Assembly: GCF_017051705.1 (NCBI RefSeq)
Contig: NZ_JAFIDJ010000001.1
Span: forward strand, 1,207,786 to 1,271,785
DNA: 64,000 bases
DNA from: Algoriphagus lutimaris
Lineage (GTDB): Bacteria; Bacteroidota; Bacteroidia; Cytophagales; Cyclobacteriaceae
Direction of reading: 5' to 3'
Shown here: one piece after another, positions 1 to 64,000 of the stretch
Layout of the letters: every line of letters begins with the position of its first letter
How positions within the stretch are numbered: the stretch's first letter is position 1
Program-made: the position numbers and the translations under genes
The notes under the pieces: model-generated
The model's database searches: none
The model's input: only the letters and a program-made list of their open reading frames with translations
Told to the model about the DNA's origin: nothing

Positions 1-2
1 CG

Positions 3-2705
3 TTAGCTTCCAGCAGTAATGGTAGACCAATCATAGGTATAAGGAGCAGTAGCTACTGTGGAAATCAGCTGTCCATTGCTATAAAACTCCACACTTTTGA
101 TTTCTCCCTCCGGATCTTGAGCATTGGCCACTAACTGAACTTGATCTGTTCCCAATGTAAAAACTTGACCATTAGTAGGTTTAGTTAGAATTACATTTGG
201 AGCCTCATTTATATTTTCAGGTAAATCAGTAGAAACCTTTGCAAGTAAAACCGAACCAAAGGCGGGGATTGATACCGAACCAGAAAACTTCTCATTCTTT
301 GCATCCACATACGTTCCATCCAAAGGAACCTGAACTATAGATTCACTATAGTTGTATTCGAAAAAGATTTGCTGCTCCTTATTAATTGAAGTAGTCTTTA
401 CTTTTGAAATTTTGAGATTGTCCAAATAAACATCAATGGCATTGCTAGGAATTCTCAAGACTAAACTCTCATTTGACCTGGAGGCTAATGAAGAAAGCAG
501 GACTTGGTAAGTAATAGCTTCCGTTTTAGTAGCTACTATTTTATTCCCGGCTCCTTTGTCTAGGTTATAGGTACCTTCCAAAAACAGCTCAATAGGTGTA
601 TCTGCCTTTGGGCTTTTCAAATCAAATTCAATCAAGGTTTCATCTCCCACTTGAATTTGACCAAACTGAATATAAACAGTAGCTTGATTAGTAGAATTAG
701 GATTGATCACATAAGAATTTCCACTAATTCCATTTGATACAATTTTACCAGTAGCAGAATAAATACCTGCAATAGCAGAAGCATCATTGAACTCACTTTG
801 CTTTACTAGATTAGAAGAAGTGACTTCATAGGTAGGAAGATTTATTTCCGGCTTTATGGAATTAGAATCATGTCCAAAATTTGAACTCCAGTTTTTTAAG
901 TTTCTATCTACTCCTTTACTTCCCTCACTTGCAGTTTTGGTATGGATAAAAAAGTCAATGTTATAGGGATCTAGAAAATAATTGGAGTTGATGGTTCCTA
1001 CAGAAGTAATGTCGTCAAGATCCGAATAAACGGCATAAACTTGTTCAGATTGCTCAATGGAAGAGAATTTATTATTTGAAATGCTCACATTTCGTATAGG
1101 GTCCCCTAAAAAATCATGGGTAAATTGAACTTGGCTTTTAGCTCTATAAAAAAGGTTATTGGTAATCTCTATATTATTTGCATTATGCAAAAATATCCCT
1201 TTCCCGCTTACGAAAGCTACTGTATTGTTTGCTACTTTGATCCCAGCACTATTGTCATCTAAATAGATTCCTTCTGCTAACTCGACTTCTTCCAGAGTCC
1301 CTAATTTGCTGCCTTTCCCATTTAGAATGATATTGCCGACGATTTCCCTTCCTATATTATTCCTATCTCGAAAACCATCCGAGTTGGTATAAATCCCGCC
1401 TCCATCTTGCTTGAATACACAGAAATCATTAATAAAATTGTTTTTTACCACAGTATAATTCCCTCCGAAGTGGATTCCATTGTACCCTACATGATCTATG
1501 GTATTCTTTTCAATCAAGGCATTGTTGCCATCGCTTCCCAAGTAAATGCCAATTCCATTTAAGTCACTGCTTCTTCCCATACCCTGAAACTGCATGGTAT
1601 TGGTGATCACATTGTTTCTGATAATAGCTCCTGGCGACCCATAAAGGATATAAATCCCGTTGTTTAGTGAAGCGTTAATCCTATTATTTTGAATGATAAA
1701 ATTTGGAATTGAGTTGGAGTTGATTCCATTTTCACCTGCATATTCCATGACACAATTTTCGATGGTTACATGATCACTGTTTGAAACATGTATCAAATTG
1801 GTATTAGCACCTTTTAAATGAAGGTTGGAAAAAGTTAAATTTGTGGTATACTGTTGGTTGGTAATTAAATAGTCTTTTGTGGCAATAGCTATTTCAACGG
1901 ATGGCAAAGAATATCCTGAAAGATTAACAGTTAATTTTTTGGTGCTTGGATCATAAGACCACTCCCCAGGTTGATCTAGTAAAGAAATGTGATTTTGCAA
2001 GAAATACCCATGGCCTGCCTTTGCATCATAGACACTCTCATTAGTAGAAAAAGAAATGGAGGTTCCACTGATAGAACTGATTTGATGTCTGTCGATAATC
2101 CAATTATTTTTTCGAATCACCACTTCACCAGTAGAGCCGCTATAGGGGTTACTTCCCTGAGTAGTGATAAAATTACTTCCACTGCTGGAAGCAATGGTGG
2201 CATATCCCCCATTACTAGACCCCGCATTAGGGTATCTTCCGATTTCTTGTATTTCCCCATTCAACAACAAGATTTGTATTCTTGACAAATTGTATGCACT
2301 CAAATCTGCTTGGTAATTTCCATTACCAATTGAATTCAACTGATCAATTTTAACCAGGGAAGTAATAATCGGTTTTGGACCAGTTCCATAAGAAGTAAAT
2401 TGTATAGGAGCACCTGAAGAACCCGATTTAATGATATGGATCGTTCCATAAAATGTTTCTCCTGACTTAAATAAAATCCTGTCTCCTCCCTTTAAGTTAG
2501 AACCAAAAGAATTCAACTTATCAATTGATTGCCAAGGTGTAGAAGGATTTTGAGCTTCCGTAGCAGATCTACTATCATCTCCAGATAAAGAAGAGAAATA
2601 ATAATCGGTAGCGAAACCAGAATTGGTCAATACCGCAACTAAAACTATTGAGAGGAAAATCCCAATTAGTTTTGATTTCGAAGGAATTAGGCTGGTGTAA
2701 AGCAT
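3..2705 (-). CDS. Secreted right-handed parallel beta-helix protein, C-terminus cut short in an Ig-like repeat
   Basis: Predicted exported surface protein. A hydrophobic signal segment lies at about residues 13-33. The mature N-terminus (DYYFSSLSGDD..., then PWQSIDKLN) is typical of pectate-lyase-fold proteins. Residues about 270-560 carry many NN.I / NNTI / ITNN turns of a right-handed beta-helix (Beta_helix family). Residues about 640-770 look like a carbohydrate-binding or jelly-roll domain. The last 60 residues start a bacterial Ig-like domain (EAPNVILTKPTNGQVF...) that breaks off after DWSTITAGS, where related domains continue with YTLTA and about 25 more residues. The stop TAA at 3-5 is followed by CG, so losing one base from TAY ACG would explain it. 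Substrate is unknown; such proteins are often polysaccharide lyases or epimerases, but no catalytic motif is certain. The gene may be a 3'-truncated pseudogene that continues beyond the window. Confidence 0.8.
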   Translation of the reverse strand: MLYTSLIPSKSKLIGIFLSIVLVAVLTNSGFATDYYFSSLSGDDSRSATEAQNPSTPWQSIDKLNSFGSNLKGGDRILFKSGETFYGTIHIIKSGSSGAPIQFTSYGTGPKPIITSLVKIDQLNSIGNGNYQADLSAYNLSRIQILLLNGEIQEIGRYPNAGSSNGGYATIASSSGSNFITTQGSNPYSGSTGEVVIRKNNWIIDRHQISSISGTSISFSTNESVYDAKAGHGYFLQNHISLLDQPGEWSYDPSTKKLTVNLSGYSLPSVEIAIATKDYLITNQQYTTNLTFSNLHLKGANTNLIHVSNSDHVTIENCVMEYAGENGINSNSIPNFIIQNNRINASLNNGIYILYGSPGAIIRNNVITNTMQFQGMGRSSDLNGIGIYLGSDGNNALIEKNTIDHVGYNGIHFGGNYTVVKNNFINDFCVFKQDGGGIYTNSDGFRDRNNIGREIVGNIILNGKGSKLGTLEEVELAEGIYLDDNSAGIKVANNTVAFVSGKGIFLHNANNIEITNNLFYRAKSQVQFTHDFLGDPIRNVSISNNKFSSIEQSEQVYAVYSDLDDITSVGTINSNYFLDPYNIDFFIHTKTASEGSKGVDRNLKNWSSNFGHDSNSIKPEINLPTYEVTSSNLVKQSEFNDASAIAGIYSATGKIVSNGISGNSYVINPNSTNQATVYIQFGQIQVGDETLIEFDLKSPKADTPIELFLEGTYNLDKGAGNKIVATKTEAITYQVLLSSLASRSNESLVLRIPSNAIDVYLDNLKISKVKTTSINKEQQIFFEYNYSESIVQVPLDGTYVDAKNEKFSGSVSIPAFGSVLLAKVSTDLPENINEAPNVILTKPTNGQVFTLGTDQVQLVANAQDPEGEIKSVEFYSNGQLISTVATAPYTYDWSTITAGS

Positions 2706-4600
2706 TGTTATTAGCTATTGAAATAGAATAAGACTTATACTTTCGCTGCCCTCCCTTATTTAGAATCATGAATTCTTAACCTTTTTCGAGCCAAAATAAC
2801 CTGATGAGTCATCTTGGAATTAGACAAAACGCTCCCATGAGATAGTTTATATTTAAATACAAACTAAATCCTTAAATGATTGGGCATAGAAATCCTGTGA
2901 GGGAAAATTTCCCAATTAGTTACTTGATGTCTTAAATGATTTGTTTACTCTGTTTGGCTAAGTTTTAATGAAACATTTTATAAGGGTGATATATGGGCAA
3001 TATTTATTTAATTCAATAATTAAGTTCATAATAAGGTTGTCTAACCTTTTTTTTGATCATCAAAGCTTGAAAGATATTTAGAAGGCCAGATCGATGGGTG
3101 ACATCAAATTTGATCTAAATCAAAACATTACTATATATCTCGTATCAATACTTAAGCAATAGAAATGAATGAAATTTCAAACTCTTACAATATTTAATAT
3201 GTATTTTGTAAGTATAAATCAGTAATTAAATTTCCAACAATTAACCACTAAATTGACTTTACTTGCATAATAACCTCACAATATTAAAACACTTGATAAT
3301 CAGACGCAAGTATCATTGATGAAAAAATTATATAAGACTTATATACAAAAATTATATAAAATATTTTTTACTATTTAAATGTCATTTGTCACTTAAAAAA
3401 ATGCCATTTGTAACAAATTTTTGTAGAAAAACATTTTAAAAAAATTTTCAAAAGATTTTAATTTTTTTTCATTTTTTGATGATTAGACCCCTGATTTTCA
3501 GGCTAAAATGGAATTCCATGCTCAAAACGCCTCAAAAATTGACTTCAAATTTCACCATTTTTAAAGTCCGTTCATCAAAATATTTCAATTATGGATTTTA
3601 AAATAGTTGACTAGTATGAAGTATGACCTGGAAGTAATTAAATAATCCAATATAGAATAATCAATTTTAGGTATATAGAAATAAAATAAAATGATCCTAT
3701 TTAATTGTATTATTATAGATATTAATATTATTTAAATACAATTTTTTTGCTTAATTTAGCTCTAAATTACAACAGATCACTTTCAGGTATATCTAGAATT
3801 ACTTCACAGGTGCATGAAAGCTGAAGCAATTGAACTTGGACCTAATTAAAATCCATGAAAAAAGAGTCTTAAATCTCCATCTAGAAATTTTCATAATTAG
3901 ATTAAAATTTTAACAAGTCAAAAAATCCACCGTCTAATTAGTTAATCTATTTTATTAAATCATTTATTTTTTTAGTAATTACCTATATTCTAGAACCTAT
4001 AACCTAATCTCATAATTCAATAAAGACACCCTCTACTTTACTAATCCATATTTATATTTATTATTATTTACTTGTATAAACAATTAATACAATATAATTA
4101 TAACCTATTTGTTTAATATTTAAAAAAATAACAAAACCAATATAGATAGTAAAATAATATACTTTCATAAAATCTAAGAAAGTACAATTTATCATGTATC
4201 TAAATATTAATAAATAGCTTTAATTTTAAATGTATGCACACATAAAATAAATGGAAAAATCAGATTTTAGACAAATACTAAATTATTTTAAAATACTTTC
4301 AAAAATAAAACACAAAAAGACTATTCCCTTTCCCTTAATGACCTAGAAAAAAAATCAAGCTCCTCCAAAAAGCATGTTTATACACTGATTTACAGCATTT
4401 TAAACTATTTTTCTCAATTATTCCTATCCAACTCTTCCTTACAAGTCGTTCTATATTTTTTAAAATAAAGGGTTGTTTTTCAAAAAATAGAATGAAATTG
4501 GTAAAAAATAGCCTATTGAATTTTATCTAAAAAAAATACTATTTTAATTTTCGAACAGAATATTATTTCTCACATAAGTAATGGAATCATATGGTGGAGA
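2706..4600. other. AT-rich gene desert, about 1.9 kb
   Basis: No plausible reading frame, RNA gene or clear mobile-element end is visible on either strand. The DNA is much richer in A and T than the coding regions, with long poly-A/T tracts and frequent stops in all frames. The only local repetition I noticed is CTTAAATGATT, which occurs at about 2871 and 2931. The promoter of the beta-helix gene should lie at the left end. Together with the decayed regulator to its right, this looks like an old degraded accessory region. Confidence 0.5.
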
Positions 4601-4645
4601 ATGAACAAAAAATTCAAGGTCTTATAGAAATATGAGATGACAGCT

Positions 4646-4979
4646 AGCTTTCTATTTAACCCTCATACTATTGTTTAATCTATACAAGTTTTATCTTAAA
4701 AAAAATCACCATCCTGTCACTATCTACAATACGACAATAACATTAAATAGAAGATTCATATATTACTTACCCTTTATAATTCCATCTTCATCTTTATCCC
4801 CCACTCTCTCAGAAAGTTTCCAGAAGTCTCTCCTTTTCAAAACAGTTTTCTTTAAAAAATGGGATCAATTGGTGGAAAACATGAATAACATCAAGCAGCA
4901 AAATAGATGGCAAAATCAAGATTTAAGTTGTCCCGATAACTCTCTATATTCCATTTTTATACCCAGGGAGCTACCCTAA
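4646..4979 (+). pseudogene. Possible remnant of a LytS-type sensor kinase
   Basis: Weak call. Directly upstream of the decayed LytTR regulator there are short pieces that recall a His_kinase (LytS) protein, in different frames. SFLFNPHTIV near 4648 resembles the H-FLFN-LN-I phosphoacceptor region. ENMNNIKQQN followed by YSIFIPRE near 4880-4975 resembles the GLENVKQRL...IP C-terminus. The middle ATPase part is not recognisable and the length is too short. Position fits the usual kinase-then-LytTR order, seen intact here at 44712-46414. Random AT-rich sequence could also give such matches. Confidence 0.25.
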
Positions 4980-5035
4980 CCAAAAACCTCTAAAAGAGTG
5001 AATTAAGCTTCATTCTTCCCTAATTTCAGGGGTCG

Positions 5036-5626
5036 ATAAAAGCATTGGCATTTGAGGATGAAATTGAGCCCTTGAAAAAATCAAGCATTTTTTAAAGCAA
5101 TATGGACCGGAATCGGAAATTATTGGAATCGCAAAATCTGTAAAAAACGCTATTCCCTTAGTTCAAACCTTAGGTAAGCGGGCTGACCATTTATTGGTAG
5201 ATGTGCATTTAGTGGATGAGGGGGGCGTTTCAATCCTTGGATCAGGTTAGATTTTTAAACCTGTCATCTTCATCACCGAACATAGCCAATATTCTTTAGA
5301 AGCCTTTCAGGCTAATGGAATTGATTATCTAGTCAAACTTTTCCGAAATATTTCTTTTGCAGCGAGCCTAGATAAGTTAAACAGTTAAAAAACACTTCCA
5401 ATCAAAACTGACTGAACCTGGAAATTTGGAAAGAGCTTTCCAAACCAAGGTATTAAAAAAGCTTTTTGGTGAAAAAAAGCGAGCGCATTCTTATCGCTTT
5501 CACTTCAGCTATAAACTTTTCTTTGCGGAAGGAAGAAACACTTACCTGATCAGGGAAGATCGTAGAAAGTTAAGTGGCTTGGTGGTCCCATTGAGAATAA
5601 ATAATTACCTATATAAAATTATTTAA
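5036..5626 (+). pseudogene. Decayed LytTR-family response regulator
   Basis: Joining three frames gives a receiver domain plus the beginning of a LytTR DNA-binding domain. ATA at 5036 stands where ATG is expected (I-KALAFEDEIEPL, like MKALIVEDE). A frameshift in the A-run near 5073-5081 leads into KHFLKQYGPESEIIGIA and LLVDVHLVDEGG, the phospho-aspartate region. TAG at 5248-5250 interrupts it. Reading continues as PVIFITEHSQYSLEAFQ and GIDYLVKLF (the usual K-P-F motif), then TAA at 5386-5388. A further shift gives KLFFAEGRNTYLIRED, a LytTR core. The last part of LytTR is missing. Start loss, at least two frameshifts and two nonsense codons mean it cannot be functional. Confidence 0.85.
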
Positions 5627-5660
5627 AAAATACTTTTTACAATTTTTTCTATCTTTTATC

Positions 5661-5688
5661 TTGTCAATACAACCCTAATGTATCTTTT
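5661..5688 (+). promoter_or_regulatory. Bacteroidota-type promoter for the haem-binding pair
   Basis: TTG at 5661-5663 and TATCTTTT at 5681-5688, 17 bases apart, match the -33 / -7 (TAnnTTTG) pattern of Bacteroidota housekeeping promoters. Transcription would start near 5695, about 35 bases before the ATG at 5731. Sequence match only. Confidence 0.4.
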
Positions 5689-5730
5689 TGACGTATTAAC
5701 ACAAAACAATCATTTATTAACCCCTTTACT

Positions 5731-6129
5731 ATGAAAAAATCATCTTTACTCCTTAGTGCAGCATTTGCTGTAGGGCTCCTATTTTTCCAAGCCATCCAAA
5801 AACCCACCATTGAAACCCACGATGAATTAAGTATGGATGGCCCTAAGTTGCCTGCTAATGTCAAGGCAGTAGTAGAATCCAAATGCTATGGATGTCACAA
5901 TGCAGAAGCAAAAAATGAAAAAAGTAAGAAAAAGTTAGACTGGGATGAGTTTGAAGCCTCTAAAAAGTCAAAACAATTAGCTACCATGTCTAAAATAAAC
6001 GAAGTACTGACTGAAGATGCGATGCCTCCAAAAAAATTTCTAGAGAACAAGCCCGAGGGGAAATTAACAGAAGAGGAAAAAGCTATTTTATTGGAGTGGA
6101 GTGCCGGAAAAAAGAAAAAGGGAGAATAA
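5731..6129 (+). CDS. Exported haem-binding domain protein (CxxCH)
   Basis: Short secreted protein of 132 residues. An N-terminal hydrophobic segment (about residues 4-20) is followed by one c-type haem attachment motif CYGCH (about residues 52-56). It also has a lysine-rich middle and a conserved AMPPKKF stretch that may hold the distal Met ligand. This is the layout of the Bacteroidota haem-binding domain family (PF14376). The role is presumably periplasmic electron transfer, but the partner is unknown. The stop codon abuts the ATG of the next gene, a second haem-binding protein, so the two are surely co-transcribed and translationally coupled. Confidence 0.8.
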   Translation: MKKSSLLLSAAFAVGLLFFQAIQKPTIETHDELSMDGPKLPANVKAVVESKCYGCHNAEAKNEKSKKKLDWDEFEASKKSKQLATMSKINEVLTEDAMPPKKFLENKPEGKLTEEEKAILLEWSAGKKKKGE

Positions 6130-6600
6130 ATGAAGCTTTGGCATAAGCTATTACTAGGATTGGCAATTATTCTTATTGCCATTCAATTTATTCCAAGTGA
6201 TCTTCCTCCTATTACTACTGAAAATCCAGCTGATCTAATGGGTTCAGGCCTTGTAGATGGTGAGGTAGCCACTCTTTTAAAGACCGCATGTTACGATTGT
6301 CATAGTAATACCCCAGATTATCCCTGGTATTCATACGTAGCTCCAAGTTCTTGGTTAGTTGCCAAAGATACGCGGGAAGGTAGAGAAGAAGTCAATTTCT
6401 CCAATTGGGAAAAAATTGAAATGATGGATCAATTGGCAATTTTGGATGACATCATTTCAGAGGTAGAAGAAGAACATATGCCTCTGCCTATTTATTTAAC
6501 TTTGCATTCTGAAGCAAAACTAGATGCATCCCAACGACAATTAATTATGGATTGGGCAGAAGCAGCCATGGACATTGTTGTAGAGGATGAGGAAGAATAA
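6130..6600 (+). CDS. Membrane-anchored haem-binding domain protein (CxxCH)
   Basis: 156 residues. An N-terminal membrane segment (LLLGLAIILIAIQFI, about residues 7-21) lacks an obvious cleavage site, so the protein is probably anchored. The haem motif CYDCHSNTPDYPWYSYVAPSS is highly typical of the haem-binding domain family (PF14376). EEEHMPLPIY supplies a likely Met ligand, and the C-terminus is acidic. It starts on the base after the stop of the first haem protein. Two related proteins in one operon suggest a small electron-transfer pair. No oxidase or dehydrogenase gene is next to them, so the redox partner cannot be named. Confidence 0.82.
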   Translation: MKLWHKLLLGLAIILIAIQFIPSDLPPITTENPADLMGSGLVDGEVATLLKTACYDCHSNTPDYPWYSYVAPSSWLVAKDTREGREEVNFSNWEKIEMMDQLAILDDIISEVEEEHMPLPIYLTLHSEAKLDASQRQLIMDWAEAAMDIVVEDEEE

Positions 6601-6707
6601 GTTTTGAATCAATGTCAAATGATTATTAAAAAGGGTTTGCTTTAAGTGAACCCTTATTTATTTAATTCCAATTCTTATTTCCGGTAGCTTTAAATGAATT
6701 GCAATAA

Positions 6708-6741
6708 AAAAGCCCTCTAATCTATCAAATAGAGGGCTTTT
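6708..6741. terminator. Bidirectional rho-independent terminator
   Basis: Perfect 12-bp inverted repeat AAAAGCCCTCTA (6708-6719) / TAGAGGGCTTTT (6730-6741) with a 10-base loop. The A-run on one side and T-run on the other suit termination on both strands. It lies between the convergent haem-protein operon and the S9 peptidase gene. Confidence 0.85.
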
Positions 6742-6758
6742 CTGTAGTTTATTACATC

Positions 6759-8927
6759 TTAATTTGGATGGGTTACGTAGCGCTCAAAAAACTCTACGAT
6801 CCTTCCAATTCGATCAAATCGATGGTTGATTTCTCCAGATCTTGACAATTCATGTCCTTCCCTAGGATATCGGATATACTCTACTGGCTTATCCATAATC
6901 TTCAAGCTCTTATATAGCAATTCAGATTGACGGACACCTGTTCTAAGGTCGTTATCTCCATGGAAAATCAACAAAGGAGTTTCAATGTTCTGAACATAAG
7001 TTTGAGGGCTATTATAGTCCAAAATTTCTTTGGCGCCTTCTTCCCAAGGATAACCAAAATAATTTGGAACTAACCTCCAAGCATTTCCTTCACCCATAAA
7101 GAATGTCAATTCGTAGACGCCCCTTTGGGTCACTGCAGCTTTGAACCGGTGATCATGTCCAACGATCCAAGCAGTCAAATAACCAGCATAAGATCCACCC
7201 GTTAATACCAGTTGATCTTCATCGATCCATTCGTATTCTTCTCCTGCTTTATCCAATGCAGTCAAAACATCTTTGGCAGGTCCATCCCCCCAATCCTGGT
7301 AATTTCCTTTTTGGAATTCTTTTCCATAACCACCACTTCCACGTGGATTGGCATACACGATTCCATATCCCCTTCCAGCCAATACTTGAAACTCGTGCCA
7401 CATGCTTGACTCTCCTGGTCCCCACATGGCAGTAGGTCCACCATGCATTTCTAATAGCGTAGGATACTTCATTCCTTCCTTTAACCCATAAGGAGGCATC
7501 ACCCAGTAATCCACTTCAAAACCATCTTGCTTAAACTGATGCGCTATTGGTTGGGAAACCCAACGATCGGACAACCAAGTTTCATTAAATTGGGTGAGCT
7601 GTTGTGCACTTTTACCGTTGAGGTCAGCCTTATACAACTCATTTGGATTTGAAACCTGTGTCAAAGAATACACCAATTGATTGCCTTGGATATCGTAATC
7701 TCCTACCCCAACTGGTCCAGTTATGATTGGGCTTACTTTACCATTGCCTACCTCAGCCTTATATAAGGTTACCCCACCTTCATTGGGCCCTGCAAAGTAA
7801 ATTGACTGACTATCATCAGACCATTTAGCTCCTCCAACTCTTCGGTCTAAAGATTCCGTAAACCATCTGATCCCTGATCCATCTGGCTTTGCCACTCCCA
7901 AGAGGCTTTGGTTGAAATTTCGATCTTCATCTGTTTTTTGCCCAGAAATCAATATCCATTTACCATCCGGAGAAAAAGTTGCTCCGGTATATCGATAATC
8001 ATCCGAACCAATCAATTTACTTACAGCATGATCTGCAAGGTTAATTTTATAAATAGATGAATTCAATTCCCGATTCAAGTCTGGATGCTGATCACTTTCA
8101 ACGCTGGTTGTCAAGATATAGCTTCCATCGGGTGCCCACTCTGCACCACCGAAACTTTGATAACCCGAAGTCAAAATTTCAGAAGTTCCTGTTTCCAAAT
8201 CATATACTCCCAAGTGTCGGAAACTAATATCTGTGGACAATCCCCGCTCTCCTAAGAAATTGAGCCGATCAATAACCCTGGGATCATTTTTAGCAGCATT
8301 TTTTGCCAACCAAGCTCTAAGCTCTTCAACAGAGCCATCCATGTTGGGTTTCAGCTCTTCCTTTGCTTTACCTGCATTGATAGCTTCATAGTTAGGCTCA
8401 TCCCCATAGCTTCTACCTGGCCTTGGATTCTCCCAAGGAGGTGTTCCTTCCATAGCCCAAAGAGGAACAGAAAATGAAAACAGAATTTTCTTCCCGTCTG
8501 GAGACCAAACTGGAGAAGAAGCCCCCTCTTTTTCATCGGTCAACACTTGAGACTCTCCACCATCCATTGGTAAAATCCATATTTGGGATTTTCCTTCCCA
8601 AGACTTAGTGAATGCCAATTTCTTCCCATCTGGTGAAAGGGTAAAATTACTAATCTCATAAGTAGGACTATTCAACACTTTCGTCAACTCAGGATGATTC
8701 AAATTCATTAAAATCAATTGACGTTTATAGTCAAATTTCCCGTCCTTTTCGGCCTCCATGTAATTTTTAACAAAGACCACCTGCTTTCCATCGGGCGTGA
8801 TTTCAGGGTTGGAGACAGTGACGATGTGGGTTAGATCGCTAAGCTGAATAGGCTTTTTATCTTGTGCCTGTACGGCAAAGACGCTGATCATTAAAATGGA
8901 TAATATTATCCAATTCCTATAGTTCAT
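6759..8927 (-). CDS. Secreted S9-family prolyl oligopeptidase-like serine peptidase
   Basis: Exported peptidase of 722 residues. A signal peptide (residues 1-21, ends VQAQ) is followed by a WD40-like/PD40 beta-propeller with repeated SPDGK blades (about 30-450), then the alpha/beta-hydrolase S9 catalytic domain (about 470-720). The catalytic triad is visible: Ser579 in GGSYAGY, Asp660 in HGDNDLRTG, His692 in REGHE. The order and length match the acylaminoacyl-peptidase/DPP-like S9C group, which trims short peptides. It is a monocistronic gene convergent with the haem-protein operon and shares its terminator. Exact substrate preference cannot be read from the sequence. Confidence 0.92.
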   Translation of the reverse strand: MNYRNWIILSILMISVFAVQAQDKKPIQLSDLTHIVTVSNPEITPDGKQVVFVKNYMEAEKDGKFDYKRQLILMNLNHPELTKVLNSPTYEISNFTLSPDGKKLAFTKSWEGKSQIWILPMDGGESQVLTDEKEGASSPVWSPDGKKILFSFSVPLWAMEGTPPWENPRPGRSYGDEPNYEAINAGKAKEELKPNMDGSVEELRAWLAKNAAKNDPRVIDRLNFLGERGLSTDISFRHLGVYDLETGTSEILTSGYQSFGGAEWAPDGSYILTTSVESDQHPDLNRELNSSIYKINLADHAVSKLIGSDDYRYTGATFSPDGKWILISGQKTDEDRNFNQSLLGVAKPDGSGIRWFTESLDRRVGGAKWSDDSQSIYFAGPNEGGVTLYKAEVGNGKVSPIITGPVGVGDYDIQGNQLVYSLTQVSNPNELYKADLNGKSAQQLTQFNETWLSDRWVSQPIAHQFKQDGFEVDYWVMPPYGLKEGMKYPTLLEMHGGPTAMWGPGESSMWHEFQVLAGRGYGIVYANPRGSGGYGKEFQKGNYQDWGDGPAKDVLTALDKAGEEYEWIDEDQLVLTGGSYAGYLTAWIVGHDHRFKAAVTQRGVYELTFFMGEGNAWRLVPNYFGYPWEEGAKEILDYNSPQTYVQNIETPLLIFHGDNDLRTGVRQSELLYKSLKIMDKPVEYIRYPREGHELSRSGEINHRFDRIGRIVEFFERYVTHPN

Positions 8928-9096
8928 AAAGTTTAGGGTTAGATGGTCAATAATTCATACTGCTCAATGACCTTAACCTAGTAAATCATTTTAATGATCT
9001 AAAATAAAATTCATCTATCGGAAGATAATTTTGTCAACGATTCTTTTAAGGAGGTTGAATGGCGGTTCTATCCAAACCATATAATACCCCATCAAT

Positions 9097-9318
9097 TCAT
9101 TCTAAAACCTTGTTTTCTTTACCAAGGGAGTGCAGTTTGGTACCACTTCTCAAAATCAAATAACCACCTGCCACCCCTAATGCAATCCTTAAGGCCACAT
9201 TTCCTTTTATCAATGCAAGAGATAAAACATAGGTACCTGCTAATAAAGAGGTAAGGCCTTCAGAATAATCTGTAACTCTTTTTATTCCTTGAACAAGACT
9301 GTTGGTTTCATCTTTCAT
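9097..9318 (-). CDS. Small membrane protein, DUF2892-like
   Basis: 73 residues with two hydrophobic stretches (about 22-38 and 44-58) and a KENK-rich tail. The pattern (VTDYSEGLTSLLAGTYVLSLAL..., then GGYLILRSGTKLHSL) resembles YgaP/DUF2892-type inner-membrane hairpin proteins. No catalytic residue is seen and function is unknown. It stands alone on the minus strand between two unrelated genes. Confidence 0.6.
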   Translation of the reverse strand: MKDETNSLVQGIKRVTDYSEGLTSLLAGTYVLSLALIKGNVALRIALGVAGGYLILRSGTKLHSLGKENKVLE

Positions 9319-9485
9319 AACTATTTCATTTAAATCACCTTTATTAATACAAAGCCCATGCTAAAGCAATTTGGCTAATACGCGTGGGTTGAAGAGGGGG
9401 GTCATGAACAATTAACTTCCCAATGATACCAATCAGCGTAAATCTTACCACAATGTGAGCAATGTTAAATTTTGCCTTAATTCAA

Positions 9486-10460
9486 TCAAGGTGTGAGTTC
9501 AAAAGTTTTAAGTAAATTTCTATTAGATGCATCTGGAACTTCTGAAATCAAAGCATATTTACCAGGTTCTAGCGTAACTTTAAAATAACCGGTACTCCCT
9601 GTAGGCATATCATTTACTCCACCTAGAAACGTGAAGCCTTCGGGAACAGGATCAATTAGACCATCCAAGTTTAACCAATTCATCCAGGTTTCAATCGCTT
9701 CCAAATCTCCAGAATCGTCTATTCTAACCAAATTCACATCATGACCCTGAAAGTGCTCATATTTCTTCTGATCTATAAAATTTACTTGAAATGTATAGGT
9801 ACCGGCTTTTTCAGGACTTTCAAATACAATTCCATTTTCACTTGAAATATCAATTGTGAAATCTGCTGTTGGCTCCTCTAAAGGGGACTTCTCCTCAGAG
9901 ACAATTAATGTTTTATACATTCCCATGTTGGTATGGAACATGCCATCTTTCATTTTCACATAACACTCCATGATATAATATCCTGGCTCAAGTTTAAGAG
10001 TAGTTTCTGAAGTCATTCCCGGTGAAGTCAGTCCAACCCCTCCTGGCCAGGTGGTACCCGCAAACCATGCTGGAATTTTACCAAATGCCTCCATGGCTTC
10101 TTCGTTCTTTCCTTCATACATCTTCTTTATTCCTTCTCCGAAAGGAGGCAATAACTCATCCCTGAATTCATCAACCGTAATACTATCAAGTGGATCGTCG
10201 ATTAGAATAAAATGAGGTTGAGGTGAACGGTTTTGGTATCTCCAAGTAACCCATCCGGAAGGAATGGTGTCCACCGCTTGAAAATCCATGTTCAGAGTTA
10301 CAATATCCAAACTGCTTGCAGGCACTTCTTCCTCTGTTTCTATGGCTTCTTCTTTGGGTTCGGTCCCACAAGAAGAAAGCAAAATGATACTCGTAAAAAG
10401 GCTAAAAAAGATGTTTTTTGCCAGAATCTTTGGGAATAATTCAAATTGTGTGTTCATCAT
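9486..10460 (-). CDS. Lipoprotein with two cupredoxin-like domains
   Basis: 324 residues. The signal peptide ends in a lipobox, LLSSC, with Cys31 as lipidation site, then an acidic linker. The rest falls into two related halves (about 50-190 and 195-324). Each has the beta-sandwich spacing of plastocyanin-like proteins: a PHFILIDD strand, GYYIMECYVKMKDGMFHTNMGMYKTL in the first half, and LEPGKYALISEVPD in the second. The first half keeps a Cys, His and Met cluster that could bind copper (C-x-n-M-H-x-N-M-G-M); the second lacks the Cys. A role in copper handling or electron transfer is inferred only. No operon partner is evident. Confidence 0.6.
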   Translation of the reverse strand: MMNTQFELFPKILAKNIFFSLFTSIILLSSCGTEPKEEAIETEEEVPASSLDIVTLNMDFQAVDTIPSGWVTWRYQNRSPQPHFILIDDPLDSITVDEFRDELLPPFGEGIKKMYEGKNEEAMEAFGKIPAWFAGTTWPGGVGLTSPGMTSETTLKLEPGYYIMECYVKMKDGMFHTNMGMYKTLIVSEEKSPLEEPTADFTIDISSENGIVFESPEKAGTYTFQVNFIDQKKYEHFQGHDVNLVRIDDSGDLEAIETWMNWLNLDGLIDPVPEGFTFLGGVNDMPTGSTGYFKVTLEPGKYALISEVPDASNRNLLKTFELTP

Positions 10461-10678
10461 AAAATCTTTTATTGAGTGATAAAAATTACTTTAAAAAGAA
10501 AAAAGACAGCTATCTTAACTATCTAATGATGAATAAAATACAATATTTATGATAGAAATTCAATTAAGTATACACTTTCTTGTTGTTTAAATTTAATTCT
10601 CTCAAAACCACAAAAATTAGTTTCACCCCCATCAACTACTTTTCCTATTATCCTAAAAGCTTTTCTCCCACTTTTCTT

Positions 10679-11581
10679 TTATTTCGATTTAAATGGAGAT
10701 TCTGGAAGTGGCACAAAATCCTTGTCATCACCCGGAATTTTTGGAAAAGCCTCTAGGTTCTGCGCTTTCCAATTTTCCTTGGCTTTTTCCAACACCCCTT
10801 TATCCGAGCTAACGAAATTCCAAAACATAAATCGTTCCTCAGGAAAAGGCTCTCCTCCAAAAAGGTAAATGACTGTTTCCCCATTGGTCTCAAACTCACA
10901 TAAGGATGGGTTTTTGGCGATCAGCAATTGCTTAGTACCATAATCATTTCCTTCTACCTTGACAGATCCAGACAATACATACATTCCTACTTCACCAAAA
11001 AGCCTTTCCCCGATCGCAATTTTTTGGGCACTTTTCGTTTTGATCTCTAAAAAATACAAGGGACTATGTACCTGAACAGGAGATTTTTTACCATTGATTT
11101 CGCCAGCAATCAACTTAAATTCAATTCCATTTTCTTCCCAAACGGGTATCTCCGATTTGTCATAGTGAAAAAAAGATGGTTCTTCCATTTCTTTCTCTTT
11201 TGGTAATCCTATCCAAATTTGAAATCCATGTAAAAATTTATCCTGTTTCCTTAAATATTCGGGGGTCCTTTCAGAATGTACCACTCCTTTTCCTGCAGTC
11301 ATCCAGTTCACCTCTCCTGGTTTGATTTCTACCCCATTTCCTAAACTATCATTATGAAAAATCGCTCCATCAAAGAGATAGGTCAAGGTAGAAATTCCTA
11401 TGTGCGGATGTGGAGCCACATCAACATTTTGATATTCTTTCAGACAAGCAGGGCCCATGTGATCAATAAAAACAAAGGGGCCAACCGCTCTTTTTTCCCG
11501 AAAAGGCAAAAGTCTCCCCACTATAAAATTTCCGATGTTGGCGGCTCTTTCTTCTACTATTAATCCTATTGGTGATTGCAT
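10679..11581 (-). CDS. Pirin family protein
   Basis: Cytosolic bicupin of 300 residues. The N-terminal cupin carries the pirin hallmarks: GPFVFIDHMGPA, HPHIGISTLTYLFDG and MTAGKGVVHSE, supplying the His/His/His/Glu metal site. The C-terminal cupin (about 175-290) includes VYLFGGEPFPEERFMFWNFVSS, typical of bacterial pirins. Bacterial members are iron-binding redox sensors or quercetin dioxygenase-like enzymes. The gene follows the ligase gene's strand but lies downstream with separate spacing, so no functional link to DNA repair is implied. Confidence 0.93.
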   Translation of the reverse strand: MQSPIGLIVEERAANIGNFIVGRLLPFREKRAVGPFVFIDHMGPACLKEYQNVDVAPHPHIGISTLTYLFDGAIFHNDSLGNGVEIKPGEVNWMTAGKGVVHSERTPEYLRKQDKFLHGFQIWIGLPKEKEMEEPSFFHYDKSEIPVWEENGIEFKLIAGEINGKKSPVQVHSPLYFLEIKTKSAQKIAIGERLFGEVGMYVLSGSVKVEGNDYGTKQLLIAKNPSLCEFETNGETVIYLFGGEPFPEERFMFWNFVSSDKGVLEKAKENWKAQNLEAFPKIPGDDKDFVPLPESPFKSK

Positions 11582-11681
11582 ATGTGATAGTTAAAGGTTT
11601 GGGCACAAAATCTACCTATTCCAATCCTTCCAAGGATTCAAATAGATTAAAAAGAATTTTAAAACTAAGCAACAATCCAGA

Positions 11682-13280
11682 TTATTTAGGAATCAACGCT
11701 TTCAAATCTTCCAAAGTATTGGCGTCAACGATTGATTTGTCTTTTCTCCATCTTACTATTCTGGGAAAACGTACCGCTACCCCACTTTTATGCCTATTAG
11801 AAAACGTGATTCCCTCAAAGGCCAATTCAAAAACCAAGGTGGGTTCCACACTTCTTACCGGACCAAATCTTTCCAAGGTAGTTTTCTTGATAATGGCATC
11901 CACTTGAGCAAATTCCTTATCTGTCAACCCGGAATAGGCTTTTGCAAAAGTCACAAGTTCTTGCTTTCCATCTGAATTTGTTTCCCAAAGTCCAAAGGTG
12001 TAATCTGTAAAAAGATTGGTTCTCCTACCGTGACCACGCATCGCATAGGTCAACACCGCATCAATGGTTAAAGGATCTGTTTTCCATTTCCACCAATCCC
12101 CTTTCTTCCTCCCGACTCGATACGGTGAATCATTCCGCTTCAGCATCAGGCCTTCACTTCGCTTTTCTCTGGCTAAACCCCGTTCAATACTTACTTCTGA
12201 CCAGGAATTAAATTGCATCCGTTCCGAAAGTTGTAGCACTGGATGTGAAATCGATTGGAGCATGGATTCTAATTTATATCTTCGCTGCAGGTAATTCTGC
12301 TCTCTGATATCCAGTCCATTAATTTCCAGGAGGTCATATGTACGGAAAACCACTGGCACCTTCTCGAGCAAACTTTTACTTACTATTTTTCTTCCTATTC
12401 TAGTCTGAAGATCATTAAAAGTCCCAATCTCCCCATCAATAAAAGGTAAGATCTCCCCATCCAACACGGTACCATCAGGTAAAAAGTCAACCAATTCCAA
12501 CATCTCCGGATACTTATCGGACACCAATTCATCTCCTCTCGTCCAAATAAAGAGCTCACTTTTCCTACAAATTAGCTGGCCTCTAATCCCATCCCATTTA
12601 TGTTCTGCGGACCATTCAGAAACCTCCCCCAACTCATATAGTTCAGATTCCAAAGCATAGGCCAAGTAAAAAGGATAAGGCTTGGATACATAGGCCTGCT
12701 CATTCCTTCCAAAGATCAACTCCTCAAAGCTGGTAGTGGCAGGACTCCAATTCCCCATCAACCGGTAGGCAAGTTCATCTTCCGGAACCTCGGTCACCTG
12801 GGAAAGTGCTTTGGTCATCAATTTTTGACTGATTCCGATTCTGAATCCACCTGTAAGCAACTTGGTAAATACAAAGCGGGAATAATAATCCAATTGCAAC
12901 CACATCTCTTGCACATAGTTCTTTTTCTCTTCCTCTGATTTAGGTTTTAAAAGAATTAATTCTTCTAGAATACCTGCCAAAGATTTTTGGCTTTTCATCT
13001 CATTATTGGGAATAACCAAAGCGATTGCTTCAGCTAAATCACCAACGATATGGTAGCTGTCCTCAAACAGCCATAATGGGATTTCTGCAAGCTCTGCTGC
13101 ATACTGCCTTAACAAGGTGGTATTGACAGGTCGAGGAGGTCGACGATGAGAAAGAACGGCAATGGTCCAGATTTTATCGGATTCGGAGGCCCGCTCAAAA
13201 TACGCTGCCAATGCAGCTACTTTTCTGTTGGTTTTGGTGGTAGCATCCAACTCCTCGATCAGTTCAGCAAATTTCTTCAT
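11682..13280 (-). CDS. ATP-dependent DNA ligase, ligase-associated damage-response type
   Basis: 532 residues. An N-terminal DNA-binding domain (1-200) precedes the nucleotidyltransferase core with the adenylation motif EHKWDGIRG, where Lys228 takes AMP, then ELxxR-like and DGEIL motifs (about 260-275) and GLMLKRNDSPYRVGRKKGDWWKWK (about 375-400). An OB-fold lies at the C-terminus (about 410-525). Length and domain order match the bacterial ligase of the TIGR04120 group, which accompanies an exonuclease, a DEXH helicase (Lhr-like) and a phosphoesterase. Its ATG overlaps the stop of the exonuclease gene by four bases, so the two are coupled. The helicase and phosphoesterase are not in this window. 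Confidence 0.92.
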   Translation of the reverse strand: MKKFAELIEELDATTKTNRKVAALAAYFERASESDKIWTIAVLSHRRPPRPVNTTLLRQYAAELAEIPLWLFEDSYHIVGDLAEAIALVIPNNEMKSQKSLAGILEELILLKPKSEEEKKNYVQEMWLQLDYYSRFVFTKLLTGGFRIGISQKLMTKALSQVTEVPEDELAYRLMGNWSPATTSFEELIFGRNEQAYVSKPYPFYLAYALESELYELGEVSEWSAEHKWDGIRGQLICRKSELFIWTRGDELVSDKYPEMLELVDFLPDGTVLDGEILPFIDGEIGTFNDLQTRIGRKIVSKSLLEKVPVVFRTYDLLEINGLDIREQNYLQRRYKLESMLQSISHPVLQLSERMQFNSWSEVSIERGLAREKRSEGLMLKRNDSPYRVGRKKGDWWKWKTDPLTIDAVLTYAMRGHGRRTNLFTDYTFGLWETNSDGKQELVTFAKAYSGLTDKEFAQVDAIIKKTTLERFGPVRSVEPTLVFELAFEGITFSNRHKSGVAVRFPRIVRWRKDKSIVDANTLEDLKALIPK

Positions 13281-14302
13281 GATACTTCCTGATGTATTGA
13301 ATTTGAACTTTCATCCACTTCTCCTTCATAATTAGTATTTTCCACACTGGCATCGTATCCAATTTCACGAAGATACTTGCTAAAAATATCTGTATAGCCA
13401 TGGGTACAAATCACCCGCTCTGCTCCACTCGATTTGATACTTTTGAGTAGGCCTTGCCAATCACAATGATCTGAGATCACAAACCCTTTATCTGTTGATC
13501 TCCTTCGTCTTGCTCCTCTAAAAGCCATCCATCCACTGCAGGTTCCTGTTTCGTAAGGAACCAGCTTCCGCATCCAAGGCGATCCATGAGCACTGGGCGG
13601 AGCAACCACTATTCCCCCCTGAATATCCTTGCCTTTGGTTTCTCGGGTAATCAGATTTGTCGGAGGAAGTTGAATCTGAGTTCTGAGTACTTCCGTCATA
13701 TTCTCGATTGCCCCATGAGTAAAAATCTTGCCAATGGATGGATCTAAATACTTAAGAATCCTCTGAGCTTTCCCCAAACTATACCCAAAAAGCACAGAAG
13801 TCTTTCCTTCTTCTTTATTTCCTAGCCACCATTTATTGATTTCCTCAAAGACCTGAACTTGAGGTTTCCACTTGAAGGCAGGAATACCAAATGTACATTC
13901 TGTGATCATCGTCTGACATTTGATAGGTTCATAAGGTACTGCCACCCCATCATCTTCATCCTTGTAATCACCTGTAAATACCCAAACCTCTCCTTTATAT
14001 TCCACTCTTACTTGGGAAGAGCCAATGATATGCCCTGCAGGATGAAGACTGAATGTCACTCCATTTACCTGAAATGGTTCATTCCAGGCCACCCCCTGAA
14101 CGGGGATTTCTCCAAGCCGATGTTTTAGAATGGGAATATTTGAATGATGAGTTAGGTAACTTTTATGTCCAAATCGAGCATGATCCGAATGTCCATGTGT
14201 AATGATGGCTTGATTCACTGGCCTCCAAGGATCTAAATAAACCTTTGCTTTGGGGCAATAAATGCCTTTGGAATTGAAAACAAGAAGGTCTGATTGTTTC
14301 AT
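13277..14302 (-). CDS. Ligase-associated DNA exonuclease, metallo-beta-lactamase fold
   Basis: About 341 residues, SNM1/CPSF-like nuclease of the TIGR04122 group. Metal-binding HGHSDH motif sits at residues 36-41 of the called protein. Further conserved pieces are HPAGHIIGSSQVRVE, FTGDYKD and the C-terminal ISDHCDW and CTHGYT. I chose the ATG at 14302 because relatives begin close to the KGIYCP block; an in-frame ATG at 14353 would add 17 residues. The stop overlaps the ligase start (ATGA), marking a two-gene repair operon. Expected role: processing DNA ends before sealing by the ligase. Confidence 0.9.
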   Translation of the reverse strand: MKQSDLLVFNSKGIYCPKAKVYLDPWRPVNQAIITHGHSDHARFGHKSYLTHHSNIPILKHRLGEIPVQGVAWNEPFQVNGVTFSLHPAGHIIGSSQVRVEYKGEVWVFTGDYKDEDDGVAVPYEPIKCQTMITECTFGIPAFKWKPQVQVFEEINKWWLGNKEEGKTSVLFGYSLGKAQRILKYLDPSIGKIFTHGAIENMTEVLRTQIQLPPTNLITRETKGKDIQGGIVVAPPSAHGSPWMRKLVPYETGTCSGWMAFRGARRRRSTDKGFVISDHCDWQGLLKSIKSSGAERVICTHGYTDIFSKYLREIGYDASVENTNYEGEVDESSNSIHQEVS

Positions 14303-14594
14303 GAATCGGTGGTATTCAAAATTATAAAAGGGGATTTCTACCCTCGATTTCATTGTCCATAGGATTGCTATCCATATTTTTTAACCTTAAAATGAAGAAT
14401 TAGTTTGGTGAAAGAAAGCCCAAAAGGTTTTGAATTCTGGTCAATTCAAGATCTTCTTATAAGATTATCCTATCAAGGGTATCAAAAAAGCCTATATTCT
14501 CAACTTTGATCACGTTTTTCCTTTCAATTCTGAACTAGACCACCCCATTCTTTCTTATCTTGTTTTAAAGTACAAGTCCAAAAAAAACAAGCAT

Positions 14595-15026
14595 ATGGCT
14601 GAACCTATCAAAAAAGAATACACTAATGGAGAGGTAACCATTACTTGGGAACCTCATAAATGCATTCATTCAAAAAAATGTATTACAGGATTGCCCGAAG
14701 TTTTTGATTTTGAAAGAAGACCTTGGATTCTTGCAGAAGGTGGGAATACTGAACGAATTGTAAAACAAATTGACACCTGTCCTAGCGGGGCTTTGGGCTA
14801 TTATTTCAAAGAAGGAGTCAAAAAAAATTCGGAAGAATCCACTAAAGAACAAATTGTAGAAGTCACTCCAAACGGCCCTTTGATGGTGTATGGAAACCTT
14901 CAAGTGAAATTGCCCAACGGTGAAACCAAACAAGAACATAAGGTTACTGCTTTTTGTAGGTGTGGAGGAAGTCAGAACAAACCATTTTGTGATGGGACAC
15001 ATAAGAAAATTAATTTTCAAGGATAA
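14595..15026 (+). CDS. Ferredoxin-like (Fer4_19) plus CDGSH iron-sulfur protein
   Basis: 143 residues with two iron-sulfur modules. Residues 10-70 match the divergent single-cluster ferredoxin family Fer4_19 (Cys23 and Cys29 in HKCIHSKKC, then DTCPSGAL). Residues 85-143 are a CDGSH domain with Cys121, Cys123, Cys132 and His136 ligands in CRCGGSQNKPFCDGTH, expected to hold a 3Cys-1His [2Fe-2S] cluster. No signal peptide, so it is cytosolic. It is the first gene of a same-strand run with a KefF-like oxidoreductase and an antiporter, only 11 bases before the next gene, which hints at redox sensing or electron supply. Confidence 0.88.
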   Translation: MAEPIKKEYTNGEVTITWEPHKCIHSKKCITGLPEVFDFERRPWILAEGGNTERIVKQIDTCPSGALGYYFKEGVKKNSEESTKEQIVEVTPNGPLMVYGNLQVKLPNGETKQEHKVTAFCRCGGSQNKPFCDGTHKKINFQG

Positions 15027-15037
15027 GATCATTCACC

Positions 15038-15613
15038 ATGCGTAAAATCCTTGTTCTATTTGCTCATCCGAAATACGAACATTCTGAAGTCAACCAAGTA
15101 TTGCTCAATTCTATCAGCCATTTGGAAAATGTAGAAATAAGGGATCTTTATGAGCTCTATCCAGACTTTAATGTTTCTATACAGGCCGAACAAGAAGCCC
15201 TTTTTCAAGCAGAAGTAATTATTTGGCATCACCCAATCTATTGGTATTCATGTCCTCCCTTATTAAAACAGTGGATTGATATTGTACTGGAATTTGGGTG
15301 GGCATATGGTCCAGGCGGAATTTATCTCAAGAATAAGCTGATTATGAATGCCATTACCACTGGTGGTTCTGATCATGCTTACTCTTCAGAGGGTAGAAAT
15401 CAACATCCTATTGAGGATTTCTTACTCCCCTTCGAACAAACTGCCAAGTTATGCCTGCTCCAGTATTTAGCACCATTCCATGTATCTGGCACACATCAAA
15501 TAACCAACGAACAACTCTCACTAAAAGGCAAAGAATATCATGATTTGGTTCTACATCTCAGAGATGCTCCTAGCATAAATCGTCCATTTCGATCTAAACA
15601 ATTGAACTCATGA
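15038..15613 (+). CDS. KefF/KefG-like NAD(P)H-dependent flavodoxin-fold oxidoreductase
   Basis: 191 residues, Flavodoxin_2 family. Typical motifs are ILVLFAHPKYEHSEVN at the FMN-binding N-terminus, HPIYWYSCPPLLKQWIDIVLEFGWAYG, and TTGGSDHAYSSEGRN. The family includes the ancillary quinone reductases KefF and KefG that activate glutathione-gated potassium efflux. Its last four bases overlap the start of a KefC-like antiporter, which supports that role over a generic NQO function. Cytosolic, membrane-associated through the partner. Confidence 0.9.
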   Translation: MRKILVLFAHPKYEHSEVNQVLLNSISHLENVEIRDLYELYPDFNVSIQAEQEALFQAEVIIWHHPIYWYSCPPLLKQWIDIVLEFGWAYGPGGIYLKNKLIMNAITTGGSDHAYSSEGRNQHPIEDFLLPFEQTAKLCLLQYLAPFHVSGTHQITNEQLSLKGKEYHDLVLHLRDAPSINRPFRSKQLNS

Positions 15614-17532
15614 GTGGATTTTTTGCAAATGCTGTTGTCTATATTTTAGCTGCTATTGTCTGTGTACCCATTGCAAAAAGGTTAGGAATGGGATCGGTAT
15701 TGGGCTATTTATTGGCAGGAATCATCATAGGCCCTTATTTATTAGGGTTCATTACCAATGAAGGCCAAGGTCAAGACATCATGCATGCTACTGAATTTGG
15801 AGTAGTCATGATGTTATTTCTAATTGGTTTGGAATTAGAACCTAAAATGCTCTGGAGAATCAAAGACCTGATTCTGAGGATTGGCTTATCTCAAATTCTA
15901 TTAACCTCATTGATCGTATTTGGTATTGGAATTTTAGTTCAGATTCCTTGGCAGGCTGCGTTAGCAATTAGTCTTTCCATGGCTTTGTCTTCCACTGCAA
16001 TTGTACTTCAATCCCTCAAAGAAAAAAACCAAATGAATCAGCCTTTGGGGAAAATGTCTTTTGGGGTATTGCTCATGCAAGACATTGCGGTGATTCCAAT
16101 ATTGGCTATCCTGCCCTTGCTGGTAGTGCAAGGAGCTCAATTAGTCGAAACAGACCCTGAACAAATGCATGGATTGATCGATCAGCTTCCTGGTTGGGCA
16201 CAAACCCTATCCATCTTTGGGGCTATAGGGATTGTCATTCTGCTTGGGAGGTATGGTTTTGGACCTTTATTGAATTTTGTAGCGAAAACCAGGTTAAGGG
16301 AATTGTTCACTGCCTCGGCTTTATTGATCGTCGTGGGAATTTCTTTTTTAATGGAATTGGTTGGATTGAGCCCTGCCTTGGGTGCATTTCTAGCAGGTGT
16401 CATTTTGGCCAACTCCCCTTATAGACATGCACTTGAGTCTGACCTTGAACCGTTCAAAGGATTGCTATTGGGACTATTTTTTATGGCTGTAGGTTCAACG
16501 ATTAACTTTACGCTTATTTTCAATGAAGCAAGTACCATCTTTTCAATCACTTTTGGGATCATCCTGATCAAAGCACTTATTTTATTAATACTAGGAAAGA
16601 TCAAGAAGCTGAAACTATCATCCAATCTTAGCTTTGCCATCGGCTTATCTCAGGTAGGAGAATTTTCTTTTGTTACCTATGCATTTGCCTTGCAATTGGG
16701 GATTTTTTCTCAATCCATGTCTGACACGCTTATGGCAGTGACGGCATTGAGTATGACCATTTCCCCTATTCTAATGGTTATTCTTGACCTCACTATCCTT
16801 CCGAAATTGGATAGGAATGAAGAGAAAAAAGAGCAAAAAATGGATGATGTACATGAAAAAAACAAAGTACTATTAATTGGCTTTGGACACTTTGGTTCTA
16901 CGGTGGGAAGATTTCTAAGAGCAAGTGGAGTGGAAGCCACTATCTTGGATTCAGACCCAGAACGCGTAGAATATCTCAGAAAATTGGGATTCAAGGTGTA
17001 TTTTGGGGATGGTACAAGGGCAGAATTATTAGAGTCAGCAGGGGCACATGAAGCGAGTATCTTGATATCTGCAATAGATGACAGGGAAATCAGTAAAGTC
17101 TTGGTTGAGATTTGTAAAGAAGAATTCCCTCACCTAGAGGTAATGATTCGGGCCAAGAATAGAATGGATGCTTTTGAATTAATGGATATGGGTGTTGAAA
17201 ACATTTACAGAGAAAATCTGGACACCTCTATCAAAATGGGCGAAGACGCCCTGAAAAAACTAGGCTTTCGAGCTCATACCGTTCATCGTTTAGCCAAACA
17301 ATTTCATGATTATGATGAAGCTTCGCTCAAGGTATTGGTTAATTTCAAACACAACAGAGATGAATACATCAGCAAAACTAAGCAGCAAATTGAAATCCAG
17401 GAAAGTCTGATTTCAGGAGAGCTCTCCCGTAAATTCTCAGTCAATGACCATACCTGGGACAGTGAATCTATTAAGGAAGCCGTGAAGTCTGAAATAGGAA
17501 ATACGAAAGGGGAAGAACGAAACAGGAAGTAA
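15610..17532 (+). CDS. CPA2-family K+/H+ antiporter, KefB/KefC-like
   Basis: 640 residues. Residues 1-385 form a 12-13 segment sodium/hydrogen exchanger domain (GSVLGYLLAGIIIGP, FLIGLELEP, LSSTAIVLQ, MQDIAVIP, GAFLAGVILANSPY). From about 410 a TrkA-N/RCK domain begins with the nucleotide loop GFGHFGSTVGRFL and ends near 540, with a coiled, charged tail. This is the architecture of glutathione-regulated potassium efflux proteins, which acidify the cytoplasm upon electrophile stress. The ATG overlaps the KefF-like gene stop. An interspersed repeat starts directly at its stop codon. Confidence 0.93.
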   Translation: MSGFFANAVVYILAAIVCVPIAKRLGMGSVLGYLLAGIIIGPYLLGFITNEGQGQDIMHATEFGVVMMLFLIGLELEPKMLWRIKDLILRIGLSQILLTSLIVFGIGILVQIPWQAALAISLSMALSSTAIVLQSLKEKNQMNQPLGKMSFGVLLMQDIAVIPILAILPLLVVQGAQLVETDPEQMHGLIDQLPGWAQTLSIFGAIGIVILLGRYGFGPLLNFVAKTRLRELFTASALLIVVGISFLMELVGLSPALGAFLAGVILANSPYRHALESDLEPFKGLLLGLFFMAVGSTINFTLIFNEASTIFSITFGIILIKALILLILGKIKKLKLSSNLSFAIGLSQVGEFSFVTYAFALQLGIFSQSMSDTLMAVTALSMTISPILMVILDLTILPKLDRNEEKKEQKMDDVHEKNKVLLIGFGHFGSTVGRFLRASGVEATILDSDPERVEYLRKLGFKVYFGDGTRAELLESAGAHEASILISAIDDREISKVLVEICKEEFPHLEVMIRAKNRMDAFELMDMGVENIYRENLDTSIKMGEDALKKLGFRAHTVHRLAKQFHDYDEASLKVLVNFKHNRDEYISKTKQQIEIQESLISGELSRKFSVNDHTWDSESIKEAVKSEIGNTKGEERNRK

Positions 17533-17812
17533 GAAGTACGAGATTCGAAATACAATAGAAACATTGGCGCTTATCGCGCCTGAAATAAGATAGAAATAAA
17601 TAGCTATGCCAGCAGATAAGTTAAGATAGCCTAAAGGCAGAATAGGTAATTGAAATATATCGAATTACTCTTGAAATAAACCTCCCTTCGGTCGGTGGAA
17701 TAGTATCTCCATATATTTCGCCGACGGATTATTTCAGGAGCGAAGCGAACCTAACTCACGCCTGCCTGCCAAACGTACTAGGCATAGTTCAGCGAAGCTA
17801 TTTTTAATTAAC
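17533..17812. repeat. Interspersed CGAAGC-rich intergenic repeat, copy 1
   Basis: Non-coding block that shares several words with 37205-37503: GAAGTACGA followed by ATTCGAAATAC, the short palindromic core GCTTATCGCGCC (here 17569-17580), TTTCAGGAGCGAAGCGAAC, GCCTGCCTGCC and CAGCGAAGCTAT. The unit near the core can form a GGCGC/GCGCC hairpin. It fills the space between the antiporter stop and the PCMD gene. It resembles the low-information intergenic repeats common in Cytophagales genomes. No transposase or inverted ends are seen. Confidence 0.6.
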
Positions 17813-18889
17813 TTATTCGTAAATCATTACCACGTCATCTAGGATCAATTCACTACCTATTGCTCCGGCAAATTCAGCCCCGGCAAAACTAGAAGAGGCA
17901 ACGAAAGTAATATGAGTGGGAAGAATAAAGGCAACAGAGTCAGGGCTGACATAATTCTGATCCTTAGGTTTCATATAATCAGGAAAGGAATCGTCTAATT
18001 CTCCATAAACAAAATCTATGGTCACGGTCACCAAATCACTTTGCTCTTCCTTACTTCTCAACCATGCTGTAGCTAATCTCTCTGTAGTCCCTCCACTTCG
18101 TACCTCCAAATAGGCATAAATATCCATCATATCGGAGTAAGGCAAGAGGTTTCCTTCTTTATCTTTATTTTCACTTCCTGGGATATAGCTATATGTGAAT
18201 TGTATTTTTGTTGGCCTTCCTGCAAATGGCATCCCAAACTCAATAGCTGCTTCAGGATCTTTAGGATCCAAATTATCCGGATTAAATACCCCAGTAAAAA
18301 TCGAGCCCGCCGCGATCGGAGCACCAAATGTCCCCCCTAAAAACCCATTATTTAGTGTAATCATTTGAGCGGCAAGATTATCATTACCCCGATCATATGG
18401 AATAGTAGCTAATTTATTTAAAATGAATGTTCCCTGATTTCCGGTTCCCCATATCGTATTGTCCTTACTTTCCCCTGGTTCAAAATAATCAGAATTAGTT
18501 TTATACCATAAGTTAAAATCCCCATTGGAAAGTTGAGGAGTAGCTGAAGCTACCTCTGCTTGGATAACCCAAGTATATAAGCTACCATCTTCGGCTTCTA
18601 TATTTATTTCTAAGTCTTCTTCTAAGTCTAAAACATCTCCTACTGCAACATCTGCCGTGGCAAAAGAAGATAATTCCAATTTTTGAAGTTTGATTTCATT
18701 TAGATTCACTCCACCGGGTATTTCTACAGTCACCGTTTTTTCTACAACATTAATTAATGCTTGACTGGCTTGGTTACTCACTTCAAAAGCTTTGATATTG
18801 CCATAACTGGAATACCCAAAAAAATCCTCCTTCACACAAGATGTTAGCATAAAAAGAAAGAGAAATAAATAGCAGTATTTCATTTTCAT
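17813..18889 (-). CDS. PCMD domain lipoprotein
   Basis: 358 residues. The signal peptide ends in a lipobox, MLTSC (Cys18). Residues 30-115 form a small beta domain of the type preceding PCMD (IKAFEVSNQAS..., then TWVIQAEV). Residues about 120-357 fit the putative carbohydrate metabolism domain (PF13201): LSNGDFNLWY, GTGNQGTF, PTKIQFTYSYIPG and the closing LILDDVVMIYE. Likely a surface glycan-binding lipoprotein. Its ATG overlaps the stop of the upstream outer-membrane barrel gene by four bases, so the two form an operon. Confidence 0.85.
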   Translation of the reverse strand: MKMKYCYLFLFLFMLTSCVKEDFFGYSSYGNIKAFEVSNQASQALINVVEKTVTVEIPGGVNLNEIKLQKLELSSFATADVAVGDVLDLEEDLEINIEAEDGSLYTWVIQAEVASATPQLSNGDFNLWYKTNSDYFEPGESKDNTIWGTGNQGTFILNKLATIPYDRGNDNLAAQMITLNNGFLGGTFGAPIAAGSIFTGVFNPDNLDPKDPEAAIEFGMPFAGRPTKIQFTYSYIPGSENKDKEGNLLPYSDMMDIYAYLEVRSGGTTERLATAWLRSKEEQSDLVTVTIDFVYGELDDSFPDYMKPKDQNYVSPDSVAFILPTHITFVASSSFAGAEFAGAIGSELILDDVVMIYE

Positions 18890-19677
18890 TGGCTAAATCT
18901 TTTTGCTCCAATATAATAGGCCAATCCTATATTCAAAGACAACAAATTGATGTTGAAATCTACCGATTGTTTTACCCTTTTGGACTCTTGATTGCTTGCA
19001 CCATCCTTACCTTTAGATACATTAAGCTCGTACCCGAGCACATCTAATTGAACTTCAAAAGCAAAGGCTTCCATTACAAAAAAGGTGACACCTGGACTGA
19101 TACCTACCCTAAAATTAAAATCTTTTGAATATTCCTTACTGACTACATCTACATTGGATGTTCTCCGAGTCAAAGTCGTACTATTTCCAAAATTCACCCC
19201 CATTTCCGTAAAAAAACTAAGACGTTCATTTTTAGTCAAGGGAACAGTAGATCGGAAATTGGGAGTAAAAGAATAGCCTCTTGTGATGGAATTGGAAGCA
19301 ACCGTATCGGGTTCTCTATAAATATTTCCAATAAACTTATTTTGAAAGTAATTCACACTTAAACCTACCTTCGCATAATTGTTGATATAATATCCTCCTT
19401 TGAGTATGATGTTATAATCAAGACGGTCCCCGTCAATAACATTCTGAATCAAATAATCCGTATTCTCCTCGTATCTATCAGTTAGGTTAAATCTTAACCC
19501 AATGTAAATATTACGTTTCTTAAATGGCTTGAAATCCTCCTCATAATAACTGGAAAGAAGTTCATAGGGAGTATAATTACGATCAGTGCTATCAGTTTGC
19601 GCAATGGCATCAAAACTGATTGAGTTAACCAATAGCATAAAAAATAAAAAATATACTAACCTATTCCTTTTAGTCAT
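18886..19677 (-). CDS. Predicted outer-membrane beta-barrel protein
   Basis: 263 residues. Start chosen at the ATG at 19677, which gives a normal signal peptide (MTKRNRLVYFLFFMLLVNSI, cleaved after AIAQ) and lies just downstream of a promoter-like element. The longer frame to 19725 would run into that promoter. Alternating hydrophobic strands with aromatic ends (YIGLRFNLTDRY, AKVGLSVNYFQNKF, SFFTEMGVNFG, FRVGISPGVTFFV, LNIGLAYYIG) suggest an 8-10 strand barrel. Function is unknown. It is translationally coupled to the PCMD lipoprotein, so the pair may act together at the cell surface. Confidence 0.7.
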   Translation of the reverse strand: MTKRNRLVYFLFFMLLVNSISFDAIAQTDSTDRNYTPYELLSSYYEEDFKPFKKRNIYIGLRFNLTDRYEENTDYLIQNVIDGDRLDYNIILKGGYYINNYAKVGLSVNYFQNKFIGNIYREPDTVASNSITRGYSFTPNFRSTVPLTKNERLSFFTEMGVNFGNSTTLTRRTSNVDVVSKEYSKDFNFRVGISPGVTFFVMEAFAFEVQLDVLGYELNVSKGKDGASNQESKRVKQSVDFNINLLSLNIGLAYYIGAKRFSQ

Positions 19678-19728
19678 AAAACAGAAAAGTGATCTCGTAA
19701 AACACCTACAATGAAGGTGGAACAAATT

Positions 19729-19756
19729 ACAAACTTATTTGTTCTGGCAAAATCAA
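19729..19756 (-). promoter_or_regulatory. Promoter of the barrel/PCMD operon
   Basis: On the minus strand TTTG (19756-19753) and TAAGTTTG (19736-19729) match the -33 / -7 elements of Bacteroidota promoters with a 16-base spacer, slightly short. The start point would be near 19722, giving about a 45-base leader to the ATG at 19677. Confidence 0.45.
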
Positions 19757-19918
19757 AGTTTCCCTCTTTTTTAAAAAGAGTATTTTACTTTCGACTGAAT
19801 TCTATATGTTTGATCGGTTGCTAGGTCAATAGTTTAAGCCTTTCTCTAATTAAATTTCAATTAGACAGATAGAATTTTGGTAATTAAACAATCTTTTATG
19901 GAATCAATTTTTTCAGTA

Positions 19919-21175
19919 TCAAAATTCAAACTTGGCCATAAATTGAACTCGTTCTGCATTTCCAAATGCATCATTGGAAGTCCGTTGTGCTCCCCAGATA
20001 TATTCAGCACCAATAGAAAATCTCTCATCGAAATGACGGACAAGGTTTAAGTGTCCGACACCTCCTCTTTTTAGGGCAAATGGTGCTCTCGAATCAGGTG
20101 CATCCAGCCATCCATAAGCATAATTGAAATTGGACTCCAAGCCTTCTGCCCATCTGTGCATAAACCCAAGCATGATGGATTTAGCAGGTATGGCATCTAA
20201 TTTCCCTTCTGCATTTAATACCGCATTGGCATTACTTCCAATAAATGCAATGATGTTTTCTCCACTTGCATTACCCAAACTAACATTATAAGTGAAGTAG
20301 TTATTTTTCCCAATATATTGCCTTCCCGCTATTACCGCATCGATTTGAAGGACTTGATCTTTAGGGCCAGTAGTGCCTCCCTCCCATCGTAATTGGGCCA
20401 TACTAGAACCAAGGAACAACACTCCCGTTTTCCAGCGGTAGTCCATTTTCAATGCTAATAGCGGTAGCTTTATGTTTGCCTGACCATCAAAATTATTTGA
20501 ATTCTCTATACCTAAAGCTCCTAAATACTCTAGACCTGCAGCTATTTTGATTTTTTCGCTTACTTGTTTTTGATATCTAACTTGTACAGACCGTCCACCA
20601 AAAAGAGCATCGCCGGCTGCAAAGTCAATCATAAAGGCCATTGATTCCAAAAATGAAAGGGTAGTCCAGGTTTGACCAATGATAAAATCTCCAGCAGCAA
20701 GATAGGCATGCCTGATTCGAAACCGTTGATCTGTATTGAAAAAATCGCCTTCAAAGAATAATTGGATCGGAATTTTATCCGTAGCAAACCGCCTAATATC
20801 AATATTAACCCGGGTTTCTTTCACCAAGGCGTATAAGTACCCATCATTGCCGTAAGCAGCTTCTCCCTCCACAGGAATGGAGGACATTAGGAATTGGCTT
20901 TTGTCCCTCGTTCCGTCAAAATCATACAGCATATCTGCCTTTAGATACCCTCCAATTTTCATTCTTAAGTCTGTACCAAACATTGGCCACGAACCAAGAA
21001 AATCATCACTGGTCAGTCTTTCAGCCGCTGTTTTCAGAATATCTTCCTTGAGATCTGAATCCGGTATCACTAACTGGTTGTTAATTGTATCATTCGTATT
21101 CTTTCCCTGGGCAAAAACATGAAAAGACAATAAATTGAAGAAAAGAATTCCAAGAAGGAATGAATTGTTTTTCAT
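19919..21175 (-). CDS. DcaP-like outer-membrane porin
   Basis: 418 residues. Signal peptide residues 1-22 (ends VFAQ) are followed by a short helical segment and a barrel opening with GTDLRMKIGGYLKADMLYDFDGTRD, the signature of the DcaP-like trimeric porin family. Further typical motifs are FNTDQRFRIRHAYLAAGDFIIGQTWTTLSFLE and a C-terminal Phe. Known relatives admit dicarboxylates and other small organic anions. It is a single gene with its own upstream region and is the last of a run of minus-strand envelope genes next to the hydrolase operon, so it might import the products or substrates of those enzymes (inference). Confidence 0.88.
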   Translation of the reverse strand: MKNNSFLLGILFFNLLSFHVFAQGKNTNDTINNQLVIPDSDLKEDILKTAAERLTSDDFLGSWPMFGTDLRMKIGGYLKADMLYDFDGTRDKSQFLMSSIPVEGEAAYGNDGYLYALVKETRVNIDIRRFATDKIPIQLFFEGDFFNTDQRFRIRHAYLAAGDFIIGQTWTTLSFLESMAFMIDFAAGDALFGGRSVQVRYQKQVSEKIKIAAGLEYLGALGIENSNNFDGQANIKLPLLALKMDYRWKTGVLFLGSSMAQLRWEGGTTGPKDQVLQIDAVIAGRQYIGKNNYFTYNVSLGNASGENIIAFIGSNANAVLNAEGKLDAIPAKSIMLGFMHRWAEGLESNFNYAYGWLDAPDSRAPFALKRGGVGHLNLVRHFDERFSIGAEYIWGAQRTSNDAFGNAERVQFMAKFEF

Positions 21176-21443
21176 AACAATTGATTTTTAATCACTTGGG
21201 TCAATTTTTTAAACTAATTATTTTTAAATATTACTGAGAATGATTGTCAATACTAACTCATTTTTCATGTTAATTACCTTGGGAATATATCCCTCAAATA
21301 ATCAACCTGGCTTCATGTCAACTGGAGATTTCATTTACCTTTTACTTTTTATCCTTTAACGTCTCCCAAAAGTTGAAATAGAAACCCAACGTAAAACTCA
21401 CGTTCTGCCCAAAGTGGATGAAAACTTCTTAAAATCAATAAAC

Positions 21444-21758
21444 TTATTCATTTTCAAACCTCAAGCGTGAAATTCTATTTTTATGACTTGTTATTTCAAT
21501 AGCAGTAAGTTTCCCATTTCTATCTTCTTCTATAAAAAGGTCATCAACACTAGTAATTGAATGCTGATCATCCTCTAAAGAAATGAAGATGTCATTTCCT
21601 TTACCCTCAGAATCAAAGCTGATTTCTTTAAATTTTTCCTTCAATACCAATTCTTCACCTACCGCTTTTATTGACGAAAGACGTTCAAAATTACCTGAGG
21701 TAATTGACTGAAATCTTGATTGCCATTCCTCTTTAGGGACTTTTTTCCGGATATCCAT
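21444..21758 (-). CDS. DUF5335-like small protein
   Basis: 104 residues, no signal peptide, acidic and probably cytosolic. It opens with VPKEEWQSRFQSIT and ends with IEITSHKNRISRLRFE, matching the pattern of DUF5335 (P-x-E-x-W near the start, ISL..D and LRFE at the end). Function of the family is unknown. It lies 43 bases downstream of the HdeD-like gene on the same strand and is probably co-transcribed with it, which suggests a stress-response setting. Confidence 0.6.
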   Translation of the reverse strand: MDIRKKVPKEEWQSRFQSITSGNFERLSSIKAVGEELVLKEKFKEISFDSEGKGNDIFISLEDDQHSITSVDDLFIEEDRNGKLTAIEITSHKNRISRLRFENE

Positions 21759-21801
21759 GGTAATTCTAATTTAGTTCTTACTAATAGTTGAATGTGTATT
21801 A

Positions 21802-22335
21802 TTAAGATTTTGGTTTTAGGCCAAAGCCCTCAATTATGCTAAATACACCAATAATTAATAAACCAAAGCCCATCCAAGAAGTGACTGTAAGGACTCCCAT
21901 TAACATATTAAATGAAATAGAGTAGCCAAAAATGGAGATAATAATACCCCCAATCATCATCAATCCCCAGTTAGGAACTCCTGATTTTTTTGCTCCAAAA
22001 GAATCCACAAAGAGAAAGATACCTCTAACCATTAACCATATACCTATTACGAAAGGAATAGTAGATGCAGAAATAAGTGGATTTGAAAGAAAAATAATTC
22101 CGAAGATCAGATCCAGGATTCCTCCTACCAGTATCCATCCCCACTTGGGAGCCAATTTACTTATGGTAAAAGAACCTATAATTTCCATTATCCCCGTGAA
22201 TAAAAAACTTATTCCTATATAGATGGCCAACCCAAGCAATGTATCTAGAGGGTGTCTGAACACGAAAAAAGCAAGAATGATAAAAACTATTCCTTTTAAG
22301 ACTCCTAGCCACCAATATTTATTAGAAAACTCCAT
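21802..22335 (-). CDS. HdeD-like acid-resistance membrane protein (DUF308)
   Basis: 177 residues with six hydrophobic segments in three repeated pairs (about 10-60, 68-115, 125-172). Typical motifs are WWLGVLKGIVFIILAFFVF, GIMEIIGSF, GILDLIFGIIFLSNP and GVFSIIEGF. HdeD proteins are inner-membrane proteins tied to acid tolerance; mechanism is unknown. Probable two-gene operon with the DUF5335 gene. Confidence 0.85.
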   Translation of the reverse strand: MEFSNKYWWLGVLKGIVFIILAFFVFRHPLDTLLGLAIYIGISFLFTGIMEIIGSFTISKLAPKWGWILVGGILDLIFGIIFLSNPLISASTIPFVIGIWLMVRGIFLFVDSFGAKKSGVPNWGLMMIGGIIISIFGYSISFNMLMGVLTVTSWMGFGLLIIGVFSIIEGFGLKPKS

Positions 22336-22448
22336 TGTATATTAATTTTTGATTTGTTTATAAAAATTGAGCTCCTTGCCCAATTCAAAGAATGGTTAAA
22401 CTAAGATGCTATTCTCTCATTTGTTAAACTCCTAGAAATTAAGGGTTT

Positions 22449-23378
22449 TTACCAAGGTAGAGGTACAATCCTTCCTATTTGAAATCTAATTTGATGTTGT
22501 GGCCCAAAATTTTCAGGGCTTACCGCGTAATACCAATACTGAATCGAGAACTTCAGAGGATTTTTGCCTGCTTTAATCGTTTTAGACAATCCTGTACCTA
22601 TGGGAACAGATATTTTATTTCCTTTGGAGGCTTTATGATTAATTGTAAAAGTTGGTTGAGCCTGAATTTGCCATGCTTTTTTCAAATTAATGGTATAAAA
22701 ATATTGGCCCGAAGTAATATTTAATCGATAGTCCTGTCCAGTTTCATTGTCTGGGTAATAGATATCATTTAAAAACATAAAATCTTCAGGTGTTTGTATC
22801 CCATCATGATCTGCCGCAGAATTTTTATTTAAACTCCAAGATTGGGTAAGTAGTACTCCAAACATCCCCCAAGAAGTGTTTTTGCCTAAAAACATTTCAG
22901 GTCCAAGCATCCACCTTCCTGTACCGAGCTGTTTATTGGTAGCTGTTGGGGCGCTACCTACAATTCCCAATAAAGTAATCCATTTACTTTCCCAGGTAAT
23001 TCCATAAGCTAGATCAAATCCTATATCACCCAGATCAACACCTTGCTTTTCAAATTCTCCTGATTCATTAATAGTCGGTTGAGATATGATTATTGGAATA
23101 AGTGGTCTAAAGAAAATATTTTGACCAGGCTTTACCACATAGGGTAAACTTGGCTGGAAACTAACTTTAAATGCATTTTGAGAATTAGCCCCATTTAAAT
23201 CTCCCCCATAATTGATAAAATCAATGGGAAGTCCAAGTAACCCAATAGATGCATTTGGATTGGCCAATTTTTTAGCCACTTCTTCCATGCTTTCCTCTCC
23301 TTCATCTTGGCCATATACATTGATACTCAATACTGTCAATAAGACTAAAGAAGTAATTATTTGTATAATATTTTTCAT
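22449..23378 (-). CDS. Outer-membrane protein of the transporter/'neuromedin U'-labelled family
   Basis: 309 residues. Signal peptide 1-23 (ends VYGQ). An acidic start SMEEVAKKLANPNASI is followed by a barrel (FKVSFQPSLPYVVKPGQNIFFRPLIPII, GDIGFDLAYGI, GTGRWMLGPEMFLG, SWGMFGVLLTQSW), ending HQIRFQIGRIVPLPW. The LANP-S-I-L-P and FQP-LP blocks recall bacterial proteins that databases label neuromedin U or transporter, related to the MetA phenol-pathway channel family. Likely a 12-strand channel; substrate unknown. It sits directly downstream of the D-aminoacylase genes, 166 bases away. Confidence 0.65.
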   Translation of the reverse strand: MKNIIQIITSLVLLTVLSINVYGQDEGEESMEEVAKKLANPNASIGLLGLPIDFINYGGDLNGANSQNAFKVSFQPSLPYVVKPGQNIFFRPLIPIIISQPTINESGEFEKQGVDLGDIGFDLAYGITWESKWITLLGIVGSAPTATNKQLGTGRWMLGPEMFLGKNTSWGMFGVLLTQSWSLNKNSAADHDGIQTPEDFMFLNDIYYPDNETGQDYRLNITSGQYFYTINLKKAWQIQAQPTFTINHKASKGNKISVPIGTGLSKTIKAGKNPLKFSIQYWYYAVSPENFGPQHQIRFQIGRIVPLPW

Positions 23379-23544
23379 AACAGTTTATTGTTTTAATTGT
23401 AGTTTTAATTATTTCCTTCTTACTGAGAATAATAAATATTCATGATAGTTTTATTTAAATACCTCGCGATTTCAAAGTACAAAGGGGGTAATGAAAATTA
23501 AATTATCCTTCTACTCGTTTTTGGTAAAACATTTATTCTAAAGC

Positions 23545-25179
23545 TTATTTTACAATCTTGTTTCTTATCGGCTGACCAGGATATACTCCTTCCAATACCT
23601 TTGAATCTTTTACGACGATGGTACCATTCACTAGGACATAAGGTATACCAGTAGAAGGTAAGCCTCCTTTTGCCATAGTCGCATGATCAGTTACTGTATC
23701 TGGATTGAAAATGGTGATATCAGCATCTTTTCCTTCTTGAACACGACCCTTATTTGCCATTTGTGCAACCCCATTTTCCTGTAAAAATTTGGCTTGCATA
23801 AAGCTCATTTTTGATATGGCCAACATCAATGGCATCAGATTCTTCTCTCGAACCAATCGTAAAGCTTTAGCATGAGAGCCCGCACCTCGAGGATGACCTT
23901 GAGTAGATTCAAATGGAGTAGACCAATCAAGAGCTAACTCCCCAGTTTCCGAGATAGACAAAGGCGCTGCATCAGATTCAATCATGGTTCTTGGATCAGC
24001 TAATGCACTAAGCATAATTTCTTCCTCCACACCTCCAAAGATGACAGACGCGCCCGGCTGTGTTTTCAACAACTCCTCATAACGTTCTTTGGTTAGTGGC
24101 TTCATGGTAGCTACTTCAATGATATCCTCATAACTTCTCCCCATATTCCTTTGATAATTATCTGGGGCCAAATAATCTGCACCTGCAACAGTGGCTCCTT
24201 GCCAATAAGGGTAAATGGCAGCAACTGTTTTTAATCCATTCGTTTTAGCTGCGTCCAGAAGGTCAATAGCTGTAGGTGTATAATTCAAGGCTTGCTGATG
24301 AATATGACTCACATACAATCCTCCACCATAGGCTGCCACGCTTGCCAGCATTTCTTGGGTTCCAAGGATACCAGTACTTGGTGGCATTTGACTGGAGAAC
24401 CTTCCATGAAGTACGGTACTTAGACCATGCTCTCCCATTAACCTTTGCCACATGATCGTTTCGCGGCTAGTCGTACCCCGGGTCATATAACCAGGCACTG
24501 CACCTAGACCTAGAGCCCCTTGCTCAATTCCTTCTTTAAGCATTGATTCCAATTCATTGATCTGCTCAGGAGATGGAAGAAATTCCGTCAAAGTCATATT
24601 GAAACCACTTCTATTATGAGGGTCAAACGCATCCAAAAGAATCGAAGCGGTATTTGACTTGTAATCCGGGTTTGCCAGTATTTCTCTCACCGCTGCTGCA
24701 GATACTGCAGCCCCATAATTAGTTTGGGATTTACCCTCCAATTTGGCATACCATGCATCTACGGGATATGCGCCCGCTTCCATGTCCAGGGGGGTAGTCA
24801 CCCCATCCCGCAAACTTAGTTTTTGCCCAAACGGGAAGTCCGAAATATGCGAATGAATATCAATAAATCCAGGGGCCACCACATGTCCTGTGGCATCGAT
24901 GGTTTCTTTTCCGGCAATAGCCTCCTCTGTAATCAGCGCAATTTTGCCGTCCAGAACACCTACATTTTGGACCCCGTCGAAATTCGTTTCAGGATCCATG
25001 ACGCGGCCATTCAAGATGACTAAATCAAATTCCGTATCGGATGGAACCGCCGATCCTGCCGTCGTATCACTGGCCTTTTCACCACACGCGGTAAAGAGCG
25101 CCATAAACATCAGACACAGGATACTCGTCACAGTTAGGCCATTTGCCTTTTTCATGTTATTGAATGTTTTATAAACCAT
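23545..25179 (-). CDS. N-acyl-D-amino-acid deacylase-like amidohydrolase lipoprotein, copy 1
   Basis: 544 residues. The signal peptide ends in lipobox LFTAC (Cys32). The amidohydrolase domain begins FDLVILNGRVMDPETNFDGV. Metal ligands are visible as H109 and H111 in PGFIDIHSH, then HIHQQAL (about 290) and SDAAPL (about 400). The C-terminal GKDADITIFNP-TVTD block is characteristic of D-aminoacylase. The family removes acyl groups from D-amino acids or acts on related cyclic amides. The ATG overlaps the stop of copy 2 (TAATG), so this start is favoured over an internal ATG at residue 9. A close tandem paralogue of the next gene; last gene of the hydrolase operon. Confidence 0.88.
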   Translation of the reverse strand: MVYKTFNNMKKANGLTVTSILCLMFMALFTACGEKASDTTAGSAVPSDTEFDLVILNGRVMDPETNFDGVQNVGVLDGKIALITEEAIAGKETIDATGHVVAPGFIDIHSHISDFPFGQKLSLRDGVTTPLDMEAGAYPVDAWYAKLEGKSQTNYGAAVSAAAVREILANPDYKSNTASILLDAFDPHNRSGFNMTLTEFLPSPEQINELESMLKEGIEQGALGLGAVPGYMTRGTTSRETIMWQRLMGEHGLSTVLHGRFSSQMPPSTGILGTQEMLASVAAYGGGLYVSHIHQQALNYTPTAIDLLDAAKTNGLKTVAAIYPYWQGATVAGADYLAPDNYQRNMGRSYEDIIEVATMKPLTKERYEELLKTQPGASVIFGGVEEEIMLSALADPRTMIESDAAPLSISETGELALDWSTPFESTQGHPRGAGSHAKALRLVREKNLMPLMLAISKMSFMQAKFLQENGVAQMANKGRVQEGKDADITIFNPDTVTDHATMAKGGLPSTGIPYVLVNGTIVVKDSKVLEGVYPGQPIRNKIVK

Positions 25180-26810
25180 TATTGTTTTACCAGGTCATTT
25201 TTAATGGCCTTACCAGGATAAACACCCTCCAAGACTTTTGAATCTTTGACTACTATCGTACCATTTACTACCACATAGGGTATACCGGTTGAAGGCAAAG
25301 CCCCTTGCTTAAAAGTAGAATTATCCGTCACGGTTTCCGGGTTGAAGATGGTGATATCGGCATCTTTTCCTATTTGTAACCGGCCTTTCTGGGACATGGA
25401 TTTTACTCCATTTTCTTCCAACCATTTTGCTTGCATGATGGTCATTTTTGAAATGGCCAGCATCAGAGGCATCAGCTTTTTCTCGCGTACAAGTTTCAAC
25501 ACCTTTGCATGAGTTCCTGCAGCCCGGGGGTGACCTGATACAGACTCAAAAGGCAGGTCAAAATCCATAGCTGACTTTCCTGAGGCAGGAATTACCAAGG
25601 GTGGTGCATCACTACCTATCACAGTTCTTGGGTCGGCTAAAGCACTGAGCATGCCTTCTTCTGAGATCCCCCCAAAAATAACCTGATCTTGTGGGCTCGT
25701 TCTAATCATTTCCTCATAACGCTCTTTCGTTAATGGCTGCATGTTTGAAATCTCGAAAAGATCGCCGTAATCACGACCCATGTTCTTCTGATAGGTTTCA
25801 GGCTTTAAATAATCAGCTGACACAATGGTTTGACCCTGATAATAAGGATAGATCTCCGCGAGTACCTTCATTCCTTTGTTTTGGGCATCTTCGATCAGAT
25901 CCAAAACAGCAGGTGTGAGATCAAGGGTTTGCTGATGGACATGATGAACATATAAACCACCTCCATAGATGCCTACACTGGCCAGGAACTCCTGAGTCCC
26001 TAGGATACCGGAAGTCGGAGGCATTTGGCTGGAGAACCGGCCATGAATGTAAACAGCCAGGCCATACTTTCCGGCTACCTGTTGCCACATGATCGTTTCT
26101 TGACTTTTCGTTCCATTGGTCATGTAGCCTGGTAATCCACCAATCCCAAGGCCACCCTGTTCGACCCCCTCTATAAACATTTGCCTCATTTGATCCAACT
26201 GTTCTGGAGTTGCCAATAGAGTCGCAAACTGAAGATCAGGATTACTTTCCGTATCGGCATTCGTGATATCCATTACGAAGGAACCTGAATTGGTATCGTA
26301 ATTTGGATTGGCAATCTTCTCTCGAATTCCTGCTGTTGAAACGGTGGCGCCGTAGTTGGTTTGTGAACTTCCTTCCAAGGCGTTATACCACATATCAATA
26401 GGATAACCGCCAGCTTCCATCTCCAAAGGAGTTGTAACACCATCGCGAAGAGCTATCCTTTGACCAAACGGAGTATTTGCAATATGATTATGGAAATCAA
26501 TAAATCCCGGAGCTACCACATGTCCTGTGGCATCAATAGTTTCCTTTCCTGAAATAGACTCCTCTGTAATCAGTGCAATTTTGCCATCCAAAACACCGAC
26601 ATTCCGTACCTCGTCGAAATTCGTTTCAGGATCCATGACGCGGCCATTCAAGATGACTAAATCAAATTCCGTGTTGGATGGAACTGCTGATTCTAAATTC
26701 GTATCGCTGCCCTTTTCTGCGCAGCTTATCAATAAAGTTGAACTCAAAAGACAAAGGAAGAATAACCTTGAAAGATCTTTTGTGTAACTTAATTTATTTC
26801 GTCTATTCAT
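25179..26810 (-). CDS. N-acyl-D-amino-acid deacylase-like amidohydrolase lipoprotein, copy 2
   Basis: 543 residues, clearly a tandem duplicate of its downstream neighbour: the first 100 mature residues are nearly identical (VPSNTEFDLVILNGRVMDPETNFDEV) and DNA similarity extends over that stretch. Lipobox LLISC puts it on a membrane facing the periplasm or surface. Metal-binding HNH of PGFIDFHNH, HVHQQTL and SDAPPL are retained. Divergence is greatest between about residues 150 and 210, which may alter substrate choice. It starts 20 bases after the M20 peptidase and shares one base with copy 1, so it is an internal operon gene. Confidence 0.88.
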   Translation of the reverse strand: MNRRNKLSYTKDLSRLFFLCLLSSTLLISCAEKGSDTNLESAVPSNTEFDLVILNGRVMDPETNFDEVRNVGVLDGKIALITEESISGKETIDATGHVVAPGFIDFHNHIANTPFGQRIALRDGVTTPLEMEAGGYPIDMWYNALEGSSQTNYGATVSTAGIREKIANPNYDTNSGSFVMDITNADTESNPDLQFATLLATPEQLDQMRQMFIEGVEQGGLGIGGLPGYMTNGTKSQETIMWQQVAGKYGLAVYIHGRFSSQMPPTSGILGTQEFLASVGIYGGGLYVHHVHQQTLDLTPAVLDLIEDAQNKGMKVLAEIYPYYQGQTIVSADYLKPETYQKNMGRDYGDLFEISNMQPLTKERYEEMIRTSPQDQVIFGGISEEGMLSALADPRTVIGSDAPPLVIPASGKSAMDFDLPFESVSGHPRAAGTHAKVLKLVREKKLMPLMLAISKMTIMQAKWLEENGVKSMSQKGRLQIGKDADITIFNPETVTDNSTFKQGALPSTGIPYVVVNGTIVVKDSKVLEGVYPGKAIKNDLVKQ

Positions 26811-26829
26811 AAGAATTAAATTTTTCTAA

Positions 26830-28386
26830 CTACAACGCTTCCAGGTTTCCAAATATGGTATAAAAAAAGCCTATCGTTTTTCCATATTCCTCCACCAAGA
26901 TTCGCTCATTTACTCCATGAAATCCTTTAAATTCTTCCGTGTTTTCTAATTGAATACCCGTGATGGTATATACATCTGGTGCAAAAGATCGGGCCTGAAA
27001 ATGCTTGGAGTCAGAACCCCCGATTACAAAAAATGGTGAGACTAATAGATCATTTCCCCAAATCTGACGGATGGTCTTTTCAAGCATATTGTAGGCATCA
27101 TTCCCTACTTCGGCAATATTGGTGGCCGGTGTAGAGGCAGATATATCCCGAACAGTAATACGATCGTCTTGGATTGCATTTTTCACATGTTCAATAATTA
27201 CTTCAGGAGTATCTCCTGGCATAGGCCTGAAATTCACAACAGCAGTAGCAGTTGGTGGTAATACATTATCCTTTACCCCTGCATTGAACATCGTTACTGC
27301 AATGGTAGTATGAAGCATGGCCCTGGTCAATTGGTTTTGGGCCATCGTCTCAATGAACTGCTGTTCCAAATCTGTAATCTCATCATCTTTTCCAAAGGCT
27401 ACCGCTGCGTATAAAGGTTGATTGTCTTTGTCCAACTCTGGGCCCATATAGCGATATTGGGAACGAACTGCGGGATGAATCCTATAAGGAAACTGCGCAT
27501 CTTCCAGCTTAGTAACAGCTTCAGCCAAAATACCAATATTGGATTCAACTGGAGGTTGAGAAGAATGTCCTCCTATTCCATTCATCTCCAATTCCAGACT
27601 GATAAAGCCTTTTTGAGCAATACCAATCAAAGCGGTATTCTCTTTAATTCCAGGAAAAATACCTGGAGTTAATGGAGCTGATTCATCCATGACATAAGCA
27701 AATCGTTTGATCCCTCGTTGCTCCAATACATCAGCAATGTATTTGGCCCCTTCAGGACCTCCTACTTCCTCATCCTGACCAAATACAAAATAGATCGTGC
27801 GGGAGGGTTGCCAGCCCTCTTTAATCCTCATTTCGGCAGCTTCCAAGATGCCATGAATTTGGTTTTTATCATCCAGCACGCCACGACCCCAGATATAGCC
27901 ATCTTGAACGGTTCCGGCAAATGGGTCTACTTTCCATTGATCCCTAGAATCCGCTGGAACTGGCACCACATCCTGGTGGGCATAAAATAAAGCTGGTTCT
28001 AAGGATGGGTCTTTTCCCTCCCAAGTATATAAAAGACTATATGGGCGAGGATCTCCTAACACTTCCTTTTTTAAAGTCTTATGAACATTGGGATAAGCTT
28101 CTTCTATAAACTTGTGATAATCCTCAAAAGCTTTGGTATCAAAGTCTTCTCGATCTTGATTGGAAATGGTAGGAAAAGTGACCGCTTTAGATAGTCGTTG
28201 TACAGCTCCATCTAGATCTACATCTACAGAGATTTGATCTACACCTGTCATTTGCAAAGAAGTAAAATCTTCTAGGTAAACGGCTTCAGTATCTTGATCA
28301 GAGGAACTGGAATTTTGACCGCAACTTCCCAATAAGGAAACAGCCCCTATTCCAGCATAGAAAATTACCTTGAATAAAGATTTCAT
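26830..28386 (-). CDS. M20-family carboxypeptidase/amidohydrolase lipoprotein (PM20D1-like)
   Basis: 518 residues. Lipobox LLGSC (Cys22). The M20 di-zinc catalytic domain shows H137-x-D139 in FYAHQDVVPV, GRGVLDDKNQ (Asp172 bridging) and GQDEEVGG with the catalytic Glu pair at 206-207. A dimerisation domain follows and a late His in SDSKHF. Length and sequence order match the PM20D1/carboxypeptidase S group, which makes or cleaves N-acyl amino acids and dipeptides. It stands between amidohydrolase genes on the same strand, consistent with degradation of acylated amino acids. TAAGTTTG at 28529-28522 upstream could be a -7 element for an extra promoter. Confidence 0.9.
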   Translation of the reverse strand: MKSLFKVIFYAGIGAVSLLGSCGQNSSSSDQDTEAVYLEDFTSLQMTGVDQISVDVDLDGAVQRLSKAVTFPTISNQDREDFDTKAFEDYHKFIEEAYPNVHKTLKKEVLGDPRPYSLLYTWEGKDPSLEPALFYAHQDVVPVPADSRDQWKVDPFAGTVQDGYIWGRGVLDDKNQIHGILEAAEMRIKEGWQPSRTIYFVFGQDEEVGGPEGAKYIADVLEQRGIKRFAYVMDESAPLTPGIFPGIKENTALIGIAQKGFISLELEMNGIGGHSSQPPVESNIGILAEAVTKLEDAQFPYRIHPAVRSQYRYMGPELDKDNQPLYAAVAFGKDDEITDLEQQFIETMAQNQLTRAMLHTTIAVTMFNAGVKDNVLPPTATAVVNFRPMPGDTPEVIIEHVKNAIQDDRITVRDISASTPATNIAEVGNDAYNMLEKTIRQIWGNDLLVSPFFVIGGSDSKHFQARSFAPDVYTITGIQLENTEEFKGFHGVNERILVEEYGKTIGFFYTIFGNLEAL

Positions 28387-28601
28387 AATTTTTTTTTAAT
28401 TGTGATTGTCTTTTTTTAATTATTTAAGGCCTGTTAGTTAAAGTTGTTCCAACCCTAGGATTCATAGTTATTAAAAGCATGAAAATTGAAGAAAATATCC
28501 ATTTTCGTATTTGATAAAACTCAAACTTAACCATCGTTTGTATCCTTTTGGCACTTCCAAATGAATCGTTTATAATTCGTTGGACTGACAATTTCAACCA
28601 T

Positions 28602-29241
28602 TTAATCCAAGGTGTTTTTATAAATTTTACCGTCTTTCATAATGATCTTTAAGTTGTTTTCCGGATCAGCAATCAGATCTAGGTTCTCAAGCGGATTACC
28701 GTCCACCAAGAGCAAATCAGCTAATGCACCTTCCTTGATCACACCATTCTCCCCAGGGTAAGGATCCCTAGGCCCACTCATCTTGAAGAGTTCGTAATTG
28801 GTGCTGGTTGCCATTTTTAACACCTCCCATGGTTCGTACCATCTTTTGAGTTTTGCCAGAGACTTTCCCTATTTGGCTGCAATCTCTGGCCCATTTTGCA
28901 AATCCGTACCAAAAGCAACCTTCAGATCATACTTTTTGGCCAATTCGTAGGCTTTTTCCGTGCCTGCGGTCATTGTTAAGTATTTTTGTTGTTCGAGCGA
29001 CCATTAATGTTCTACCTTGAGCATCTATAATGGTTGAGTTCTCATCTTGGGTTATCATGATCCCTTCAGCAATCCGTGCTATTTTATTTCCTTGGATCAG
29101 AACATCTTTTCCTTCTACCAACTTATTTGTTCCGCCGGAGATTTTGGCATTGGTAATTAAGATCTGTTTTTGAACCTCTTGTGCGTAAATACCAATACTT
29201 AGGACTGCGAATAAGAGAATCATTGATAACCCTTTTTTCAT
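28602..29241 (-). pseudogene. Imidazolonepropionase-like amidohydrolase, broken by internal deletion and a nonsense codon
   Basis: Remnant of a third copy of the two amidohydrolases upstream. The 5' part (29241 to about 29010) has the signal peptide (ends IYAQ) and the beta-sandwich up to IIDAQGRTL. There it should continue PGLIDAHWH, but instead jumps out of frame to sequence equivalent to residue about 320 of the paralogues (EQQKYLTMTAGTEKAYELAKKYDL, then VAFGTDLQNG). About 240 codons, including the metal-binding HxH, Lys and two His ligands, are gone. A TAG at 28871-28869 then interrupts AAK-GKSLAKLKRWYEPWE before the intact tail MATSTNYELFKMSGPRDPY to IYKNTLD. It cannot be active. Confidence 0.9.
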
Positions 29242-29271
29242 AATTTGAGATTTAAATTAGATTCAATTGAA

Positions 29272-30606
29272 TCAATTATTCAGGGTATTCTTATACACCT
29301 TCCCATCCTTCATAATCACTACAAAATTGTTTTCAGGATCTGCTATCAATTCCAAATTCTCCAAAGGATTACCATCTACGATTACCAAATCAGCATAAGC
29401 CCCCTCTTTTACCACGCCCAATGGACCTTCTTGGTAAGGATGTCTCGGTCCACTCATTTCCAATAAACGGGCATTTTCAGAAGTATAAATTTTCAAAGCT
29501 TCATAGGGAGTAAACCATTTTCCTAATCGAACGACATATTCATTTTGTTGCAAGGCAGTAGTCGGTCCAAATAGGTGATCTTTTCCCACTGCAATATTCA
29601 CCCCTACTTTTTTGGCAAGAGGGAATACTTTGTCAATGGCTTCTACGATTCCTTCAAACTTTTCTTGACTCAAAGGATTATCCCAAGTCATATCCTCTTT
29701 GAACACAGGCTGTAAAGAAAGCCAAGCTCCTTTTTCCTTCATCAATTGTAATGTTTCCTCTGTCACGAAAAAGCCATGTTCAATACACATTACCCCAGAT
29801 TCTATGGAGGTACGTACCCCTCGGTCTGTATAGACATGTGAAGTAACATACGTATTATAGTTGGTGGCCTCTTCTACAACAGCTTTGATTTCGTCCACCG
29901 AGTATTCGCTTACATCGAGTGGGTCAAATTCAGAAGCAACCCCACCTCCCGTAGTGATCTTGATTTGAGTGGCACCCATCTTTAAGATGTCTCGAGTTCT
30001 TAGCCTAACTTCATCTACTCCGTCCGAGGTCATTGCCATCCAATTTCGCTCCCAATAGTTCATGTAGTCTTTATCACGAGGTACTTCAAGTTTGCCATAG
30101 TAATCTGCATGACCTGAGGTAGGGCTCATAAACGGACCTGAGGGAAGAATCCGGTGTCCTGGATATTCACCCGAGTCAATTAACTTTTTAATAGCAAATG
30201 GATTGCCTCCTGGATCCCTGACGGTGGTAAATCCACGTAATAAGGTTTTTTCAGCTCCAGTCATACTTCGGATAGCCACTTCAGGCATATCTCCCTGATT
30301 TGCAAACAAAACAGCAGCTGGTGTATAAGCATAAGTGGTATGCCAGTGAGCATCAATCAAACCAGGGATTACTGTTCTACCTCCAGCATCGATAACGGTT
30401 GCATCATTGCTTGCTGAAAGGTTTTTACCTATTGTCTTTACTAGATTTTTTTCAATTAACACATCCACTCCTTCGAGCAGCTGTTCATTAACACCATCAA
30501 AGACATTGGCATTCTTGATTAGAATGATTGGATCTTTTTGCTGACTAAATACGGCCAAACTGGAGAATACCAGCGCTAAGGTTAATGTGATTTTTAAAAG
30601 TTTCAT
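29272..30606 (-). CDS. Secreted imidazolonepropionase-like amidohydrolase, copy B
   Basis: 444 residues. Signal peptide 1-21 (ends VFSQ). Amidohydrolase_1 domain with PGLIDAHWHTTY (HxH), TQIKITTGGGVAS with the carboxylatable Lys, YVTSHVYTD, IEHGF and VGKDH, and the closing GALG-type tail ADLVIVDGNPLENLELIADPENN. Best fit is the imidazolonepropionase-related / Xaa-Pro dipeptidase (prolidase-like) subgroup. Those enzymes hydrolyse N-acyl amino acids, prolyl dipeptides or organophosphates. Compared with copy A, the conserved GTD near the last metal ligand is GKD. It is the second gene of the operon, 24 bases after copy A. Confidence 0.88.
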   Translation of the reverse strand: MKLLKITLTLALVFSSLAVFSQQKDPIILIKNANVFDGVNEQLLEGVDVLIEKNLVKTIGKNLSASNDATVIDAGGRTVIPGLIDAHWHTTYAYTPAAVLFANQGDMPEVAIRSMTGAEKTLLRGFTTVRDPGGNPFAIKKLIDSGEYPGHRILPSGPFMSPTSGHADYYGKLEVPRDKDYMNYWERNWMAMTSDGVDEVRLRTRDILKMGATQIKITTGGGVASEFDPLDVSEYSVDEIKAVVEEATNYNTYVTSHVYTDRGVRTSIESGVMCIEHGFFVTEETLQLMKEKGAWLSLQPVFKEDMTWDNPLSQEKFEGIVEAIDKVFPLAKKVGVNIAVGKDHLFGPTTALQQNEYVVRLGKWFTPYEALKIYTSENARLLEMSGPRHPYQEGPLGVVKEGAYADLVIVDGNPLENLELIADPENNFVVIMKDGKVYKNTLNN

Positions 30607-30630
30607 CTTGATTATGGTTTAATTAATATT

Positions 30631-31962
30631 TTATTCTAGAGTGTTTTTATAAACCTTGCCATCTTTCATGATCAACACAAAGTTCTTATCAGGGTCAGCG
30701 ACCAGACTTAAATCTTCCAAAGGATTACCATCTACAATGATCAGATCAGCATATGCTCCTTCTTTTACCACACCTAAAGGACCCTCTTTGTAAGGATGTC
30801 TAGGACCGGACAATTCCAACATTCGCGCATTCTCTGAGGTTGCCATTTTCAGTGCTTCATAAGGGGTAAACCAACGTGTTAGCTTTGCAAGTAATTTACC
30901 TTGTTTCGCCGCGTTTTCTGCTCCCATAAACAAATCCGTTCCAAAGGCCATATTCACACCTATTTCTTTAGCCAGTTGGTAAACATTATCAGTTCCTTTT
31001 GTAACCTCAGCAAACTTTCTATTGGACTCTGGGTTTGGAAACTTATCTGCATCCTCATCATTCAAAATAGGCTGCGTGCTCAACCAAACCTCATTGTCTT
31101 TCATCATCTGAAGTGTTTCTCTACCCATCAGCATCCCATGTTCTATACTTTTGACACCAGCTTTTACGGCTATCTGTATCGCATCGTCCGTGAAAATATG
31201 TGCGCCAACATAGCTGTTGTAACTTTTTGCAACATCTACAATCGCTTCCATCTCTTCGAGCGAATACTGTCGTACATCGATGGGGTCATAACTGGAAGCA
31301 ACGCCCCCTCCACCGGCAATTTTAATCTGCGTCGCTCCTAGCATAAATGCTTCACGGCTTCGCTTGCGGACTTCAGAAACTCCATCGGCTATTGCAGTCA
31401 TTCCTACTTCCTCCCAATAGGTCATATTTCCGATTTTATCAGGAATTTGATTAGGCAGGCGATAGTCAAAATGCCCACCTGTTTGGCTAATCATAGGTCC
31501 GGAGGGAAGTATGCGTGGCCCCACTACCAACCCTTCATCAATAAGTTTCTTTAGGCTAAAAACGGTCCCTCCCATATCTCTTACAGTCGTAAAACCTCGC
31601 ATGAGCGTTTTTGGAGAGGCCAAAGTACTTCGAATACCCACTTCAAAGGCATCCCCAGAAAGCACGAATGTCATAGGCAGTTCTGCCAATGCCATGTGCC
31701 AATGGACATCAATCAATCCGGGAATTATTGTTTTTCCTCCTGCATCGATAATGGTAGCATCATTTCCTGCGGATAGATTCTTTCCTATAGACTTGACTAA
31801 ATTACCTTCTATAAGAATATCGACGCCTTCTTGAAGCTGCTCATTTACCCCATCAAATACATTGGCGTTTTTAATAAGTACAATGGATGGTTCTTCTTGA
31901 CTGAAAACTGTCAAACTGAACAGTACCAAAGCCAAGGTAAAAGTGATCTTAATAAATTTCAT
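30631..31962 (-). CDS. Secreted imidazolonepropionase-like amidohydrolase, copy A (first gene of operon)
   Basis: 443 residues. Signal peptide 1-21 (ends VFSQ). Complete set of amidohydrolase motifs: PGLIDVHWHMA, TQIKIAGGGGVAS, YVGAHIFTD, SIEHGM, NMAFGTDLF, and the tail ADLIIVDGNPLEDLSLVADPDKN. A close tandem paralogue of copy B and of the broken copy C. Periplasmic or secreted metal-dependent hydrolase, probably on N-acyl amino acids or small peptides. As the first gene it carries the long upstream region with the putative HTCS operators. Confidence 0.9.
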   Translation of the reverse strand: MKFIKITFTLALVLFSLTVFSQEEPSIVLIKNANVFDGVNEQLQEGVDILIEGNLVKSIGKNLSAGNDATIIDAGGKTIIPGLIDVHWHMALAELPMTFVLSGDAFEVGIRSTLASPKTLMRGFTTVRDMGGTVFSLKKLIDEGLVVGPRILPSGPMISQTGGHFDYRLPNQIPDKIGNMTYWEEVGMTAIADGVSEVRKRSREAFMLGATQIKIAGGGGVASSYDPIDVRQYSLEEMEAIVDVAKSYNSYVGAHIFTDDAIQIAVKAGVKSIEHGMLMGRETLQMMKDNEVWLSTQPILNDEDADKFPNPESNRKFAEVTKGTDNVYQLAKEIGVNMAFGTDLFMGAENAAKQGKLLAKLTRWFTPYEALKMATSENARMLELSGPRHPYKEGPLGVVKEGAYADLIIVDGNPLEDLSLVADPDKNFVLIMKDGKVYKNTLE

Positions 31963-32254
31963 GATAAAATTGGTAATGGTTATAAGTAATTATTGGAAGT
32001 TGAAGGGATCAACATTGTATTCTTCGGTATTAATTTTAGAGGAAAAAGATTTTATTCACTTTTTTTAAATGACTATCACTGTCATTAGCTCTAAATCCAC
32101 ACAACTATTTGACTCGTATTTTTCAAAATAATTCTTAATATAATAACATTTATAAAATATTATTAAATTTTAATGAAGCATATTATTAACTTAATAATTT
32201 AATAATTTGAAAATCCTAATAGCTTTTGAAGGATCAATAGAAATTCGATAGAGT
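31963..32254. other. Long AT-rich leader region of the hydrolase operon
   Basis: No gene is visible. If transcription starts from the TACATTTG element at 32262-32255, this is an untranslated leader of roughly 285 bases before the ATG at 31962. It is AT-rich with runs of T and AATAATTT. I see no riboswitch-like conserved structure. Confidence 0.4.
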
Positions 32255-32262
32255 CAAATGTA
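32255..32262 (-). promoter_or_regulatory. Candidate -7 element of the hydrolase operon
   Basis: Minus-strand TACATTTG matches TAnnTTTG exactly. No TTG -33 box is found at the usual 17-21 base distance. Instead the nearest half-site of the 21-bp direct repeat begins 20 bases away (32282), covering the -33 position. That is the layout of an activator-dependent promoter. Confidence 0.45.
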
Positions 32263-32281
32263 TGATGAATAAAAATCCAGT

Positions 32282-32318
32282 GTTTTACTTATCGTTCTTA
32301 TTGTTTGACCTATTGTTT
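32282..32318. promoter_or_regulatory. Operator pair A (21-bp direct repeat), putative HTCS site
   Basis: Two half-sites with cores TATCGTTC (32290-32297) and TATTGTTT (32311-32318), exactly 21 bp apart, each preceded by GTTT-AC-like bases. A third core copy, TATTGTTT, lies in between at 32299-32306. Pairs B and C show the same half-site and the same spacing. AraC-type DNA-binding domains, including those of HTCS, bind such direct repeats. Confidence 0.6.
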
Positions 32319-32457
32319 CAAGTACTTTATTACTCAAAAACATCAGATGGACTTACTAGATTTTCTACTAATTAGAGTCTTCTACTTGATTCAGGGCAAA
32401 CCAAGTCAAAGTCACCTTATCATTCATTTTTGATAAAACCTAAAGACAAAAAAGGTC

Positions 32458-32494
32458 ATTTGATCTATTGTCCATTTTGGTTTACTTAGTGTTT
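32458..32494. promoter_or_regulatory. Operator pair B (21-bp direct repeat)
   Basis: Half-site cores TATTGTCC (32466-32473) and TAGTGTTT (32487-32494), 21 bp apart, with upstream TTTGATC and TTTACT. The weakest pair by match to the consensus TTTACYTATTGTTY, but the spacing is identical to pairs A and C. Confidence 0.5.
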
Positions 32495-32564
32495 AAACTA
32501 CAGATACAATTAAAAAAATATCTTAAAGGAGTTCAATCAGAAATACCATGTTCATCTATGAATT

Positions 32565-32601
32565 TATTTACCTATTGTTCCAAAAAGTTTACTTATTGTT
32601 T
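32565..32601. promoter_or_regulatory. Operator pair C (21-bp direct repeat), overlaps the HTCS stop codon
   Basis: Half-site cores TATTGTTC (32573-32580) and TATTGTTT (32594-32601), 21 bp apart, preceded by ATTTACC and GTTTACT. This is the best-matching pair. The second half-site runs across the stop codon (32591-32589) of the HTCS gene, so its last codons are also operator-like sequence. Confidence 0.55.
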
Positions 32602-35600
32602 GAGCAATGGATTTCCCGGTATTTTTGAGGAGACACCCCAAAATCTTCAGAGAAGATTCTTGAAAAATAAGAAAGACTCTCTATCCCCACTCCCAATGCC
32701 ACTTGACTGATATTTAAATCAGAATCACAGAGTAATTCGGAAGCCTTCTCCATACGAACTTGGCGAATAAAATGAGAGGTTGCCTTATTGGTAAGTGATT
32801 TGATTTTATTATGGAGTTGGGTCCGGCTCATAAAGGCATGGGAACAAAGCTCCGGCACTCCAAAATCTGAATTATCTATATGAGCAAGAATGATTTCGCG
32901 AAGCCTAATAATAAACTCATCTTCTTGCTTTACTTTTTCATCCTGGACAGGAGGAAGTGATTTCAAATTACTATACCGTTCTTGAAGGCGCTTTCTTTGA
33001 GAAAGCAAATTATGAAGTTGAATCAACAGCTCCCTTTTATCAAATGGTTTGGCCAGATAAGCATCTGCCCCCTTCTCCAATCCAGTAATTCTAGAATCTA
33101 TATCTGCCTTGGCAGTTAATAAGACAATAGGAATATGACTGGTTTTAACATCCGATTTTAAAACATTGCATAGGGTAAATCCATTGGCTTTAGGCATCAT
33201 GACATCACTCAAGATAATGTCCGGCACATGTTCCAAAGCCATATTAATTCCCATTTGACCATCCATTGCAAATTGAATTTGAAAATCATCCTCTAAGCAA
33301 CTTGCTAAATACGTTCGTACATCTGCATTGTCTTCCACAATCAATAATGATGGATGTTGAGAATTAGCGTTTTTATCGGAAATATATTCAAATGAAGCAG
33401 CTTCCTCTGCTATCATCCATTCTATGGTAGATTGTTTGAACTCATCCAAACCAGCTTGACGGGTAATTGGAAGGTTAATACTAAAGTTGGTATGTTTGCC
33501 TTCGATACTGTTTACATGAATTTTCCCGTTCAAGATTTTTACTAACTCCCATACAAGAGTTAAACCAATTCCTGTTCCACTACCTGTTCTGCTTTGTTCA
33601 TCATCTACCTGGTAAAACCGATCAAAAATATGGTTCAATTTATCTTGTGGAATTCCTATTCCATTGTCTTCCACAGTTAGCTCATAATAAGGTGGTTCAA
33701 CATCCTCGAAGGCCTGAACAGTTACCGAAACGGTTCCATTTTTCGGAGTAAACTTGATTGCATTCGTCAGGAGATTGGACAGGATATGAAGTAATTTTTC
33801 CGGATCATAATCCAAAACTAATGATGGAGTATTGGAATCAAATTTCATCGCAATCCCTTTTTCCTCTGCCAAAGAATGAAAGGATTCTATCACGTATTGA
33901 ATATGCTTCAATACATCTCCTTGAACCATATGGATTTTCTCTGGTCCAGATTCCAATTTCCTCAACCTCAGGATCTGATTGATCAAGTTGAGCAATAAAC
34001 GAGCATTTCTCCTGATTAATCCTTTTTCTTTTTCATTCTGTTTGATTTGCTCGGCTACCCCCAGAATAACCGTCAAAGGTGTCCTGAATTCATGGGAAAT
34101 ATTAGTAAAAAACCGGGATTTAGATTCGTCCAGTTCCTGCATTTGAACAGTTTGTTGAAAGATAGTTTCTTTATCTTTTTGAATTTTAGAAGTCCGGTGT
34201 TGAACTTCAATTTCCAAACGATTTCTTTCTGTCTGAATTCTTCTTATATAAATCCATGAAACAATCAGAAAAGGGATTGCGACCAAAGCGTAAAACCACC
34301 ATTGATTGTAAAAATACTCTTTAACCAGAATTGGAATTTCTAGAGGTACAAGTGACTGGTTTGACTTAAAATCAATCCCCTTAACCTGGACTATGTAGTT
34401 ACCCGGAGGAATATTATTAATAGTCATTTGGGAAGCAGATCCAATGTTAATCCAAGGAGCGGAAGACTCTTGCTCATTGGAGGATCCATTAGGAAGTAAT
34501 CGATACATGTAGGCGTGTTCCTTGATATTCCCATAATCAGATAAAGCAAAGTCAAGCATCAAAAAACGCTGAGCAGCAGGAATGACTAATGGCTCATCCA
34601 AATCATATGAACCCTGTCTATACACATTCTTTTTTTCTTGATCATTATAATATTCCAGACCTGTTAGATAAATAGAATTGGGTTTCTTTAATTCAGTTTT
34701 CTGAAGTACTGCCTCAGGATCCAACAAAATTGTTCCCGCATATCCTCCAAAAACCATTCTACCATCAGGCAATCTATAACTTGACTGTTTGTGAAAATTA
34801 TTATGAATTAACCCATCCTCTTGATTTAATTCTAATAACACCGTTCCTGAAGAATCCAAAACTGAAATTCCATTGTACGTAGAGACCCAACAGTTTCCAT
34901 CATCATCAGATAGGATTCCTACCACAGTATTATTTGCCAAGCCCTGGTCCTCTGAAATTTGCTTGATTGTATTAGTCTTAGGGTCAAAAATTAGTAGACC
35001 TTGACTTGCTGTTCCTAACCATAGTCTACCTTTTTCATCTGGATGAATATTCAGAATATTTTGATTCTGTAAAGAAATAACCTGAAGGAAATGATCCACT
35101 TCATTGTTCTTTAGGTCAATGGACCAAAGCCCGTTTTGGGCTCCTACCCATAACAAGGAATCCCCTTGTAAAAAAAGATCATTTACTTTCGCATGGATAC
35201 TAAAAGGTTCGCTTTCATATAAAAAAGGCCTTTTTGCTTGAGTAGTCAGATTAAAAATGAATAAGTCACCCATTCCATCTCCTTCATCTCCATTATCTTT
35301 GAAAAATGCAACCTCCTGATTATTCAAAAAAACAAACTTTTCAAATTTGGTATCTGTAGGTAAGTAATCTGTTTCATTGGTTGAAATGTCATACCATTGT
35401 AAACCCACTCGTTTTTCCAAATAAAAATCAGCTGACATCCATACTTTTCCATCCCTTAGAATGATAGATGAAAATGGTCTGGCTCTTAAAAAATCCCCTC
35501 CTGTTAACCTACTCCATTTCCATTCTCCATCTATCCAATCGTATCGGTAAACTTGCATTTGGGAATTGAAAATAAGAGTAGAATTATCAATACTTGTTAT

Positions 35601-36875
35601 TTGGCCGCGTTTATAACTAGGGTTTCCATGAATTTTAGTAATATTCAGTTGAGTTTGTATATCCATAAAGGCAATTCCTACCCTTCTCTGAGAAGAACCT
35701 ATTTCGGTTTTAAAATCATCACTGAAAAAATTTCCTTCATGTTGGAAATCGTATTCGTAGGAAAAACTTAGCTTTTCAATTAAATTACTGTAATTCAGGT
35801 AATTACCATCAACATCAATCAAAAAGGCCTGACGATTTGAGGTAGGGGTTGGATAACTATAAGGCTCGGGATATCCAGAGACTAACAATAGGTTTCCTTT
35901 TTTATCTTTTGATAAAAAAACACGAAGAACTTTTTCATCTCCTTCATCGCGTAAAATCTCCTGGTTTAGGCCAGCATTGGTAGAAAGATGGAGCGGTTTA
36001 GTGTCCAAATCAAAAAAACCATTCTCCCTTCCAAGAAAAAGTAGCAATCGATTTTGCCCAATTGAAATCAGTTTCCACTCAAAGCCACTGTCGTTATCAG
36101 CCAACTCTTCTTTTTGAATTGGAGGAATACTTTCAAATTGAGTCCACGGAATAAATTCGATTTGCTTTGAATTTAAGTCAGCCTTAACGAGTCCTTTTTG
36201 CTGATGAAAGAACCATGCATGATCATTTAAAATAGCCAAGGAATAGGCGAAAGTTTTGGGTGGAGTTGGGGATAATTCCTCCTCAAAATTGAGTTCGATA
36301 GAACTAATTTCCTCATGTTGATTTTTATACAACCTAATTAAATGATACTTGGCGGTCTTAAGTTGACGTTGATTCTCACCTTCCAAGGTCAAAGCCATAA
36401 TCCCCCCTTGAGAATCCTCCACCAAATTGAGTAGCTTGGTACCCACATCTAAGGTTATAAAGTATTGCTCCTTTAGATCAGGATGCCAATAAAAAATCAT
36501 TTCATTTTGGTCATCTGCTCCAAAAAGAAAACCATCAGAAGTTACACCCATTACATGCCAAATTGGGTTTAGATCACCTTTTTTGATCCAGTCTGGCTTT
36601 ATCTCATAAAAAAAACTTTTTTCCCCATCAAACTGAAAGAAACTCATTCTCAACTCCCTTGCATCTTCTTGGCAAGGATTTACCCAAAGTCTACCTTTAT
36701 TATCCAAAAAACTATTCCCTAAGCAATTCACTGCAAGGCCATCGGAAAGGGTGAAATTTTGAATATTTAATATGGAAGGAGAGGGACTGTAATCTCCACT
36801 AGCTTGCTGAGAAAACGTAATTAGTGGACTTCCAATAATAAGCAGTATGAAGAAGATACTTTTCAAATAAACCAT
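32589..36875 (-). CDS. Hybrid two-component system regulator (HTCS)
   Basis: About 1428 residues. Start taken at the ATG at 36875, giving a clean signal peptide (MVYLKSIFFILLIIG..., ends TFSQ); the frame is open 23 codons further. Numbering from that longer frame (start 36944): periplasmic two-component propeller repeats to about 790 (GRLWLGTASQGLLIFDP, GNCWVSTYNGISVLD), Y_Y_Y domain about 800-870, one membrane helix about 880-900, HisKA with His951 in ISHEFRTPL, HATPase with N1061 and DNGIGIP / GTGIGLTL, receiver domain 1195-1311 with phospho-Asp1247, and AraC-type DNA-binding domain 1345-1451. Such proteins sense a periplasmic ligand and bind DNA in one polypeptide. The adjacent operon encodes amidohydrolases and a peptidase, not a SusCD glycan system. 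Confidence 0.93.
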   Translation of the reverse strand: MVYLKSIFFILLIIGSPLITFSQQASGDYSPSPSILNIQNFTLSDGLAVNCLGNSFLDNKGRLWVNPCQEDARELRMSFFQFDGEKSFFYEIKPDWIKKGDLNPIWHVMGVTSDGFLFGADDQNEMIFYWHPDLKEQYFITLDVGTKLLNLVEDSQGGIMALTLEGENQRQLKTAKYHLIRLYKNQHEEISSIELNFEEELSPTPPKTFAYSLAILNDHAWFFHQQKGLVKADLNSKQIEFIPWTQFESIPPIQKEELADNDSGFEWKLISIGQNRLLLFLGRENGFFDLDTKPLHLSTNAGLNQEILRDEGDEKVLRVFLSKDKKGNLLLVSGYPEPYSYPTPTSNRQAFLIDVDGNYLNYSNLIEKLSFSYEYDFQHEGNFFSDDFKTEIGSSQRRVGIAFMDIQTQLNITKIHGNPSYKRGQITSIDNSTLIFNSQMQVYRYDWIDGEWKWSRLTGGDFLRARPFSSIILRDGKVWMSADFYLEKRVGLQWYDISTNETDYLPTDTKFEKFVFLNNQEVAFFKDNGDEGDGMGDLFIFNLTTQAKRPFLYESEPFSIHAKVNDLFLQGDSLLWVGAQNGLWSIDLKNNEVDHFLQVISLQNQNILNIHPDEKGRLWLGTASQGLLIFDPKTNTIKQISEDQGLANNTVVGILSDDDGNCWVSTYNGISVLDSSGTVLLELNQEDGLIHNNFHKQSSYRLPDGRMVFGGYAGTILLDPEAVLQKTELKKPNSIYLTGLEYYNDQEKKNVYRQGSYDLDEPLVIPAAQRFLMLDFALSDYGNIKEHAYMYRLLPNGSSNEQESSAPWINIGSASQMTINNIPPGNYIVQVKGIDFKSNQSLVPLEIPILVKEYFYNQWWFYALVAIPFLIVSWIYIRRIQTERNRLEIEVQHRTSKIQKDKETIFQQTVQMQELDESKSRFFTNISHEFRTPLTVILGVAEQIKQNEKEKGLIRRNARLLLNLINQILRLRKLESGPEKIHMVQGDVLKHIQYVIESFHSLAEEKGIAMKFDSNTPSLVLDYDPEKLLHILSNLLTNAIKFTPKNGTVSVTVQAFEDVEPPYYELTVEDNGIGIPQDKLNHIFDRFYQVDDEQSRTGSGTGIGLTLVWELVKILNGKIHVNSIEGKHTNFSINLPITRQAGLDEFKQSTIEWMIAEEAASFEYISDKNANSQHPSLLIVEDNADVRTYLASCLEDDFQIQFAMDGQMGINMALEHVPDIILSDVMMPKANGFTLCNVLKSDVKTSHIPIVLLTAKADIDSRITGLEKGADAYLAKPFDKRELLIQLHNLLSQRKRLQERYSNLKSLPPVQDEKVKQEDEFIIRLREIILAHIDNSDFGVPELCSHAFMSRTQLHNKIKSLTNKATSHFIRQVRMEKASELLCDSDLNISQVALGVGIESLSYFSRIFSEDFGVSPQKYREIHCSNNK

Positions 36876-36944
36876 AGATATTTTCCTGCGCCTTGAATGA
36901 AAGCTGAAAGATATTTTGTCTTTAAAGGGTCTATAAATAGACAA

Positions 36945-37204
36945 ATTACCTTCTAGTATTCCAATTTAAAATTCGAAAATTTTAATCTTACGGATTCATT
37001 CCTAAAGAATGGATTAACTCTACTAGCTTTAATTTAAATAAATATTATTGCAGGTGAAAAACTAGAAGTAAATGGAGCTTTTTCATTGGAAATTATATCA
37101 ACTCTATAATGAAATTTTTCATCTATTAAAATAGATCGAAAAGCCGTATTTAGTTAACTAAATTGGTTTCCAAATGTTTATAAATTTAAAAATTCCCGAA
37201 TCCT
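36945..37204. other. HTCS upstream region
   Basis: No gene. AT-rich. Minus-strand TAATTTG at 36948-36942 resembles a -7 element and would fit the HTCS start at 36875, but no convincing -33 box is present. No copy of the TTTACYTATTGTTY pair is seen here, so there is no visible autoregulatory site. Confidence 0.35.
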
Positions 37205-37503
37205 CAACGAGTTAAATGGGAATCATGAAATGAGAAGTGGGAAGTACGAAATACGAAATTCGATGATAATAATATTTGCTTATCGCGCCCAAGGCCTATC
37301 TCAGGAGTGAAGCAACTCTATTTCAGCGAAGCTATATATCGGGACCGAAGCGACCCTGTCTCATCCGAAGGATATATTTTAGGAACAAAGCGACTCTACT
37401 TCGCCGCCTGCCTGCCGAAGGTAGGAAGCGTATCTCGCCGAAGCCATATCTCATGAGCGAAGAAACTATATCTCAGCGCAACTATCTCTCGCCGAAAGCA
37501 TAC
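37205..37503. repeat. Interspersed CGAAGC-rich intergenic repeat, copy 2
   Basis: Related to 17533-17812. It opens with GAAGTACGAAATACGAAATTCGA, holds GCTTATCGCGCC at 37278-37289, then about ten imperfect units of 18-24 bases built on TATCTC-AGCGAAGC and GCCTGCCTGCCGAAGG. The open frame across it (37276-37545) reads as repeated YLRSEAT/YISGPKR-like peptide and is an artefact of the repeat. It ends at the stop of the MFS gene. Confidence 0.65.
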
Positions 37504-38661
37504 CTATGCAATAGCTTTACTCTTTTGATGATAGGTAAAAGTTAATATCAGTGAAATAAATACCAATCCAGCAGCAGTCCATCCCAAATAAAGCGTAGTA
37601 AATCGATTAATCTCTATTCCTCCTAATCCAGCCCCCAAAGCAAAGCCGAATTGAATGATGGAGTTGTACAAACTCAAGATCACCCCAGGTGATTCATCAG
37701 AAAGTGACATGATACTAAATCGAAATAATGGTCCAGGTAACCAGGCAGAAATTGCCCAAAGCATTAAAATAGCAATCGTTAAATAAGCAGTGATTCCAAT
37801 AAATAAGGACAAGGAAATCAACAGCGTTAAATTGCAAACCATACTCACCAAGATAGTCTGAGGTACTCCAAATTTATCCCCTAAAAAACCTCCTGATTTA
37901 TTACCTATTAATGTGGCTATTCCAAAACCAAGAAAAGCAACACTCAACAATTCTTCGTGGATTAAGGAGTTCTCATTCAGAAAGGGAGTGATGTAGGTAT
38001 ACAAGATAGCATAACCCAAAATCCAAAAAAAGGACATCCCAAGACTCAGTAATATGTTGGGTTTCCTCAATAATCCAATTTGCTTTCTAAACGGAACGGC
38101 TCCATCTGGGGAAAATGACGGGATAAACTTGGCCAGAATGAAAAAAAATAAAATTGCAGAAATAGAAGTTCCCCAGAAAATAGCTTGCCACCCAAAAGCA
38201 TTGGTCACAATCCTACCAATTGGCAAGCCCACGATTAAGGCAGCATTGTAACCCACCGTTACCGTGGCTATAGCACTGGCTCTTTTATTCAAAGGAGCAA
38301 GTTTAGCGGCCACAATAAAGCACATCACATTAAATACCCCCATCCCTAGAGCCATGATCACCCTTGCCACTAAAAGCAGGTAATAATTTGGAGCAATGAC
38401 CATCATAAATGAACCAATAGAAAAAGTGATCAGAGAAATGATCAAAACTTTTCGTTGGTCCAATGTCCTCATTTTATAGATAGCAATGGGGGTGCCGATA
38501 GCTGCGGTAATCGCAAATACGGTAATCAATTGCCCTGCTGCTGAAACTGAAATCTGGATGGATTCTGCAATCTTATCCAGTACCCCTACAATTACAAACT
38601 CCGAGGTTCCAGCAATAAAACAGATAAAGGAAAGTAAGTAAATCTTGATGCTATTGTTCAT
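37504..38661 (-). CDS. MFS transporter, DHA1 (AraJ/YdhP-like) family
   Basis: 385 residues with 12 predicted membrane helices. Start chosen at the ATG at 38661 (MNNSIKIYLLSFICFIAGTSEFVIVGVLD); the frame extends 24 codons upstream without MFS-like sequence. Family motifs: GTSEFVIVGVL-IA in helix 1, the loop RTLDQRKVLI after helix 2, RVIMALGMGVFNV in helix 4, and GYNAALIVGLPIGR in helix 5. Relatives export sugars, purine nucleosides or drugs; the substrate here is unknown. The stop lies at the edge of the repeat block. Confidence 0.85.
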   Translation of the reverse strand: MNNSIKIYLLSFICFIAGTSEFVIVGVLDKIAESIQISVSAAGQLITVFAITAAIGTPIAIYKMRTLDQRKVLIISLITFSIGSFMMVIAPNYYLLLVARVIMALGMGVFNVMCFIVAAKLAPLNKRASAIATVTVGYNAALIVGLPIGRIVTNAFGWQAIFWGTSISAILFFFILAKFIPSFSPDGAVPFRKQIGLLRKPNILLSLGMSFFWILGYAILYTYITPFLNENSLIHEELLSVAFLGFGIATLIGNKSGGFLGDKFGVPQTILVSMVCNLTLLISLSLFIGITAYLTIAILMLWAISAWLPGPLFRFSIMSLSDESPGVILSLYNSIIQFGFALGAGLGGIEINRFTTLYLGWTAAGLVFISLILTFTYHQKSKAIA

Positions 38662-38957
38662 GGGGCAAAAAGTCCAATCCAAAATTGGAAAAGCAAAAGT
38701 AAGAATTGCCCCCATGAAATAATTCATTCTCAAGTATATTTCGATTATTTAAATCTGGTTTGAATACCGTAATTCTATGTTTGTTTCATGTATTTTTGGT
38801 AACCTCCAAGATCTAAATTCAAAGCTTTATTTCAGATCATTTGATTCTACATTAGTAGATCTATAAATTATAATCAAATTCATCGACTATTTCAGTTAAA
38901 ATTTTGGCTGAAATGGAATCTGAACCCAATTCAAAAATCTGTATACCTCCTCATTGA

Positions 38958-39716
38958 ATGTTGACTATCGAATACCTACCAGTTATTTTTTTCATCATTG
39001 CGTTGTTTTATAGCTCGGTAGGTTTTGGAGGAGGCTCCAGCTATTTGGCAATTTTAAGTCTGTTTTTAACGGAATTTTACGAAATTAGATCCACTGCTTT
39101 GATACTGAATATCTGTGTAGTCAGCATTGGAACATTCATTTTCATCAAAAATAAAGTCTTTGACTTCAAGCTCTTTTGGCCATTCTTGGTGTCCAGTATA
39201 CCCCTCGCCTACTTTGGGGCACAACTCAGATTATCTCAGCAAGTATTCTTTCTGATTTTAGGTTCATCCCTTATTCTATCTGGGATAGCTATGATGCTTA
39301 GGTACATCCAAGCTAAATTGAAATCCCAGGAGTTCTCATTGATCAAAAAATTAGGCCTTGGAGGAAGTGTTGGATTTCTTGCAGGAGTTTCAGGTATTGG
39401 CGGAGGAATTTTTCTAAGTCCTACTTTAAATTTATTGAATTGGGCCAACCCAAGAACCGTTGCCTCCTTGGCCTCTGTATTTATTTTGGTCAATTCCATC
39501 TCCGGCTTAATTGGATTGACGGTAGCAGATACATTTCAATTAGATCTCCAATTAGCTTGGAAATTGGTATTGGCGGTGATTTTAGGAGGTAGTTTAGGCT
39601 CCTATTTATCCAATAAGAAATTTAACCTCAGAATATTAGGTGGGCTTACTGCGGTTTTAGTAATCTACGTTGGATTAAGACTGGTCTTGATGCATGGGTT
39701 TGGCATCAATATTTGA
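38958..39716 (+). CDS. Sulfite exporter TauE/SafE family membrane protein
   Basis: 252 residues with about eight membrane segments. Family signatures: SSVGFGGGSSYLAILSLF near the N-terminus and FLAGVSGIGGGIFLSPTLNLL in the middle, repeated halves of the TauE fold. Members move sulfite, sulfoacetate or other organosulfur anions across the inner membrane. It is divergent from the MFS gene and convergent with the AraC pseudogene. No sulfur-metabolism gene is adjacent, so the substrate is open. Confidence 0.9.
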   Translation: MLTIEYLPVIFFIIALFYSSVGFGGGSSYLAILSLFLTEFYEIRSTALILNICVVSIGTFIFIKNKVFDFKLFWPFLVSSIPLAYFGAQLRLSQQVFFLILGSSLILSGIAMMLRYIQAKLKSQEFSLIKKLGLGGSVGFLAGVSGIGGGIFLSPTLNLLNWANPRTVASLASVFILVNSISGLIGLTVADTFQLDLQLAWKLVLAVILGGSLGSYLSNKKFNLRILGGLTAVLVIYVGLRLVLMHGFGINI

Positions 39717-39747
39717 ATCTTTGGTAAATCTTTAAAGACAAATTAAC

Positions 39748-40647
39748 TCACCCTTTTCTAAATTGAGTAGGATTTAGATTCGTATGTTTTTTAAAGAAGT
39801 TATTGAAATGAGTCACTTCTGTGTATCCAAGTGCGTACGCTATTTCTGAAACCTTCCAAGAGCTATGTGTTAGTAAGACTTTTGCTTCTTAAAGTATTCT
39901 ATCTGCAATCAATTGAGAAGTAGATTTCTGGGTCATTTCCTTCAATGATCTATTGAGATGATTCACATGGATATTTAAGTGATCTGCAAATTGACTTGGA
40001 GTACGGAGTCGAAGCGTTGAATGACTATCATCGATGGGAAATTGCCTTTCTAAGAGCTCTAAAAACAAAGAAGCTATCCGTAAGGAAGCACTCCCTTTTT
40101 TTGTTATCTGTAGTTCTGCCGGTTGAGGCTTCATGGCAAAATGAACCAGCTCTAAAATCAAATTTCGAATTCGGTCAAACTTGTATTTATATTCTGATTG
40201 AAACTCCTCATTCATTTGTTCGAAAATCTGAAATACTTGCTCTACTTCTTCATCAGTTAATTCAAATACATGCACTCCATTGGGATGAAAGATCTCATAC
40301 TTTTGAATATTCCCAAAACCAGCAAAAAAATGGGGGTTAAAGATGCAATAAATCCCCTCTAAACTCACATGGTTATTATCCCATTTATAGGAAATCATAG
40401 GGTTTGAAAAAGAGAGTGCCTGCATTTTCACTTCATACACCCGATCTGCATAATGAACCTGACTTTGCCCTTTAACCTACATTACTTTGTAAAAATCCCT
40501 TCTTCTATAGGGTAAGCTTTTTACTTTTCCTTCATAATAGGGTTACAGACGAAACATATTGAAATGCCCAAAATCCTTTTTATAATCTTCAGGCAACCAA
40601 TTGAATTTTCGCTTGTAGAACTCTTCCAAGGACTCTGCTCTTTCCAT
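39748..40647 (-). pseudogene. AraC-family transcriptional regulator with three in-frame stop codons
   Basis: A 300-codon frame from ATG at 40647 to TGA at 39750-39748 aligns end to end with Bacteroidota AraC regulators: ESLEEFYKRKFNWLPEDYKKD at the start, LPYRRRDFYKV, FSNPMISYKWD in the cupin-like half, and the HTH part FADHLNIHVNHLNRSLKEMT then VSEIAYALGYTEVTHFNNFFKKHT. Three nonsense codons interrupt it: TAA at 40545-40543, TAG at 40479-40477 and TAA at 39891-39889. No frameshift is needed. It starts 11 bases after the stop of the upstream barrel gene. Probably a recently silenced regulator. Confidence 0.9.
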
Positions 40648-40658
40648 CTCTCCTCGGG

Positions 40659-41432
40659 TTATTGTTTTCGGTAATCGTTGGCGAAATTGTAAATCAAACT
40701 GAGGTTCCAGACAAAATCGTCCCCTTCAATCGTGGACTTGATTTTCTGGTTAAAGGTAGATTGTAACCCGATTGGAAAATCGGTTTTGGTCAGTGTAAAT
40801 GTGGAAGTAACATACAGCCCATCATTTTTATCCACTTTCAAATAATACATTTGAGGAGTCATGGCAAATCTCAAAGTTTTACTCAAAGGGAAATTACTAA
40901 GAGCCCAGGTTACACCTAAAAAATAGGTATGATCCGGTGGATAGGGATTGATACCATTCCCATTTAGAAAATAGATTCCTAAGCTTGAACGGGGAGATAT
41001 TTTATAAGTTGGAGCCAATTCCCAAGTTAAATAACGATTGGCCACCAATACATTCTTGGGTTGTCCATCTACTATTAATTCTCTCTCCTGAAACAAAAAA
41101 GCAGGGTGAGCCCCTACTCTCAGACTAAATTTTGGATTATTTACAATCTTATACCTCCACCAAAAAACAAAAGACCAAGGTTTCCCATTCATCCCAAACC
41201 GCATCATAGGATCAAATGAAAATCGATCACCACCTAGGCTCATATCAAACAAAAAGGCTGGCCTGCCTAATGAGAAAAAAGGGATGATGGAAATCCCATT
41301 AGTAGTAGCCGTGATAGTTCCATCAAAATGCTTAATGATCGGAGTTTTTTCAGTTTCTTTTTGAGCTTGAGCTTGATTGTTTGCTAATAATACTAGCCCA
41401 ACAAGAAAGATTTGAAGGAAATATTTTTTCAT
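40659..41432 (-). CDS. Predicted outer-membrane beta-barrel protein
   Basis: 257 residues. Start set at the ATG at 41432, giving signal peptide MKKYFLQIFLVGLVLLANNQ (cleaved after AQAQ); the open frame continues 22 codons upstream. Alternating strands with aromatic girdles (FSFVFWWRYKIVN, FSLRVGAHPAFLFQ, RYLTWELAPTYKI, SSLGIYFLNGNGI, FVWNLSLIYNFAN) indicate a barrel. It has no recognised domain name. It lies just upstream of the dead AraC gene on the same strand, so the regulator may once have controlled it. Confidence 0.65.
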   Translation of the reverse strand: MKKYFLQIFLVGLVLLANNQAQAQKETEKTPIIKHFDGTITATTNGISIIPFFSLGRPAFLFDMSLGGDRFSFDPMMRFGMNGKPWSFVFWWRYKIVNNPKFSLRVGAHPAFLFQERELIVDGQPKNVLVANRYLTWELAPTYKISPRSSLGIYFLNGNGINPYPPDHTYFLGVTWALSNFPLSKTLRFAMTPQMYYLKVDKNDGLYVTSTFTLTKTDFPIGLQSTFNQKIKSTIEGDDFVWNLSLIYNFANDYRKQ

Positions 41433-41498
41433 GAAAGGTTGAAGTGGGATTAAATATAGGGTATAAAAATTATTATACCTCCACTTCACAAAAGTCAA

Positions 41499-41970
41499 AT
41501 TTATGGTAAAATTAGGGAAGCATTTTTCAAATAAATACTAACACAATTCAAATAATTGTGGAATTTTTCACTTCAGTCAATTCAACAATAAATATTTGAC
41601 CCTTATTTCATAAAAAGGTAATTCATCGGTTTTCAACCATTTATGAGATTAAAAGATGGTAATCGTTGAAAATAATACTTGATATACATAAGCAACCTAG
41701 AAAAAGAAGGCTATTCAAATCAATCAAATGCTTAGTTCTTCAAAAAAATCTAAACAAGCACTTTTCAGAATAAAATTGTCTTTTTCAAACTCTAAATTAT
41801 TCATAAAAGAAGAATGTAGTGGTTAAGGATTCTTGATTTAATTAGATATACAATGCCGCAAAAATACCTTCTAGAATTACACGGAAGTATTTTATTAGGT
41901 AGGTGTATTTAGTGATTCAATAGCCAGGATGGGCATAGTAAAATCCATGTGAAGGAGAAGTCCTCCACAC
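41499..41970. other. Intergenic region without visible gene
   Basis: About 470 AT-rich bases between the barrel gene (start side) and the 3' end of the permease gene. No frame, RNA gene or strong hairpin is evident. It must contain the barrel gene's promoter, but I see no clear TAnnTTTG/TTG pair. Confidence 0.4.
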
Positions 41971-44325
41971 TTAGCCATCCGTATGCAAAGAATCCACAGG
42001 ATTGGAAAGCGCTGCTCTCAAGGATTGCAATCCTACTGAGACCAAAGTCAATAACAGCATCAATCCGGTAATAAGAATAAAGATAGACCAATGAACTCCA
42101 CTATGGAAGGCATAGTTAGAGAGAAAACGATCTGCCAACCACCAAGCAATTGGTATTCCTAACATTAACCCCATCCCGACCAAATAGCCGAAATCTCTAA
42201 ACAGCATCAGAACCAAATCGACCACGGAGGCACCTAATACTTTTCGTACTCCGATTTCTTTGGCCCGTTGCTCAGCTGAAAACAAGGATAAGCCAAATAA
42301 GCCTAAACCTGAGATCAGAACGGCAAGTACCGTAAATGCCAATGACAACTTTCCAATCACCTGCTCCTGTCTATATTCACGATCAAACACCTCGTTGAGG
42401 AAGGTGAATTCAAATGGATAATCCGGATTATATTCCTGAAATATAGTTTCGACCTGGTCCAGGGTACTTTGCATGGCTTGATTTTCAGAAAGTCGAATAA
42501 AGTAATGATTCCCTACATATTCAGAATACATAAATACCAAAGGTTGGATTCCAAACTTTAGATTGTCATTATGAAAATCTTCCGTCACCCCTACTATTTC
42601 TCCTGGTCCATTCCACATATCGAGTTTGGTCCCTACCACCTCTTCTAAGTTCAAACCCATTAATTCAACTGCCTTTCTATTGACCAAGTAATTGGAACTA
42701 TCTCGTTTCCCTATAAAATTCCTTCCAGCAATTAATGGAATAGACAAAGTAGGAAGAAACCCTTCATCACATCGAAAAACTTTGAAATTGAGTTGCTCCT
42801 GATCAGACTTTCCGGCCCAAACCGGATCTGAACTCGTGATAGGCACAGTGAAAATATTATTTCCGCCAAAGGCCACTTGACTCACTCCTGTCAGCTGTTG
42901 CAATTCATTCTTGATCGCAGGAAATGATTGCATCAATCCTTCATTCTGATCAATCACCATTACATTGTCCCGATCAAAGCCCAAATTCCGTTCACTGATG
43001 AATCTGATTTGTTGAAAGAGAATTAAACTGCCAAAGATCAAAACAACAGAAGTGGCAAACTGACCCACCACTAAGACTTTTCGAATCCCAGCCCCGGTCA
43101 AACCAGCGCTGCTATCCCCTTTCAATACTTTGGAGGGGTTAAAACGAGAAATTAACCAAGCCGGATAAAATCCTGACATCAAACCTGTTAGTAAAGTAAT
43201 ACCAACTATTCCGCCAAGTAAGACCGGGCTTCCTAATTCCAATTCAAGGTTTTTTCCGGTGACCTCATTAAAGAATGGCAGTAAAAGCTGAATCAATAGC
43301 AAGGCAAATACCGAGGCCAAAGAGGCCAGAATGAGCGATTCAAATATAAACTGTAAAACCAGGCTTTGCTTGCTTGCTCCTATGGATTTCCTCACCCCTA
43401 CCTCCTTACTTCTGCTGGCCGATTTAGCTGTCGCAAGGTTCATAAAATTGATACAGGCCATCGCCAGAATTAGGAATGCTACTCCAGCAAAAAGATAAAT
43501 TTGCTGGATTTTACCACCTACTGATTTCCCTTGCTCAAATTCACTATACAGTCGTTGTTTATGAAAAGGAAATAAAAAAGGTTCAGTGGTACAGGCCTCA
43601 CAATTCTCAGCAATCAAAGAGGAAAGCTTTTTGTTTGGATTCTTAGTTCCTTCTTGAAGCAACACCATGGTTCTACTGCCTCCACTTTGCCAATTTTCCA
43701 TCCAGGGATTTTCATCCAGTAACAAATCAAATGGTAAGACAAAATCAAATTGAAGAGATGAGTTTCTTGGTACATTCTCATAGACTTCCGATACCAACAC
43801 TTCTAAACCATTGGGAAGCGTTAGGCTCTTTCCCAAAGGGTTTTCTTCCTGAAAAATCCGATTTGCCAAATTTTGGGAGATCGCAATGGCGTATTTCTCA
43901 TTCAAAGGGTTATTTCCATTACTTGAAACGATTGGAAAGCTTACTATCTCAAAAAAAGTAGGATCAGCATATATTCCTTTTTCCTGATAAGAGTCTTTGC
44001 CTTCCTTTAATAATACCTCCGTCTCAAAACTATACCGCGCTGCATGCTCTATCTCGGGTATATCATCCAACAATTTATCTTTTAATACAGCTGGAGTTGC
44101 CCCATAGGTATCTATTCTTCCGGCAGCCTGTTGATTATTGATAAGAACTGAATAAACCCGATCTCCTTTTTCATGAAAATTATCAAAGGATAGTTCATCG
44201 GAAATCCAAAGAAGGATAAAAATACTTGCAGCTATGCCTGTCCCTAACCCCACCAGGTTGATCAGGGTATGGATTTTATGTCGGCCTAAATTTCTTAGAC
44301 TAATTCTTAGAAAACTACGTATCAT
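41971..44325 (-). CDS. ABC transporter permease, FtsX/MacB-like
   Basis: 784 residues, two repeats of the MacB periplasmic core plus FtsX domain. First half: membrane helix at about 20-40, MacB_PCD domain, then three helices about 285-420 with the NLATAKSASRSKEVGVRKSIGA motif. Second half: helix about 425-445, periplasmic domain, then three helices 670-775 with the matching FSAEQRAKEIGVRKVLGAS motif. The start MIRSFLRISLRNLGRHKIHTLINLVGLGTG is typical of Bacteroidota stand-alone permeases of this family. It uses an ATPase encoded elsewhere. Probably mechanotransmission or lipoprotein/toxin efflux; substrate unknown. Possible operator upstream at 44422-44441. Confidence 0.9.
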   Translation of the reverse strand: MIRSFLRISLRNLGRHKIHTLINLVGLGTGIAASIFILLWISDELSFDNFHEKGDRVYSVLINNQQAAGRIDTYGATPAVLKDKLLDDIPEIEHAARYSFETEVLLKEGKDSYQEKGIYADPTFFEIVSFPIVSSNGNNPLNEKYAIAISQNLANRIFQEENPLGKSLTLPNGLEVLVSEVYENVPRNSSLQFDFVLPFDLLLDENPWMENWQSGGSRTMVLLQEGTKNPNKKLSSLIAENCEACTTEPFLFPFHKQRLYSEFEQGKSVGGKIQQIYLFAGVAFLILAMACINFMNLATAKSASRSKEVGVRKSIGASKQSLVLQFIFESLILASLASVFALLLIQLLLPFFNEVTGKNLELELGSPVLLGGIVGITLLTGLMSGFYPAWLISRFNPSKVLKGDSSAGLTGAGIRKVLVVGQFATSVVLIFGSLILFQQIRFISERNLGFDRDNVMVIDQNEGLMQSFPAIKNELQQLTGVSQVAFGGNNIFTVPITSSDPVWAGKSDQEQLNFKVFRCDEGFLPTLSIPLIAGRNFIGKRDSSNYLVNRKAVELMGLNLEEVVGTKLDMWNGPGEIVGVTEDFHNDNLKFGIQPLVFMYSEYVGNHYFIRLSENQAMQSTLDQVETIFQEYNPDYPFEFTFLNEVFDREYRQEQVIGKLSLAFTVLAVLISGLGLFGLSLFSAEQRAKEIGVRKVLGASVVDLVLMLFRDFGYLVGMGLMLGIPIAWWLADRFLSNYAFHSGVHWSIFILITGLMLLLTLVSVGLQSLRAALSNPVDSLHTDG

Positions 44326-44421
44326 GATTTATTCAAATTCAAGACTAATCATGCATCTAAAGTATAAAACCATGCCAGAGAATTAGGACAATTTTAGCCC
44401 AAAACAGCACTTACCTTACCC

Positions 44422-44441
44422 TGTTCGTTCAAAATCGAACA
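44422..44441. promoter_or_regulatory. Palindrome TGTTCG-N8-CGAACA upstream of the permease
   Basis: Perfect 6-bp inverted repeat (44422-44427 / 44436-44441) about 100 bases before the permease ATG. Closer to the gene, minus-strand TGGCAT (44377-44372) recalls a sigma-54 -24 element, but the expected GC at -12 is AT. An enhancer-binding-protein site is possible, not shown. Confidence 0.3.
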
Positions 44442-44520
44442 ATTTCATCCCATTTTTGGGCAAATAGAACTCAAAGATCCCTAAAGGCATCTTCCCATCA
44501 CATTCTATTATTCACAATCA

Positions 44521-44676
44521 ATGCTGAATCATCATACAGAAAATGCCAAAGCTGGAAAGGAAATTCATGTTATTGCTGCTGCCAAAAATGAGACGGATTC
44601 ACCATTAATCAGTTATCAACGGGTAGTCATCTTGAGGTATTTAAATTTATTTGATCCCGAAAGGAAGAAACAATAA
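44521..44676 (+). CDS. Possible 51-residue small protein
   Basis: ATG at 44521 opens a 51-codon frame ending TAA at 44674: starts MLNHHTENAKAGKEIHVIAAAKN and ends YLNLFDPERKKQ. Composition is protein-like, with few rare codons, more so than the surrounding AT-rich frames. No domain or homologue is recognised. It lies alone on the plus strand between two minus-strand genes and may be chance. Confidence 0.25.
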   Translation: MLNHHTENAKAGKEIHVIAAAKNETDSPLISYQRVVILRYLNLFDPERKKQ

Positions 44677-44696
44677 AAAGCTTCAGTAAAGAAGCT
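44672..44696 (-). terminator. Rho-independent terminator of the LytS/LytTR operon
   Basis: On the minus strand the hairpin AGCTTC-TTTACT-GAAGCT (44696-44679) is followed by TTTTTATT, directly after the response-regulator stop at 44712. Confidence 0.6.
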
Positions 44697-44711
44697 GAAA
44701 CTTTTCTTGTT

Positions 44712-45419
44712 TTAAATGAACTTCCTGTTTTCCAGCTTCTTAAAAAAATCCTCTCGATAGTTTCTGCTGATCGGATAAATATCCTTTCCTATCACTACTT
44801 CATTGGCCTGAACCTCATCTATATGCCGCATATTAATAATAAATGATCGGTGGATCCTGACAAACTCTCCCGGCAAAGCATTGGCAATTCCGGTCAGGGA
44901 AACCAAAGACATGACTTTTCTGGAAGGTGTTATAAATTTCACATATTCTCTTTGGGCCTCAATCGCTTGAATTTCAGCAAACAGGAATTTTACAATTCGG
45001 GTATCCGTTTTGATAAAAAAATAATCCAGCTTCTCAGGACTTTCCACTGCCTCCACCTGTGCCGAAAGGTATTCAATAGCACGATTAATTGCTTTTTTAA
45101 AACGCTCAAATGAAACGGGTTTCACTAAATAATCAATTACATCTAATTCGTATCCTTTTACAGCGTATTCCTCATAAGCAGTGATAAAAATAGTCAAAGG
45201 TTTATCGGAAAGTTCATTCAATAAATCCATCCCTGTCATTAAGGGCATCCGGATATCAAGCAAAAGAATGTCAACAGAATTTTCTCTTAAAAATCTTAAA
45301 GCCTCATCCCCATTATTGCAGGTTCCAGCTAATTCTAATTCTGCAGTTTTTGACACATAGTCCGAAAGAAGCTTTCGAGCCGGTGGTTCGTCATCTACAA
45401 TAAGAATCCTGTATTTCAT
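44712..45419 (-). CDS. LytTR-family response regulator
   Basis: 235 residues. Receiver domain 1-120 with DDEPPARK, phospho-acceptor Asp near 55 in DILLLDIRMP, Thr in FITAY and Lys in DYLVKPV. LytTR DNA-binding domain about 130-235 (FIKTDTRIVKFLFAEIQAIEAQREYVKF, FVRIHRSFIINMRHID). It overlaps the stop of the sensor kinase gene upstream by four bases, forming a LytS/LytTR pair. Bacteroidota members often control efflux, envelope stress or natural polymer genes; the nearest candidate target is the FtsX-type permease downstream. Confidence 0.95.
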   Translation of the reverse strand: MKYRILIVDDEPPARKLLSDYVSKTAELELAGTCNNGDEALRFLRENSVDILLLDIRMPLMTGMDLLNELSDKPLTIFITAYEEYAVKGYELDVIDYLVKPVSFERFKKAINRAIEYLSAQVEAVESPEKLDYFFIKTDTRIVKFLFAEIQAIEAQREYVKFITPSRKVMSLVSLTGIANALPGEFVRIHRSFIINMRHIDEVQANEVVIGKDIYPISRNYREDFFKKLENRKFI

Positions 45420-46414
45420 GTTAAGTCAATTGTTAATTCCACTTTAAAAGACGTGGGATTCTGCTCAAGTTTCAATTGGTGTTTTCCAGGATAGATCAGA
45501 TTCAATCTCTTTTTCACATTGCTCAGCCCCACACCACTTTCTTCCTCTGCAGTCTTACGTGCATCGATCACGTCATTTTTTATCTCGAAAAACAGTCGAT
45601 CAGTGGCATCTACATATAAATTGATTTCAATTGTTCCATCAATTGTATTCCCATGTTTGAAGGCATTTTCCAAAAAAACCAAAAAGATCAAATGGGCAAT
45701 ATGATGGTTGTCACTTACACCCTTATGTTTGAAAGTAATGACTGGTTTTTCATCTAGTTTTAGGCGCCAGAGTTCGATGAAATTTTCCATAAAACTTATC
45801 TCTTTTGACAAAGAGACAAATTTTCCTTGGTCTTCATACAGCATATGTCGCATCATTTCAGACAATTTCAGGATGGCCGGTGCGGTATTCTGGTCCTTGA
45901 AATAGGCCATGGAATAAACATTATTCAAGGTGTTGAATAAAAAATGAGGACTTAACTGAAGTTTCAGAAATTTTAATTCTGTGGCCAACTGACTGTTGCG
46001 AAGCTCAATCTCATTCCTTTGGGCTTTTATTAAATTGGCAAAAAACCATACGACTGTCGTGATCAAATAAAAACCTAGCGCAGGAACTGACCTGATAAAA
46101 TAAGTATAAGTAACTGATCTATGTGTCATTCCAAGAAGATTGACCCTCAAAAGCACAATTATCACCACCATGGCAATAGACGCCAAAATGTAAGCTGAAT
46201 ACCTTCCTTTTCTGTAAAGTTTAGGAAGCAAAAGGTAGTAATTGAGGTAGGCTATCGAAGAAGAAGTCAAGACATCTGAAATAACTGCTTGCCAAACCTC
46301 AGAGGAAGATTCAATCCAATTACTTAATGAAGCAAATAAAATAGCTCCATAACAAAGCCAGAAAAGGACATGCAGTGCATAAAATACAGGTCGCGAAATG
46401 ACATTATTCTTCAT
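45416..46414 (-). CDS. LytS-type sensor histidine kinase
   Basis: 332 residues. Four N-terminal membrane helices (about 12-30, 42-62, 72-92, 105-130), then a His_kinase domain with LKLQLSPHFLFNTLNNVYS, where the His is the phosphorylation site, and a truncated HATPase with FLENAFKHG and GVGLSNVKKRLNLIYPGKH. No extracytoplasmic sensing domain, so the signal is probably sensed within the membrane. Its last codon overlaps the LytTR regulator start (ATGA-type). Promoter region faces the DUF4440-like gene. Confidence 0.94.
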   Translation of the reverse strand: MKNNVISRPVFYALHVLFWLCYGAILFASLSNWIESSSEVWQAVISDVLTSSSIAYLNYYLLLPKLYRKGRYSAYILASIAMVVIIVLLRVNLLGMTHRSVTYTYFIRSVPALGFYLITTVVWFFANLIKAQRNEIELRNSQLATELKFLKLQLSPHFLFNTLNNVYSMAYFKDQNTAPAILKLSEMMRHMLYEDQGKFVSLSKEISFMENFIELWRLKLDEKPVITFKHKGVSDNHHIAHLIFLVFLENAFKHGNTIDGTIEINLYVDATDRLFFEIKNDVIDARKTAEEESGVGLSNVKKRLNLIYPGKHQLKLEQNPTSFKVELTIDLT

Positions 46415-46731
46415 ATTCGAAAGTTACTATTTAATCTCACGCCAAATTCAAGTGATCATCGAGCGAAAGGCTTTGATCTACAGACAGCATTTTTTTTTCA
46501 ATAAGTGGTATGATAAACCAAACCGACAACAGAAACTTAAATCTTCTTTTCATTCGTTGATCAAATCTGTAATCCTGATGAGAAATTCCTGCTTTCTATT
46601 GATTTCATTAAAATCCTAGGATTTTTTTTCGTCAAATAGTAAAGAGAAAGTGGGTCGACAAGAGCTATTTTCCATTTTAACTATCATCAAATGAAGTAAT
46701 CCTAAATCAATCAAAAACCAATAATAGACCT
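46415..46731. promoter_or_regulatory. Divergent intergenic region
   Basis: 317 bases between the sensor kinase (minus) and the first DUF4440-like gene (plus). No gene is visible. It must hold promoters in both directions, but neither matches TTG-N-TAnnTTTG well enough for me to place them. Confidence 0.35.
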
Positions 46732-47181
46732 ATGAAAAAGACATTATTCGCGCTATTAATCACACTCATCAGTACTACATGGCTCTACGCACAATCGCCT
46801 GATGAGCAGGAAATCAAAAAGCTATCAATGGACAAATGGCAATGGATGGCTGATAAAGATGTAGATAAGCTTGAAAATCTTTTTGACGACAAAGCCAAGT
46901 TTGTCCATATGAGTGGATCGTGGAAAAAGGAAAAAGAGCTAGAAATTATTGAAACAGGAAGCATCTGGTATAAAAATGCTGAAGTCCACGATACAGCTAT
47001 TGAAGTTTCCGGAAACACGGCGGTGGTATGGAATCGAATCACTTTAACTGCACACGTAAGAGGAAATGATGTGGAAAATGAATTTACAGTCACCGAAGTC
47101 TATCAAAAGCAAGGGCATGATTGGAAAATGCTGGTTTTCACATTTAGTAGTGTAAGGGACACCCATGAGATTGAACATTAG
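46732..47181 (+). CDS. Secreted NTF2-like (DUF4440) protein, copy 1
   Basis: 149 residues. Signal peptide 1-20 (ends LYAQ). A single cone-shaped NTF2/SnoaL fold follows (EQEIKKLSMDKWQWMADKDVDKLENLFDDKAKFVHMSG, then VVWNRITLTAHV and FTVTEVYQKQGHDWKML). The central WMADKD-L-LFDD and F-H-M-G motifs are shared by DUF4440 proteins, often annotated as ketosteroid isomerase-like. Catalysis is uncertain. It is followed 14 bases later by a close paralogue. Confidence 0.8.
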   Translation: MKKTLFALLITLISTTWLYAQSPDEQEIKKLSMDKWQWMADKDVDKLENLFDDKAKFVHMSGSWKKEKELEIIETGSIWYKNAEVHDTAIEVSGNTAVVWNRITLTAHVRGNDVENEFTVTEVYQKQGHDWKMLVFTFSSVRDTHEIEH

Positions 47182-47195
47182 TCAAACATAGCATC

Positions 47196-47630
47196 ATGAA
47201 AATAGCAATATTAGGATTCCTTCTTTCATTCTTATCATTTCAATTTTCGATGGCTCAAGAAGAAGGTTTAAAGAATCAAATCATTGAGCTCTCAAAGACC
47301 AAATGGGAATGGATGGCTAATAAGGAAGCTGATAAATTAGCGGAATTATTCGATGATCAATCTGTGTTCGTCCATATGGGTGGTTCCTGGGGAAAAGAGC
47401 GAGAAGTCAATATTATCAGAAGCGGTGGCATTTGGTATAAGAAAGCAGAAATCCATGAGGTCTCCGTCGAAATCATCGACAATACGGCTATTCTACTCAA
47501 CAGGATCACCTTAATCGCAGAGGTGGGTGGCAATGAGGTGACCAATCCTTTTGAAGTCACCGAAGTTTACATTAAAAAAGCCGAAGGATGGAAATTGGGC
47601 TCACTTTCCTTTACGAAGTTACTTCAATAA
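47196..47630 (+). CDS. Secreted NTF2-like (DUF4440) protein, copy 2
   Basis: 144 residues and a tandem duplicate of the preceding gene (same WEWMANKEADKLAELFDDQSVFVHMGGSW core). Signal peptide ends MAQ at about residue 20. As with copy 1, the fold is clear and the function is not. The pair precedes the molybdenum hydroxylase genes by 180 bases on the same strand; any link is speculative. Confidence 0.8.
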   Translation: MKIAILGFLLSFLSFQFSMAQEEGLKNQIIELSKTKWEWMANKEADKLAELFDDQSVFVHMGGSWGKEREVNIIRSGGIWYKKAEIHEVSVEIIDNTAILLNRITLIAEVGGNEVTNPFEVTEVYIKKAEGWKLGSLSFTKLLQ

Positions 47631-47812
47631 GCCAATCTTTCAGGGACAGCTGTCTTGCTTATAAATCAAGTTTTGAACTAAGTTCAAAATTACTTAAAAT
47701 CCATGATTTCAAAGGCTTAAAGTAAGTTTTGATTCATCTTTTTCAATTATAAAGGTATCAACCTATGAATCTTTTGTAACTTATAAAAAGCTATATAACC
47801 AGTTCTAATCCC

Positions 47813-50053
47813 ATGCAAAACCAATTTTCAAACCTAAGCAGAAGATCATTTTTAAAATCCTCCGCATTGGCAGGAGGAGGTTTATTATTAAGCTTTAGCT
47901 GGTTGGCAGGTTGTAAACCCAATACGGAAGAGTTATTGACCTTACCGGAGGAGTGGTTTCGAATGAATGGCTATATCCGCATTGGGGATAATGGAGTAAT
48001 CACCATCATGTCTCCCAATCCAGAGGGCGGACAGAACATCAAGACTTCCATGCCGATGATCGTGGCGGAAGAGCTGGATGCAGACTGGTCAAAAGTGATC
48101 GTTGAACAAGCCCCCTTAGACACAGAGAATTTTACTAGACAGTTCATTGGGGGAAGCCAAGCAATAAGGGTGGGCTGGACTCCTCTCAGAACTGCCGGAG
48201 CCACAGCAAGGCTACTTTTGATGCAAGCAGCTGCCAAAAGCTGGAATGTACCAGTTTCAGAAATAAAGACAGAAAATGGTTTTTTAAATCATCAGTCAAG
48301 TAATAAAAAGGCTCATTATGGCGAATTAGCCTCTTTAGCTGCTACTCTTCCAATTCCAGAGGAAGTAACACTAAAAAACCCATCTGACTTCAAACTTATA
48401 GGCACTTCCAAGAAGAATGTGGATGTTCCTAAAATCATCACCGGAAAACCACTTTTTGGAATCGACTACAAAAAGGAAGGAATGAAGATTGCCATGATTA
48501 TCCAACCTCCGGCTTTTGGAATGAAATTGAAATCCTTTGATGCTAGTCAGGCTAAGCGAATGCCTGGAATTGTCGATATTTTTCAAGTTAAATCCCTTCA
48601 GGATGATTATAAAAGGACATTTTTTGATACCGTCCAATTCACGGATTTAATTGCAGTGGTTGGGAATAGTACCTGGGAGGTGATGAATGCCAAAAAAGCA
48701 GTGGAATTAGAATATGAGCTGATGGAATCCTATGAAGAAAAGCGGGATATGTTTGGAAGAGAAGGAAGCAGGTTCGTTCCGGGAGGGCTTGAAAGCGATG
48801 ACTCACAGGAGCAAAAAATGCAAGAAGCTTCCAAAAATGCCCGAGTTCAAAGAAAAGATGGGGATCCAGAAACGGCTTTTGCTCGAGCCTCTCAGATTAT
48901 CGAACGCACCTATACCGCTCCTTTTTTAGTACATAACTGTATGGAGCCTATGAATTTCTTTGCCCATGTCAATGGAGACAAAGTTCATTGTGCAGGCCCT
49001 CTTCAAAAGCCAGAACTGACCGAACAGGCGCTATCTAATCGATTGGGAATTCCAGTGGAAAACATTGAAATAGAAATGACCCGATTGGGAGGTGGCTATG
49101 GAAGAAGATCCTATGCACACTGGTTGATTGAAGCTGCCGTTATATCGCAGAAGGTAAATGCTCCCATAAAGCTAATTTATACCAGAGAAGATGATATGAC
49201 AGCAGGAATTTACCGCTCCCGCTACCAAATTACTTATCGAGCAGCCTTGGATGAAAATAACGACTTGATCGGCTTTCATATCAATGGAGGTGGCCTTCCG
49301 GAAAACCCGTTGCATCCCAATCGTTTTCCGGCAGGAGCTGTTGAAAATTACTTGGTAGAAGGCTGGGAAGTCCCTTCCAATGTCACGACTGGTTCGTTCC
49401 GGGCACCAAGGTCCAACTTCAATGCCTCAGCAGAACAGTCATTCTTAGATGAAGTAGCTGAGGCAGCAGGAAAAGACCCCTTGGAATTCAGAATTGAACT
49501 GTTGAAAAAAGCAAAAGCTAAGCCTATAGGAGAAAACAATGACTACGACCCGGATCGGTATATAGGAGTTTTGGAATTAGTCAAAAACAAGTCCGATTGG
49601 GGAAAGCAGGAAAATGGTATTTCAAGAGGAGTTTCTGCCTACTTCTGTCATAATAGTTACGCTGCCCAAGTCATGGATTTAAAAGTGGAGAATGGTCAAG
49701 TAGCCATTCAAAAAGTAATTACCGCTGTCGATTGTGGAATTGTGGTAAATCCAGATGCAGCCAAAAACCTTTGTGAAGGGGCCGTAATTGATGGGATTGG
49801 AACAGCCATGTTTGGTGAACAAACCTTTGAAAAGGGAGTCCCTAAAAACAAAAACTTTGATACTTATCGAATGATTCGGATGAAGGAAGCTCCAAAAAAA
49901 ATAGAGACCTATTTTGTGGAAAACAATGTAGACCCTACCGGGTTAGGAGAACCTGCCTATCCTCCTGTATTTGCGGCATTGGCAAATTCATTGTATCAGG
50001 CTACAGGTAAGCGAATCTATAATCAGCCCTTTTCAAAGCAAATTTCCTTTTGA
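47813..50053 (+). CDS. Xanthine dehydrogenase-family molybdopterin-binding subunit, Tat-exported lipoprotein, copy 1
   Basis: 746 residues. Twin-arginine signal SRRSFLKSSALAGGG with Arg10-Arg11, followed by lipobox LAGC (Cys34), so a periplasmic membrane-anchored enzyme. The rest is the aldehyde oxidase/xanthine dehydrogenase large subunit of the isoquinoline 1-oxidoreductase beta type: GGSQAIRVGWTPLRTAGATAR, IEMTRLGGGYGRRSYAHWLIEAA, GSFRAPRSNFNASAEQSFLDE, and the C-terminal PTGLGEPAYPPVFAAL with the likely catalytic Glu. It oxidises an aldehyde or N-heterocycle with a Mo-pterin cofactor. Shares one 2Fe-2S subunit with a second copy downstream. Confidence 0.92.
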   Translation: MQNQFSNLSRRSFLKSSALAGGGLLLSFSWLAGCKPNTEELLTLPEEWFRMNGYIRIGDNGVITIMSPNPEGGQNIKTSMPMIVAEELDADWSKVIVEQAPLDTENFTRQFIGGSQAIRVGWTPLRTAGATARLLLMQAAAKSWNVPVSEIKTENGFLNHQSSNKKAHYGELASLAATLPIPEEVTLKNPSDFKLIGTSKKNVDVPKIITGKPLFGIDYKKEGMKIAMIIQPPAFGMKLKSFDASQAKRMPGIVDIFQVKSLQDDYKRTFFDTVQFTDLIAVVGNSTWEVMNAKKAVELEYELMESYEEKRDMFGREGSRFVPGGLESDDSQEQKMQEASKNARVQRKDGDPETAFARASQIIERTYTAPFLVHNCMEPMNFFAHVNGDKVHCAGPLQKPELTEQALSNRLGIPVENIEIEMTRLGGGYGRRSYAHWLIEAAVISQKVNAPIKLIYTREDDMTAGIYRSRYQITYRAALDENNDLIGFHINGGGLPENPLHPNRFPAGAVENYLVEGWEVPSNVTTGSFRAPRSNFNASAEQSFLDEVAEAAGKDPLEFRIELLKKAKAKPIGENNDYDPDRYIGVLELVKNKSDWGKQENGISRGVSAYFCHNSYAAQVMDLKVENGQVAIQKVITAVDCGIVVNPDAAKNLCEGAVIDGIGTAMFGEQTFEKGVPKNKNFDTYRMIRMKEAPKKIETYFVENNVDPTGLGEPAYPPVFAALANSLYQATGKRIYNQPFSKQISF

Positions 50054-50171
50054 TCAAGGTGCTTAAGTAATACAAAACCCTTAAATTCATTTAATTACAG
50101 AGGTTTTCATTTGATTTTCGTAAGAAATCACAACTGAAACAAGTTAATTTTAAACAAAAACTTACATCACT

Positions 50172-50630
50172 ATGGCCATATTTAATTTAACTGTTAACGG
50201 GAACTCCAAGCAAGTGGATGTGGATCCAAATACTCCTATGCTTTGGGTTCTAAGAGATCATCTAGACTTAGTAGGAACAAAATTCGGTTGTGGGATTGCT
50301 CAATGTGGTGCTTGTACCATTCACATGGACGGTGCTGCTGTCCGGTCTTGTCAACTCCCGGTTTCAGCGGCCGAAGGCGTAAAGATTACCACCATCGAAG
50401 GTATTTCAGAAAAAGGAGATCATCCCGTTCAAAAAGCCTGGGTGGAGCATGATGTTCCTCAATGCGGTTATTGTCAGGCAGGACAGATTATGTCTGCAGT
50501 GGCTTTATTGAAAGATAACCCAAGTCCCAGTGATGAGGACATTGACAATGCCATGAATGGAAACATTTGTCGTTGCGGTACCTATACTCGAATCAAAGCA
50601 GCTATTAAAACAGCTTCTCAAAACGTTTAA
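50172..50630 (+). CDS. 2Fe-2S subunit of a molybdenum hydroxylase (isoquinoline 1-oxidoreductase alpha type)
   Basis: 152 residues without signal peptide; it presumably leaves the cell bound to its Tat-exported partner. Plant-type ferredoxin cluster in [21 protein letters not shown] (about residues 40-60) and the second cluster in the helical domain, [10 protein letters not shown] and NICRCGTY. It passes electrons from the Mo centre. It lies between two large-subunit genes and 11 bases before the second, so it is likely to serve both. No cytochrome c subunit gene follows, unlike many related operons. Confidence 0.94.
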
Positions 50631-50641
50631 ACTAGCAGATT

Positions 50642-52912
50642 ATGACATTAATAGATAAGAAATTAAATAGAAGATCATTTTTAAAGGTTTCAACTCTTGC
50701 TGGTGGTGGGATGATGCTAAGCTTCAGTTGGCTAGCTGGATGCAAACCCACGCCGGAAGAAGTGATGACCATGCCTGAGGAATGGTTTGAAATCAATAGT
50801 TATATCAAAATTGGCGACAACGGAGTGGTTACGCTATTTAACCCGAATCCTGAATTCGGTTCCAATGTAAAAACTTCACTTCCCATGCTATTGGCTGAAG
50901 AATTGGATGTGGATTGGAAAAATGTGCTTGTAGAACAAGCTGATTTTTATCCGGAACGATTCGATCGTCAGTTTACCGGAGGAAGCCAAGGAGTTCGGTC
51001 AGCTTGGACCCCATTAAGAACTGCAGGTGCCACTGCCAGACAATTGATCGTAAATGCAGCAGCACAGACTTGGAATGTACCAGCCGGAGAAATTACCACT
51101 AGCGCGGGAATAGTTGAACATAATGCCTCTGGAAAAAAGGCTGGATATGGTGAAATGGCTTCTTTAGCTGGAACACTGGAAGCGCCAGATCCAGAGACAG
51201 TTAAACTTAAAGACATTTCAGACTTTCAGATCATTGGAAAATCCAAGAAGAACGTGGATGGAACCAAGATAGTCACTGGAAAGCCCATGTTTGCAATTGA
51301 CCATAAAGTAGAAGGAATGAAGTACGCGGCCATCGTACATCCTCCGGCATTTGGGATGCAATTAAAATCTTTTGATAAAAGTTCGGTGACATCCATGCCA
51401 GGAATTCAGGATGCATTTGAAGTGAACATCTTTAAAGATGACTATGCCAGAAACTTCTTTGACACCACTACCTTCCCTACAATCATTGCCATTGTAGGAA
51501 ATTCTACTTGGGAAGTATTACAGGCAAAGAAAAACTTAAAGGCAGAATGGGAAAAAGCTCCCAAATCTGAATTTACAGCTGCTGGCTTTAGAGGAAATAC
51601 CACACAAGTAACCGTACCTGAAGGCCTGGAAAATTCCGATACCCATAAAGCGAAAATGGCGGAGTATATCCAAAAACCTGGGAATATTTTAAGAAAAGAT
51701 GGAGATCCTGAAGGGGCATTTAAAAAAGCTGCAAAAGTAATGGAGCGTACTTACACCGCTCCTTTCTTGGCCCATAATACCATGGAACCTATGAACTGCT
51801 TTGCTGATGTAAGAGGAGACAAAGCAGTAATTTATGGTCCAACCCAAGCTCCTGAATTAATAAGACAGACGATTGCCAGCAGTCTAGGAATGCCTCAAGA
51901 AAATGTTCAAATCAACCTTGCCAGGATGGGTGGTGGATTCGGAAGAAGAGCGTATAGCCATCATATGACAGAAGCAGCTCTGATTTCTCAGAAAATCCAA
52001 GCTCCTGTAAAAATGGTGTATACCCGAGAAGATGATATGTCAGCCGGAGTGTACAGACCTACCTATTCAGCCACCTATAGAGCAGCATTAGATGAGAATA
52101 ACAACTTATTGGCTTTACATGTGAAGGCTGGTGGAATTCCAGAATCCCCAATCCATGCGAATCGCTTCCCTGCTGGAGCATTGGATAATTACCTAGCAGA
52201 AGGATGGCAGATTGAATCCAATATCACCATTGGGGCATTCCGTGCACCCAGATCCAACTTTATCGCTGGGGCAGAACAAAGCTTTTTGGATGAATTGGCT
52301 GAAGAAATGGGGAAAGATCCAATTGAATTCAGACTCGAGCTATTGAGGAGAGCAGAAACTGATCCTGTAGGAGAAGACAATGATTATGATCCTAAACGAT
52401 ATGCGGGAGTGTTGGAACTTGTCAGAGAAAAATCTAATTGGTCAAACGTACCCAATGGCATTTCAAGGGGAGTTTCTGCCTATTTCTGTCACAACTCATA
52501 TGTTGCTGAGGTGGTAGACATCAGCATCAAAGACAATCAACCCGTTGTAGAAAATGTTTATGCTGCGGTGGATTGTGGAATCGTAGTTAATCCTGACGCT
52601 GCGGCGAATATGGGAGAAGGAGCCATTGTAGACGGAATTGGAAATGCATTCTTTGGAGAGATGGCATTTGAAAATGGAGCACCTACCAAAACTAACTTTG
52701 ACAGCTATAGAATGATCCGACATAAGGAAGCACCTAAGAAGATCGAGGTTCATTTTGTAGAGAGTAATGAAGCTCCTACCGGTTTGGGAGAACCGCTCTT
52801 CCCCCCTGTCTTCGCTGCTTTAGGAAACTCCTTATACAAAGCCACAGGTAAGCGGTTGTATGAGCAACCCTTCCAACCCAAACTAATGGAAATGGAAAAC
52901 CTGAGAATGTAA
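50642..52912 (+). CDS. Xanthine dehydrogenase-family molybdopterin-binding subunit, Tat-exported lipoprotein, copy 2
   Basis: 756 residues, a tandem paralogue of the first large subunit. Tat signal NRRSFLKVSTLAGGG and lipobox LAGC (Cys34). Mo-pterin motifs are conserved: GGSQGVRSAWTPLRTAGATARQ, INLARMGGGFGRRAYSHHMTEAAL, GAFRAPRSNFIAGAEQSFLDEL, PTGLGEPLFPPVFAAL. Differences near residues 290-350 and 430-450 suggest a different substrate from copy 1. It is the last gene of the cluster, followed by a strong terminator hairpin. Confidence 0.92.
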   Translation: MTLIDKKLNRRSFLKVSTLAGGGMMLSFSWLAGCKPTPEEVMTMPEEWFEINSYIKIGDNGVVTLFNPNPEFGSNVKTSLPMLLAEELDVDWKNVLVEQADFYPERFDRQFTGGSQGVRSAWTPLRTAGATARQLIVNAAAQTWNVPAGEITTSAGIVEHNASGKKAGYGEMASLAGTLEAPDPETVKLKDISDFQIIGKSKKNVDGTKIVTGKPMFAIDHKVEGMKYAAIVHPPAFGMQLKSFDKSSVTSMPGIQDAFEVNIFKDDYARNFFDTTTFPTIIAIVGNSTWEVLQAKKNLKAEWEKAPKSEFTAAGFRGNTTQVTVPEGLENSDTHKAKMAEYIQKPGNILRKDGDPEGAFKKAAKVMERTYTAPFLAHNTMEPMNCFADVRGDKAVIYGPTQAPELIRQTIASSLGMPQENVQINLARMGGGFGRRAYSHHMTEAALISQKIQAPVKMVYTREDDMSAGVYRPTYSATYRAALDENNNLLALHVKAGGIPESPIHANRFPAGALDNYLAEGWQIESNITIGAFRAPRSNFIAGAEQSFLDELAEEMGKDPIEFRLELLRRAETDPVGEDNDYDPKRYAGVLELVREKSNWSNVPNGISRGVSAYFCHNSYVAEVVDISIKDNQPVVENVYAAVDCGIVVNPDAAANMGEGAIVDGIGNAFFGEMAFENGAPTKTNFDSYRMIRHKEAPKKIEVHFVESNEAPTGLGEPLFPPVFAALGNSLYKATGKRLYEQPFQPKLMEMENLRM

Positions 52913-52923
52913 TTTATAGATTC

Positions 52924-53009
52924 AGTGGTCAGTGATCAGTAAATTCAGAAGGATAAAGTATGAAGGCTGAAAGTAGTGGTCACTAGGCTGTAAATTCAGA
53001 AAGATAAAA
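52924..53009. repeat. Two-copy 35-bp direct repeat in the 3' region of the molybdenum hydroxylase cluster
   Basis: Copies at 52924-52958 and 52975-53009, offset by 51 bases, share AGTGGTCA at the start and GTAAATTCAGAA-GATAAA at the end. Non-coding; the sort of short intergenic tandem repeat frequent in this genome type. Confidence 0.5.
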
Positions 53010-53019
53010 GCTGAAATCT

Positions 53020-53048
53020 AAAAGAGGTCTTTTCAGGAGATCTCTTTT
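53020..53048 (+). terminator. Rho-independent terminator of the molybdenum hydroxylase cluster
   Basis: AAAAGAGGTCT (53020-53030) pairs with AGATCTCTTTT (53038-53048) over 11 bp with one G-U pair and a 7-base loop; the right arm ends in TTTT. Confidence 0.7.
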
Positions 53049-53085
53049 AATAGGAGACAGCATGCTCTAATCCCGTAATATCAAT

Positions 53086-53110
53086 AGCCCAGGGTTTTAA
53101 ACCCTGGGCT
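53086..53110. repeat. GC-rich perfect palindrome (REP-like)
   Basis: AGCCCAGGGTTT (53086-53097), one T, then AAACCCTGGGCT (53099-53110). A 12-bp perfect stem much richer in GC than its surroundings, between convergent genes. The CCCAGGGTTT-AAACCCTGGG core is familiar as an interspersed palindromic element in Bacteroidota genomes. The two genes that flank it, the Mo hydroxylase and the redoxin, could both use it as a backup terminator. Confidence 0.6.
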
Positions 53111-53258
53111 TAATAATTATTAAAGAGATTCCATTTCCCTGTCCTTCATATATAGGGAGGTCAAATCTTAATACCTACCTGCAGATAAACAGGACTATAG
53201 ATAAATCGTATAGCGCTTCCCAAAGAATCCATAACTTCCAGAGCTATTCAGAGAGTGT

Positions 53259-54386
53259 TCAAGACCCCTTTTTAATCAAAAATTTATTCAAAAAATCCCG
53301 ATTAAATCCCTGAACAACTTCTTCAATTTTCCCCTGTGGATTGATCAAATAAAAGGTCGGATATACATTGACCCCAAAATTTTGTCCTACTTGCCCGGCA
53401 TTGGCAATCACCGAAAATGAAGGATTAAAATAATTCATATAGCGAGACACTTGACCCTTGGAATCTTCCGGGTAAAAACTGATCAAGTTCAATCCCTCTG
53501 AAAGTTGATTGTTTTCCTCTGTTAGAAATTCCATCGCTAATTTACAATAGCTACAATTGATAGCTGAAAACATCACCAATACTTGCTGGTCAGCAAAATC
53601 CCCCGTTTCCACCCATTCATTTTTTAAATCAAACCCTTCAAAATCAGGAGCTTTTTCTCCCTTTTTCAACATCACCAAATCTTGGGTAGAAATTCCATAA
53701 GGGACTGAAACAAAGTTAGATGGGATCGAATATTGAGATTTTGAATTGGAGCTGCCAAAACGATATTGATCATACTCGTAAACTACCCTTTGAGATAATT
53801 CTCCTTTATAATAATTATTTCTTTCAAACCGCTCTGGCAATTTGGATTCACCATGAATGTAGATTCTAAACACCGTGTATACGCTATTTTCATTGATTAC
53901 AGTATCCAAATCCACCCGTGCATACATTGCATAGTTACTCTCTTGTAGAATAGTATCACCTGAATAATACCAGTCTTCTAAATTCATCAGGGTTAATGGA
54001 GAATATTGAATAAATCGATTGTTCAGGATGTTATGATCTCTTTCAATGGACTTATCGGAAGGAAAGATTGTCACTTCCCTTTTTGGATGATTGACCAATT
54101 TGAATTCTCCATTTTCATAAATCATATCTTCCCCTTCACCCTTTATTAAAAAGTCATACCCAAGGATAGATTGAGGATTTCTGTTGATATCCATATTTAT
54201 GCTTAAAGTATCCACCATACCCATAGGATTCGGGTAATAAGCCGTTTGGCTGAAACTCATATTTTCAATTTCATTCATTTTTTCCCTAGATTCTTCAAAA
54301 TCCTGCATAGGTTCTTGCTTGCAGGCAATAAAAAATGAACATAGAAGCACAGAAATCACCCAATTGATTGTATTCTTACCTGTCAT
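53259..54386 (-). CDS. Thioredoxin-fold (TlpA/redoxin-like) lipoprotein
   Basis: 375 residues from the ATG at 54386, which gives a signal peptide with lipobox FFIAC (MTGKNTINWVISVLLCSFF); the frame extends 28 codons upstream. Residues about 30-230 are a Bacteroidota-specific domain of unknown function. From about 240 a redoxin domain starts (KKGEKAPDFEGFDL) with the CxxC pair Cys278 and Cys281 in NCSYC and a cis-Pro in VYPTFYLINPQGKI. Outward-facing thiol-disulfide reductase or peroxide-linked protein; the partner is unknown. Confidence 0.82.
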   Translation of the reverse strand: MTGKNTINWVISVLLCSFFIACKQEPMQDFEESREKMNEIENMSFSQTAYYPNPMGMVDTLSINMDINRNPQSILGYDFLIKGEGEDMIYENGEFKLVNHPKREVTIFPSDKSIERDHNILNNRFIQYSPLTLMNLEDWYYSGDTILQESNYAMYARVDLDTVINENSVYTVFRIYIHGESKLPERFERNNYYKGELSQRVVYEYDQYRFGSSNSKSQYSIPSNFVSVPYGISTQDLVMLKKGEKAPDFEGFDLKNEWVETGDFADQQVLVMFSAINCSYCKLAMEFLTEENNQLSEGLNLISFYPEDSKGQVSRYMNYFNPSFSVIANAGQVGQNFGVNVYPTFYLINPQGKIEEVVQGFNRDFLNKFLIKKGS

Positions 54387-54735
54387 AAAAGAGCTTTTTG
54401 AACTAATATTAAATTCTAGATTAACTACAGTCATTAGTCGAAAAAAATACTTTTTATATGACAAAGACACTTATTTTGGATCAGCAGTTTAAAGAAATCA
54501 TCCAAAATACCTGTTAGCTATATGATCCTGCAATTTATTCCATTAAGAAAAAATCATCTCCGATTTTAGATAAATACCAAATGTAAATCTGGATGGAGGC
54601 AGTAAATGTAAAACGGAATAAAAGTCTAATGGATATGACAGGTCCTTTGAAAAAAAGAATCGATAATATAAAATTTAAACAGACTTTACCTAATTCATTT
54701 TTAAATGGCGAAACTTGGGAAATAATCTAGAACCT

Positions 54736-55830
54736 ATGAAGTATAATTCTACCCTGCAATTATTCACTTTTTGCATGTTCTTAACCTACCAGATTTCCGC
54801 TCAAAAAATAAATGAAATTCAGGTAATTGGAAGTCATAATAGCTATAAAAGCAAAATAGCTCCAGAAATATTGGATTACCTTTCCGAGGTCAATCCTGCG
54901 GCTTCGAATAGCTTAGCTTATGCACATATCCCATTGGAATCCCAATTGGACTTGGGATTAAGAAATCTAGAATTGGATGTATTTCATGACCCACAAGGAG
55001 GAAGGTATTCCTACCCCAAAGGATTGGAAATCATCAAAGCTGCTGGTGGAGAAATTCCTGATTACGATCCCTCTCATGCTTTGGAAAAACCTGGTCTTAA
55101 ACTTTTCCATGTACAGGATCTAGATTTCCAATCTCATTATTTATTGTTTGCAGATGCTTTGAAAGCATTAAAAAAGTGGAGTGAGCAACATCCTAATCAC
55201 TCCCCTATATTTATTTTGATCAATGCCAAAGATGGAAATATCCCTGGAACGCGGGAAGTCCTACCATTTACCTCTTCGGCCTTGGATAGCATCGATTTAG
55301 AAATCAGCACTCACTTGGGTATGGAACATCTCATCACGCCAGACATGGTAAAGGGTGATTTCCCAAATCTGGAAACTGCTGTGCTAGCAGGAAACTGGCC
55401 AGAATTGGAAGATGTCAGAGGAAAATTTCTTTTTGTCTTAGATGAAAATGAAGAAAAAATTGACCGATACTTACTTGCCAAACCTGACTTGAAAGATGCA
55501 GTCCTATTTGTCAATAAAAAAGAAGGAAATCCCACTGCCGGATTTAGGATCATCAACAATGCAAAAAAAGATGAAGCATATATTCGATCGCTTGTCGAAA
55601 AAGGGTACCTCATCCGAACTAGAGCAGATTCTGACACCAAAGAAGCAAGAAATGAGGATTACTCCACCTTTGAAAAAGCGATGGCATCAGGGGCTCAAGT
55701 AATTTCCACAGATTATTACATGCCTTCCACCTTCTTCAAATCCGATTATAAAGTTATTTTCGAATCCAACGAATATGAAAGACCAAACCCTATTTTGTTA
55801 AAGACCCCGAATTTTAGTATCAAATTTTGA
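54736..55830 (+). CDS. Secreted Ca2+-dependent phosphatidylinositol-specific phospholipase C-like protein
   Basis: 364 residues from the ATG at 54736, chosen for its signal peptide (MKYNSTLQLFTFCMFLTYQI, ends SAQ). PI-PLC-like TIM barrel: catalytic His34 in GSHNSYKSK, metal ligands Glu79 and Asp81 and second His84 in LELDVFHDPQGG, HVQDLDFQS, and the late IRTRADSDTKEARNEDYS block. This is the calcium-dependent PI-PLC1-like family of bacteria. Probably cleaves phosphoinositides or related phosphodiesters outside the cell. Its stop overlaps the TTG start of a metallophosphatase, so the products may be dephosphorylated next. Confidence 0.9.
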   Translation: MKYNSTLQLFTFCMFLTYQISAQKINEIQVIGSHNSYKSKIAPEILDYLSEVNPAASNSLAYAHIPLESQLDLGLRNLELDVFHDPQGGRYSYPKGLEIIKAAGGEIPDYDPSHALEKPGLKLFHVQDLDFQSHYLLFADALKALKKWSEQHPNHSPIFILINAKDGNIPGTREVLPFTSSALDSIDLEISTHLGMEHLITPDMVKGDFPNLETAVLAGNWPELEDVRGKFLFVLDENEEKIDRYLLAKPDLKDAVLFVNKKEGNPTAGFRIINNAKKDEAYIRSLVEKGYLIRTRADSDTKEARNEDYSTFEKAMASGAQVISTDYYMPSTFFKSDYKVIFESNEYERPNPILLKTPNFSIKF

Positions 55831-57650
55831 ATAAAAATACACTCATACCTACGATTCTCGGAGCTGCATTTACCTTAGCCTGCTCCATTCAAACTTCATT
55901 TGGCCAAAGTGGAGATCCAACCATTGCTTTTCTCTCCGATGTGCATCTACAAGATGTATATGCAGACCTGAAATCCAAAGAGTTTAAGGGAGTACTTCAC
56001 CCCATTAACGGAAAATTTGCTACAATCCGTACCATGAAAAGCCAGTTAAATTCTACCCGGCTTTTCAACGAAAACTACTTTGCTTTTATTCAGGCACTGG
56101 AAGATCTAAAGCAGAAAGGAATTCTGTGGGTAGTCCTCCCTGGAGACTTTACGGATGACGGTCAACCAATGAATGTGATGGCTCTGAAATCAATTCTTGA
56201 CCGATATTCAAACGAAGCTGGGATGCGTTTTTTCCTTACTACAGGAAACCATGATCCGGTAAAACCTTATGGAGGAATTGCAGGAAAAAGGGATTTTTTG
56301 GGAGTGAATGGTGCGGAACAAGCCATCGCAGGCTCAACGGATTTTTTCCAATCAACTACAGTGGCAAAATCAGATCAAATCAACTATTGGGGATACCCTG
56401 AAATCACTCTAGCACTTGCTTCCTATGGATTTTTCCCTCATCCAGACGACCTTTTTTGGGCACATCCATTTGAGGAAATAGACTACGAAAATTATGAATT
56501 TGAAAGGGCAAAAGCCAATTCAACATTAGAGAATAGAATGTACACGATTGGTCATAGTGAAGGATTACTTCCGGATGCCAGCTATGTAGTCGAACCCATG
56601 GATGGAGTTTGGTTACTGGCATTGGATGGAAATGTTTATACCCAATCAGAAAATGGCAATTGGAACGGATCCTCAGTAGGTTTTAATCAGGCTTCCATTT
56701 ATAAAAAACATCAGTTGGACTGGATTCAAAAGGTGGTGGAAGAAGCTAAAAAGCGTCATAAAACCTTAATTTCTTTTAGCCATTACCCATTAGTAGAATT
56801 TCATGATGGAGCTTCCGAAGAAATGAAGTCTTTATTTGGGCAAGAGAAGTTCCAATTAGCAAGAGTTCCTAGCTCAGAAACAAGCCAGCAATACGCTGAA
56901 ACCGGTCTGCAACTTCATTTTGCGGGCCATATGCACATCAATGATACAGGAATCTATCAGGATCAACTGAGCGATAACACATTGTATAATATTCAAGTAC
57001 CTTCCTTAGCTGCATTTCCTGCGGCCTACAAAACCATTCAAAAAACCGGACAAAACCAGTTTGAGATCCAAACCATCCCGCTCACTGAAGTGGACCATAT
57101 GAATGAATTCTTCGATTTATATAGAATGGAACACCGCTGGTTGTTGGAGAACCAACGCCCTGGAATTTGGGACAGTACCATCCTAGCTTCCAAAGACTAT
57201 GCTGAGTATACTGAAAACCATTTAAAAGAATTGACTAAATCCAGGTTTATTCCTTCTGATTGGCCAAAAAGCCTAGTTGGCCTTTTGCAAACCATGAACG
57301 AACAAGAATTAATGGATTGGAGCAAAATGAATTCAAAAGAAGGAGAGCTTTTTTTATCAAAAAAAATAAGTTCAAAGGAAAGCCCAATTTCTGGAACACC
57401 TCAAATGATCGAAGATTTTTACTTGCTGAAAAATGGAGATGAACTAGGGAAAAAATTAATTCCATCCGATCGAATTACTTTCTATAAATCCTTATTTTCT
57501 GCTCAAGTTGATACTAACTATGCAGATGATAAAACCTTAGGATGGCAATTGACACAGTTTATTGGCATATTCCAAAAACTTTTCCATTCACTTCCTGCTG
57601 ATCATTTCCAAATCGACCTCAATCAAAGGACAATTGAAAAGAAGGATTAA
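55827..57650 (+). CDS. Secreted calcineurin-like metallophosphatase
   Basis: 607 residues. Start is TTG at 55827, overlapping the PI-PLC stop (TTGA). Only this start includes the signal peptide (MNKNTLIPTILGAAFTLACS, ends SFGQ); the first in-frame ATG comes after the metal motif region has begun. Metallophosphoesterase motifs: FLSDVHLQD (D-x-H), PGDFTDDG, TTGNHDP, SFSHYPLVE and GHMHIND. The long C-terminal part is not recognised. Resembles the sphingomyelin phosphodiesterase/acid phosphatase class. Coupled to the PI-PLC gene, which suggests phospholipid head-group scavenging. Confidence 0.87.
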   Translation: MNKNTLIPTILGAAFTLACSIQTSFGQSGDPTIAFLSDVHLQDVYADLKSKEFKGVLHPINGKFATIRTMKSQLNSTRLFNENYFAFIQALEDLKQKGILWVVLPGDFTDDGQPMNVMALKSILDRYSNEAGMRFFLTTGNHDPVKPYGGIAGKRDFLGVNGAEQAIAGSTDFFQSTTVAKSDQINYWGYPEITLALASYGFFPHPDDLFWAHPFEEIDYENYEFERAKANSTLENRMYTIGHSEGLLPDASYVVEPMDGVWLLALDGNVYTQSENGNWNGSSVGFNQASIYKKHQLDWIQKVVEEAKKRHKTLISFSHYPLVEFHDGASEEMKSLFGQEKFQLARVPSSETSQQYAETGLQLHFAGHMHINDTGIYQDQLSDNTLYNIQVPSLAAFPAAYKTIQKTGQNQFEIQTIPLTEVDHMNEFFDLYRMEHRWLLENQRPGIWDSTILASKDYAEYTENHLKELTKSRFIPSDWPKSLVGLLQTMNEQELMDWSKMNSKEGELFLSKKISSKESPISGTPQMIEDFYLLKNGDELGKKLIPSDRITFYKSLFSAQVDTNYADDKTLGWQLTQFIGIFQKLFHSLPADHFQIDLNQRTIEKKD

Positions 57651-57881
57651 AGATCAGACAAAACTCTATTGAGTTATTTGACAACTCACTTTATGTGTAC
57701 CAAATTTTCTTGATTTAAATTTCATAGGTTTTAAAAATCTATCATCATAACCCTAACGGAATAACCAATCAGAATAAACTTTTTTTAATGTATCGACATT
57801 TAATACACCAACATTGAACTTTTTTGTTTCCATTGGCATTGGGACAGGTAGAAAATAAAAACCAGCTATCAATAAGAAAAT

Positions 57882-58514
57882 ATGGCCTTAATTAACGACC
57901 TAGAGTGGAGATATGCCACCAAAAAATACGACCCTACCAAAAAGGTAAGTCAAGAAAATGTAGATAAGATTGTAGAAGCAGCAAGACTTGCCCCTACTTC
58001 TTCAGGGATGCAGCAATTCCGCGTATTTGTTATTTCGAATCAGGAGATCAAAGATCAGTTGGTACCTATCGCTAACGGACAACAAATTGTCGCTGATGCC
58101 TCCCATGTACTGGTCTTTGCAGCTTGGGATCAATATACTGAAGAGAGGATTGATTCCATTTTCAAGTTGACCACCAAAGAAAGAGGATTGCCATCGGATA
58201 AATTTGTTGACTATACCAATCGATTAAAGGCTGTGTATTTAAAACAAAGCCCTGAAGAAAATTTTGCCCATACATCAAAGCAGGCCTATATAGGCTTTGG
58301 TCTTTCAATTGCACAAGCTGCAGAATTGAAAGTGGATGCAACTCCTATGGAGGGATTCAATGCTGCACAATTAGATGAACTTTTACAACTCAAATCCAAG
58401 GGATTAAAATCCGTGTTAATGCTGCCTTTGGGATATAGAGATGAAGACGGAGACTGGCTATTACCTATGAAGAAAGTTAGAAATCCAAAAGAGGAATTTG
58501 TTCAAGAAATTTAA
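57882..58514 (+). CDS. NAD(P)H-dependent nitroreductase (NfsB-like)
   Basis: 210 residues, cytosolic FMN enzyme. RYATKKYDPTKKVS at the start, ARLAPTSSGMQQFRVFVIS for FMN phosphate binding, IGFGLSIAQAAELKVDATPMEGFN, and GYRDEDGDWL at the end. Matches the NfsB/dihydropteridine reductase group that reduces nitro compounds and quinones. Monocistronic; ends in a strong terminator shared with the convergent gene. Confidence 0.93.
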   Translation: MALINDLEWRYATKKYDPTKKVSQENVDKIVEAARLAPTSSGMQQFRVFVISNQEIKDQLVPIANGQQIVADASHVLVFAAWDQYTEERIDSIFKLTTKERGLPSDKFVDYTNRLKAVYLKQSPEENFAHTSKQAYIGFGLSIAQAAELKVDATPMEGFNAAQLDELLQLKSKGLKSVLMLPLGYRDEDGDWLLPMKKVRNPKEEFVQEI

Positions 58515-58522
58515 GGAAGAAG

Positions 58523-58544
58523 GGGCTTGATGTAAATCAAGCCC
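58523..58544. terminator. Terminator between convergent nitroreductase and NagB-like genes
   Basis: Perfect 9-bp stem GGGCTTGAT (58523-58531) / ATCAAGCCC (58536-58544) with a GTAA loop, followed by TTTATTCTT on the plus strand. Confidence 0.8.
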
Positions 58545-58545
58545 T

Positions 58546-59262
58546 TTATTCTTCTATAGAAGATTCATCAATAATTACATGCGCATTGGGGTGCAACCAT
58601 AGCATGGAGGCGGGTAATTGAGGGGTTATTTCTTTTTTTAGTAAGGCTTTTAAGGCTTTCTCTTTCCCCTTTCCTGCTATAAATAAAATAACCATTTTGG
58701 ATCTTAAAATATTACCGATCCCAAGTGTCATCCCTTTTTCAAGTCGCACACCCACATTTTGGATCATTCCGCTTGATAAGGTGGTTTCTGAAAGCTTTGC
58801 CACATGGCAATCCACACTCAAGGAATTAGCGGGTTCATTCAATGCGATATGACCATTTTGTCCTATGCCCAAGATGCAAATATCAATAGGACCAATCTTT
58901 CCCAATGATTCTTGTATACGTTCACACTCTGCTTTCGGATTTTTTGTTTGGGCATTAAAAGACAGGTATCGTTCAGATGGAATTTCAATTTGTTGAAGAA
59001 GTTTCTGTTGAATGTCAAATTCAGAGGTAAACTCAGAGTTTTCAGGTAAACCTACCCACTCATCGAGTTTCACCACATGAATTCGATTAAAAAATTCTGA
59101 ATTGCTATGATGCTTTTTCACCATCAACTTATACAATCCAGAGGGTGAACCACCACTGGCCGCACAGAATAATAAATTTGGTTTTTTTGCAATTGCAAGA
59201 TGTACAAGGTCCGCACCTTTTTGACTCATCTGGTCAAAGTCAGGACAATAATGAATTTCCAT
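58546..59262 (-). CDS. nagB: Glucosamine-6-phosphate deaminase-like protein (NagB family)
   Basis: 238 residues. Motifs of the NagB/6-phosphogluconolactonase family: CAASGGSPSGLYKLM (phosphate loop), HVVKLDEWVGLP with the catalytic Asp-Glu, and DICILGIGQNGHIALNEP with the His-Glu pair. The LDEW and GHIALNEP forms favour glucosamine-6-phosphate deaminase over gluconolactonase. It would convert glucosamine-6-phosphate to fructose-6-phosphate plus ammonia. Shorter than E. coli NagB (266) and without its allosteric site. No amino-sugar gene is adjacent, so the symbol is tentative. Confidence 0.8.
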   Translation of the reverse strand: MEIHYCPDFDQMSQKGADLVHLAIAKKPNLLFCAASGGSPSGLYKLMVKKHHSNSEFFNRIHVVKLDEWVGLPENSEFTSEFDIQQKLLQQIEIPSERYLSFNAQTKNPKAECERIQESLGKIGPIDICILGIGQNGHIALNEPANSLSVDCHVAKLSETTLSSGMIQNVGVRLEKGMTLGIGNILRSKMVILFIAGKGKEKALKALLKKEITPQLPASMLWLHPNAHVIIDESSIEE

Positions 59263-59530
59263 TTTTTTAGGTTAAAATTTGGGTGTACTAGTAATCACCG
59301 TATAATTAAATTGTAATTACTAATTTTTCAAAATATACAAAAAGCAGTATTGAAATTGAACAATTTGAATTCTGAAAATAAACTTTCGTTTGATCCACTT
59401 TGCTTATCCTTGGTTTTCAGGTAATTATTCAGGAAATTAAAGCATACGACTAGTTTCGATGATTTTAAATCCTGTTTCATAGTTTAAGGATTTCTAGTTT
59501 TTTAAATCAATTTTTCAAAATCAACTTGAC

Positions 59531-60571
59531 ATGGTAACCCATTACATCATTACAAATCGTGAAGTAACCTCTCGTAAAAGCAAAAGCTATATTTCTGTCA
59601 ATGAAAAAGAATTCATGAGAATGGACGGAGACGAAGAGGCTCGACACAATTTACGATATGGAACCGTCAGCTTTGACCCTAAGAAAGCCAAGAAGCTGAA
59701 GGATTTCAAAATTCAAATCATTCCTGAAGTGGCTGAAGCAACCTTGAAAGAATACACAGAAGGAAGCCCGGTCAGTAAAGCTAAATTTCCTTCGGGAAAA
59801 ATTTTTGATGAGCTCTATGAGGCAGGTTCCAAGACTAAGTCAAGAGAAGACATTCTAGTTTTTGTACATGGGTTTAAGTCAGATTTAGAAACTGCCATGC
59901 AAACCTTATGTGAACTTCACAAAAAATATGTAGAACCTAAAGACTCCCCTATTTGCCATATAGTCCTATTTACTTGGCCTGCGAAGAAACAATTACTGAA
60001 ATATAGGTCAGATGCATATGATGCATCCCAATCAGGTTTTGCCTTAGCTAGGTCTATGGCCAGTTTAAGAGAGTACTTCAAAGAGAAACTTGTAAAAGAA
60101 AAAAAACCTCGATGTGAGCAAAAGATCCATTTACTATGCCACAGTATGGGTAATCGTGTCCTGGAGAGCATGATCGCTGGATTAGCAGATATTAGACTTG
60201 AATTGAATACACTTTTTGGGGAAATTATTTTAGTGGGCTCAGACATTGATTACGATGCCTTGGAACGTCCAAAACCCATGTATCGATTGATTGATTTAGG
60301 AGAACGCATTCATGTATATTTCCATAATAAAGATCAGGCATTAGGCGTATCCGAAATCACTAAAAATGCATTCAATCGCTTAGGTAGATGGGGAGCAAAA
60401 AATACCATGAATTTGCCCGATGACATTTACCAATGTGATGTTTCTGATATTGAAGATGACGATGGCTTACTCCATGAAGTGGTTCACCACTGGTATTACA
60501 CCAATTCAGAATCCGTTATCCAAGATATCACTGCTGTATTCTGGGGAAGAAATTCAATTTTCAACTTTTAA
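59531..60571 (+). CDS. Alpha/beta hydrolase, DUF900-like
   Basis: 346 residues, no signal peptide. Strand-turn motif ILVFVHGFKSDLETAM (oxyanion region) and nucleophile elbow LLCHSMGNRVLE with Ser205, where the usual first Gly is Cys. FDAYDASQSGFALARS-like helix and DVSDIED / HHWYYTNSESVIQDI near the end may supply acid and His. Matches the DUF900 hydrolases, whose substrates are unknown. It lies three bases before an M19-like dipeptidase, so the two are surely one operon. Confidence 0.8.
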   Translation: MVTHYIITNREVTSRKSKSYISVNEKEFMRMDGDEEARHNLRYGTVSFDPKKAKKLKDFKIQIIPEVAEATLKEYTEGSPVSKAKFPSGKIFDELYEAGSKTKSREDILVFVHGFKSDLETAMQTLCELHKKYVEPKDSPICHIVLFTWPAKKQLLKYRSDAYDASQSGFALARSMASLREYFKEKLVKEKKPRCEQKIHLLCHSMGNRVLESMIAGLADIRLELNTLFGEIILVGSDIDYDALERPKPMYRLIDLGERIHVYFHNKDQALGVSEITKNAFNRLGRWGAKNTMNLPDDIYQCDVSDIEDDDGLLHEVVHHWYYTNSESVIQDITAVFWGRNSIFNF

Positions 60572-60574
60572 GGA

Positions 60575-62194
60575 ATGGCCATGAGATTTTCCGATTTACA
60601 TTGCCATAATCATATGCGTGCGCATTTTTGGATGCAAGAACAGCGAAAAAGGTTCGAGCGCAAAGGTCAATTTAGTCCTTGGACCGTGATCTCATCCAAT
60701 CGAAAAGGTTATCTCAAGGGAAAAATGGGGGCTTCCTACAGCCAAACAGATCTGGTAAAAGCTTGGAATGGAAACCTTCGACTTACGTTCAATTCCCTAT
60801 ACCCACTCGAAAAACCTTTTGTCAAAGGCTTCAAACCGAAACTCGGAGAAGACAAATGGATCCGGTTTTTAATTTCATTTGCAACCACGCATAAACTTCC
60901 GTTAAGAGACTTTATCCAAACTGCCTACATGAGAATCCCTGATGATGCCGTGGATTATTTTCAATCTACAGCCTATGATTATTGGGAGTCTTTAAACAGG
61001 GAAATGGAATTTGTCACCATGGACTCGGGAAAACGGATCAAAAGAAATGAGGTATTTACTCCTGGCCTGGCAAGAAGAATATTTGAATCAGAGAAAAACA
61101 GAAGGAATAATTTCCCAAGGGAAATGCTTGCAAAGGATGCCTGCTACCATATCCCTAAAACCCAGGAAGATTTGAAGACTTCCGTGGATGATGACTCTGA
61201 AATCACCATGGTCCTGACGATTGAAGGAGCTCATGCATTGGGAACCGATCGAGCCAGTATCGCTGAAGTTTCAAGGAGGGTTAATTATATCAAAACCCAA
61301 TGGCCCACCCCTGTTTTCTTCATCACGTTTGCGCATCATTTTGACAATAAACTTTGTGGGCATGCGCATTCAATACCTGATCAGGGAAAGGCTCTTTTGG
61401 ATCAGTCGGTCAATCTAAATGCAGGATTTAACGACAATGGAAGAAGGATTTTAAGGGAGTTTTTGGGTTTAAATAAAAAGTTGGAAATAGATCCAAAATT
61501 AGGGTATAGAATCCTAATCGATGTGAAGCATATGAGTGCCAGAGCCAGGAAGGAATATTATGAGGAAGTAGTGAAGCCCTGCTTTGCAAAAGGAGACATT
61601 ATTCCAATAATCGGGTCTCATTGTGGATATTCTGGGATTTCGAGTCTAGAAAAACATATTGAACGAATGCCCAAGGAGGTAGATGATTACTGCGATGATT
61701 CAGGACTCTTTAATTCCTGGAATATTAATCTTTGTGATGAGGACATTGAAATGATCGTAAAAACCAAGGGTCTTTTTGGACTATCCTTTGATCAGCGGAT
61801 ATTAGGCATTACCGCCGAGGACAAGGAAAGCAAAAGAAATGGAATCCAGCTTCTTTGGGAAAATATTGAAGGAATCGTCAAAAGTGCCTATGCGAATGAA
61901 AACCTTGGTGATCAAGAAAAGCCCAACATCTGGAAGTGCATTACCATAGGTACAGATTTGGAAGGCTTAATTGATCCTGTAAGCCCTTACCCTACCGTAT
62001 TGGAATTTGAGGTATTTGCAGGGAATCTAATTTTTGAAATCGAGCAGGCTAGAAAGAAAGGTAATCCAAAACACCTTTCCCATTTTAAAAATTTAAATGA
62101 GGTCAGGAACGCTGTAGAAGACTTCTGCTTTAATAACGCCGCCAATTTTGTAAAGACACATTATCCAATCAAGTCGTTTGAAGAGGACTTTTGA
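60575..62194 (+). CDS. Membrane-dipeptidase-like (M19) hydrolase
   Basis: 539 residues, longer than typical renal-type dipeptidases (about 400) and without signal peptide. TIM-barrel metal motifs: FSDLHCHNH at residues 5-13 (HxD/HxH type), TIEGAHALG (bridging Glu), FITFAHHFDN and HAHSIPDQGKALLD, then DVKHMS, IGSHCGYSG and TIGTDLEG. These are the peptidase M19 hallmarks. Residues about 90-190 are an insertion that I do not recognise. Two ATGs, 60575 and 60581, could start it. Probably a cytosolic dipeptidase or amidohydrolase acting with the DUF900 hydrolase. Confidence 0.8.
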   Translation: MAMRFSDLHCHNHMRAHFWMQEQRKRFERKGQFSPWTVISSNRKGYLKGKMGASYSQTDLVKAWNGNLRLTFNSLYPLEKPFVKGFKPKLGEDKWIRFLISFATTHKLPLRDFIQTAYMRIPDDAVDYFQSTAYDYWESLNREMEFVTMDSGKRIKRNEVFTPGLARRIFESEKNRRNNFPREMLAKDACYHIPKTQEDLKTSVDDDSEITMVLTIEGAHALGTDRASIAEVSRRVNYIKTQWPTPVFFITFAHHFDNKLCGHAHSIPDQGKALLDQSVNLNAGFNDNGRRILREFLGLNKKLEIDPKLGYRILIDVKHMSARARKEYYEEVVKPCFAKGDIIPIIGSHCGYSGISSLEKHIERMPKEVDDYCDDSGLFNSWNINLCDEDIEMIVKTKGLFGLSFDQRILGITAEDKESKRNGIQLLWENIEGIVKSAYANENLGDQEKPNIWKCITIGTDLEGLIDPVSPYPTVLEFEVFAGNLIFEIEQARKKGNPKHLSHFKNLNEVRNAVEDFCFNNAANFVKTHYPIKSFEEDF

Positions 62195-62206
62195 TTTGAC
62201 CTGGAC

Positions 62207-62503
62207 TTATCGTTCCTGAGTTAAGGTGAATATATTTTCATCCTCCACCCCTCTTACTTCATGTTCCACGGTCACAGGGATTTCATAAATATCAAATTCT
62301 CCAAATTCATAGGTTTTGCCCTGAATTTCGAATTCAATTCTACCTTTGAGCATAGTAAGCAGAGTAGGAACATTGGTATGATGTTTTTTGAGCATTTGCC
62401 CTTTGCAGAGTGCTATCGCAAAAAGATTGAGTTGATCGGTTTTATAAACCTGTAAGACTCCCGGCCTTTCTTCAGATAGCTTAATGTTTTTAAGGATATT
62501 CAT
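62207..62503 (-). CDS. Small cupin-domain protein
   Basis: 98 residues, single beta-barrel cupin: LCKGQMLKKHHTNVPTLLTMLKGRIEFEIQGKTYEFGEFDIYEIPVTVEHEVRGVED. Two His in KKHH and the late His in VEHE are candidate metal ligands. It ends 12 bases after the stop of the convergent M19-like gene. Function unknown; such single cupins are often sensors or isomerases. Confidence 0.75.
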   Translation of the reverse strand: MNILKNIKLSEERPGVLQVYKTDQLNLFAIALCKGQMLKKHHTNVPTLLTMLKGRIEFEIQGKTYEFGEFDIYEIPVTVEHEVRGVEDENIFTLTQER

Positions 62504-62825
62504 GGGTCTATTCTTTTAAGTAAAAGATGGAAATTCATCTCTATACCCAATTTACCAAAAAGAAGATTACCAATGAGGATTATTACCTTTCTTAATGCAC
62601 CATTCACCCTGAGCCGCTGGTTCCTCCACAATCAATCCTTTCCAGCCATTTTAAAATTTTCATTTAACAACAGGGCTGCTTCCTGAAGAATTCACAGAAT
62701 ATGGATATAGGTCAAGTAATAATTAAAGGCAGAAATAAAGGGAATCAACCATAAAAACAATAAAATATCGGGACGATATTTCTGTTTTCTGTCAAGTGGA
62801 TTCCCTTTCATTATTTCAAACCTTA
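62504..62825. other. Intergenic region with long inverted repeat
   Basis: No gene. AAAGGGAATC (62737-62746) and GATTCCCTTT (62799-62808) form a 10-bp inverted repeat enclosing a second hairpin, AAATATCG/CGATATTT. The rest is unremarkable. Confidence 0.5.
62755..62781 (-). terminator. Rho-independent terminator of the tryptophan dioxygenase gene
   Basis: Minus-strand AAATATCG-TCC-CGATATTT (62781-62763) followed by a T-rich run TATTGTTTTT. It lies about 45 bases after the stop at 62826. Confidence 0.65.
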
Positions 62826-63800
62826 TTAGTATTTCCCAGGAGTATCATCTCCAAAAATCTCTTTGACAACCCAACCTTTTCCCCATTCTTCTTTTTCTTT
62901 CTCAGTCCATAGTTCAGGATAAAAAATCACCTTTTGAAAACGCGGAGGAAGGTATTTTTGCCAATTGGTTCCCCCTGTAGCTGCTATATCAACTGGATCT
63001 TTTTGTAGGTATCTAACTGCAGATTTGTAATGCGCCAATGGCCAAAAAACATTCGCTTTTAAATCGAATTGCTTCATGGCTTCTTTCAATTCATCTGTCT
63101 TATCAGCACAATCTATATACTTCTGCCACAGATTTTTACGCCTATACAATTCAATCGTTTCTTTAAGCTTTTTACCGTACTTGATCTCAAAGTTTTTCAA
63201 AGTCAAAGTCTTCTCCCCTGTGGCTAGTTCTATAGCGCCCTGTTGCCAATATAAATGTTCGAATAAATCATCGGCAGGAGAATGGTAATCATGTTCATCT
63301 CTATTCTTTAATGCCACCAAATTAAATGCATCGGCAGCCATCAATTCAATTTCACGATATTGGGCAGATTGGAAACCACTGGAAGGTAATAGAGACATTC
63401 TGAATTTCAGGAATTGCTCTCTTTCCATTCCCTTCCACATCATGGCAAAGGAAGAGATCAAGTGATCAAAATACATATTGATCCTTTCCAGTCTAGTTCT
63501 ATAAAACTCATCTGAAATCGGTTCCTGATTGGATATTTGTTCCATTTCAGAGATGATCAATTTGAAATAAAGCTCTGTAATCTGATGGTAAATGATAAAG
63601 ATTTTCTCGTCGTGAAAAGAGGTCTTCGGCTGTTGCAAGGACAAAAGCACGTCCAAATTTATGTATTCCCAATAGGTAAGATAATCTGCATATAATAGCC
63701 CTTCTAAGTAGGAGAGCATATCTTGACCCGAAGCTTTGAATTTTTGCTCTAGCTGTTCTATTTTTTCTAGAATTTTTGGGTCAAATTGATCTTGCTGCAT
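62826..63800 (-). CDS. Tryptophan 2,3-dioxygenase family protein
   Basis: 324 residues from the ATG at 63800 (MQQDQFDPKILEKI); the frame is open 27 codons further, but family members start near the chosen Met. TDO traits: LTYWEYINLDVLLSLQQPKT, DEKIFIIYHQITELYFKLIISEMEQI, FRMSLLPSSGFQSAQYREIEL and DEHDY. The heme-ligand His is probably in LAHYKSAVRYLQ, followed by GGTNWQKYLPPRFQKVIFYPELW where classical TDOs have GTGGSSG. It therefore belongs to the divergent Bacteroidota branch. Would open the tryptophan ring to N-formylkynurenine. Divergent from a probable acyl-CoA dehydrogenase. Confidence 0.88.
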   Translation of the reverse strand: MQQDQFDPKILEKIEQLEQKFKASGQDMLSYLEGLLYADYLTYWEYINLDVLLSLQQPKTSFHDEKIFIIYHQITELYFKLIISEMEQISNQEPISDEFYRTRLERINMYFDHLISSFAMMWKGMEREQFLKFRMSLLPSSGFQSAQYREIELMAADAFNLVALKNRDEHDYHSPADDLFEHLYWQQGAIELATGEKTLTLKNFEIKYGKKLKETIELYRRKNLWQKYIDCADKTDELKEAMKQFDLKANVFWPLAHYKSAVRYLQKDPVDIAATGGTNWQKYLPPRFQKVIFYPELWTEKEKEEWGKGWVVKEIFGDDTPGKY

Positions 63801-63915
63801 GATGAATTTATTTGAAAAAGATAGACTTTTAGGAAGCAATCTATTTACTTCGAATCGGTCAGTAATTTTTTGACTCGACAAAAATCACTGATTCATCCTA
63901 ATTAACCAAAATACT

Positions 63916-64000
63916 ATGGAGTCAAAATCAACCCAAAAAACCCAAAAGCAAGACCTTTTTGAAGGAGTAGACTTTCTTCAAATCGACGATTTATTGACGG
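63916..64000 (+). CDS. Probable acyl-CoA (glutaryl-CoA) dehydrogenase, 5' end only
   Basis: Open frame from ATG at 63916 running off the window: MESKSTQKTQKQDLFEGVD, then FLQIDDLLT. The DLF-G-D-(Y/F)-Q-DDLLT pattern is how Bacteroidota glutaryl-CoA dehydrogenases begin, before the EEHKL block of acyl-CoA dehydrogenases. Glutaryl-CoA is a late product of tryptophan and lysine breakdown, which fits the divergent tryptophan dioxygenase. Only 28 codons are present, so the identity is an inference. Confidence 0.5.
   Translation, partial: MESKSTQKTQKQDLFEGVDFLQIDDLLT

Follow-up and report, generated by a model that had tools for sequence, protein, structure and literature searches.

In Algoriphagus lutimaris, a 14-bp direct repeat occurs as three pairs between the gene for a hybrid two-component regulator (HTCS) and the first of a series of hydrolase genes, the half-sites of each pair lying exactly 21 bp apart, and the question raised by this locus is whether these repeats are the operators through which the regulator controls its neighbours. 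Our answer, put together below from the form of the repeats, their recurrence beside orthologous regulators and their position relative to a promoter element, is that they would be operators of the adjacent HTCS, a reading to which we assign a probability of roughly 0.8.

The repeat pairs and their gene neighbourhood

The HTCS gene lies on the minus strand (32589-36875) of the 64,000-nt stretch of DNA analysed here (the window). Its listed open reading frame extends to a TTG at 36944, and the ATG at 36875 gives an N-terminus that by eye resembles a signal peptide. The Pfam domains Reg_prop, HisKA, HATPase_c, Response_reg and HTH_18 all score over their cut-offs, while Y_Y_Y falls below its own (23.5 vs 26.6 bits); one chain thus unites a propeller sensor in the periplasm with HisKA, HATPase_c, a receiver and an AraC-type HTH, as in other HTCSs. 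On the same strand lie two related amidohydrolase genes (30631-31962, starting with an ATG at 31962, and 29272-30606), for both of which the nearest NCBIfam model is an Xaa-Pro dipeptidase, below cut-off, an M20 family peptidase gene (26830-28386), two more amidohydrolase genes (25179-26810 and 23545-25179, together 23545-26810) that score over the cut-off of NF006560, and genes for a 309-aa protein without Pfam match, a DUF308 protein and a DcaP-type porin (19919-23378), relatives of each of which are found near one or two other HTCS orthologs. We assume from gene order and strand that the hydrolase-side genes form one operon. Among the 11 window proteins scanned with Pfam there is no SusC, SusD or glycoside hydrolase, and on these proteins the locus does not qualify as a susC/susD polysaccharide utilization locus. 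A third amidohydrolase is an open frame in the related genome G018 (L054 17731-19065), where the window has a remnant short of ~700 bp (~28600-29240, limits by eye), and degenerate short repeats resembling TATCTC/GCCGAAG, also seen by eye, lie upstream of the HTCS gene (37270-37500).

Read toward the hydrolase genes on the minus strand, the pairs come in the order C (32601-32567), B (32494-32460) and A (32318-32284). Pair C, AAACAATAAGTAAA-N7-GAACAATAGGTAAA (plus-strand 14-mers starting at 32567 and 32588), matches the 14-mer TTTACYTATTGTTY without mismatch in either half-site; pair A, AAACAATAGGTCAA-N7-GAACGATAAGTAAA (starts 32284/32305), has one mismatch in each; and pair B (starts 32460/32481), a degenerate pair and the weakest of the three, has three and one. 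All three pairs had been described in the original prediction, made from the sequence alone, and the extra core that it placed within pair A is likewise present (32299-32306). A direct repeat of similar sites with a spacing of about 21 bp is the form expected of an HTCS operator.

It is the pairing, rather than the number of single half-sites, that stands out. Single half-sites with up to three mismatches occur 66 times in the window against 51.3 +/- 6.9 times in shuffles (66 is reached in 3 of 100), and a genome-wide count at up to two mismatches was set aside as uninformative, with 406 occurrences vs 491 for the reversed pattern. Pairs, on the other hand, occur three times in the window at 21-bp spacing and never at 14-20 or 22-31 bp, and none at 21 bp appears in 100 dinucleotide shuffles of the window. 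In a weaker, consensus-free lag test on a 326-bp region, which takes the maximum over lags 10-40, the count observed at lag 21 is attained by 8 of 500 shuffles. The original prediction had called for a genome scan for 21-bp pairs; among half-sites with at most one mismatch, to which the scan applies, the 4.7-Mb genome holds 21, five of them within the three pairs, and none of the other 16 has a partner at +/-21 (the best shows 7 mismatches of 14). One half-site with a single mismatch, without a partner at 21 bp, lies inside the second amidohydrolase gene (30424-30437).

Like pairs beside orthologous regulators

At an E-value of 1e-200 the HTCS is matched in seven of 73 genomes of the genus, the window's own included, and among 396 genomes of the class there were two matches, the window's own and one covering only query residues 29-977. 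More distant orthologs came from a profile search of genome contigs with a five-protein alignment, an earlier one-protein search having given no relative. The orthologs used are 86% identical in G018, 71% in Algoriphagus zhangzhouensis DSM 25035 (G026), 51% in Algoriphagus sp. Ww129 (G001), 50% in Cytophagales Ww83 (L059), 46% in Cyclobacteriaceae HF-Dia38 (G029), and 40-41% in Saprospiraceae IP29b_bin.15 (L063, L065) and Winogradskyella pelagia (L068).

When a half-site matrix, built from 12 half-sites of the window, G018 and G026 operators, was run over 143 loci (1.55 Mb, overlaps included), 30 pairs scored above 14 bits and 24 above 20 bits, the next best reaching 17.7. All 24 belong to HTCS ortholog loci and, as these loci overlap, represent 12 distinct operators, five of which (window B, G029, G001, L059, L063) lie outside the training set. 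The G029 pair scores higher at a spacing of 20 bp than at 21, and the Winogradskyella pair, which lies ~95 bp downstream of the HTCS stop and scores below 14 bits, was found by eye. Scanned without any motif, 45 HTCS loci (these orthologs together with paralogues) gave 52 counts at lag 21 vs 17 over the eleven other lags from 16 to 27, overlapping 14-mers being counted separately. In G018, both half-sites and the spacer of pair A are identical to those of the window, and blastn between the window and G026 returns, besides an HTCS match that continues through pair C to 32567, only 39 bp at 90% identity, situated on pair A ahead of the first amidohydrolase gene. Such pairs are thus conserved beside orthologous regulators, and the original prediction, which a lack of conservation in these regions would have refuted, is not refuted by this comparison. 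Target genes recur as well, for example an M20 peptidase, 82% identical, downstream of such a pair in Winogradskyella, and the gene 3' of the HTCS varies among orthologs (e.g. a large HYR-domain protein in L063).

Other AraC-family proteins likewise bind direct repeats with a ~21-bp spacing, and the pairs might be the sites of such a regulator encoded elsewhere, the HTCS being a mere neighbour. This seems to us quite improbable, as the pairs follow the orthologs of this particular HTCS through Algoriphagus, Saprospiraceae and Winogradskyella, the half-site variant changes along with the ortholog, and no score above 1.8 bits occurs at six amidohydrolase-homolog loci that have no linked HTCS ortholog. 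The adjacent HTCS, we infer, very probably binds the pairs.

Pair C runs over the HTCS stop codon (32589-32591), as had been predicted. Across the nine orthologs whose 3' ends were compared (window, G018, G026, G001, L059, G029, L063, L065 and L068), the stop falls within the distal half-site in the first seven; L065, with another repeat just 3' of its stop, was scored as non-overlapping. Four loci cut by contig ends (G081, G084, L066, L067) were left out of this set, as was L069 (37% identical), with which the count becomes seven of ten: considered as a further case of stop overlap, L069 was rejected, its HTCS frame ending at 3598-3600 and its repeat beginning ~65 bp later. In five of the seven the stop is a TAG or TAA inside AACAATAG/AACAATAA and the proteins end in EQ or KQ, and in the window and G018 the other reading frame is used, the protein ending NNK at a later TAA. 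As the half-site is kept in two reading frames, it is the DNA rather than the peptide that is conserved. The site is variable in detail: pair C of G026 has a 22-bp spacing, and at the HTCS stop of G018 only the half-site at the stop remains, its partner being degenerate.

Similar arrangements occur at several further loci. In G081 (L141 537-837) a degenerate HTCS 3' end reading LEQ and stop has a weak pair (score 13.6, spacing 20 bp) directly there, before an amidohydrolase gene. At a second HTCS of the Saprospiraceae contig (L065 14189-14260), the stop is closely followed by another type of repeat, with a GCGCAT core and lag 21, and further downstream by CACCTTTG and then a HYR-domain protein. 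Finally, HTCS paralogues of the genus (L037, L042, L043, L046) carry repeats agreeing at 11 or 12 of 14 positions at lag 21 or 22, no more than ~50 bp past the stop.

Promoter geometry, proposed activation and locus history

The minus-strand element TACATTTG (32262-32255), which the original prediction had named as the -7 element of a promoter, is an exact match to TAnnTTTG, the consensus of the Bacteroidota primary-sigma -7 box (PMC7366714; PMC9723704), and lies 21 bp past the proximal half-site of pair A. A weak -7-like element, TATTTCTG (32545-32538, minus strand), with five of the six fixed bases, is found 21 bp past pair C, and no such box is present 21 bp from pair B. If the -7 box is taken to occupy -12 to -5 (PMC9723704), the proximal half-site spans about -47 to -34; pair A thus ends at about -34 and adjoins the -33 position, which the original prediction had it cover.

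This geometry is widespread among the operators. Of the 14 operators aligned, 10 have at least five of the six TAnnTTTG bases in a box placed exactly 21 bp past the proximal half-site (window A and C, G018 A and D, G026 A, G001, L059, G029, L063 and L068). These operators are not independent, as window, G018 and G026 share descent, and in some of them the distance was first spotted by eye, so that a binomial calculation exaggerates the significance. The match is exact in window A and G018 A and five of six in the other eight, often CAnnTTTG, and the four operators without the box are window B, G026 C and, in G018, both the site at the HTCS stop and the copy of C. A strict count is 9 of 14, the better 20-bp register of G029 placing its box at 22 bp. 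The same box was matched four times across the at least 36 other offsets tried, and in shuffled intergenic DNA it arises at 1.4% of positions. In A. zhangzhouensis pair C is directly followed by a hairpin and a run of T, which by eye look like a terminator (L055 6590-6640).

We hypothesize that the HTCS senses a ligand which, judging from the targets, would be a peptide or amide rather than a glycan, that its receiver is then phosphorylated, and that two AraC-type domains would come to lie side by side on half-sites 21 bp, or two helical turns, apart. Since a -7 box of the TAnnTTTG type follows the proximal half-site at 21 bp, and the half-site itself reaches about -34, beside the place of a -33 element, the bound HTCS would aid RNA polymerase where a promoter lacks a good -33 box. 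The site at work in activation is probably pair A, which would drive the amidohydrolase/peptidase genes. Pair C, kept with a weak -7 box and holding the HTCS stop in its distal half-site, is probably an old site of this HTCS family at the end of the HTCS gene, perhaps weak here, and pair B may be decayed or auxiliary. The AraC-type operator reading with which the locus was first put forward agrees with the published form of HTCS sites, with the recurrence at orthologs and with the -7-like box at a fixed distance in most operators.

Because all three pairs share orientation and spacing, it could also be argued that they jointly serve one promoter, through looping or as a cooperative array, and that their clustering in 320 bp is functional. 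In G018, however, the counterparts of C and A are ~1.8 kb apart with an ORF between them, and another pair, D, precedes C by ~6 kb and stands in front of other genes. None of the pairs found in G018 and G026 corresponds to pair B, and joint action of the three appears unlikely.

The window and G018 differ by a rearrangement of the locus. In G018 the 3' end of the HTCS occurs a second time, ~6 kb past the HTCS, in degenerate form and with a copy of pair C (L054 12711-12868). The segment in between, which may be a gain in G018 or a loss from the window, holds pair D, followed by two genes lacking any Pfam match and two whose match is of the Omp85 type. The second 3' end places the site at a rearrangement junction, and it is conceivable that the repeats are leftovers of recombination or duplication that have no regulatory role. 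We consider this very improbable, given the -7-like box 21 bp away in 10 of the 14 operators, the maintenance of the half-site in two reading frames, and the conservation of pair A in isolation in G026.

The repeats, read as regulatory sites, may have moved along with their neighbours. Synonymous divergence between the window and G018 is mosaic in the HTCS gene (32589-36944 vs L054 2362-6717): at four-fold sites it is 0.09-0.12 in the receiver and HTH and 0.11 in the first 100 codons, and rises to 0.28-0.50 over codons 100-1200, in the sensor and kinase. The two amidohydrolases stand at 0.07 and 0.10, and the comparison genes at 0.18 (part of rpoB), 0.27 (a nearby 784-aa gene) and 0.43 (a TauE-like gene adjoining the locus). 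Such uneven divergence suggests that a tract holding the HTH, the operators and the hydrolases was exchanged. A more speculative extension, which we think doubtful, is an HTCS family in which regulator gene and operator are welded together by the stop codon lying in a half-site, where an HTCS bound at pair C might also block the end of its own transcript or feed back on it, and where sensor, binding domain and operator might travel between genomes as a single cassette able to capture new targets.

Comparison with known systems

In Escherichia coli, the AraC-type domain of AraC occupies the direct I1/I2 half-sites, 21 bp apart, beside a promoter. The present pairs have in common with I1/I2 the direct half-sites, their 21-bp distance and the adjacent promoter. 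In contrast, AraC is a soluble arabinose-binding protein, whereas the regulator here fuses kinase, receiver and HTH in a membrane protein and the promoter belongs to the TAnnTTTG type.

Nearer relatives are found among the HTCSs of Bacteroides thetaiotaomicron, the predicted operators of which are direct repeats of two conserved sites at a mean distance of 21 bp, for which a dimer on one face of the DNA was proposed (Ravcheev et al., 2013; PMC3878776). As direct repeats averaging 21 bp have been published for predicted HTCS operators, the kind of site is known, and the present pairs resemble it in both direct repetition and distance. The two differ in their surroundings, as that study required neighbouring susC/susD-like genes (PMC3878776), and the present HTCS is accompanied by amidohydrolases, an M20 peptidase and a DcaP-type porin. 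The main text of the same paper does not contain the terms 'stop codon', 'promoter element' or 'transcription start'. According to its legend, a supplementary figure elsewhere marks predicted sites of the HTCS BT0366 together with -7 boxes on shared promoters, and may show a comparable geometry (PMC5061871). In the passages and titles that it covered, a literature search, for which the 2013 study was the main source on HTCS sites, found no mention of a set distance between HTCS operator and -7 box, nor of an operator that includes an HTCS stop codon. No title in it dealt with HTCS operators of Algoriphagus or with an operator across an HTCS stop.

Binding itself has been measured for members of the same protein class at glycan loci in Bacteroides: receiver-HTH proteins of BT4124 and BT4663 shift promoter DNA from adjacent loci in gels (PMC11253607), and ChIP-seq of BT0366 places HTCS binding next to the regulated genes (PMC3404733). 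The operators described here, by comparison, are predicted from sequence. They provide, away from gut Bacteroides and the usual glycan loci, a concrete candidate operator whose distance to the promoter is fixed, as well as a simple rule for HTCS targets in Bacteroidota genomes, namely a 21-bp repeat, with a -7 box another 21 bp on, close to the HTCS stop. Should other HTCSs follow this rule, targets could be assigned to many orphan regulators by sequence alone. The type of site is thus shared with the known systems, and it is the placement across the HTCS stop and the non-sugar target that are less usual.
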